Shown: positions 1 to 33,565 of the stretch, one piece after another
How positions within the stretch are numbered: the stretch's first letter is position 1
How the letters are laid out: each line of letters opens with the position of its first letter
DNA from: a virus
IMG/VR virus record: IMGVR_UViG_3300027963_000192
Location: 1 to 33,565 of that record
Direction: 5' to 3' (one strand)
Length of the DNA: 33,565 nt
Translations under genes and position numbers: made by a program
The notes under the pieces: generated by a model
The model's input: only the letters and a program-made list of their open reading frames with translations
Told to the model about the DNA's origin: nothing
The model's database searches: none

Positions 1-101
1 TGTTTGCCCATGTCACGTTCAGTAACAGCACTCTCAGCTAGATCTTGGCGCTGTGCCAGATCCGACATCTTTTTGTTTAGGTTGTAGAAAAAATTATCCA
101 T
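1..101 (-). CDS. Unknown small phage protein, N-terminal fragment
   Basis: An ATG at 101..99 opens a frame that runs off the left window edge with no stop, giving 33 visible codons. The peptide starts MDNFFYNLNKKMSDLAQ and continues with a charged, helix-prone stretch ending TERDMGK. A good Shine-Dalgarno (AGAGGA) sits just upstream and overlaps the end of the preceding 202-aa gene, so the two are probably co-transcribed and translated in sequence. The opening resembles small proteins of unknown function I associate with marine T4-like phages; that is memory of the family, not a search. No function can be given. Confidence 0.6.
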   Translation of the reverse strand, partial: MDNFFYNLNKKMSDLAQRQDLAESAVTERDMGK

Positions 102-104
102 GGT

Positions 105-713
105 TTATCCTCTTGGTTTGTTGCCAGTTGCTGGCTTAGGTGGCAACTTGATCTTGCTCATTGGACTTTTGTCTCCCATTGGCAAATCGTTTGTGGTTTT
201 TGCAGGTGGTGTCTTGCCACCAGCCACAGTAAAGTCACTGCGGTAAGCATTTTTGAGCACAGCATGATTGTTGTATTCAGCACTGTAGTCTTTGTACAAG
301 GCTTTTTGTTCCTTGTTTGGTGCAGGAAAATCTGTATCAGTTAGGAGATTTTTGTTTTGAGCTTCTACTTCGCTACGCTCTTGATCCATGCTGTCTTCAT
401 AAGGGGTAGTAAGCATTCTGATTCGGTTGGGATCAAACATCAACAACTGGGCCAGTTGTTTAATCTGTGGCTCAATAGCTGGATAACGGAATTCAACATC
501 CACATGTGTCACACGATCATTGGCAAAGGCAGGAAAGTCTGCTGGATTTGCCTGTACCGGTGTGGTCTTGGGTGCCGAGATCTTGACGATATCGAACTGT
601 TTAAGTTTCTCTTCCAAATCTTTTAAGAAATTTGAAGGAGTGTCACCCACAATCTTGATACGATAATTGTAGGTTCTTTCTGATTCAGCGAGGTATTCTT
701 GAAATTTTTTCAT
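105..713 (-). CDS. Conserved T4-like phage protein of unknown function (202 aa)
   Basis: A 202-aa protein starting MKKFQEYLAE. Residues 15-100 look like a compact alpha/beta domain: a first strand (YNYRIKIVGD), a helix (FLKDLEEKLKQF), a strand (VTHVDVEFRYP) and a second helix (IKQLAQLLMF). The C-terminal half is charged, then rich in Pro, Lys and Gly (KLPPKPATGNKPRG), so probably flexible. There is no signal peptide or membrane segment. The start is supported by AGGGAA upstream and by a late-promoter box at 738..732, so it is expressed with virion genes. It follows the small terminase in the same direction. A prohead-core or assembly role would fit the position, but I see no motif that proves it. 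Confidence 0.75.
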   Translation of the reverse strand: MKKFQEYLAESERTYNYRIKIVGDTPSNFLKDLEEKLKQFDIVKISAPKTTPVQANPADFPAFANDRVTHVDVEFRYPAIEPQIKQLAQLLMFDPNRIRMLTTPYEDSMDQERSEVEAQNKNLLTDTDFPAPNKEQKALYKDYSAEYNNHAVLKNAYRSDFTVAGGKTPPAKTTNDLPMGDKSPMSKIKLPPKPATGNKPRG

Positions 714-731
714 GCTTTTTTCCCTATATGA

Positions 732-738
732 TATTTAT
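732..738 (-). promoter_or_regulatory. T4-type late promoter box (ATAAATA)
   Basis: Minus-strand ATAAATA matches the core of the T4 late consensus TATAAATA. With T4 spacing the transcript would start near 726, leaving a short leader that contains AGGGAA before the ATG at 713. The same geometry recurs before several other structural genes here. Confidence 0.65.
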
Positions 739-1226
739 GAACTTTTGCTTTTTTGATCTCTAGAGCCTATTAGACGTTCCAGCAAATCATTGCGACTCAA
801 GATCTGTCCTTCAGCTGTGGGCAACAGTTCGGTGTCTGGTGCCTGTTGATCCAGTCGAGCTTTTTTCAACTGTAGATCAATCATTTTTAGTTTTTTGTTC
901 AGCTTGGTAGTCTTGGCTGTAAGTGCATGTCCTAACATGGTGCCAGCTACTGCAAACAGTTCAGCGGCAAAACGTGAATCCACATTCATGCCAAGATCAC
1001 TTAGATCTTGATAGCTTTGTTTGGCAAGATCGGCCAGTTCATCCAGCTCACGATCGCTGGTGTCAAGGTCACGCACAGCCGGTAAGGCCAGGTCAATCTT
1101 GTCTATGTTGGTGTCAATAGCTACGATAGCAGCACGTGTTTGTTCTACGGTGAGAACTGGAGCTTCGGATTCTTCGTCTTGTTCAAGTTTGTCAAACTCA
1201 AACAGCTCCTCTAATTTTTTTGTCAT
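735..1226 (-). CDS. gp16: Terminase small subunit, gp16-like
   Basis: A 163-aa, strongly helical, charged protein. In T4-like phages gp16 is the small terminase subunit: it forms a ring, recognises or regulates DNA, and stimulates the large terminase gp17 during head filling. The central region (about residues 55-125) has the family pattern of two long helices, with ELADLAKQSYQDLSDLGMN, then AELFAVAGTMLGHAL and a lysine-rich helix KLNKKLKMIDLQLKKARLD, like the central oligomerisation domain of T4 gp16. The N-terminus is acidic and the C-terminus is a Ser/Lys tail. Length is close to T4 gp16 (164 aa). It starts 3 nt after the gp4 stop, so the two are coupled. The large subunit is not in the window. 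Confidence 0.75.
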   Translation of the reverse strand: MTKKLEELFEFDKLEQDEESEAPVLTVEQTRAAIVAIDTNIDKIDLALPAVRDLDTSDRELDELADLAKQSYQDLSDLGMNVDSRFAAELFAVAGTMLGHALTAKTTKLNKKLKMIDLQLKKARLDQQAPDTELLPTAEGQILSRNDLLERLIGSRDQKSKSS

Positions 1227-1229
1227 ACC

Positions 1230-1673
1230 CTATTTACCGCGTTTTTTGCCACCTTGATGAAATATATCGTCTTCGGTTATGACTCTAAAACGCAGGCCTT
1301 GTGCCTTGGCCCACTTGGTTGCGGCATCCCATTTGCAGTAGTTCACAGCTACGATAGCCCGATCACGGTCGTTCATTTTGCTTTCAATTAGGCTTTGTTT
1401 CTTGGGCTTGATTTCTATCAGTTCAGCAACGGTAGTATTGTTTGGACCGCGGTAAGTGACCAGGAAGTCTGGCACATAGTTGGTCATCTTGCCAGTTAAG
1501 GGATGTTTATAAGGAATCCTGATGCTTTCGCTAGCCCACTGTAGCACATTGGTGTTGCTGTCCAGGAACATCATGAAAGTCATTTCCCACCCAGATCTAT
1601 ATTTTATATTACCGTTGCCCACATACTTCTGTGGATTTTGTGGAATGTATATACCTTGTCTAAAGTTAGCCAT
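1230..1673 (-). CDS. gp4: Head completion protein gp4 (TnsA-like nuclease fold)
   Basis: A 147-aa protein matching T4 gp4, which finishes filled heads before neck attachment and has a PD-(D/E)xK/TnsA-type nuclease fold. Visible features are an N-terminal GNIKYRSGWEMTFMMFLD segment with the conserved Trp-Glu, the strand VPDFLVTYRG carrying the catalytic-type Asp, and ELIEIKPKKQ supplying the E-x-K pair, spaced as in the family. The C-terminal part (KWAKAQGLRFRVITEDDIF) is also typical, followed by a basic tail. The start has AGGG upstream and lies 8 nt after the preceding stop. Family length is about 150 aa, so it appears intact. Confidence 0.88.
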   Translation of the reverse strand: MANFRQGIYIPQNPQKYVGNGNIKYRSGWEMTFMMFLDSNTNVLQWASESIRIPYKHPLTGKMTNYVPDFLVTYRGPNNTTVAELIEIKPKKQSLIESKMNDRDRAIVAVNYCKWDAATKWAKAQGLRFRVITEDDIFHQGGKKRGK

Positions 1674-1681
1674 AGCAGACC

Positions 1682-2041
1682 CTAGATACGAATGTTGTGT
1701 GCCACGTAAAAGTTTGGCTGTGTGGCAACATTTATTCCCAGCAAGGTACTGTTGCTTCTAGTAGCGTTGATGTAGTAGGACAAAGATGCTGTTAAATCTG
1801 GACCTGTCTGTCCTTGTATCTGTTGTAATAATGTTAGAACTGGAGTACCACTAAGTTCAGCTACTCTAAACAAGGTAACAGCAAAATTGCCGGCTGCTTC
1901 GCCTGTGCCAAACACACTTTGAAAATAGCTGAGAACCGCATCATAGGCATCTACTGGCACATTAACTTCGTAGCCATAGAATCTATCAAATATTTTTACT
2001 GAAAGATCAGTTTTGGGATCAGAGTAATTTACGGTGCCCAC
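1682..2041 (-). CDS. Unknown small virion-module protein (119 aa), GTG start
   Basis: A 119-aa protein translated from GTG (MGTVNYSDPKTDLSVKIFD), with AGGAT upstream and only 8 nt after the previous stop. It is soluble-looking, with no signal or membrane segment. The middle (YDAVLSYFQSVFG, then FAVTLFRVAELSG and PVLTLLQQIQG) reads as three helices, and the C-terminus is more strand-like. It sits between a tube-like protein and gp4 in a tight same-strand run, so it is most likely a late structural or assembly protein. In T4, gp53 (baseplate wedge) neighbours gp4, but this protein is shorter and I see no convincing match. Function unknown. Confidence 0.75.
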   Translation of the reverse strand: MGTVNYSDPKTDLSVKIFDRFYGYEVNVPVDAYDAVLSYFQSVFGTGEAAGNFAVTLFRVAELSGTPVLTLLQQIQGQTGPDLTASLSYYINATRSNSTLLGINVATQPNFYVAHNIRI

Positions 2042-2049
2042 GGATTATC

Positions 2050-3252
2050 CTATCTAAGTCCTAGCTGAGTTCTAATGGTTGGTATACCAACAGTAGAAAC
2101 TTTTGGTGCATTTGGAAAAAACTGTGAATTGCCAGAGTTTATTGCCTGTCTCACACTACCCGGCAATCCTTGTTGTAGTACGCTCTTGGCGCCGGCTTGA
2201 ACTTCGGCTTTTGCAATCTGTCCAAGATTTGAATTTTTAAATGTGTTATAGGCTGTGCCAGCTGTTTGTACCGCACCTAACACATTTTGTAAACCACCAC
2301 GACCACTTGCCAATGCTTGTAAATCTTCCACACCACCTGCAACTGCATCAATGAGTCCACCTTGGCCAAAAACCGAGTTGGTTCCGCCTGGCCTTGACAA
2401 CCCACTCTTGGTTGTATCGTAATGAGCTGGATCAGCAAATCCTGGTACACTGGTACTGGATTGAGCCCCACCAATTGCACCACTCATATATTTGACAGTT
2501 TCATAAACCACGGTCAGGGTATGACTCATGGTTCCGTTACCTTGGCTGTAATCGTACTGATCACTTTTCCAATCAGTAATGATTGGGTTGATCAAGGTGT
2601 AGCTGGCATAGCGTTTTTGTGCTAGACCGTAAATGGTTATGTCATTGAAGAATCTAGGTTTACCCTTGTTGTCTCCTGTGGCTGTTCCTGGGCTACTATC
2701 TGCGTAGCCTTCGCCAATGTATCCCCAGTCGGTGTTTTGTCTACCACTATAGGTATCGGAGGTGTTGTATCCAAACCCGTTTTGCATGACAGCATTTTTA
2801 CCAGATGTTCCTGCTTGAGCTGGCACATTGTTATAACCGTAACTACTGTCTTTGTAATAATAGGTATAGTAGTTGTACCAGAGATTTCGTATAAGATCAC
2901 TTTGATCATCGTGCAAAGTGATAGTGACTGGTTGATAATTGATCTTGGTCTGGACGATTCTTTTACGATTGTATTGATTAAGTGTGTCGTGGGTAATCTG
3001 ATAGCTGGGCAGGTCTGTAGTCTTGACCATGAGCCCTATGCTGGCAAGATCGTTATTTTGGAATGCTCCGGCCAGTGCTGGAATCTGTCCTATGTTCACA
3101 TTGAAAAAACAATGGAATAAGAACTTGGTTCTAGGAGTAAGTTCGTAGTTGTTGCTTCTGAAGGTCTTACTAGCGTGGGTATAATCTCGTAGCCCGTTGA
3201 CTCCAAAAAAACCCTGAAGTATATTCTCGCCAAACGAGGCTAAGTTAGTCAT
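2050..3252 (-). CDS. Tail tube-like / baseplate tube-initiator protein (gp54-like?)
   Basis: A 400-aa protein. The first 150 residues read like a tail-tube fold relative: ELTPRTKFLFHCFFNVN is followed by IGLMVKTTDLPSYQITHDTL and then VTITLHDDQSDLIRNLWYNY, the pattern seen in tube and tube-initiator proteins of T4-like phages. Later segments (DITIYGLAQKRYASYTLINP, GTMSHTLTVVYETVKYM) continue this beta-rich pattern. The last 130 residues are Gly/Ala/Gln-rich and less ordered. It directly follows the tube gene gp19 with a 12-nt gap. In T4 the tube initiator gp54 and cap gp48 share the tube fold, and a gp54-type baseplate role is my best guess. The family is fairly sure, the exact gp number is not. 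Confidence 0.7.
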   Translation of the reverse strand: MTNLASFGENILQGFFGVNGLRDYTHASKTFRSNNYELTPRTKFLFHCFFNVNIGQIPALAGAFQNNDLASIGLMVKTTDLPSYQITHDTLNQYNRKRIVQTKINYQPVTITLHDDQSDLIRNLWYNYYTYYYKDSSYGYNNVPAQAGTSGKNAVMQNGFGYNTSDTYSGRQNTDWGYIGEGYADSSPGTATGDNKGKPRFFNDITIYGLAQKRYASYTLINPIITDWKSDQYDYSQGNGTMSHTLTVVYETVKYMSGAIGGAQSSTSVPGFADPAHYDTTKSGLSRPGGTNSVFGQGGLIDAVAGGVEDLQALASGRGGLQNVLGAVQTAGTAYNTFKNSNLGQIAKAEVQAGAKSVLQQGLPGSVRQAINSGNSQFFPNAPKVSTVGIPTIRTQLGLR

Positions 3253-3264
3253 ACTGTTCCAGTA

Positions 3265-3906
3265 TTATTGTGCTATACCAACACCAGTAGCTACATCACC
3301 AAGGCTTCTACCAACTGCAATACCAACACCACCACCGCCACCACCGGCTGGGTTTTGTAGGGCATTATCAAATCTAATGGTCAACGCAATTTGCATAGCT
3401 GCATTTTCACCATAGTTAGCATCACCATAGTTGACACCTTGTAGGTAGCAACCATAAATTTCCCAAGTTTCAAGTGCAACTGGAGTATTAGCACCGTTGC
3501 CACCATCAAGTACTTCAAATACAGTAGTAAACTTGTAATCAATACCAGCACTTGCTGAACTCATTTCAGCAAAGTCCAATTGTTTCTGTAATTGCTCACC
3601 AACCAACTTGCTTACATTGCCAGCAGCATCATCACGTAGATTACATGTGACATCAGCCCAGGTATATTTTCCAGCCAGTTTGATCATGCTGTTGTAGATA
3701 GGAAGATCAATGTTATCAAAGGTCACATTTGGCCGAGCAAAATCCACAACCTGTTTGGTTAATTCAGTTACTGGACTTGATACTCCAAAATTCTGAAAGC
3801 TCACTCTAAAGCGATACTTCAGTTTGGGCATTAACAAGCCTTGATTGCTGTTACTCTGATCGCTTGCCAGCGGCACGGTCATTTTTGTTAGCGATGATGT
3901 AGCCAT
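3265..3906 (-). CDS. gp19: Tail tube protein gp19
   Basis: A 213-aa protein immediately downstream of the sheath gene, where T4-like phages carry gp19, the monomer that stacks into the rigid inner tail tube. Visible family features are PKLKYRFRVSFQNFGV near residue 28, FARPNVTFDNIDLPIYN near 70, KYTWADVTCNLRDDAAGNV near 90, and LETWEIYGCYLQGVNYGDAN near 155, followed by a strand of the type IALTIRFDNA. These are the tube-fold strands that face subunit neighbours. The C-terminal 30 residues hold a run of six glycines, an unusual tail compared with T4 gp19 (163 aa), making it about 50 residues longer. A late-promoter box lies at 3939..3933. Confidence 0.88.
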   Translation of the reverse strand: MATSSLTKMTVPLASDQSNSNQGLLMPKLKYRFRVSFQNFGVSSPVTELTKQVVDFARPNVTFDNIDLPIYNSMIKLAGKYTWADVTCNLRDDAAGNVSKLVGEQLQKQLDFAEMSSASAGIDYKFTTVFEVLDGGNGANTPVALETWEIYGCYLQGVNYGDANYGENAAMQIALTIRFDNALQNPAGGGGGGVGIAVGRSLGDVATGVGIAQ

Positions 3907-3932
3907 TTTCGTTTAATCTCCTATTGTACTTT

Positions 3933-3939
3933 TATTTAT
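3933..3939 (-). promoter_or_regulatory. T4-type late promoter box (ATAAATA)
   Basis: Minus-strand ATAAATA with a predicted start near 3927 and a leader of about 21 nt to the gp19 ATG at 3906. It gives the tube gene its own late transcript in addition to readthrough from the sheath gene. Confidence 0.65.
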
Positions 3940-3950
3940 GGCAATGAGCC

Positions 3951-3976
3951 GGGACAAAATTTTAGTCATTTTGCCC
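3951..3976 (-). terminator. Possible hairpin between sheath and tube genes
   Basis: The arms CAAAAT (3955-3960) and ATTTTG (3968-3973) pair around a 7-nt loop and are extended by GGG (3951-3953) and CCC (3974-3976), with one bulged A. It lies just after the sheath stop and before the tube promoter. There is no clear U tract on the minus strand, so a weak terminator or an mRNA processing/stability hairpin are both possible. Confidence 0.4.
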
Positions 3977-3983
3977 CTGTTCA

Positions 3984-6900
3984 TTATACTGTTGCGCCAA
4001 TGGTTCCTGTGTTTTGAATACGTACTGGTATGTATATAAACTCAACAGCTTTAACTGGCTCAATTGCAATGTCAACCCATAATTCGTTAGCGTCGATTCT
4101 AGCCGGTGTGTTATTTGAAAGATCACATACAACCAAGTAATCATAGATACCACGTTTAGCCACTAAGTCAATCATCAAGTTAGTGATACTGTTGGTAATC
4201 TGATTGCGTGTGATTGTATCGTTTGGTTCAAACAAATATGTTTTACCAATTGCAGCCAATCTAGCACGTAAGAACGCTACTAAGCGAGCTACGTTGATAC
4301 GATCAAGTGCAGTAGTTGTACCTTGTAAGGTATGGTTACCAAAGTTAGTAATACCAACACCTGGAATAAAGGTAATTGGATTGACATCGTTCTGATACAA
4401 TACATCACGTAGGCCTTGATTTACCCCTAACGGAACAAATTCACCAGTCTGTGCATTTAGATAACCAATCTGTGTGGCGTTGTCAATTACACCGCGGCGT
4501 GTGCCGGCCGGTGCCAACCATGGATACGCCACTTCGTCACTGCGTATAATTGTACGCAACATCATGTGGCTTGGTGCTGTTACTACCAGGTTACCACTAA
4601 GGTCGTTAGTAGTACAGCTTGGATAGAATGCAGCCGCATAAGCATCACCAGCATTTAAATTACCGTCAGCTGTGATTACACCTAGACCGTTGTTGTTGGT
4701 TGCCCAAGTTACAATTTCTTCTGGTGTCAATCGTAGCGGAGTATCAACTACTACAAAAGCAGTTTCTCCACGATCAGCATTGAGTAAAGCCAAGTTAGGT
4801 GCCAACTCAGGATACTGTGGGCAGGCAATCAAATTAAACTGATTCTGTTCTTCTCTGATTGTGGTGTTGCTATCAATACCGCTTCGTAATGCCTGATTAA
4901 TAATGGCTCTCTGTGCTTGACGACCCATAAATGGGCTACCGTCAGCTCTGTTACCACTGGCAGTTAACCAGGTGTTGGTAACAGTGATTGGTGTCCAATA
5001 TGCATTGGTTCCAGGAGTTTGATTTGTATTAGCTGTCAAACAGATGTACTCTATACTGCTATTAGTCACTAAAGCACCAACGCTGTAGGCAGTGCTGCTT
5101 AACCATTGGTACGCTGGATAGTCGGTAGTGTTGAAATAGTTGCTTTGGAATGTCTTGACATTGAATCCGCTACGACGAGTGTTCCATAACAAAATACCTT
5201 CTGGATATAGGCTTGGACTCGGTGCGTCTGGATCCAAGTAGTCACTGACTAACAGGCTAGTGATAGTTGGCAACGGATCACTTACAGGATCTGTAGTTCC
5301 GTTTGGTGCCCATCTGGCATCAGCAAACAATACACCACTTTGTGTGGTTTGATTGCTGTTGTCAATCTGTACCCATTGATCAGTTCCATCAACATTTTCC
5401 CAACGATTAATTACCGGATATAATTCAAGATTGCTTGTGTCAATCCACAAATCACCGTAGACCAAAGGACTTAGTGCTGTGTTGTTCTGTGTAGTTGGTG
5501 CACTAGCGGCAATGATTGGACCACTGGCATTGGTGTCAGTAAGGTTGTAACCACGGATATCGTTGTCCACATTTTGATAACCTTGCCATCTGCCACCATC
5601 CTGGATCATGATATCCACTTGTGTCGGGTCGCTGTAGTACCAGTAAGTACCAGTATCAGGATTTTGATCTGGAGCGGTTGAGCTGGTTGTATAGCTAAAT
5701 GTTGGGTAACTTACCCAGTTACTGAGAACTAATGTGTCAGTGTCAGTTACATTCAATGCAGTCAAGCCTCGGATATTTTGACCAGTAGTAAAACCAGCAG
5801 TAGCTACAGCAGTACCTGTTAAATCAGTAAGTTGGATGTCACCGCCTTGACTGTGTGTAAACACAATATAACCACTACTGTCAACTGTGGCACTCACATA
5901 AGGAATATCTGCAGCACTAACTGCGGCAATAAAGTCTGATACAGTAGTACCAGTTAACTCTGCTGTGGCTGTATTAAGTGTGGCACTACCAGCTTCGGTA
6001 GCACTGATTGTAAAAGTATCACCACTGCTAAACACTGTACTAGCAGAAGTAATATAAGAAGTCACGTTAGTGGCACCTAAAATATAGCGTTCCCAGATCA
6101 TGAATGCGCCAGTGCCGTCGCCGTATGGGTCAACTTGAGCATAGGTTGCGCCAACAGGAATAGTAGCGCCACCACCAGCTGGATCTAGTGCATATAAAGC
6201 TGCAGCATCTGTGGCGTATACTGGACAATTTTGTTGTATAAATGTACCCAGAGTTGAATTGTATTTCTTGACTACCAAATTGGTACCTAAGTTTACATTG
6301 TTTGTTTTTTGCCATACAGAACCAGTTGGGTATGGAATTGTACTTGAACTGTTCCAGCGTGGATTTTGATAGCTTGGACTTGCTTGATATTCTGGAGTTG
6401 CATACGCACCTGCTGTGATACCTAGAGTAGCCAATGGAGTACCGGTGCCGTTTTTAACGCTGACACTGCCAAACCATTTAATGTTACCAACACTTGTTGG
6501 TACTGTAGATGCAGATACAAAACTGACTGTGGTGTTGCTTGCGGCAACTACATCAAATGTACCATCGTATGTACCACTAGTGGTACCAGCAATGGTAATG
6601 GTACTACCAACAGGATAAGGATTAGGTACAGTGTTTCCTGCATTGGTAAATGTTAAAGTGGCAATACCTGTTGATACATTTGCAGTACTACCTGTAATAT
6701 TACCTGCGTAGCCAGTTGATAGGCTATCAGCATAGATAAACAATGCACCACCAATTGCAGCAGAATAAACACCGGCTATGTTGGCTGTGTTGATTGCTGC
6801 GGATAAACCAGCTGGAGTATTATTAGTTGATACTGGAACTGTAACTGTGCTAGTATTATTGATAATAATTGTGTTGTTGGCAACCAATGATGCGGGTGCT

Positions 6901-7649
6901 AGTGTGCCACTAACTGTAGGCCATGCTGTTTTCCAATCATCACTACCAACTGCTACCCAAGTGTTATATAACTCACCTAATGTGGTTGAGCTAGTTTGTG
7001 TAGTGGTTGGACCACCACGCTTGTAGTATTCAGGATTTTGTAGTGCGCCTGCAACATCAGCACTTTGAACTCCACCACCGACCACTGTGTAGTCACCAAT
7101 ACTGCCATAACTTTGTAGCGGTATTGATTCGCCAGTTACCAAATTAGCTGTGCTAGTAATAACACTAGGAATTTTGTTGCTGAATGCACCAGTGGTCAAA
7201 TTCCACTCAAAAATTCCCCATGAACTATTAACTGAATCTAACCAGTATGTGTTGTTGTTTGGAGCACCCAACGGTCTAGTTAAACTAGCAGTAAGAGCAG
7301 CCAGGTCAATATCAACACGCTGTATATAACATTGGTTGGTAATACCCAATGCGCTATAAGCGGCCAATAAACCATATTCATTCAGCTCGTATCCGTTGAT
7401 CGGAGTACCAGCTGTGGTATTGTAAAAGAACGGAACACCAAAGGTGTTGAGCAAGTCTCTTTGACTTGTCATTAAATAAGTTTTGTTTGCATTAACAGCC
7501 AGTGTGCCCGAAGCTACACCAACTCCAGCGCCAGAAACTTTGTTCTGAGCTGTTGCCAACAAAATAAACGGTACCGAATTGGTAGCGCCTGGGATATAAT
7601 TGCTTTGATCAATTATAGTAACTTGTACACCGGGGGATATTAGAGCCAT
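3984..7649 (-). CDS. gp18: Tail sheath protein gp18, very large form (1221 aa)
   Basis: Contractile tail sheath subunit. The N-terminus MALISPGVQVTIIDQSNYIP and the C-terminal 270 residues are classical: WLAPAGTRRGVIDNATQIGY, then YQNDVNPITFIPGVGITNFG, then ALDRINVARLVAFLRARL, and a final strand set ending IYIPVRIQNTG. I choose the ATG at 7649, not the in-frame one at 7745, because of the conserved MALISPG start, AAGGA upstream and a late promoter at 7682..7676. T4 gp18 is 659 aa; here about 550 extra residues sit in the middle. They include two similar modules (about residues 255-310 and 540-605), a module with GDLWIDTSNLELYP (about 730-780) and a carbohydrate-binding-like segment (about 846-888). 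These insertions should be exposed on the sheath surface. Confidence 0.92.
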   Translation of the reverse strand: MALISPGVQVTIIDQSNYIPGATNSVPFILLATAQNKVSGAGVGVASGTLAVNANKTYLMTSQRDLLNTFGVPFFYNTTAGTPINGYELNEYGLLAAYSALGITNQCYIQRVDIDLAALTASLTRPLGAPNNNTYWLDSVNSSWGIFEWNLTTGAFSNKIPSVITSTANLVTGESIPLQSYGSIGDYTVVGGGVQSADVAGALQNPEYYKRGGPTTTQTSSTTLGELYNTWVAVGSDDWKTAWPTVSGTLAPASLVANNTIIINNTSTVTVPVSTNNTPAGLSAAINTANIAGVYSAAIGGALFIYADSLSTGYAGNITGSTANVSTGIATLTFTNAGNTVPNPYPVGSTITIAGTTSGTYDGTFDVVAASNTTVSFVSASTVPTSVGNIKWFGSVSVKNGTGTPLATLGITAGAYATPEYQASPSYQNPRWNSSSTIPYPTGSVWQKTNNVNLGTNLVVKKYNSTLGTFIQQNCPVYATDAAALYALDPAGGGATIPVGATYAQVDPYGDGTGAFMIWERYILGATNVTSYITSASTVFSSGDTFTISATEAGSATLNTATAELTGTTVSDFIAAVSAADIPYVSATVDSSGYIVFTHSQGGDIQLTDLTGTAVATAGFTTGQNIRGLTALNVTDTDTLVLSNWVSYPTFSYTTSSTAPDQNPDTGTYWYYSDPTQVDIMIQDGGRWQGYQNVDNDIRGYNLTDTNASGPIIAASAPTTQNNTALSPLVYGDLWIDTSNLELYPVINRWENVDGTDQWVQIDNSNQTTQSGVLFADARWAPNGTTDPVSDPLPTITSLLVSDYLDPDAPSPSLYPEGILLWNTRRSGFNVKTFQSNYFNTTDYPAYQWLSSTAYSVGALVTNSSIEYICLTANTNQTPGTNAYWTPITVTNTWLTASGNRADGSPFMGRQAQRAIINQALRSGIDSNTTIREEQNQFNLIACPQYPELAPNLALLNADRGETAFVVVDTPLRLTPEEIVTWATNNNGLGVITADGNLNAGDAYAAAFYPSCTTNDLSGNLVVTAPSHMMLRTIIRSDEVAYPWLAPAGTRRGVIDNATQIGYLNAQTGEFVPLGVNQGLRDVLYQNDVNPITFIPGVGITNFGNHTLQGTTTALDRINVARLVAFLRARLAAIGKTYLFEPNDTITRNQITNSITNLMIDLVAKRGIYDYLVVCDLSNNTPARIDANELWVDIAIEPVKAVEFIYIPVRIQNTGTIGATV

Positions 7650-7675
7650 ATCAAAATCCTTTTTTCTAGTATAGA

Positions 7676-7682
7676 TATTTAT
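7676..7682 (-). promoter_or_regulatory. T4-type late promoter box (ATAAATA)
   Basis: Minus-strand ATAAATA; predicted start near 7670, giving a leader of about 21 nt with AAGGA before the sheath ATG at 7649. It argues against the longer upstream start at 7745, which would precede this box. Confidence 0.68.
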
Positions 7683-7733
7683 GGCCAATGTCAAAAAGAA
7701 CGTCTGTTGCCTGCCCTTTGGAAAGGTTTGATG

Positions 7734-7739
7734 TAAATA
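7734..7739 (+). promoter_or_regulatory. TAAATA box close to the start of the zinc-binding gene
   Basis: Plus-strand GTAAATA ending 4 nt before the ATG at 7744. If it is a late promoter with T4 geometry, transcription would start at or next to the ATG, giving a leaderless mRNA. No Shine-Dalgarno is visible. AT-rich chance occurrence is possible. Confidence 0.35.
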
Positions 7740-7743
7740 CAAC

Positions 7744-8091
7744 ATGAAAAGACCGTTATGTTTGGTGTGTAAACAGAGATTTTGTGCTATAAATTACTAT
7801 CGTGATGAACAGGCGCACTATCGCAGTAGGTGCGAACACTGTATCAAGAAAAATCAACGGATTAAACCGCCAATAGCTCGATGGCAAACTGCAGGCTACA
7901 AGAAAAAACCCATGTGTGATAGATGTGGGTTCAAGTCTAAATATGCCGCACAGTTATTGGTGTATCATGTGGATGGCGACATGAACAATGTTGCTGTTCG
8001 TAACTTAAAAACTGTGTGTCAGAATTGCGTTATTGAAGTTGCCAAATCTACTCTGCCTTGGCGCCAGGGAGATCTTGAACCAGACCTGTGA
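7744..8091 (+). CDS. Small zinc-binding, HNH-like phage protein (115 aa)
   Basis: A 115-aa basic protein with four Cys pairs or near-pairs: CLVC (6-9), CEHC (about 30-33), CDRC (about 58-61) and CQNC (about 92-95), so two zinc knuckle-type sites are likely. The second half, VYHVDGDMNN followed by NLKTVCQNC, has the layout of an HNH nuclease core (H-x-D-G, N, N-L-x-x-x-C-x-x-C), although the canonical double His is reduced to one. It could be a DNA-binding protein or a degenerate nuclease. I recall similar short proteins in T4-like cyanophages, without known function. It is divergent from the sheath gene and its last 44 bases overlap the 3' end of the opposing dNMP kinase gene. Confidence 0.8.
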   Translation: MKRPLCLVCKQRFCAINYYRDEQAHYRSRCEHCIKKNQRIKPPIARWQTAGYKKKPMCDRCGFKSKYAAQLLVYHVDGDMNNVAVRNLKTVCQNCVIEVAKSTLPWRQGDLEPDL

Positions 8092-8698
8092 TCTGTTGGT
8101 ATAACGCATCTAGACTGGAATTGTTCTCAATCACAGCATCAAATTTGGTGCCAATCCAGGCAGTTTCGCTGGCATGGATATTGAATTTTTCCAAGGCAAT
8201 TCGACTACGGCTCCAGGTGATATTTTTTTGCCCTTCGTTTACAGACAGTGCTAGTGGGTACCATTCAGGATCAGGTCCACGGACTACACGAACCACACGT
8301 CCACCGGCCGACTTGATACTGGCGATTTCGTTAGGGAATCTACAGTCGCTTATGACCACATCATCGGTTATTTTGCGCAATTTGTTTTCTAGGCTGGCAA
8401 TCCAGATATCATCGTGGAAGCTACGTCTGGCAACTTCAGTCCCCCAAAACTGTAGCACCCATCTAGGTGTTATGTCCATGCCTAAACGGTCACTCCACCA
8501 TTCATCTCTTTGTTCTCGCCAGGCACGGCTCTGTTTGGTACGACCTTCGAGTAGTTCTCGATCCCAGCCAAACACATGAGCCACAGCATCTTTCAGTGTG
8601 TTGGCAAAACTTTCACGTTTAAATTCGTGTATGTTTACCAGATAATCTGCTATAGTGTCTTTGCCAGCGCCGATCAAGCCACAGATGCCAAGAATCAT
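8048..8698 (-). CDS. Deoxynucleoside monophosphate kinase, T4 gp1-like
   Basis: A 216-aa P-loop kinase. GLIGAGKDTIADYLV at residues 7-21 is the Walker A loop with the GKDT form typical of T4 gp1-type dNMP kinases, which phosphorylate dTMP, dGMP and modified dCMP to diphosphates to feed phage DNA synthesis. Further support comes from FANTLKDAVAHVFGWDRELL (lid/substrate region), LQFWGTEVARRSF (in T4 gp1, LMQALGTDLI), VVISDCRFPNEIASIKSAG and VVRVVRGPD, all in the expected order. Its start overlaps the stop of the upstream exonuclease (ATGA), indicating translational coupling. Its 3' end overlaps the convergent zinc-binding gene by 44 bases. Confidence 0.88.
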   Translation of the reverse strand: MILGICGLIGAGKDTIADYLVNIHEFKRESFANTLKDAVAHVFGWDRELLEGRTKQSRAWREQRDEWWSDRLGMDITPRWVLQFWGTEVARRSFHDDIWIASLENKLRKITDDVVISDCRFPNEIASIKSAGGRVVRVVRGPDPEWYPLALSVNEGQKNITWSRSRIALEKFNIHASETAWIGTKFDAVIENNSSLDALYQQITGLVQDLPGAKAE

Positions 8699-9219
8699 GC
8701 CATTTCCCTTATATTGAAGTGTTGTAACGTTGTTTGTAATAGTGCGATTTGCCTGCGACAGTCTTCTAAGGCATGGTGACTGGTGGCAGGTTTAGGCAGT
8801 CCGGGCCATAAACTAAACACAGTACGGCTGTCACGCACAGCATAAAACTGCCAGGGTATGGGTTTGCCATAGCTCTTATAGGCATGTTCCAGGATGTTCA
8901 TGTCGTATGTGGGACCTTGTGCCCAGATTCTTTTGCTGTGCCAGATCAATCGACCCAATTCATCTAGTGCTTGAGCCAATGGTATGCGATCTTGTTCGGC
9001 AAAGGCTTCATCCTTGGCCGCGGCTGGTTGGGTGGCCCACCAGTCTATGGTGCTTTGTTGTATGCTACGATCGGGTTGGCTTTCCAGGCTAATCCTGGCA
9101 TAATATTTTGGTTCGCAATAGCCGGAACCAAACGGGTCAAAACTCTGTGCCGCGATGGTCAATATCGTAGTGTCCGGTCCTGTGCCCAATCCTTCTAGGT
9201 CTATCATTAAATCTGCCAT
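8695..9219 (-). CDS. 3'-5' exonuclease, DnaQ/RNase T superfamily
   Basis: A 174-aa DEDD-type nuclease. Exo I is MIDLEGLGTGPD with Asp7 and Glu9, Exo II is centred on GPTYDMNILEHAYKSYG (Asp near residue 104), and Exo III is SHHALEDCRRQI with the His and Asp of the DEDDh type near residues 148-154. WWATQPAAAKDEAF is also typical of the short phage and mycobacterial-type exoribonuclease family related to T4 DexA. The likely role is 3'-5' trimming of DNA or RNA during nucleotide recycling, in keeping with the coupled dNMP kinase. The start has no strong ribosome binding site. An extended -10-like TGTTATACT lies at 9233..9226, but so near the ATG that it would make a leaderless transcript. Confidence 0.85.
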   Translation of the reverse strand: MADLMIDLEGLGTGPDTTILTIAAQSFDPFGSGYCEPKYYARISLESQPDRSIQQSTIDWWATQPAAAKDEAFAEQDRIPLAQALDELGRLIWHSKRIWAQGPTYDMNILEHAYKSYGKPIPWQFYAVRDSRTVFSLWPGLPKPATSHHALEDCRRQIALLQTTLQHFNIREMA

Positions 9220-9263
9220 ACTGCTAGTATAACAGAAATTTTGGTATCAATGTTGTAAAAAGG

Positions 9264-10034
9264 TTAGCCTATGACCCAGCTAAGAGGTTGGCTTCCATCA
9301 ACGTAGTTCTTGAGTTCTTCGATGCTTTTTTCCATTATGGCCAGACCTTCAGCCTTCATGGCTGTACCGTTCAAGGTGCCACCACCTTGTGGTCCTGCAA
9401 TAGTTCCAAACTTTTCTCTTGCTTCACCAATTATGAGTTTGCAGTTTCCAGTCATGTAGTTACGCATCCACTGACTGATTAACGGATCACTCAGCATGTT
9501 GAATTCAGGTTTGTAGTTATAGGTCCAAAGTAATACCGCTTCACCAGTACCTTTAGGATCACGGACCAGCTGTAGTTTTTTGGTCACAGGATTGAATGTG
9601 TAGTTCATGTAGGCGCCAAACATACGTCCGGCCAATTCCACATACTGGCTATAAAAGTCAAAAGTAGCAAGGCCACCTGCCACATTAAAATTCATCAGGT
9701 ATACATTCAAACTGGCTTGGCTGAATGGATCAAAGTTTGACGCAAACGGTCCAGTGCTGTCACCAAATGTTCTGCGGAATATCTGTCGCACACTGTAAAC
9801 TTCTTGTGGCAATTCATAGATGTTGACATTGGTTACTAGTTCCATGAATGTGTAGCTTTCTTCGTAGGCGTTTTGTGCTCGCTGGCGATAGGTACCAACT
9901 GTGTTTCTATAGGCTGCTTCGTAGTGTTCAGCATCCAGCTCAATGTCTATGATCTGGTCACCCAGTTGATACCGCACATACTGGAATAGATTTTGTTTTA
10001 GTGTTTCAAGACTTGATTCTTGTTGGATAGCCAT
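9264..10034 (-). CDS. gp13: Neck protein gp13 (head-to-tail connector)
   Basis: A 256-aa protein matching T4 gp13 (309 aa), which with gp14 completes the neck below the portal so tails can attach. Typical points are the N-terminal FQYVRYQLGDQIIDIELDAE with the following AYRNTVGTYRQRAQ helix, then NIYELPQEVYSVRQIFRR, the aromatic mid-section (FDFYSQYVELAGRMFGAYMN), VLLWTYNYKPE, a helix of the type WMRNYMTGNCKLIIGEAREK, and the C-terminus DGSQPLSWVIG, which aligns in style with the PPFGILVG end of T4 gp13. A late-promoter box lies at 10060..10054. Its partner gp14 is 1.5 kb away on the opposite strand. Confidence 0.88.
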   Translation of the reverse strand: MAIQQESSLETLKQNLFQYVRYQLGDQIIDIELDAEHYEAAYRNTVGTYRQRAQNAYEESYTFMELVTNVNIYELPQEVYSVRQIFRRTFGDSTGPFASNFDPFSQASLNVYLMNFNVAGGLATFDFYSQYVELAGRMFGAYMNYTFNPVTKKLQLVRDPKGTGEAVLLWTYNYKPEFNMLSDPLISQWMRNYMTGNCKLIIGEAREKFGTIAGPQGGGTLNGTAMKAEGLAIMEKSIEELKNYVDGSQPLSWVIG

Positions 10035-10053
10035 ACAATCGCTCCTATAAGAG

Positions 10054-10060
10054 TATTTAT
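10054..10060 (-). promoter_or_regulatory. T4-type late promoter box (ATAAATA)
   Basis: Minus-strand ATAAATA in the gap upstream of gp13, with a predicted start near 10048 and a 14-nt leader containing AGGAG before the ATG at 10034. Confidence 0.68.
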
Positions 10061-10068
10061 CAAGAATG

Positions 10069-11220
10069 CTACCAGGCCTTGAGTATGATCAAGTTCTCGT
10101 TACCACGGCCATTAAACTTGATTTCTGTGCTTTTTATATCTTTGTACGCTTTTCGTGCCGCGGGTTTTCCAACTGACACGATAGATTTGATCTGTTCAGC
10201 TGGTTTGCGTAGAGTCTTCTGTGAGCTGTTGACAGCATCAAAAGCCACAATGCTGGTTCCTTTAATCGTAAATGACCCCACATGAGCGTCAGCTACCACA
10301 TGGATCAACTTGCGTTTTTTGGTATCATATAACCAGGCTTCACTGGCATTGACTAAACTGGCTGGTGCTTCAGATACCAGTTTGAGTTCTGCAAAGTCTC
10401 GGAGATACTTGAACTTACTAGATAACTTTTCAGGGCTTATGGCTTTCTTGGCACGCGGTTTGCGTTCTACTTTCTTGATCTGTACATAGCTGGCGCAGTC
10501 ATTGATCACCAGTTCGCAGAATTTTACGCAATTACGCAACTGTATCCGGGTGAGATGACTGTATGCTTCTACTAGATCTGCGTCACGTCCTTCCACAGTT
10601 TCTTCAAACTCAGCCAGGCGATCTTTCCAGATGGCACTGATAGTGCCAATCATCTGTGGTGCCACATTCCTACCACGGATGTGTGACATGGGCTTGAATT
10701 CAGCTGTCAACTTTGCGCCTTGCTGTAGGAAATCATCAAACATGCCTTCCAGTTCACCAGCACACTCACTCATGCGTTCACGCAGATGATCTTGTATGGT
10801 TAATCGGGCTTGTGTAGTTTCTTCTTCGGTCACGACCTTGACCACTTCTTGTTTGATACGCATCATGTCACTGATCTGGCTGTCAATTACGCTGAGTTCA
10901 TGTTCACTTAGTGCTAGGCCAATCAAGTTCATTCTACATACCCAGGCTGTGGTACTACGGATCTGGCTGTCAGGAATGCCTCTTATGAGTTTAGCGTCTT
11001 TAGGTCTGTCGTTGTGTTCAAGCCAATGGGCTATCATGTCTTTGGCATCTTTTTTACCGTAGTGATAGTTGTACCAAGTGAAAGCCTTGAGCATGGCACT
11101 GGTCCTATCTCCGTCAGTCAACACTAACTTCCAGGCAGGTTCTGAGCCGGTGTATTTTACATCGGCACTTTTGGGATTTAGTAGTTTGATTTCTGCGGTG
11201 GGTTTTTTAGTCTTTACCAT
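10069..11220 (-). CDS. Conserved phage protein of unknown function (383 aa)
   Basis: A 383-aa basic protein beginning MVKTKKPTAEIKLL. About residues 25-100 are helix-rich (AMLKAFTWYNYHYGKKDAKD). Residues 110-260 are strongly helical and charged (HLRERMSECAGELEGMFDD, EAYSHLTRIQLRNCVKFC), and a Lys/Arg/Pro linker near 255-265 (KKVERKPRAKKAIS) leads to a C-terminal beta-rich part containing SEAWLYDTKKRKLIHVV and KGTSIVAFDAVNS. The basic character suggests nucleic-acid binding, but no catalytic motif is visible. It is the one gene here with a strong sigma70-type promoter (TTGACT-N17-TATAAT), so it is probably made early by host RNA polymerase, unlike gp13 downstream. AAGGAC precedes the ATG. Confidence 0.8.
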   Translation of the reverse strand: MVKTKKPTAEIKLLNPKSADVKYTGSEPAWKLVLTDGDRTSAMLKAFTWYNYHYGKKDAKDMIAHWLEHNDRPKDAKLIRGIPDSQIRSTTAWVCRMNLIGLALSEHELSVIDSQISDMMRIKQEVVKVVTEEETTQARLTIQDHLRERMSECAGELEGMFDDFLQQGAKLTAEFKPMSHIRGRNVAPQMIGTISAIWKDRLAEFEETVEGRDADLVEAYSHLTRIQLRNCVKFCELVINDCASYVQIKKVERKPRAKKAISPEKLSSKFKYLRDFAELKLVSEAPASLVNASEAWLYDTKKRKLIHVVADAHVGSFTIKGTSIVAFDAVNSSQKTLRKPAEQIKSIVSVGKPAARKAYKDIKSTEIKFNGRGNENLIILKAW

Positions 11221-11247
11221 TGGATGTCCTTGATATCATGATTGTTA

Positions 11248-11276
11248 ATTATAACACTGGGTTCTTTTGTAGTCAA
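11248..11276 (-). promoter_or_regulatory. Host sigma70-type promoter, TTGACT-N17-TATAAT
   Basis: Minus strand: -35 TTGACT at 11276..11271, a spacer of exactly 17 bases, and a perfect -10 TATAAT at 11253..11248. A start near 11241 would give a leader of about 20 nt with AAGGAC before the ATG at 11220. The -35 overlaps the last codons of the upstream 84-aa gene. Confidence 0.78.
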
Positions 11277-11527
11277 CCGCCGAGCAAACAGGCAAATACC
11301 AAGTATTTTTCCAGGTTTTTTACCAAGTCTTCGGCTTCTTGTTCCAGGGTTTGGTAGCGGGCAGTGGCCCTATGTAGCCTACGACATTCTACACTCTCCT
11401 GGCTCAGTCGATTCAGCACTGTGGTTATGGGTTTGAGCATTTTAACTAAATCTCTTCTGGCCACTCGACTTCGTACACCGGCAATCTGTCGTTCTGCTTG
11501 TTTCAAACGTTCTTGTATCTGTTCCAT
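11273..11527 (-). CDS. Small coiled-coil phage protein (84 aa)
   Basis: An 84-aa protein, almost entirely helical and charged. MEQIQERLKQAERQIAGVRS starts a heptad-like stretch, the middle holds LVKMLKPITTVLNRLSQ and ECRRLHRAT, and the end LVKNLEKYLVFACLLGG is hydrophobic. A dimeric coiled coil is likely. I recall short proteins of this design beside gp13/gp14 in T4-like cyanophages, without known function. It is divergent from gp14 with 56 bases between the two starts. An AGGAT lies about 13 nt upstream of the ATG, rather far for a ribosome site. Confidence 0.7.
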   Translation of the reverse strand: MEQIQERLKQAERQIAGVRSRVARRDLVKMLKPITTVLNRLSQESVECRRLHRATARYQTLEQEAEDLVKNLEKYLVFACLLGG

Positions 11528-11570
11528 ATAGTATTTTATCCTGTTTTGAGTTTTTGGTCAAACTTTGCGG

Positions 11571-11576
11571 TAAATA
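11571..11576 (+). promoter_or_regulatory. TAAATA box close to the gp14 start
   Basis: Plus-strand GTAAATA ends 7 nt before the ATG at 11584. With T4 late-promoter geometry the transcript would begin about 2 nt before the ATG. There is no Shine-Dalgarno in this interval. The same arrangement occurs before the plus-strand genes at 7744 and 31566. Confidence 0.4.
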
Positions 11577-11583
11577 CTTGACT

Positions 11584-12957
11584 ATGCCACGCCTGAGCCT
11601 TTATCGCCCCAATCGAACCAACGACTATCAATTCTTTGATCGCACTATCAAAGAGATGTACACAGTAGGTGGAGTAGATGTTTATGTCCACAAATATCTG
11701 GGCCCAATCTTGGATGAAAGTGAGAATCCTGGAAACAACGATGCCACGCTACCAGTGTACGACAGTGTGAATCCGTTGTTTATTGAAGATTTGCTGTTGT
11801 TGGAAAACAGAGATAGAGCCTATGATCCTGATGTGTATATCATGCGCGGTGTTTATCAACAGCAAGATATTGATTTTGATCTTACACAATTTGGCTTGTT
11901 CTTGAACAATGATACCTTGTTTATCACGTTCCATTACAACTACATGATTGATGCGTTTGGTCGTAAATTAATGTCAGGTGATGTGCTAGAGTTGCCCAAC
12001 CTTAAAGATTACTATCCTCTAGATCCAACCATACCGTTGCCTTTGCCCAAATACTATGTGATACAGGATGGGTCTTATGCCACTGAAGGATTCAGCCAGA
12101 CCTGGTTGCCGCACATATGGCGTGTGAAGGCCACTCCAATGGTCAATGCCCAAGAGTTCCAACAGATTGTCAACAAACCTTTTATGCCGGACAATATCTG
12201 GGATCCAGGAAATTTTTATCCAGCGGGATTCACTGTGCTAGATGGCGACAGCTACTATCTTTCCAAGGGCAATGTTCCTCCGGGCACTCCTGTGACTGAT
12301 ACTGCCTACTGGACTCCCATCACCGATCCTGCCACAGTGGGCGATCGTATGAGTACTAGACCCCGAGACCTGGAGATCAACGATGCCTTGTTGGCACAGG
12401 CACAGGTGGATGTTCCGTTTAGTGGATACGATACCACAAAATTTTACATATTACCAACTACTCCCTACGGTGATCCAGCCAGCGTTGGCATTGTGGCCAG
12501 TGATGGATCTGTATCTTCTAGTAGCACACTCGAAGGCGAAGGTACTAGTCCTAGCAGTTTTGGTTATACCATGGGCTATCTCTCAGGTGGATACGATCCA
12601 GAGACTGGGTACTTGTTGCCACCAAATGGATTGCCAGTTGTTCCGGGTGTGAGCTTTCCACCTAATCCCACAGTTGGTGCTTATGCGTTGAGATTGGACT
12701 ACTCGCCCAATCGTCTATTCCGCTACAATGGTAGTCGATGGGTGGCCATAGAATCCGCAGTAAGAACTGATCTTGATCTAGCACCGGCCGCAGAAACTTT
12801 ACGCAACAGCTTCGTGAACAATACATATACAGTGAGCACCACAGACATGGGTAATATTCCAAGTCGTCAAAGTCTCAGCCAGATACTCAAACCTCTAGCT
12901 GATAACGGTGATCAAGGCGGCAACATTACCCCACCCAACCCAAGACCACCAGGATAA
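11584..12957 (+). CDS. gp14: Neck protein gp14-like, extended form (457 aa)
   Basis: Counterpart of the neck protein gp14 of T4-like cyanophages, which with gp13 seals the neck. I place the start at MPRLSLYRPNRTNDYQFFDR (11584), the conserved N-terminus, not the in-frame ATG at 11554. Family segments in order: VDVYVHKYLGP (about 40), INPLFIEDLL-type NPLFIEDLLLLENRDRAYDP (about 75), FLNNDTLFITFHYNYM (about 115), KLMSGDVLELPNLKDYYP (about 137), and TEGFSQTWLPHIWRVKATPM (about 165). T4 gp14 is 256 aa; the extra C-terminal half carries a carbohydrate-binding-like segment (about 205-248), a Ser/Gly-rich linker, and an LRLDYSPNRLFRYNGSRWV module (about 370). It ends with a Pro-rich tail 2 nt before gp15. 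Confidence 0.82.
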   Translation: MPRLSLYRPNRTNDYQFFDRTIKEMYTVGGVDVYVHKYLGPILDESENPGNNDATLPVYDSVNPLFIEDLLLLENRDRAYDPDVYIMRGVYQQQDIDFDLTQFGLFLNNDTLFITFHYNYMIDAFGRKLMSGDVLELPNLKDYYPLDPTIPLPLPKYYVIQDGSYATEGFSQTWLPHIWRVKATPMVNAQEFQQIVNKPFMPDNIWDPGNFYPAGFTVLDGDSYYLSKGNVPPGTPVTDTAYWTPITDPATVGDRMSTRPRDLEINDALLAQAQVDVPFSGYDTTKFYILPTTPYGDPASVGIVASDGSVSSSSTLEGEGTSPSSFGYTMGYLSGGYDPETGYLLPPNGLPVVPGVSFPPNPTVGAYALRLDYSPNRLFRYNGSRWVAIESAVRTDLDLAPAAETLRNSFVNNTYTVSTTDMGNIPSRQSLSQILKPLADNGDQGGNITPPNPRPPG

Positions 12958-12959
12958 CC

Positions 12960-14384
12960 ATGGCAGTTACACAATTTTTTTATGACGAACAAATACGTCG
13001 TTTCTTGTTGCAGTTCGCCAGGATCTTTAGTAACTTCCAGGTCGAGTATGGTCGTAACGAAGAAGGCAAAAACGATACCCTAGTGCGTGTTCCAGTTCGT
13101 TATGGTGACAGCAGTCGACAAGCACAAACTATCATACAACAAAACAGTGCCAACGAATTGCCCAGTACTCCATTAATGACTTTTTACATCACTGATCTCA
13201 AATATAATCGTAGCATGATCCAGGAACCCAACTTTGTCAGTACTATAGCGGTACGGCAAAGAACATATGATAGCATGACTGACACATACGAAACTACTCA
13301 AGGCAATGCGTTTAGTATAGATCGTCTAATGCCAGTGCCGTTTGAACTGACCTTAAAGTTGGACATGTGGACAAGTAATACCAATCAAAAAATGCAGTTG
13401 CTAGAACAAATTTTAGTATTGTTTAATCCCAGTTTAGAATTACAAAGTACTGACAACTACATAGATTGGACAAGTTTAACTACGATTTACTTAGAAGACG
13501 TCAATTGGTCAAGTCGTAGCATTGGGGCAGGCAATACCGAATCAGCCATTGACATAGCTACCCTGACTTTTAGATTACCCATGTGGATATCTAGTCCAGC
13601 CAAGGTCAAGAAATTGGGTGTTGTTGAACGTATTGTAGCCAGCATCTATGATGCTAACGGTGATGCTAGCCTAGCTATCACCGACAACGATCTATTGCTT
13701 GGCACACGACAAGCGTTTACACCATTTAACTATCAGGTACTGTTGATCAACAATACTCTACAGGTCCTGCGTGAGCCTGAAGTAATTGATGAATCTAATG
13801 CCAGTTTAACACCGCCAGACAGTCCGGCCAGCAATCTCATGTGGCATTCCGTAGTTGGTTTATATGGTACATTACGGCCTGGGATCAGTTACATAAGTCT
13901 AGAACAACCAGATGGCACAGATGTGATTGGAACTGTGACTTATGATCCAAGCGATGATAGATTTTTATTGTGGAACGTAAACATTGACACTGTTCCAGCC
14001 AACACCTTGTCACCAGTTGAGGCAGTAATCAATCCATTGGCCAGTGGACCCGGAGCTGGCCTGCCCGAACCAATATTAGTATCAACACTTACCCGACTGG
14101 GACCTACACGATATCTCCTAACCGAAGGAACAGGTTCATGGGATGGCACAACTGCTGAATCCTGGACCGGGGATCAAGGACAACCCATGGTTGCCAATGC
14201 CAACGACATTATAGAATGGGATGGTTATCGCTGGATTGTGACGTTTGACAGTACTAGCAGTCCTGCAAACGATCAGTATGTCACAAACATAACTACAGAA
14301 TTACAATATCGCTGGACTGGCGAAGCCTGGGTCAAGAGTTATCAAGGCCTATACAAGGGAGGCCTATGGACACTGGTATTGTAA
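12960..14384 (+). CDS. gp15: Tail sheath stabiliser / tail terminator gp15, extended form
   Basis: T4 gp15 caps the tail tube and sheath and joins the tail to the neck. Here the first 230 of 474 residues match that family: FFYDEQIRRFLLQFARIFSN, KNDTLVRVPVRYGDSSRQA, PLMTFYITDLKYNRSMIQEP, RLMPVPFELTLKLDMWTSNT, MQLLEQILVLFNPSLEL and ATLTFRLPMWISSPAKVK appear in the expected order. The C-terminal 240 residues are an extension absent from T4 gp15 (272 aa), ending in a Trp/Tyr-rich region (IIEWDGYRWIVTFDS, YRWTGEAWVKSYQGLYKGG) that I recall in cyanophage homologues. It starts 2 nt after gp14 with AGGA upstream and overlaps the Nudix gene by 19 bases. Confidence 0.87.
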   Translation: MAVTQFFYDEQIRRFLLQFARIFSNFQVEYGRNEEGKNDTLVRVPVRYGDSSRQAQTIIQQNSANELPSTPLMTFYITDLKYNRSMIQEPNFVSTIAVRQRTYDSMTDTYETTQGNAFSIDRLMPVPFELTLKLDMWTSNTNQKMQLLEQILVLFNPSLELQSTDNYIDWTSLTTIYLEDVNWSSRSIGAGNTESAIDIATLTFRLPMWISSPAKVKKLGVVERIVASIYDANGDASLAITDNDLLLGTRQAFTPFNYQVLLINNTLQVLREPEVIDESNASLTPPDSPASNLMWHSVVGLYGTLRPGISYISLEQPDGTDVIGTVTYDPSDDRFLLWNVNIDTVPANTLSPVEAVINPLASGPGAGLPEPILVSTLTRLGPTRYLLTEGTGSWDGTTAESWTGDQGQPMVANANDIIEWDGYRWIVTFDSTSSPANDQYVTNITTELQYRWTGEAWVKSYQGLYKGGLWTLVL

Positions 14385-14806
14385 ATGCCGTGGGCATTTG
14401 GTTTTACAGTGTGGCTACCAACACTTACCTGTATCTCATGCGGAATGATACCAAGCACCCCGATACCTGGGGATTGCCCGGTGGTAGAGTAGAGCCAGGC
14501 GAAACCCTGATGCAGGCCATCACAAGAGAATGTACCGAAGAACTAGGCACAATGCCTGATTATTTGAAACTGGTTCCATTGGAAAAGTTTACCACAGCCG
14601 ATCAAGGCTTTGCTTATCATACATTTTTTTGTAGCGTGGATAGAGAATTTGTTCCAGTCTTAAATGAAGAACATCAAGGCTGGGCATGGATTGCCAGTGG
14701 CAGTTGGCCTAAGCCGTTGCATCCAGGCTTATGGTCAACTGTGAATTTTGATGCAGTGCAAGACAAGATCCATACCATGGAAGCCCAGATTCAAATATCG
14801 CAGTAG
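14366..14806 (+). CDS. Nudix hydrolase
   Basis: A 146-aa protein with a complete Nudix box at about residues 39-60: G-x5-E-x7-R-E-x2-E-E-x-G, read as GRVEPGETLMQAITRECTEE followed by LG. The preceding WGLPGG and the following strand-rich half fit the fold. Nudix enzymes cleave nucleoside diphosphates linked to another group (oxidised dNTPs, NDP-sugars, capped RNA). T4's NudE acts on ADP-ribose, FAD and Ap3A; the substrate here cannot be read from sequence. The start lies inside the gp15 3' end with GGGAGG upstream, so it is expressed with the neck genes. Its end overlaps the convergent gene by 16 bases. Given nearby glycosyltransferases, an NDP-sugar substrate is possible but unproven. Confidence 0.9.
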   Translation: MDTGIVNAVGIWFYSVATNTYLYLMRNDTKHPDTWGLPGGRVEPGETLMQAITRECTEELGTMPDYLKLVPLEKFTTADQGFAYHTFFCSVDREFVPVLNEEHQGWAWIASGSWPKPLHPGLWSTVNFDAVQDKIHTMEAQIQISQ

Positions 14807-15453
14807 CCTATAAAGTCTGGGTAGTTGATTGCTCTGGCATTAGGCAAGTCTAACCAGACGTCCGGCACATTACTTGGCACACCAGCAAACGTAAACTGTG
14901 TTCCAGGGTATGACCGCATCACATCACAAACTTGATTAATCCAACCCGGGTGCCCGGCCTCGGTATCTCGATGATAGCCTAGCATGAATATTTCTTGATG
15001 TCCATCAAAGGCCGCAAGATACATCAGCATGACCAAGTCAAGAAATTTTGGTCTGTGTGGGATAAGATAAAACTCTCCTGGATTGGCGATACAATTCCTG
15101 GCATCAGTGTACACAATATTATCTTTTGCGTATCCCGATTCAACCAATTGTGCCAAGTTATCACGACGTGTTTCTACAGCAAAATCCAATCGCATCTCCA
15201 AGGCCACGTCTCCTACACCATAAGTTTGTAATTTTTTTGATCCCAATAGTCCGCCACGATGATGTTGTAATCGTGTGTAGTCAAAATATTGTCTTTCTGC
15301 TGTGTGTCCTAGGCAGGCAGCACGTCCACTGATATGATGATTCTCAATTGGATTAGCGATCCACTCTCTTGTTTCTTCTCGTTTTCCACCAGCCCAACGT
15401 GAATTGGTTATTACAAATTCTCCCGGATAGTCTTTGCGAAATCGTGCGTCCAT
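14791..15453 (-). CDS. Unknown protein (220 aa) beside the modification genes
   Basis: A 220-aa soluble protein. The pattern alternates strands and helices: EFVITNSRWAGGKREETREW at the N-terminus, YGVGDVALEMRLDFAVETRR, then NIVYTDARNCIANPGEFYLI, FLDLVMLMYLAAFDGHQEIF, and GTQFTFAGVPSNVPDVWLDL near the end. FMLGYHRDTEAGHPGW with the preceding helix looks like a Rossmann-type nucleotide-binding region, as in some sugar-acceptor or DUF115-like enzymes, but no catalytic signature is clear. It is the last gene of the minus-strand run from the fibre genes through the propeller and the TPR/FkbM/2OG fusion, so a role in sugar handling is suggested only by context. AGG lies upstream of the ATG. Confidence 0.72.
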   Translation of the reverse strand: MDARFRKDYPGEFVITNSRWAGGKREETREWIANPIENHHISGRAACLGHTAERQYFDYTRLQHHRGGLLGSKKLQTYGVGDVALEMRLDFAVETRRDNLAQLVESGYAKDNIVYTDARNCIANPGEFYLIPHRPKFLDLVMLMYLAAFDGHQEIFMLGYHRDTEAGHPGWINQVCDVMRSYPGTQFTFAGVPSNVPDVWLDLPNARAINYPDFIGYCDI

Positions 15454-15472
15454 TATTTTACCTGTCTATTAG

Positions 15473-17347
15473 TTAATCAAAAAAGAACATCTGCCACAAG
15501 CGAGAATTTTCAGGAGTCCATCCAAAGTACGCACAGGCACTGTGTAAGTATCCAGCGTTGAATATATACAGGCGATTGTACACATTGCCAATGATGTCAA
15601 CATCTTCAAATGGCGTCTTGTCAAGATTTCTTGCTCCTGACCTAAAACAACGTCCAAACTCAGGATGACTGCGGTGCCGTATGTCTGTGCCTTTGAGTGC
15701 GTGTGTCATGGTGCCCGATTCATGTGGAGCACCTGGTGTGAGATACAACATGGCAGCCCATTTTTGTGTGTCCGCATGATAAACCAAGGGTTCACCTTCG
15801 ATGTTGAACTGGAATCGACCATTCATGCCGTGTGATTCCCAGGCAGTGATTTTCTCTCCCATAATATATTCAAATTCTTCTTTGAGTCCAGGGAATAAAA
15901 ATTGTTTGTAGGTTCTGCTACCAATGTAGGGCTTGCCAGGTCCACTGGGTTCATATTCTTGCTTTAGTGCAAATGCTCGTATGGCATCCGGATCTTGATA
16001 GAAATTGTCCACTACCCAGAACCCTTTCATGTAATCAGGATTGACTATATTGGTTGTGGATCTAGTCCCAACCCGGTGTCGATTGATCACTTCAACCACA
16101 GGCGGTTTAACTGGCTTGGCTGTTGTGGGGAACATGTAATCACCAGCAAATTTCAATCCGTCTGTGCTGTCTACCAAGTGAGCCTGTACGTCTGCACTGA
16201 CCAATTCTGGATGTATCCACCAGTCTTCGTAACTGTGTGTATGATTGTAGGCTATATCGCCAGCCGCTAACACATAACCTTTTGATAGTAAATATTCTCT
16301 TGCTTGATCTCTTATTTTAGTGTCAACATAGTAATCGTGTTCAAACGTGATCACGGCAAATCTATATTGATCAAATGGAATACGTTTTAGTATTTCAAAC
16401 GAGTACGTGGGCGGATCACAATCAATTTGTAGGTAATCCAGATCTCCGGAAAAACCTAGCGTAAGTAGGAATTTTGCATAATCAACCTTGGTGGCATCTA
16501 GACAGAACACAAGATTGTTACGTTTTTCCATAAATTCTGTCACTACCTTTTGATTTATGTCAATACTAACGCCGGTCCAGCCAAACGCAGTTTCCAACAA
16601 GGCCGTGTTGTTGTTTTTAAAAGGTTCTGCACTGCCAATTTCTAAGTAACGCCCGTTACGTTTACCGTTAGTAGCAGACAATACAAACATGTCTTGATAA
16701 CTTTGCGCATGATTCTTTTCAATGGCGTCAATGCCAGCAAACTGTATCCTGGCGTCCAATTGTTTATCTGCTGTATACGGTGTTGTAGTATTGGGCCATC
16801 CAATGCTGCCAAGATTCCTGTTGACTGAATTTAAAAACATTTCGCTCATCCGGTAACTGAACTTTAGATCATGCATGATTTCTCTGGACTGTTCGGTCTG
16901 CCCTACCCACCAGGCAGCTACACCTTTTTCAAATAACAGTCCATAGTATCCAGGATATTGTACATCTGTGGTCAACGGAGGCAAATCAAACTCGCAATTA
17001 CTTAGACCAATGTTGGCCATGGTGTAAGAATCATGCCATTCTTTTTTGACTTCGTGCAAGCGACTCAATAAAAAGTATGCTTCAGGTCTTTTGGGCATGA
17101 GACTGATGGCTTTTTGTAGGATGACTTTTTCTGTGTCGTCTCGAGTTTTTTGTCTTTCAAAACACAAGGCCATTCTTAGCAAGGCTTCGTATTGTTCTAG
17201 ATCGGTTTGTGATCGTTCGGCTGTGCGTAGATAAAAACTGATGGCGGCACCAGTTTGGCCAATTGAATCATATTCGAGACCCAGGTTAAAATTGGCCTGT
17301 GCCGAGTTATAATTCTGTATGTATTCGTGTAGGCGTTGGATCAGCAT
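15473..17347 (-). CDS. Three-domain protein: TPR, FkbM methyltransferase, 2OG-oxygenase-like
   Basis: A 624-aa fusion. Residues 1-190 are TPR-like helical pairs (FNLGLEYDSIGQTGAAISFY, then AYFLLSRLHEVKKEWHDSYT), a protein-binding scaffold. Residues about 215-385 are an FkbM-type SAM methyltransferase: GRYLEIGSAEP (Glu236 in the SAM motif), FGWTGVSIDIN, DYLQIDCDPP and FAVITFEHDYY. Residues about 430-624 resemble a 2OG/Fe(II) oxygenase of the DUF6445 sort: GFWVVDNFYQDPDAIRAFAL, the iron motif H524-A-D526 in YHADTQKWAAMLYL, distal His602 in AGYLHSACAYFG, and Arg616 to bind 2-oxoglutarate. All proposed ligands are present, so it could be active. It begins 1 nt after the upstream stop with AGGAGT. 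The substrate is unknown; fibre or glycan is my inference. Confidence 0.85.
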   Translation of the reverse strand: MLIQRLHEYIQNYNSAQANFNLGLEYDSIGQTGAAISFYLRTAERSQTDLEQYEALLRMALCFERQKTRDDTEKVILQKAISLMPKRPEAYFLLSRLHEVKKEWHDSYTMANIGLSNCEFDLPPLTTDVQYPGYYGLLFEKGVAAWWVGQTEQSREIMHDLKFSYRMSEMFLNSVNRNLGSIGWPNTTTPYTADKQLDARIQFAGIDAIEKNHAQSYQDMFVLSATNGKRNGRYLEIGSAEPFKNNNTALLETAFGWTGVSIDINQKVVTEFMEKRNNLVFCLDATKVDYAKFLLTLGFSGDLDYLQIDCDPPTYSFEILKRIPFDQYRFAVITFEHDYYVDTKIRDQAREYLLSKGYVLAAGDIAYNHTHSYEDWWIHPELVSADVQAHLVDSTDGLKFAGDYMFPTTAKPVKPPVVEVINRHRVGTRSTTNIVNPDYMKGFWVVDNFYQDPDAIRAFALKQEYEPSGPGKPYIGSRTYKQFLFPGLKEEFEYIMGEKITAWESHGMNGRFQFNIEGEPLVYHADTQKWAAMLYLTPGAPHESGTMTHALKGTDIRHRSHPEFGRCFRSGARNLDKTPFEDVDIIGNVYNRLYIFNAGYLHSACAYFGWTPENSRLWQMFFFD

Positions 17348-17348
17348 G

Positions 17349-18353
17349 TTAAACTCCTAGGTATTCTGTTAGCATAGTTTTAGGCATTCTCAATATAAAC
17401 GCACAGTTATCTTGGTAACCAAAGCTCAATAATAAATCATCTTTGAAAAATGCAGCACCACAACAAAATTCAATATCGGCATTCATGAAACTGAATGCAT
17501 CTGTGAATTTTACGATGTTCCACGATCGATCCCAAACTAAAAATCTGTGTTTATAGGTTGCATCTTTTTCACCAGTCTCACTCTTGAACAGATTGACTTC
17601 GTGTATCAAGGCCAGATAGTGATCGCCGTATGGTATCACGTGGCTACTGCCTCTGAAATCGGGTTGTCCGGATATAAATTTACTTTGATCAAGATGCACT
17701 GTTGTTGTAGAGCCGTCTTCGGGATTGAATCGTACTACTTCTGTGGGATTGCTCCATTTGACATAGTGATAGGGCTGATCTATAATAGGCATCCAATTTT
17801 TTTCACAATAGGTAGCATTGGCACCTGGCGCTGGCATCCGTGTGCGTTTGATTTCTCTTACTGCATTGGTTTTGACATTGAGTTCACTGAGTTCCATACG
17901 GCCTTGACCGTTTGTGGTAGTGTCTCGTCGCACACCACTTAGGAATAGTTTATTGTCCCAACGGAATAATCTACCATCTTCAAGCCCAACAAACTCCCAA
18001 ATTGGATCTACGTCTAATTTTGAAGTGTCTATTGTGGTAATCTGATTCAAGGATAGATCGTCATTGACAGTACAATAAAAGTTCCAGGTGCGTAGATTAC
18101 GATCGTTTTCTGGGTGCAGATACTGTAAAGGTCCATATCTGTGTTGAAATTTTTTATTTTCTGAATGATACAAGGTATAATTTACATGTCGTATATTACA
18201 TATCAACTGACCATTGTCCACGTAAATGCTGGGATTCATCAGCCCAGTTCCGTTTGTGAGTTCGGCTGGAATAATTAAGGGATGTATGCTACCACCTTGC
18301 TCAATAGCAGATTTTACCAGGCCTGATTTTTTGATTGTTTGTGAGAGATTCAT
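17349..18353 (-). CDS. Five-bladed beta-propeller, GH130/GH43-like sugar enzyme
   Basis: A 334-aa protein with repeated blade-like segments: GLMNPSIYVDNGQLICNIRH, FVGLEDGRLFRWDNKLFLSG, YCEKNWMPIIDQPYHYVKWS, RGSSHVIPYGDHYLALIHEV and FCCGAAFFKDDLLLSFGYQD. The order NPS, G-x-E-D-G-R, EKNW-x-P, G-S-x-x-H and FGYQDN resembles GH130 glycoside phosphorylases and related five-bladed propellers, in which EDxR and EKNW lie in the active site. It may cleave, phosphorolyse or only bind mannoside-type sugars. There is no signal peptide, so it acts in the infected cell or is carried on the virion. The start is unusual: a 13-bp perfect hairpin ends directly at the ATG. A tight 1-nt gap joins it to the downstream fusion gene. 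Confidence 0.75.
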   Translation of the reverse strand: MNLSQTIKKSGLVKSAIEQGGSIHPLIIPAELTNGTGLMNPSIYVDNGQLICNIRHVNYTLYHSENKKFQHRYGPLQYLHPENDRNLRTWNFYCTVNDDLSLNQITTIDTSKLDVDPIWEFVGLEDGRLFRWDNKLFLSGVRRDTTTNGQGRMELSELNVKTNAVREIKRTRMPAPGANATYCEKNWMPIIDQPYHYVKWSNPTEVVRFNPEDGSTTTVHLDQSKFISGQPDFRGSSHVIPYGDHYLALIHEVNLFKSETGEKDATYKHRFLVWDRSWNIVKFTDAFSFMNADIEFCCGAAFFKDDLLLSFGYQDNCAFILRMPKTMLTEYLGV

Positions 18354-18386
18354 ATACTATCATTTATGACAGCTAAATGATAGTAT
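18354..18386 (-). promoter_or_regulatory. Perfect 13-bp inverted repeat touching a start codon
   Basis: Arms 18354-18366 (ATACTATCATTTA) and 18374-18386 (TAAATGATAGTAT) are perfectly complementary with a 7-base loop. On the minus-strand mRNA the stem ends immediately before the ATG (18353..18351) of the propeller gene, and the U-rich/A-rich stretch of the fibre 3'UTR precedes it. It may terminate fibre transcription or control translation of the propeller gene. Confidence 0.75.
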
Positions 18387-18401
18387 AAATTTTTTGTCTC
18401 T

Positions 18402-21400
18402 TTATGCTCGGCCTACTGCCACTTCAATAATGCCAACTGTTTCGCTGTCATAATCTTGTAGGGCTTTACCAATCAGGCATCCTGGTTGATATACGGAAGG
18501 ATCTAATCGTACAGCCACTCCGGGAATATCACCAGTTACCAAACGATCTCCTTTGGCTATATTGCCTGTGACTTGACACGGCACACGACCAACCAACGCA
18601 ACTGGCACTATATTTTTACCAGATTGAAACGTATTCATCAAGTGAGCTGGTTCTGTACTGACCACGCCAGCCACAGCAGGATTACTCAGTGTAGTACTGA
18701 TTGTGACTTCGTTTGCGCCGCCAAATACCAATACTGTTCCAGGAGCATACTCAAAATCGGCTGCATAACATTCTGCCAAGTCGGCGTATTGTGCTGTGGT
18801 TGCTGTAACCTGAAGCACATTGGTTGCGGCATTGAAGCTGAACGCTGTGGCTGCAGTTCGTATACTTGGAGTGGCCTGTGTTCCAGCACCAGAAACAAAC
18901 ACAGGATAGAATGTGCCAGTGGTGACTGCTGTGGCATTGATTGCTGTACTTGGTCCAGTTGGTCCTTGATTACCTTGATTACCTTGATTACCAGTAGTTC
19001 CTTGATTGCCCTGGTTACCAACGGTACCTTGAGTACCTTGGGTACCAACGGTACCTTGATTGCCCTGATTACCATTATTGCCGTTTGTACCAGCGTTACC
19101 TTGTGTACCAGTGGTGCCTTGATTACCTTGATTACCTTGATTACCCGTGGCGCCTTGAGTACCTGTTGTTCCTTGATTGCCCTGATTGCCCTGATTGCCT
19201 TGGTTACCAACAGTTCCCTGAGCACCAGTAGTTCCTTGGGTACCTGTTGTGCCCTGATTGCCCTGATTGCCTTGGTTACCAACAGTTCCCTGAGCACCAG
19301 TAGTTCCTTGGGTACCTGTTGTACCTTGATTACCTTGGTTACCTTGATTACCAACTGTGCCTTGTGCTCCGGTAGTGCCTTGTGCTCCGGTAGTGCCTTG
19401 GGTGCCGTTTGTGCCTTGGGTACCGGTTGCACCTTGAGTTCCTGTGGTACCTTGAGCGCCAGTTGTGCCTTGTGCACCAACAGTTCCTTGTGTGCCTGTA
19501 GTTCCTTGTGCGCCCGATCCTTGTACTGGGTTGCCGTTGGCGTATTGGAATCCACCAGCCATGACGTTACCGGTCACAGTGACCAGGCCACCTGTGCGTA
19601 TGTTACCACCAATTATGTTGCCAGTTCCAGTTACAACCCCAGATCCAAATAACACATTGCCACCTGTTACGTTTGCTGTAACATTTAAACTGCCCAGTGT
19701 GCCTACTGAGGTAATATTTGTTTGACTTGCAGTCTGTAAAGTACCAGTCAAGTTTGTGGCAGTTATGTTACCAGTACCGCTTACAACCCCTGTGCCAAAT
19801 AACACATTGCCACCAGTGATGTTTGCTGTAACAGCCAAACTGCCTAGTGTGCCCACTGAGGTAATATTTGTTTGACTTGCAGTCTGTAAGGTACCGGTCA
19901 AGTTAGTAGCAAATACATTGCCAGTGCCACTTACAACACCTGTGCCAAATACAACATTGCCACCGGTTACGTTTGCAGTTACGCTGACAGTGGTTCCTGT
20001 ATGAGCGGTTGCTGATATGTTACCGCCTGTGATATTACCGCTTGCACTCAGTATGCCTTGTACCTGCATGCCATTGCTGGCCACCCAGGTGTTGGCAGTA
20101 CTGCTATAGGTTAAGCTGATGAATTCACTACCTGCTGGGCCAACTCCAATGCCACCACCGTTGGCCGCAGTTGCATTGGCTGCATTGTTGGCCATGTTAA
20201 TAGTTAAGTCGTTTGTGGTTATGTTGTTACTGTTGATATAGGTCACGTTACCATTTACAACCAGGTTACCTTGGATAATAACTTCGCCATCAACACTGCC
20301 AGGACTGTTTGGATCAATAACAATGGTATAATTACTTGATGTGATACTGTTACTGGTAATGTCAAATGTACCAATGCGTGCAATGCCGTTTGTGGTCAAA
20401 TTGCCAGCAGTTACGTTGGCTGTCACACTCAAACTACCCAATGTGCCTACACTGGTAATATTAGTTTGACTTGCTGTCTGTAAGGTACCAGTCAAGTTAG
20501 TGGCAAATACGTTGCCTGTACCACTCACAACACCAGTACCAAATCTTACATTGCCGCCAGTGATGTTTGAAGCGGCACTTATTAATCCACCTGTTAATAT
20601 GTTTCCACCGGTTACGTTTGCAGTGACAGCTAAACTGCCCAGTGTACCCACTGAGGTAATATTTGTTTGTGCGGCTGTTTGTAAAGTACCAGTTAGGTTA
20701 GTGGCAAATACATTACCAGTTCCGCTTACAACACCAGAACCAAATATCACATTGCCGCCAGTGATGTTTGAAGCGGCACTTATTAAGCCGCCAGTTAATA
20801 TGTTTCCACCGGTTACGTTTGCAGTGACAGCTAAACTGCCCAGTGTACCCACTGAGGTAATATTTGTTTGTGCGGCTGTTTGTAAAGTACCAGTTAGGTT
20901 AGTGGCAAATACATTGCCAGTTCCACTTACAACACCAGAACCAAATATCACATTGCCACCGGTTATATTTGCAGTGACAGCCAGACTGCCCAGTGTGCCC
21001 ACGCTTGTGATATTTGTTTGACTTGCCGTTTGTAAGGTACCAGTTAGGTTAGTGGCAAATACATTACCTGTACCACTTACTACACCTGCACCAAATATCA
21101 CATTGCCACCAGTGATGTTACCACTGGCACTGATTGATGTTCCCGTTACTGACGCAAATACAAGACTTCCGGTTACACTTATGTTACCACCGTAAATATT
21201 GCCACCAGCACTTACATTATTGCCTGTAAGAAGATTGGCACCAGTTATGTTTCCGCCCACTGATGCTGTGCCACCCGTGGCCAAATTGCCAGCTGTGATG
21301 TTGGCTGTGGCACTTATCAGACCACCTGTTAAAATATTGGCACCAGTTATGTTTCCGCCCACTGATGCTGTGCCACCCGTGGCCAAATTGCCACCTGTGA

Positions 21401-22478
21401 CTGTTGCAGCAACACTGACCAATCCACCAGTTAATAAATTGCCACCTATTATGTTGCCTTGAGCTGTGATTGATCCATCTGTGCGGAGATTTCCAGCGGC
21501 AATGTTGCCCAATGATGTAATGTTACCAGTGGCAGTTACTATTCCACCAGTAATTAAATTTCCAGCAGTGACAGTCCCAGTAACAGATGCCAGTCCAGAT
21601 AAATTCACGCTGGTTGCATTTACGTTTCCGCTTGCACTGATTGTGCCGGCCAATACATTGCCAGCAACACTGACTAGTCCGCCTGTTATAATGTTACCAG
21701 CTGTAACATTGGCTGTGACACTTATCAGGCCACCGGTTAACAAATTTCCACCAGTGATGTTACCACTGGCACTGATTGTAGTGCCAGTCACTGAGGCAAA
21801 TACAAGACTTCCAGTTACACTTATGTTCCCACCGTAAATATTGCCACCAGCACTTACATTGTTGCCTGTGTTGATATTGCCACCAGTAACGTTACCTACA
21901 GCACTGACAGTGTTGGCCGCAATAATGTTGTTACCTGTAACATTGCCAATGACGCTCACTGTTGCGCCAGTTAATTCGCTGTTACCAGGGGTGCCTGACA
22001 GTACTGTGGCACCACCGTCGGGATTGGTCAACACAATACTTGTGGCATTGGCACTGATTGTGGCATTGCCAAGATAGATTGTGTTGCCATTTAGGTATAG
22101 GTCTCTCCATCGATTGGTTGTGTTACCTAAATCTTGAGTGATATTGGCCGCTGGAATCAAGCCAGTTGTAGTAAAGGCCGCAATAGCAGTGCCGCCAACA
22201 GCTACATTAATGTTGCCACCAGATGTGGCTATTGCGACATTTGATGTTCCGTTTTGTATGCTGGTTGTAGCAATACTACTTAACAATGCGCCATTACCTA
22301 GAATATAAGCACCGGTTACATTGCCGGATACGCTGACATTTCCAGCAAGAACGTTACCGCCAGCACTTACATTACCAGCAGTTGCTACGTTGGTTTGGAT
22401 AAGAGTACCAATAATATTATTACCGTAAATATTACCGGTTGCGCTAATTCCCGTGGTTCCGTCAAGTGTAAGTGCCAT
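18402..22478 (-). CDS. Long tail fibre protein with collagen-like stalk (1358 aa)
   Basis: The N-terminus MALTLDGTTGISATGNIYGN is a common start of fibre proteins in marine T4-like phages. Residues about 20-985 are dozens of copies of a 15-20 residue beta-repeat of the form [15 protein letters not shown], interspersed with FATNLTGTLQTASQTNITSV modules. Residues about 987-1175 form a collagen-like Gly-X-Y stalk rich in GTQ, GTT, GAQ and GNQ with almost no proline. The last 125 residues are a distinct globular domain beginning ADLAECYAADFEYAPGTVLV and including NPAVAGVVSTEPAHLMN and VALVGRVPCQVTGNIAKGD, a type seen at the ends of phage fibres and possibly a self-processing or trimerisation domain. 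A late-promoter box lies at 22509..22503, with GGA upstream of the ATG. Confidence 0.88.
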   Translation of the reverse strand: MALTLDGTTGISATGNIYGNNIIGTLIQTNVATAGNVSAGGNVLAGNVSVSGNVTGAYILGNGALLSSIATTSIQNGTSNVAIATSGGNINVAVGGTAIAAFTTTGLIPAANITQDLGNTTNRWRDLYLNGNTIYLGNATISANATSIVLTNPDGGATVLSGTPGNSELTGATVSVIGNVTGNNIIAANTVSAVGNVTGGNINTGNNVSAGGNIYGGNISVTGSLVFASVTGTTISASGNITGGNLLTGGLISVTANVTAGNIITGGLVSVAGNVLAGTISASGNVNATSVNLSGLASVTGTVTAGNLITGGIVTATGNITSLGNIAAGNLRTDGSITAQGNIIGGNLLTGGLVSVAATVTGGNLATGGTASVGGNITGANILTGGLISATANITAGNLATGGTASVGGNITGANLLTGNNVSAGGNIYGGNISVTGSLVFASVTGTSISASGNITGGNVIFGAGVVSGTGNVFATNLTGTLQTASQTNITSVGTLGSLAVTANITGGNVIFGSGVVSGTGNVFATNLTGTLQTAAQTNITSVGTLGSLAVTANVTGGNILTGGLISAASNITGGNVIFGSGVVSGTGNVFATNLTGTLQTAAQTNITSVGTLGSLAVTANVTGGNILTGGLISAASNITGGNVRFGTGVVSGTGNVFATNLTGTLQTASQTNITSVGTLGSLSVTANVTAGNLTTNGIARIGTFDITSNSITSSNYTIVIDPNSPGSVDGEVIIQGNLVVNGNVTYINSNNITTNDLTINMANNAANATAANGGGIGVGPAGSEFISLTYSSTANTWVASNGMQVQGILSASGNITGGNISATAHTGTTVSVTANVTGGNVVFGTGVVSGTGNVFATNLTGTLQTASQTNITSVGTLGSLAVTANITGGNVLFGTGVVSGTGNITATNLTGTLQTASQTNITSVGTLGSLNVTANVTGGNVLFGSGVVTGTGNIIGGNIRTGGLVTVTGNVMAGGFQYANGNPVQGSGAQGTTGTQGTVGAQGTTGAQGTTGTQGATGTQGTNGTQGTTGAQGTTGAQGTVGNQGNQGNQGTTGTQGTTGAQGTVGNQGNQGNQGTTGTQGTTGAQGTVGNQGNQGNQGNQGTTGTQGATGNQGNQGNQGTTGTQGNAGTNGNNGNQGNQGTVGTQGTQGTVGNQGNQGTTGNQGNQGNQGPTGPSTAINATAVTTGTFYPVFVSGAGTQATPSIRTAATAFSFNAATNVLQVTATTAQYADLAECYAADFEYAPGTVLVFGGANEVTISTTLSNPAVAGVVSTEPAHLMNTFQSGKNIVPVALVGRVPCQVTGNIAKGDRLVTGDIPGVAVRLDPSVYQPGCLIGKALQDYDSETVGIIEVAVGRA
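18955..19520 (-). repeat. Collagen-like coding repeat of the 1358-aa fibre
   Basis: In frame, about 60 Gly-X-Y triplets ([15 protein letters not shown]), almost proline-free. Within it a 72-base unit starting near 19191 recurs at 19263 with near-perfect identity and again in variant form toward 19335. Such stalks form trimeric triple helices in phage fibres. Confidence 0.85.
20552..20953 (-). repeat. Two tandem 201-base copies in the 1358-aa fibre gene
   Basis: The block beginning at 20552 recurs at 20753, an offset of 201 bases or 67 codons. About 120 consecutive bases (from 20594) match exactly, and the rest differ at a few third positions. The frame is preserved, as expected for recent unequal recombination inside a repetitive fibre gene. 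Confidence 0.85.
21235..21393 (-). repeat. Pair of exact 57-base repeats, offset 102 bases
   Basis: Positions 21235-21291 and 21337-21393 are identical. The 102-base offset equals 34 codons, so length changes here keep the fibre frame open. Confidence 0.8.
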
Positions 22479-22502
22479 TTTTTCTAATCCTTTTTATCTT
22501 TG

Positions 22503-22509
22503 TATTTAT
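22503..22509 (-). promoter_or_regulatory. T4-type late promoter box (ATAAATA)
   Basis: Minus-strand ATAAATA just after the stop of the Gly-rich gene. The predicted start is near 22497, giving a leader of about 19 nt with AAGGAT before the ATG of the 1358-aa fibre at 22478. Confidence 0.65.
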
Positions 22510-22527
22510 CTGTACGTTAAAAAGTCT

Positions 22528-23208
22528 CTATCCGTAAAAAGTAATACGAACTCGTCCAATGGCACCTGCAGGGTTGACTCCAGCAGTGGCACTACTGGCG
22601 CCTCCGCCGCCGGGTGCTGTGCCGGCTGTGAGCGATGCGCCGCCTGTTCCAGAACCCATCTGTTGTGCGGTGAGGCTCATACCTGTAGTATCTGTTCCGG
22701 CTGTTTGCCCTGACCCTGCTGTGCCGGCACCTGCAATAGTGGCTCCTGCACCAGCACCGCCGCCACCCAGAGAAGTGGCGTTATTACCCACTGCCCCACT
22801 GCCACCATCAGCAGTGGTTGTTCCAATCATTGTGCCTGTAGTGCCGTTGCCTGCCACTCCCGAAGCAGCGTCAGATCCGGGTTGTGCCCGACATCCGGTG
22901 GCCGAGCTCGATGGATTTGCATTGGTACCCACGTTGACCCAACTCAGAGTGCTGGCTGCACCAACTGAATAATACACAATAGTGGTTCCACCGGTGACGT
23001 CAAGATTTATAGTTCTAGCAAAACGACCACCTCCGCCACCAGCTTTGTTGGCATTGGCGGTGGCTCCAAATCCGTTGCCGCCACCGCCAATGGCTTCTAC
23101 AGTGACTCTAGTCGCTCCAACAGGTGCGGTAACGCTGCCAGCACCGGCTGTGGTTATCACTGTCACTTGTGGAAATGCAGGTGTTCCTGCCATTACTTGT
23201 ATGGTCAT
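22528..23208 (-). CDS. Gly-rich tail fibre tip / adhesin-like protein (226 aa)
   Basis: I start this protein at [20 protein letters not shown] (23208), not the in-frame ATG at 23256, because its ATG overlaps the stop of the 865-aa fibre as TAATG, a translational-coupling arrangement. An N-terminal strand-rich part, SVTAPVGATRVTVEAIGGGG, leads to long glycine-rich stretches (KAGGGGGRFAR, SLGGGGAGAGATIAGAG, APGGGGASSATAGV), and it closes with AIGRVRITFYG, the usual end of this Gly-rich family in phage fibres and tip proteins. Glycine-rich loops of this sort form receptor-binding tips in T4-like gp38 adhesins; this protein is not clearly homologous to gp38, but a distal-tip role on the coupled fibre is plausible. 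Confidence 0.8.
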   Translation of the reverse strand: MTIQVMAGTPAFPQVTVITTAGAGSVTAPVGATRVTVEAIGGGGNGFGATANANKAGGGGGRFARTINLDVTGGTTIVYYSVGAASTLSWVNVGTNANPSSSATGCRAQPGSDAASGVAGNGTTGTMIGTTTADGGSGAVGNNATSLGGGGAGAGATIAGAGTAGSGQTAGTDTTGMSLTAQQMGSGTGGASLTAGTAPGGGGASSATAGVNPAGAIGRVRITFYG

Positions 23209-25805
23209 TAGATTAGTCCAGCACCCGAAATAACAAATGTATTTGCAGCCACACACAAAACTGTGCTGAGACCAAATTGTGTCAGAGTCCTGTTACCAGT
23301 ACTAGCAGTGCCGGCCAATCTCAAAGTGACGCCAGCTGTGCTTCCATTGATCAGTATGTTAGCAGCCTGATTGTTGAACAAAGTGATACAATCGCCTGCA
23401 CCAAAAACTGAAGCTGGAACAACAATAGAGGTAGTACCAGTGTAGTTTATGTGTCGGCCAGCATCACCAACCACCAAGGTATAGTTGGCAGCGGCACTGG
23501 CTCGAGCCACAATAGTACGCACATTGCCAGCCACATCAAACACGTTACCGGTTGCGCTGACGTTGCCACCTGTGATGTTGCCAGTCAAACTTGCCGTAGT
23601 ACCTGTGTGTGTGGTTGCGTTGACATTGGCACCACCCAGTATATTACCACCGGTGATGTTGCCAGTGGCTGATATTTGGCCAGTTGCGCTGATACCACCA
23701 CCTGTTAAAAGATTGCCACCTGTGACATTACCAGTCAAACTTGCCGTAGTACCTGTATGTGTAGTGGCATTGACATTGGCACCACCCAGGATATTACCAC
23801 CTGTGATGTTGCCGGCTACACTTAGGCCTGCAGCACTGGAGAATGTGGCTATCGCAGTGGGCGTTATAGAATTTACGGCTGTAGTAAATATCTGCACGTC
23901 GGTTGGGCGGCTGGTATCTGTAAAGGCTCCCGAGGCTGTGATGTCTACTCGACCACTTGAAATATTTCCAAACTGTAAAGTTCCGCTACTGAATCCACGG
24001 CCAGTAAACTGAGAAATGGTATCTGCAGACTGGGTCTGTGTTGGCGAGGCTGCAGTGCCTCTGGCAGAACGTCCAGTAAACGCCACGTATTGACTTGTAC
24101 CAAATGCATCTTGTGTGATACGAGTTTGCGTTCCATCTGCTCCTGATATGTGTAGGTCTGTTCCAGTAGTGGTACTGTTGCCAGTGACTGGATAACTCAC
24201 AGTTTGTGGGTTTGCTAAAATATTAATTTCTGAGTCAGGTGTGGCTGTGCCTACGCCAAAAAATCCGGCGGTGCTGACAATGATATTACCAGTAACACTT
24301 ATCTGGCCACCAGTTATGATGTTACCACCGGTAATGTTTGCTGTGGCACTTACAACGGCCACATTACTGATACTGAAACCTTGCCCATCAATATTGGCAG
24401 TCAAGTTTCCACTAAATGATCCGGTTGTGCCTTGAGCACCTGTTGTGCCCTGGGCTCCAATTACTCCTTGTGTACCTTGAGCTCCATTAGTGCCTTGTGT
24501 GCCCTGTGCTCCACTTGTGCCCTGGACGCCTTGAGCTCCTGTAGTTCCCTGGGCTCCCACGGTGCCTTGTGCTCCGGTGATGCCTTGAGCACCTGTAGTT
24601 CCTTGAGCACCTGTAGTGCCTTGAGCACCTGTAGTTCCTTGAGCACCTGTAGTTCCTTGAGCACCTGTTGTGCCTTGAGCACCTGTAGTTCCATTAGTTC
24701 CTTGAGCACCTGTTGTGCCTTGTGTTCCTGCACCTGTAGTTCCTTGAGCACCTGTAGTGCCTTGAGCACCTGTTGTGCCTTGTGTTCCTGCACCTGTAGT
24801 TCCCTGTGCGCCTGCTCCTGTAGTTCCTTGTGTGCCTGTACCAGTTGTGCCTTGAGCACCTGTTGTTCCGGTTGTGCCTTGCGCTCCGTTCGTACCAGTT
24901 GTGCCTTGTGCGCCAGATTCACCACCACCTTCATCGCCGTTGGATCCGTAAATATACAAAGTACTGCTGGTAGGCACGGTAATACCAACGCCTTCGTCAA
25001 CATTCAGCGGTCCATATAACACAGCGTTTACATTTGGTGATACTGTGACATTGGAAGCAATCGTCTCTGGAGTTGCAAACGTACCGTACATGGTCAATGA
25101 TCCCGGGTCAAGTGTCATTGTGTTTGCTTCGCCATTTACTGCAAATAGTATAGATCCATTGGCTGTTGGGATAGCAACATTAGAATTTCCGTTTACAATT
25201 TCGTTGGTGCTTGCAACAACCCCAGTTAATTGACTTCCGTTACCAATAAAGAAACTACCAATGTTGGCCGTAATGTTTCCAGTAGAACTGACAGTTCCCA
25301 GGACGGCAATACCAGTATTTGATATGGTAAGCACATTGGCTGTACCAGCCGAAGTTATGGTTATATCTGAGTTACTATACACTGTAACATTGCTGTTGCC
25401 GGCATGTAGCACATTGGCATAGTAGTTCTGTGTAAATATTAATGCTGTTGTTCCAATCACAATTGGATTGTCAGTGATCAGTTTCCACTGTGTGTCGGCG
25501 TAGATTACGCCTTCGGTAACCATAATAATGGTACCAGCTAGTAGTTCCCCAGTTACATCTGTGTCGCCGCTACGAGTCCAAGTTCCATTTGCGCCAGTGC
25601 CCAGGACAGATACTACATAAACACCATTTTGACTTTGAGTTGTTTGGCCTGTGACCAATACGCGATCGTTGACACTGAGATTTATTCCATCAACATTGTT
25701 GGGAGCTCCGCCCGTTAAAGAGACGTTCGCAACAGTTACCGCCCGTGTTGCCTGTTTATAATCTATGTCGTATATTTGATACGCACGAGGTTTAGTTAGA
25801 GCCAT
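23208..25805 (-). CDS. Tail fibre protein with collagen-like stalk (865 aa)
   Basis: The N-terminus [20 protein letters not shown] is followed by a beta-rich module (about residues 22-125) with [20 protein letters not shown] and [19 protein letters not shown], a design found near baseplate-proximal ends of phage fibres and also inside the neighbouring 1567-aa fibre. Residues about 296-460 are a collagen-like stalk of GAQ and GTT triplets with a few phase breaks. Residues 465-790 hold the [11 protein letters not shown]-type beta repeat plus a non-repetitive domain ([20 protein letters not shown]). The last 75 residues, [20 protein letters not shown] onwards, resemble the small C-terminal domain of several phage fibres. 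The stop overlaps the start of the Gly-rich protein by one base. Confidence 0.87.
24424..24920 (-). repeat. Collagen-like 18-base repeat of the 865-aa fibre
   Basis: The 18-base unit CCTTGAGCACCTGTAGTT, encoding GAQGTT in reverse, runs in tandem from 24583 to 24690 with single-base variants, then continues in degenerate form. A 60-base near-repeat at 24711 and 24771 carries a GAGTQ phase break in the Gly-X-Y register. Confidence 0.85.
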
Positions 25806-25825
25806 TTTTTACCTATCTTGTCATA

Positions 25826-25832
25826 TATTTAG
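25826..25832 (-). promoter_or_regulatory. Probable late promoter box (CTAAATA)
   Basis: Minus-strand CTAAATA, one base off the usual ATAAATA, immediately after a terminator and about 20 nt before the 865-aa fibre ATG at 25805. Position and spacing match the other late boxes. Confidence 0.5.
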
Positions 25833-25836
25833 CCAA

Positions 25837-25866
25837 AAAAATAGAACTCCAGGGAGTCCTATTTTT
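25837..25866. terminator. Bidirectional intrinsic terminator between fibre genes
   Basis: AAAAATAG (25837-25844) pairs with CTATTTTT (25859-25866) and ACTC (25846-25849) with GAGT (25854-25857), with one A-C mismatch and a 4-base loop. The A and T runs at the stem ends supply a U tract in either direction. It lies after the stop of the 1567-aa fibre and before a late box, separating two late transcripts. Confidence 0.8.
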
Positions 25867-25883
25867 CTCGTGCCCGTTTGCTA

Positions 25884-28800
25884 TTAGCTTAGGGTTAGTG
25901 CAACACTTCTTGTTGTACCGTCACTACCACGTACCAAGATATTCAACTGAGTATTACTTACCAGCTGGAAGCTCATGGTACTGTTTGTTGACAGTGTTGG
26001 AGCCGCACTATTAACAGTGGTCACCAAGTTACCAGTGATGTTGATCTGTGATGAAGTTGGGCTGGCCGCAACAATCGCATTTCCACTCACGTTGTCAATC
26101 TGGCTTACAGTTACAGTGGTTGTGATCTGTCTTACGTCAATCACGTCACCGTTTGCTGGAGCTTCAGTAAATGTCAGTACACAAGTTGGGTTGGTTCCTG
26201 ACACAGAGTATGCCAGTGTTGGAATCTGTACCACACCGTTAATACTTACAATACAACTGTTGGTTGTTTGTGTGCTTGATAATGTGAAGTTTACAGTTGC
26301 ACCATCACCATTGAACTGTTGATCGCTGATAACAGTAAACTCTGTGGAACCAACTGGGGTCCAAGCATTGTTGTCGTAGATCTCTAAGTTGTTTTGAGTG
26401 GTATTGAAACGAACCATACCAGTGTATGTGCTTGATGGTCGCTGTGCTGTGTTACCAGTTGGTACTACAAAGCTGGTAGTAGCATTCATGGTCAATACAG
26501 AACATGCTACGATTGAGTTACTAGCAATCAACACAGTACTGTCTACAGGATCAACGTAGAAGAATGTGTTGACTGTGACGTTACCCGCAGAGTATATCTG
26601 ACCACCTGTACTCAAGTTACCAGCACTAACATTACCAGTTATACTTGCGTTAGAACTTACATATAAATTAGCACTATTAACATTACCGTTGGCTGCGTTC
26701 AAGCTACCTGAATAAAGTACTACATTTCCAGTGCCTTGAATTCTTACACTTTCACCATAAACATTAGATCCAGTATTTGTAGTCCAGAAACTGATGTGGG
26801 TTGGTGTACTACCGGTTGTCCAATCTGCTGCTGCGTCGAGAGTAATTTGTGCGCTAGGACTGACTGTAAGAGTTGTGCCATTTTCAGATCCTCTACCAGC
26901 AAAAGAAGCCAACCGATTGTTGATCTGCGAAGGAGTGCTGTTGCCTAGTATATAACTACCATTGTATGATCCGCCGCCAACTGCACCAAGTCCAGTACCA
27001 GTGGTGTTGATTTGTACAAAGCATTCTGCATTAGGCACATCGCTTTGAATCAACATAGCAGTATTGCCACCTGTTTGAACAATAAATGCACCAGTTCCAT
27101 CTGGGTGTACGCTGATGTTGCCGTTTGTTATAGCACCAACAATACTTTGTGTTGGAGTTATGGTCAAGTTACCAGAGACAATATTGCCACTGGCACTGAT
27201 TACGCCGTTTGCCGCTAACAAGTTATTGGCAAATGTGGTTGTCACGTTGCTGGCTGCGCCAACTGCAATTACCAAGTTGCCATCTGCTGACGTAATATTG
27301 GCATAACTACCACCGTTGACCAGTTTGGTTATGGCCACGTTGCCCGGGTTGATGTTGCTGATATAGTAACCATCGCCTACAAAGAAGCTACTGGTAACAA
27401 TGTTACCACCAGCACTCACAATGTTTCCAACTGTCACGTTGTTAGCCGTCACGTTACCACTGGCACTTACTACAGTTGCCAATACATTGGCACCCGATAC
27501 ATTACCACCTGTGCTGATTGCGCCACTGTTAAGGACTAGTACAGCATTGGCTTGTACATTTCCGCCTGCGCTAACGTCTGTGGTTACATTTACATTGCCA
27601 CCACTAATTGTGCCAGTTCCGCTAACAACCCCAGAGCCAAATATCACGTTACCGCCTGTGACATTACCAGTTCCACTTACAACACCAGAACCAAATATAA
27701 TGTTGCCGCCAACTACATTTCCTGTTGCTGATATATTGGCTACAGCATTTACGTTTCCACCACTTACATTACCAATAGCAGTTATATAACCACCAGTTGT
27801 GATATTGGTCAGCATATTAATATCGCTGAATACGTTACCGACTATGCTCAAGTTACCAACAAACGCATTTCCTGCAACGCTGAGGAATCCACCTGTAACC
27901 AAATTACCACCAGTGATTGTAGCAGTTGCACTGATCGCGTTGCCAGTCAACAAGTTACCGCCGGCTATGTTTGCCACAGCAACAATAGTGCCTGCTGCAC
28001 TTACATTACCGCCGTAAACATTGCCACTTGCACTGAGTTCTGTTGCACCAACAGCACTTGCAGTTACGTTGCCAGTCAAGCTGATTGTTGTACCAGTTGC
28101 TGATCCAAGAGCTGGAGTAGTGAATTGAGCACTGGTTGATACTTGTAGGTTACCAGATCCATCATACTCTAGGTTGCCAGTATTGATTCTGGTGCTGATT
28201 TCGTTAGCAACGATAGCAATACCGTTACCTTGTATGTATGTACCTTGACCAGAGAACTGTGTGAACACAATGTTGTTTCCAGCTTGTCCCACGTTGCTGA
28301 CGTTGCTGGTTTGTACCCAGCTGGTATTGCCATATACATTACCGTACAAGTTGAACACAAAGTCACCAGCTTCAACTTCTGGCACTTGGTTGTAATCTGC
28401 GGCACGAGTAATAGCTGTTGCATTGGAATAAACATAGATACCGTTGAACACTGCATTGGCTTCTGCCCTGACCAAGATACGTGTGTTGGCTACGTTAATA
28501 GCCACACCGTCAATGTTGGTATATGAACCGGTTGTGGTCAGGGTAGCACCAACACCGTTATTGGCTGGACCGTTGTAGTATGTTATAGTACCGCCGGTGA
28601 TATTTGCCAAGGTGTTGCCGGTAGCAGCACTGGTACTGTCATGGATGTTGAGTCCTTGAGCCACGTCATCTACATACTGCTTGGTTGCCGCATCTTGTGG
28701 CTGTTCTGGATTTGCCAAGTTGTTGATGTATGTGCTACCAACACCAATGTTACCAGTTCCGTTTGTTAGGATGCTGATACCGCTATTAGTGCCAACTGCA

Positions 28801-30587
28801 CTGATTGTTAACGCACTGCCGTCACTGTATAAGAAGTTACTGATCACATTACCAGCTATAACATTGCCGCTTGCGCTGACTTTGGTAACGTATACATTTG
28901 TAGCATTGACATTTGCACCGTTGACATTGGCCACAGCTGATACATTGTTACCAAACACATCGCCAGTTGCACTTACTCGACCGGCAGTTAGAACGTTACC
29001 AATTTGAGCATTGCCTGTTGCGCTGATAAAGCCTTGTGTGGTCAAATTACCAACATTGGCTGTGTTTGTTACTTCGGCAAAGCTACCAACCAATACGTTG
29101 CCGGTTACGTTGCCGCTTGCACTTACTTGACCGCCTGTTAAGATATTGCCAATTTGAGCATTGCCTGTGGCTGATATCAAACCGTTGGTGACCAAATTAC
29201 CAACATTGGCAGTGCCAGTTGCTGATAACGCACCGTTGCTTAATACATTGCCACCAATTACATTGGCACCCACACTTACATTGGTTGTTACGTTTACATT
29301 GTTAGCGTCAACATTGCCGCCGGCACTTACATCGGTTCCAGCGTAGAAATTGCCGCCAAATACATCACCAGTTCCGCTTGCAACACCGGCGCCAAAAAAT
29401 ACATTACCAGCAAATACGTTGCCAGTTCCAGTTACATCACCAGAACCAAATATGACGTTACCACCAGTTATATTTGCAGTAGCAGAAATTGTTGTGGCAT
29501 TTACATTTGCACCGTCTACATTGGCAACAGCGATAATATTACCGCTTGAACTTACATTGCCGTTGATGTTGACACCAGTGTCATAGAATGTGGCTACTAG
29601 GTTACTGCTTGACCCAACAGCGATTGTTAGGTTGGCGTTTGCTGCAGTTGCGTTGGCATAGGTTCCGCCGTTTTGAATCTTGGTCGGAGTACCAATGTTA
29701 CCTGGGTTGATGTTGCTGATATAGTATCCATCACCTACAAAGAAATTGCTGGTAACAATGTTACCAATTGCACTTACAATGTTTCCAACTGTTACATTGT
29801 TGGCAGTTACATTGCCACTGGCACTTACTGCGATTGCAGACACATTGCCACCAGCACTGACAGATCCGCCTGTGTTGATATTGCCACCAGTTACGTTACT
29901 ACTAGCACTTACTACAGTTGCCAATACGTTAGCACCATAAACATTGCCTGCTGTGCTGATGTTGCCACTGTTACGAGCAAGTATAGCATTGCCTTCTACA
30001 TTACCGCCTGCACTTACAGTGTTGGCAGTGAAGATATTTCCGCCGGTTATGTCAACAACGGCAACAATATTACCACCAGCACTTACATTATTGGTTACAT
30101 TTACATTGCCGCCAACATTGACGTTTGCACCAGCACTGACATTGGTTACTGTGTTGATATTGTTGGCCTTAAAGTCTGCATAGCTGTTGATAGCAACGAC
30201 AGTGTTGTCCATAACACCAGAATTGGTGTAGGCCACAGTAAATGTGCTGTTGGCTTCGTTCCAGAACGAAGCAATATTACCAGATGCTGCATTTCCACGT
30301 AGACCGATATAGCCAATGTCCACAGTAGGAGTATTGGCTGTTTGTCCATCCGCTAATACGATTAGGGGATCTTGGATGTTGGTATATGTGGTATCAACCG
30401 CGGTGGTTGTACCAGTCACACTCAAGTTACCTGTGATGGTAAGGTCTGAACCATAAGTGATGTTGTTGGCTAACTTGATTGAAGTTACGCTATGATCTTG
30501 TACTTTAGTATTTGCATTGATACCTAGTTGGGTATTGCCAGCTGATGCATCAGTGATCTGGTTATTTTTTATTCTTGTGACGGCCAC
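25884..30587 (-). CDS. Long tail fibre protein (1567 aa), GTG start
   Basis: Translation starts at GTG with AGGAGA upstream; M-A-V-T-R-I-K-N-N-Q-I-T is a common fibre N-terminus, followed by SIKLANNITYGSDLTITGNL and an IQDPLIVLADGQTANTPTVD module. Most of the protein is the beta repeat (VSASGNVTANNV, VSAGGNVEGN and similar). About residues 650-800 hold an inserted module with PQDAATKQYVDDVAQGLNIH and NAVFNGIYVYSNATAITRAA, typical of long fibres. The C-terminal 200 residues include GMVRFNTTQNNLEIYDNNAW and a DGATVNFTLSSTQTTNSCIV / VLTFTEAPANGDVIDVRQ domain common in marine phage virion proteins. There is no collagen stalk. A late box lies at 30614..30608. Confidence 0.88.
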   Translation of the reverse strand: MAVTRIKNNQITDASAGNTQLGINANTKVQDHSVTSIKLANNITYGSDLTITGNLSVTGTTTAVDTTYTNIQDPLIVLADGQTANTPTVDIGYIGLRGNAASGNIASFWNEANSTFTVAYTNSGVMDNTVVAINSYADFKANNINTVTNVSAGANVNVGGNVNVTNNVSAGGNIVAVVDITGGNIFTANTVSAGGNVEGNAILARNSGNISTAGNVYGANVLATVVSASSNVTGGNINTGGSVSAGGNVSAIAVSASGNVTANNVTVGNIVSAIGNIVTSNFFVGDGYYISNINPGNIGTPTKIQNGGTYANATAANANLTIAVGSSSNLVATFYDTGVNINGNVSSSGNIIAVANVDGANVNATTISATANITGGNVIFGSGDVTGTGNVFAGNVFFGAGVASGTGDVFGGNFYAGTDVSAGGNVDANNVNVTTNVSVGANVIGGNVLSNGALSATGTANVGNLVTNGLISATGNAQIGNILTGGQVSASGNVTGNVLVGSFAEVTNTANVGNLTTQGFISATGNAQIGNVLTAGRVSATGDVFGNNVSAVANVNGANVNATNVYVTKVSASGNVIAGNVISNFLYSDGSALTISAVGTNSGISILTNGTGNIGVGSTYINNLANPEQPQDAATKQYVDDVAQGLNIHDSTSAATGNTLANITGGTITYYNGPANNGVGATLTTTGSYTNIDGVAINVANTRILVRAEANAVFNGIYVYSNATAITRAADYNQVPEVEAGDFVFNLYGNVYGNTSWVQTSNVSNVGQAGNNIVFTQFSGQGTYIQGNGIAIVANEISTRINTGNLEYDGSGNLQVSTSAQFTTPALGSATGTTISLTGNVTASAVGATELSASGNVYGGNVSAAGTIVAVANIAGGNLLTGNAISATATITGGNLVTGGFLSVAGNAFVGNLSIVGNVFSDINMLTNITTGGYITAIGNVSGGNVNAVANISATGNVVGGNIIFGSGVVSGTGNVTGGNVIFGSGVVSGTGTISGGNVNVTTDVSAGGNVQANAVLVLNSGAISTGGNVSGANVLATVVSASGNVTANNVTVGNIVSAGGNIVTSSFFVGDGYYISNINPGNVAITKLVNGGSYANITSADGNLVIAVGAASNVTTTFANNLLAANGVISASGNIVSGNLTITPTQSIVGAITNGNISVHPDGTGAFIVQTGGNTAMLIQSDVPNAECFVQINTTGTGLGAVGGGSYNGSYILGNSTPSQINNRLASFAGRGSENGTTLTVSPSAQITLDAAADWTTGSTPTHISFWTTNTGSNVYGESVRIQGTGNVVLYSGSLNAANGNVNSANLYVSSNASITGNVSAGNLSTGGQIYSAGNVTVNTFFYVDPVDSTVLIASNSIVACSVLTMNATTSFVVPTGNTAQRPSSTYTGMVRFNTTQNNLEIYDNNAWTPVGSTEFTVISDQQFNGDGATVNFTLSSTQTTNSCIVSINGVVQIPTLAYSVSGTNPTCVLTFTEAPANGDVIDVRQITTTVTVSQIDNVSGNAIVAASPTSSQINITGNLVTTVNSAAPTLSTNSTMSFQLVSNTQLNILVRGSDGTTRSVALTLS

Positions 30588-30607
30588 GGTATTCTCCTAT
30601 TATGATG

Positions 30608-30614
30608 TATTTAC
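30608..30614 (-). promoter_or_regulatory. Late promoter box (GTAAATA)
   Basis: Minus-strand GTAAATA, predicted start near 30602, 15 nt before the GTG start of the 1567-aa fibre. AGGAGA lies in the leader. Confidence 0.55.
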
Positions 30615-30672
30615 CAATCGCTGGCAAATCTGGGTTATCTGCTACTATTTTCTTGTGATTCTAAATTCTCAA

Positions 30673-30692
30673 GATCCCGCCGTAGCGGGATC
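30673..30692. terminator. Hairpin after the 234-aa structural gene
   Basis: GATCCCGC (30673-30680) and GCGGGATC (30685-30692) form a perfect GC-rich 8-bp stem with a 4-base loop, about 20 bases after the stop of the 234-aa gene. The flank has only short T runs, so termination would be moderate; the position just before a late promoter supports it. Confidence 0.6.
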
Positions 30693-30713
30693 GTATGGCC
30701 AGTTATGTCACTA

Positions 30714-31418
30714 TTAGGATGTGTAGTTTGTGATCAACCCAAGCACAATATCGCCAGTTGCATTGGTGAATGTTTCAACTTCGGCTCCGGACTTGGGCGT
30801 GGTATTACCGGTGTCAAAGAATGTAGAACTGAACTGTGTGTTGGCTGTGTTCGAGCTGTTGTAATTCCACACATACAAGTTTTCCAATTTTGCTACCGGT
30901 GTCACGTTGGCTGGATTGCCATCGTAGCTGAAAGTAATACTCATGGTGTTGGCTGTCAGTAATGCCGCATTGGCCTGATTGGCCAACAAGCACTGCCCTA
31001 CCAGGTTTACAGTACCAGATCCGGTACCAGCTTGATTGGCTGTGAAAATATCGCCCACTGTGGCTGTAACTGGTGCACCAATTGCGGTAAATGTTGTAGT
31101 TCCTACACTGACAATACGATAACTACTGCCGGCCACAATATTTGCAGCAGTAGTAGCGGCTGTAGATCCAACCAGGTATTTGGTTGCACCTTTTTGACGT
31201 ATGATATAAGCGGCGGTGTTGCCTACGCCGTTGATGTTGGCATCACAGGCCACTACTGGATAGGCAGCTGTTGCAATACCGGCGTTGGCACCACCGACTA
31301 CACCAATAAAGTCTGTAGTGGTCATGCCAGTTGGAATCACAGGCACTTCTAGGTTACCAAAGTCATTGAAACCAATGTCTATGGTGGTTGATTTTTTAAT
31401 TTTTAAAGGACGGCCCAT
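30714..31418 (-). CDS. Small virion structural protein (234 aa)
   Basis: The N-terminus MGRPLKIKKSTTIDIGFNDF leads to a protein of mostly beta strands. Around residues 85-140 it carries a module, NIVAGSSYRIVSVGTTTFTA followed by GDIFTANQAGTGSGTVNLV, that recurs in virion proteins of tailed phages. ISIFSYDG-like strands (MSITFSYDGNPANVT) and an acidic C-terminus with KSGAEVETFTNATGDIVLG follow. It opens the fibre block with AAGGAG before the ATG and a late box farther upstream at 31519..31513. I recall similar proteins next to fibres in marine T4-like phages. It is probably a minor structural or fibre-associated protein; the precise role is unknown. Confidence 0.75.
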   Translation of the reverse strand: MGRPLKIKKSTTIDIGFNDFGNLEVPVIPTGMTTTDFIGVVGGANAGIATAAYPVVACDANINGVGNTAAYIIRQKGATKYLVGSTAATTAANIVAGSSYRIVSVGTTTFTAIGAPVTATVGDIFTANQAGTGSGTVNLVGQCLLANQANAALLTANTMSITFSYDGNPANVTPVAKLENLYVWNYNSSNTANTQFSSTFFDTGNTTPKSGAEVETFTNATGDIVLGLITNYTS

Positions 31419-31512
31419 TTGTTTTCTCCTTAAAGAAGTCCAATGCAGGTTCTATTCTGCTACGCTGTTGGGTTGCCCGTTCAGCATAAAACGCCTGATT
31501 GCGTTGAACAAG

Positions 31513-31519
31513 TATTTAT
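31513..31519 (-). promoter_or_regulatory. T4-type late promoter box (ATAAATA), divergent region
   Basis: Minus-strand ATAAATA in the 147-base gap between divergent genes. The predicted start near 31507 gives a leader of about 90 nt for the 234-aa gene, longer than at the other late genes. Confidence 0.5.
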
Positions 31520-31554
31520 GGTGAAGAAATATTTTGCCGGACCAGTGCCCAGAT

Positions 31555-31560
31555 TAAATA
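31555..31560 (+). promoter_or_regulatory. TAAATA box close to the TPR-glycosyltransferase start
   Basis: Plus-strand TTAAATA ends 5 nt before the ATG at 31566. With T4 late spacing the transcript would start at the A of the ATG. No Shine-Dalgarno is visible in this interval. Confidence 0.35.
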
Positions 31561-31565
31561 TTGCC

Positions 31566-32714
31566 ATGAATACCAACGATCTAATTGCCCAAGGCAACAC
31601 TCACAGAGAACAAAACAATCCTGAGGCTGCACTGGCCTGTTATGTACAGGCTATCGCCCTGGACAGGAACTGCGCCGCTGGTTTCAACAACTACGGCAAT
31701 GTGCTTAGAGAATGCGCTGAACCCGAAGGTGCCATCGCTTTTTTACAGCGAGCCATACAACTGGATCCTGGTAATATCACTGCCAAATTCAATTTGGCCG
31801 TGGCCTGGTTGCTCATGGGTGACTACAAAAACGGATGGCCGCAATACGAATGGCGCTGGCAGTACGAGCACCTAAACGGCCTGTTGCCCAAGTATGAACA
31901 ACCCAGGTGGACTGGTCAAGATATCAAAGACAAAGTCGTCCTGGTAGTAGGCGAACAAGGACACGGTGACAACTTACAATTTATACGCTTTGTGGGCGAT
32001 CTAGCCCAGCGTGGAGCACAGGTCTGGGTACATGTAAATGCCAGCCTTATTCCGTTATTCCAAAATAGCAACAGCATAACAAAATTGATACCTTACGAGG
32101 AAACCCCAACAGGATTTGATTACTGGATTCCAATCATGAGTATTCCTGGAGTGATTGGAAATACTCTAGAAAATCTTGGCCATGTACAGTATTATCTAGC
32201 CCCCAATGCTGAGAAGGCACGAGCATGGCAAGAAAAACTAGGCCTAAAGCGCAGATTGCGTGTGGGCTTTTGCTGGTCGGGTCGTAGAGACACCTGGATC
32301 AACCGACACAAAGGTATGCCGTTTGCCGAAATGCTACGCCTGATACAGCGCAATCCCACCTATGAATGGATCAATCTACAAGTCGATTGCACTGATGAAG
32401 AAAATGCCGCACTGGTAGCATCTGGAGTGGCCTGTTATCCAGGAAGCATACAGAGCTTTGCTGACAGTGCTGCCTTGATACATCACTGTGATGTGGTGCT
32501 AAGTGTTGACACAGCCATAGCACATCTATCGGGTGCGCTGGGTCGTCCAACCTGGGTCATGCTCAGTTGGTTTGCACTGGATTGGCGCTGGCTGTTGAAC
32601 CGTGATTCAAGCCCATGGTACAGCACAGCTCGTTTGTTCCGGCAGCCTAAAATGGCTGACTGGGCAAGTGTAACAGACAAGGTACATCAATATCTCACTT
32701 GGTTCAAGGTCTAA
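31566..32714 (+). CDS. TPR-linked glycosyltransferase (GT9/GT41-like)
   Basis: A 382-aa protein. Residues 1-95 are TPR motifs (NNPEAALACYVQAIALDRNC, AEPEGAIAFLQRAIQLDPGN, LAVAWLLMGDYKNGW). The rest is a GT-B glycosyltransferase of the kind attached to TPRs in bacteria: VLVVGEQGHGDNLQFIRFVG, AQVWVHVNASLIPLF, RVGFCWSGRRDT, and the donor-binding end VLSVDTAIAHLSGALGRPTW followed by WRWLLNRDSSPWYSTARLF. Its closest described relatives are heptosyltransferase-like GT9 and O-GlcNAc transferase (GT41), the latter using TPRs to hold protein substrates. I start at 31566, where the TPR begins; in-frame ATGs at 31443 and 31518 are possible but add non-family sequence. It ends as TAATG overlapping the next gene. 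Confidence 0.85.
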   Translation: MNTNDLIAQGNTHREQNNPEAALACYVQAIALDRNCAAGFNNYGNVLRECAEPEGAIAFLQRAIQLDPGNITAKFNLAVAWLLMGDYKNGWPQYEWRWQYEHLNGLLPKYEQPRWTGQDIKDKVVLVVGEQGHGDNLQFIRFVGDLAQRGAQVWVHVNASLIPLFQNSNSITKLIPYEETPTGFDYWIPIMSIPGVIGNTLENLGHVQYYLAPNAEKARAWQEKLGLKRRLRVGFCWSGRRDTWINRHKGMPFAEMLRLIQRNPTYEWINLQVDCTDEENAALVASGVACYPGSIQSFADSAALIHHCDVVLSVDTAIAHLSGALGRPTWVMLSWFALDWRWLLNRDSSPWYSTARLFRQPKMADWASVTDKVHQYLTWFKV

Positions 32715-33565
32715 TGCTGATTGATTATTTTCCTTACTTCAACGAGCGCGAGCTACTAGAGCTAAGGATCAATCTACTACGAGATCATGTGGATCATTTT
32801 GTGATAGCCGAAGCTGATAGAACTTTCAGTGGCTTGCCAAGACAGTTCCAGGTAAAACAATTGATTGCTGAGCTGGGTCTTCCAGCAGATCGTATCACTG
32901 TGCTGGAATTACACTATGCTGAAGATATAGATCTGCCGTTACAACAGCAGGATCTTACAGCCATGTATCCGGATGATAGAGGCGATGTTGCCAGCATAAT
33001 GGCCGTGGCCCGTGAAAGAATACAGCGCAATGCAATCATGCAGATACTAGATCAAATTGATGACACTGCCTGGATCTTGATGAGCGACTGTGACGAGATC
33101 ATCAATCCTGAGCATATAGGATTTGCTTTAAATGTGGCCCGTAACAATCCCAATAATATTGTAAAGTTGCCCTTGATCAATCTGTATGGGCGTGCTGATT
33201 TACGTCCGTATGGACTGGCCGGTTGGCCGTTTACTTGGCGCACTGCCATGAGCATTTGCAGTAACTCTGTAATGAAACAGACTACACCACATCGCGTCAG
33301 ATGCAGTTATCATCTTCCGGTGCCACCGGTTACACCCACCCTGAATGGGGTAATATTTGACGATTTTGGTTGGCATTTTAGCTGGATGGGCGGAGATGCG
33401 TTAGTCAAGATAAAAAGTCAATCGTTTGCTCATGCACCAAACAAGGGACATCAGGCACATGCCCAGCAAGGACTTAGATTTGAAGCGGGTGCTAGCCTAA
33501 CTTGGCAACCGGATTCAGTGTTGAAGCCGTTTCCACACGATCAACTACCCAAGAAGTTGTTTGAG
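32714..33565 (+). CDS. GT17-like glycosyltransferase, C-terminus cut by window edge
   Basis: An open frame from the ATG at 32714 runs 284 codons to the window end without a stop. It fits glycosyltransferase family 17 (beta-1,4-mannosyl-glycoprotein N-acetylglucosaminyltransferase-type; Glyco_transf_17): YFPYFNERELLELRINLLRD, VDHFVIAEADRTFSGLPR, WILMSDCDEIINPEH with the D-x-D-like DCDE, LINLYGRADLRP, and GWHFSWMGGDALVKIKSQSF, the His-Phe-Ser-Trp-Met-Gly-Gly segment typical of the family. Its start overlaps the TPR-glycosyltransferase stop by one base (TAATG), so the two are translated together. The acceptor is unknown; phage or host surface glycans, or the phage's own fibres, are candidates. 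Confidence 0.85.
   Translation, partial: MLIDYFPYFNERELLELRINLLRDHVDHFVIAEADRTFSGLPRQFQVKQLIAELGLPADRITVLELHYAEDIDLPLQQQDLTAMYPDDRGDVASIMAVARERIQRNAIMQILDQIDDTAWILMSDCDEIINPEHIGFALNVARNNPNNIVKLPLINLYGRADLRPYGLAGWPFTWRTAMSICSNSVMKQTTPHRVRCSYHLPVPPVTPTLNGVIFDDFGWHFSWMGGDALVKIKSQSFAHAPNKGHQAHAQQGLRFEAGASLTWQPDSVLKPFPHDQLPKKLFE

Follow-up and report, generated by a model that had tools for sequence, protein, structure and literature searches.

The window, by which we mean the whole stretch of viral DNA analysed here (33,565 nucleotides), carries a gene whose product resembles a contractile tail sheath at its two ends and is much longer than the sheath of phage T4. This raises the question of what the additional sequence consists of and what it could do on a phage tail.

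The sheath gene and its start

The open reading frame starts with an ATG at 7649, terminates with a stop codon ending at 3984, and encodes 1221 residues (Table 1). The original prediction located the gene correctly at 3984–7649, but did not mention that it lies on the minus strand. A plus-strand reading of this interval was rejected, as the frame at 3984 holds many stops. The sheath frame stays open for 32 codons beyond 7649, up to 7745. We placed the start at 7649 and rejected the one at 7745 because the sheaths of relatives begin with MALxSPGV, because the ribosome-binding-like AAAAGGA stands just upstream of the ATG at 7649, and because CATAAATA lies between the two ATGs. T4 late promoters have the sequence TATAAATA. 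Of the 72 relatives in which the sequence before the sheath was long enough, 57 carried a NATAAATA box no more than 90 nt ahead of the sheath gene.

The window record is 33.6 kb long, and the identical 1221-aa protein was found in two further contigs (L001 and L002); one contig that carries it is 95.9 kb, and relatives reach 317 kb. Full-length relatives of the sheath showed 54–96% identity, and complete sheath ORFs of 1093–1266 aa occurred in 73 of the 80 relatives kept. An in-frame fusion or assembly artefact, the former named with the original prediction as a possible refutation, has nothing in its favour except the length and is practically excluded by these identical copies and full-length relatives. 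Four long relatives (96–317 kb) each had a single sheath match per record.

Table 1 Positions of the sheath gene, its parts and adjacent features in the window
Feature	Position	Strand	Residues	Basis or remark
Tail sheath gene, T4 gp18 family	3984..7649	minus	1221 aa	Profile and structure matches
Sheath core, N-terminal part	7305..7649	minus	1-115	Conserved in relatives; model matches sheath structures from here
Trp-rich repeat W0	7134..7286	minus	122-172	Profile match to W1, W2, W3
IN-like module 1	6330..6926	minus	242-440	Interrupted by MA; motif AAINTANI
Nested beta-barrel cassette MA	6480..6704	minus	316-390	Inside IN-like module 1
Trp-rich repeat W1	6195..6338	minus	438-485	W1-W3 E 1.7e-7
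IN-like module 2	5715..6077	minus	525-645	Motif AAVSAADIP
Trp-rich repeat W2	5544..5687	minus	655-702	W2-W0 E 1.1e-9
Trp-rich repeat W3	5334..5486	minus	722-772	W3-W1 E 1.7e-7, W3-W0 E 6.1e-6
Module MB, predicted CBM5/12 fold	4974..5117	minus	845-892	Directly before the core resumes
Sheath core, C-terminal part	3987..4946	minus	902-1221	T4 gp18 and Phage_sheath_1C alignment
Late-promoter-like CATAAATA	7676..7683	minus		Upstream of sheath start, between ATGs 7649 and 7745
Tail tube protein, adjoins sheath	3265..3906	minus		phrog_4542 E 1.4e-47
Second tail tube protein	2050..3252	minus		phrog_13438 E 6.6e-14

A complete sheath core at the chain ends

The protein matched the tail sheath family PHROG 10581 (E 3.7e-197), and Pfam Phage_sheath_1C was recognized at residues 1113–1211 (E 8.9e-14; 51.8 bits, above the curated cut-off of 26.9), while Phage_sheath_1 (PF04984) had no match anywhere on the record. 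Residues 967–1215 aligned with residues 414–648 of T4 gp18 at a probability of 99.7%. A PDB sequence search with the whole protein retrieved sheath proteins through the C-terminal part, plus one chance match (E 1.2).

The core was poor in a first model (mean pLDDT 65.8). A predicted monomer model with a mean pLDDT of 89.3 and a pTM of 0.75 matched the T4-like sheath 9f4a with Z 36.8 and an rmsd of 2.8 Å across 350 residues; for the pyocin sheath 3j9q, which has one domain, the match covered 338 of 385 residues (Z 33.6). The structure alignment to known sheaths spanned the first to last residues of the model. In this model, the two chain ends (residues ~1–115 and 902–1221) together form a complete sheath core of the T4 gp18 family. 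The original prediction had described the core segments as intact at both ends and had proposed modelling the monomer, and the model agrees with that description.

Composition of the insert

Between the core parts sit ~790 residues, at the site where T4 gp18 has 258 (domains I and II). Domains I (residues 98–188) and II (88–97 and 189–345) of gp18 are described as nested insertions, and domain I as protruding and binding both the baseplate and, when retracted, the long tail fibres (PMC3004832; PMC8570332). By homology with gp18, the insert probably faces outward, but the added domains could instead lie between neighbouring subunits. Its sequence showed no significant match to the gp18 outer domains.

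Relative to gp18 (659 aa), the excess is 1221 − 659 = 562 residues, and therefore the estimate of about 550 extra residues between the core ends was right, with all of them at the site of domains I and II. The accompanying statement that the sheath is nearly twice the normal length applies to the comparison with T4, but not to its own family, in which the size range given above makes it ordinary. We resolved the insert into four Trp-rich repeats (W0–W3), two IN-like modules, a nested barrel (MA) and a module of predicted CBM5/12 fold (MB). The latter two had been missed in the original list of modules.

The Trp/Tyr-rich modules of that list proved to be genuine repeats, present in four copies by profile comparison. 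Segment 120–170 had been chosen as a control and turned out to be the fourth copy, W0, matching W1, W2, and W3 with E values of 3.4e-6, 1.1e-9, and 6.1e-6, respectively. Direct comparisons of W1 with W2 and of W2 with W3 gave no match, and neither did the other control segments (C1–C3) or the IN2 segment against the Trp-rich repeats. Each repeat was covered by 89–92 of the 92 rows of the wider family, and a Pfam scan of the Trp-rich segments returned no family of note.

The two IN-like modules have their core motifs at residues 284–291 (AAINTANI) and 575–583 (AAVSAADIP). With profiles built from 22 relatives lacking the nested cassette, modules 1 and 2 matched each other at a probability of 86.7% (E 4.3e-6, 85 columns), in agreement with the claim of two mutually similar modules; control comparisons of the IN-like modules with the cassette gave 0.2% and 2.6%. 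Two other comparisons were discarded: a first one between the modules (probability 3–7%), for which the module 1 slice stopped at the cassette and some module 2 rows carried a cassette copy, and a 98.7% match of the module 2 alignment to the cassette, due to these same module 2 rows.

The suggested likeness to flagellin and hook IN-type insertions was partly borne out. Among the Pfam matches to module 1 in the relatives, Flagellin_IN (PF07196) was the commonest, occurring in 5 of 22 with a best E of 9.6e-5; it matched module 2 weakly in 3 of 22 (best E 0.048). The predicted module 2 also resembled Vibrio flagellin and FliD D2–D3 structures, with Z scores of 7.2–8.4 over 93–102 residues that are near the level of chance arrangements. 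However, the window's own modules had no Flagellin_IN match up to E 10, and they are therefore at most putative members of this family. A PDB sequence search with module 2 gave chance-level matches only.

Two cassettes with a patchy distribution

The barrel cassette MA was found in 40 of 81 sequences, the others having a short linker of ~14 residues or fewer in its place, and three relatives carried a second copy at a different site. Its distribution required at least three gains or losses on a core tree of 66 rows. The predicted barrel resembled the E1 FCCH barrel (Z 8.8) and phage endosialidase barrels (Z 7.0–7.1), values for which the structure tool warns that the match may be merely a common arrangement. 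MA is shared with fibre, minor-tail, and virion proteins: 64 of 84 MA-bearing ORFs lacked a sheath core, and six of ten such ORFs scanned matched tail or virion families. A tblastn search of 50,697 records of named phages gave no match to MA at E values up to 1.

MB was present in 38 of 81 sequences, with at least four gains or losses on the same tree; its profile included a false member, the row L084. Its match to Pfam PF02839 (CBM5/12; E 3.9e-4) scored 20.8 bits, below the curated cut-off of 26.2. In the first model, with a pLDDT of ~50–78 for this stretch, the whole of MB superimposed on chitin-binding domains (Z 7.0–7.9, rmsd 1.0–2.2 Å over 43–48 residues, 19–33% identity). MB is thus predicted to have the small beta fold of CBM5/12 chitin-binding modules, but differs from them in its sub-threshold sequence score, and glycan binding is putative. 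A PDB sequence search with MB pointed to chitinase A1 (E 0.064). Among the same 50,697 records, 14 matched MB (best E 4e-3), several of them annotated as tail proteins, and an MB-like module also occurs in a virion structural protein of the window (11554–12957). Relatives without MA or without MB are common, so the family can do without either cassette. Titles and abstract openings in the open literature yielded no sheath with a carbohydrate-binding, chitin-binding, or flagellin-type module.

Comparison with known long sheaths

Long multi-domain sheaths are not unusual in such phages, contrary to what the original prediction implied. Evseev et al. described in 2022 the 'type 3' sheaths of jumbo phages, which have three or more domains, the extra ones beside the core and away from the tail tube, and which typically, though not strictly, come from genomes larger than 100 kb (PMC9230969). 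The modules resolved here give the window sheath the domain count of this type. Sheaths of 1086 aa (Agrobacterium phage Atu_ph07) and of 1248 and 1283 aa (metagenomic phages Mad1_20_16 and LacPavin_0818_WC45) were already listed there, the latter two equally long or longer and with at least five modelled domains. The window sheath is therefore an instructive further example of multi-domain sheaths already known from giant phages.

The best annotated match, with 44.8% identity across 59% of the query, was the Atu_ph07 sheath, which likewise joins an N- and C-terminal core to several added outer domains (five or more domains in all) in a large genome. However, the window sheath is 135 residues longer, and in the alignment Atu_ph07 has no counterpart of the barrel cassette (gap 316–374) or of part of the CBM5/12-like module. 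The sheath of phage CBB is related as well, at 44.5% identity across 38% of the query. RaK2-like and PA5oct sheaths (~880 aa) share the core and the Trp-rich scaffold, and an IN2-like module was detected in RaK2 and its relatives, but these sheaths are ~340 residues shorter, and none of the 121 sheath proteins examined alongside them had MA or MB. T4 gp18 shares the core fold and the nested-insertion topology, and differs in the size and sequence of its outer domains.

Possible roles of the outer modules

We read the protein, with good confidence, as the sheath of a jumbo-phage-type myovirus, with a standard contractile core and a layered, modular insert that would face outward and have a structural and adhesive role. 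As in other members of the family, the chain ends would hold the tube, link subunits, and contract. Everything else is inserted at the single site of the gp18 outward domains and would point away from the tube. The insert is layered, with the Trp-rich repeats and IN-like beta modules forming an older outer scaffold, and the barrel within IN module 1 and the CBM5/12-fold module before the core being later cassettes, each acquired or lost independently among relatives. At six subunits to a ring, hundreds of copies would line the tail. The most likely job of such a coat would be to stabilise adjacent subunits and to attach weakly, at many points at once, to the host surface or to fibres, the adhesive step being the more conjectural. 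Such a role resembles those proposed for other multi-domain sheaths, and domain I of gp18 offers a parallel in its contacts with the baseplate and retracted fibres. Adhesion, appendages, and stability have all been discussed as reasons for the heavy sheaths of large phages (PMC9230969).

A less probable but still credible alternative is that the modules mainly stabilise the sheath, packing on neighbouring subunits or rings and stiffening a large tail without host contact. Cementing has been suggested as one role of such domains, and domain II of phage 812 is cited as touching its neighbour (PMC9230969); the conservation of the Trp-rich scaffold across the wider family is what packing surfaces would show. 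The cassettes fit this alternative less well, since MA and MB come and go and MA recurs in fibres and virion proteins, unlike a dedicated packing surface.

It seems unlikely that the modules serve as docking sites to which separate appendages of the tail attach, for example hair-like whiskers of the kind seen on the tail of the related jumbo phage CBB. CBB is described as bearing whiskers along its contractile tail (PMC5259590), gp18 domain I as binding retracted fibres (PMC3004832), and the window has genes for long collagen-like fibres. However, Atu_ph07, a closer relative than CBB, is reported to carry its whiskers mainly on the capsid (PMC6102473).

We are similarly doubtful of a stronger form of the adhesive role, in which the sheaths of this clade would be multivalent adhesive coats. 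Hundreds of CBM5/12-like and barrel modules, drawn from the pool of cassettes that also serves tail fibres and other virion proteins, would then enable the whole tail surface to bind glycans, either on the host or on particles, and relatives would retune this coat by swapping cassettes at fixed sites in the sheath.

The module-by-module view separates an old shared scaffold from cassettes that come and go and are also found in fibres, and relatives differing by a single module make the purpose of heavy sheaths testable.

Gene neighbourhood

No tRNAs were found. The sheath gene adjoins the tail tube genes, as expected of a contractile tail sheath. Long collagen-like fibre genes also lie within the window.

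Sheath core and position of the insert

The original prediction of an oversized tail sheath at 3984-7649 coincides with an open frame, but on the minus strand, running from an ATG at 7649 to a stop ending at 3984 and encoding 1221 residues. The protein was assigned to the sheath family PHROG 10581 by profile search (E 3.7e-197), and its match to Pfam Phage_sheath_1C exceeded the family cut-off. A first structural model, predicted from a shallow alignment, had a poor core (mean pLDDT 65.8); the second, predicted from 92 diverse rows, reached a mean pLDDT of 89.3 and a pTM of 0.75. The second model matched a T4-like sheath (Z 36.8, rmsd 2.8 Å, 350 residues) and the one-domain pyocin R2 sheath (Z 33.6, 338 of 385 residues), and in both matches the first and last aligned residues lay close to the ends of the model. 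The whole minimal sheath is therefore present, in keeping with the core segments first noted as intact at both ends, and the central stretch is accessory.

In sequence, residues 967-1215 aligned to residues 414-648 of T4 gp18 (probability 99.7%). In gp18, whose domain limits are also given in the excerpted text of PMC8570332, the domains are nested, with I set into II, II into III, and III flanked by the two termini, and the protruding domain I binds the baseplate and the retracted long fibres (excerpted text of PMC3004832). The extra sequence in the window sits between the same two core parts as the gp18 domains, and because of this shared position it probably points outward.

Sheaths of the multi-domain type 3, in which the added domains are often Ig-like, occur in most phages above 100 kb according to PMC9230969, where the examples include Atu_ph07 (1086 aa, five or more domains) and two sheaths from metagenomes, 1248 and 1283 aa long. 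The sheath of the window belongs with this class, and is thus of a kind already known. No description of a sheath with a module of the CBM5/12 or flagellin-IN type was found in the literature searched, and the module inventory may be new.

Long sheaths in related viruses

A scan of viral contigs confirmed 449 relatives. Among the best 80 of these 449, which are skewed towards the architecture of the window because they were chosen as best matches, 73 had a complete sheath ORF of 1093-1266 aa, and in the other seven the ORF touched a contig end. An identical protein was present in two loci, L001 and L002, the latter on a 95.9 kb contig. The long sheath ORF is real and common in this clade. A single sheath match per record in four long relatives gave no sign of a separate short sheath in those records, which are not known to be complete. 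A wider set of 122 loci came from three scans, two of them with the sheaths of PA5oct and RaK2 as queries and the third with T4 gp18; a core profile recovered the sheath ORF in 120 of them and in T4 itself, the longest being 1292 aa.

Modules of the insert

Modules of the sheath (amino acid residues) and promoter-like boxes (nucleotides of the window)
Feature	Position	Strand	Remarks
Trp-rich repeat W0	about 122-172		profile comparison
IN-like module 1	about 242-440		
Barrel cassette MA	316-390		nested within IN-like module 1
Trp-rich repeat W1	about 438-485		profile comparison
IN-like module 2	about 525-645		
Trp-rich repeat W2	about 655-702		profile comparison
Trp-rich repeat W3	about 722-772		profile comparison
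CBM5/12-fold module MB	845-892		
Late-promoter-like CATAAATA box	739	minus	before ORF 105-713
Late-promoter-like CATAAATA box	3940	minus	shortly before tube gene
Late-promoter-like CATAAATA box	7683	minus	shortly before sheath
Late-promoter-like CATAAATA box	31520	minus	shortly before ORF 30714-31418

By profile comparison, W0 was related to each of the other three Trp-rich repeats (E 1.1e-9 to 6.1e-6) and W1 to W3 (E 1.7e-7); no direct relation was detected for W1-W2 or W2-W3, and three control segments from the core were negative. Since each repeat is covered by 89-92 of the 92 wide-family rows, the Trp-rich repeats represent an old scaffold.

The proposal that the insert holds two similar modules was borne out by profile comparison (probability 86.7%, E 4.3e-6; controls 0.2% and 2.6%). 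For their suggested resemblance to flagellin IN, the relatives gave partial support: Flagellin_IN was the commonest Pfam match for module 1 (5/22, best E 9.6e-5) and matched module 2 in 3/22 (best E 0.048), where DUF347 had one match more. It did not match either module of the window's own sheath. Module 2 also matched Vibrio flagellin and FliD D2-D3 structures at Z 7.2-8.4, a level at which, the tool warns, a match may reflect only a common arrangement. Among 121 sheath proteins that are more distantly related, that of T4 counted, module 1 was detected in 8 and module 2 in 35.

MA and MB were found in none of the 121. Within 81 sequences (the window and 80 loci, partial loci counted), MA was carried by 40, the others having a short linker there, mostly of 11 residues, and MB by 38; a weak match in a further locus, L084, was judged false. 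Three relatives (loci L024, L038 and L055) have a second MA copy ahead of module 2. A tree of 66 distinct cores, from which the inserts were left out, was made by a quick method and is unrooted, so that gain and loss are not separable; it requires at least three changes for MA and at least four for MB.

The MA fold resembles the FCCH barrel of E1 (Z 8.8; the name FCCH also appears in entry 2v31) and phage endosialidase barrels (Z 7.0-7.1). MB scored below the Pfam cut-off for CBM5/12; in structure, several chitin-binding domains come close to it (rmsd 1.0-2.2 Å).

An MA profile scan of viral contigs confirmed 411 stretches, and the best 80 of these gave 79 new loci with MA in 84 ORFs, 20 with a sheath core and 64 without, two of the 64 having a sheath-like N-terminus. 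Ten hand-picked ORFs without the core, scanned against PHROGs, gave matches to tail fibres (two ORFs), a minor tail protein (one), a tail fibre assembly family (one), virion structural proteins (two) and an unknown family (one, weak); three had no match. MA is thus not peculiar to sheaths. A purpose-built profile also located an MB-like module (E 4.2e-5) at 12193-12324 on the plus strand, inside a virion structural protein (11554-12957).

Proposed role of the insert

The core of the protein is normal, its extra sequence is inserted at the site of the outer domains, and the modules found there are interchangeable and recur in other virion proteins. The modules would form an outer layer repeated in every sheath subunit. 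With six subunits per 40.6 Å ring, as in T4 (excerpted text of PMC3004832), and a tail of 136 nm, as in Atu_ph07 (excerpted text of PMC6102473), the sheath would hold at most about 200 subunits, and hence hundreds of modules. Its likely roles would be to stabilise neighbouring subunits, to dock fibres or appendages and to adhere weakly, all put forward for added sheath domains in PMC9230969.

Genomic context

The sheath gene is preceded by a dNMP kinase gene and followed by two tail tube genes. RaK2 and PA5oct likewise have a dNMP kinase gene immediately upstream of their sheath gene; in Phosso it stands two genes upstream. Just four [TC]ATAAATA sites occur in the window, a virus record of 33,565 bases, and all are on the minus strand. 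The start at 7649 is backed by the CATAAATA box ahead of it, together with the presence, in 57 of 72 relatives, of an NATAAATA box no more than 90 nt upstream of the sheath.

Between the sheath and kinase genes, a divergent Cys-rich ORF of 115 residues (7744-8091, plus strand) had no Pfam match up to E 0.01, nor did a 1567-residue ORF at 25884-30587 (minus strand). The minus strand also encodes two long, fibre-like proteins that contain collagen triple-helix repeats, at 18402-22478 and 23208-25805, and the plus strand a TPR-repeat protein weakly matching glycosyltransferase family 9, at 31443-32714. A match to freshwater-2 RNA (RF02980; 63.7 bits against an Rfam gathering score of 49.9) was found at 31416-31506 on the minus strand, just upstream of ORF 30714-31418 (minus strand) and preceded by a CATAAATA box.
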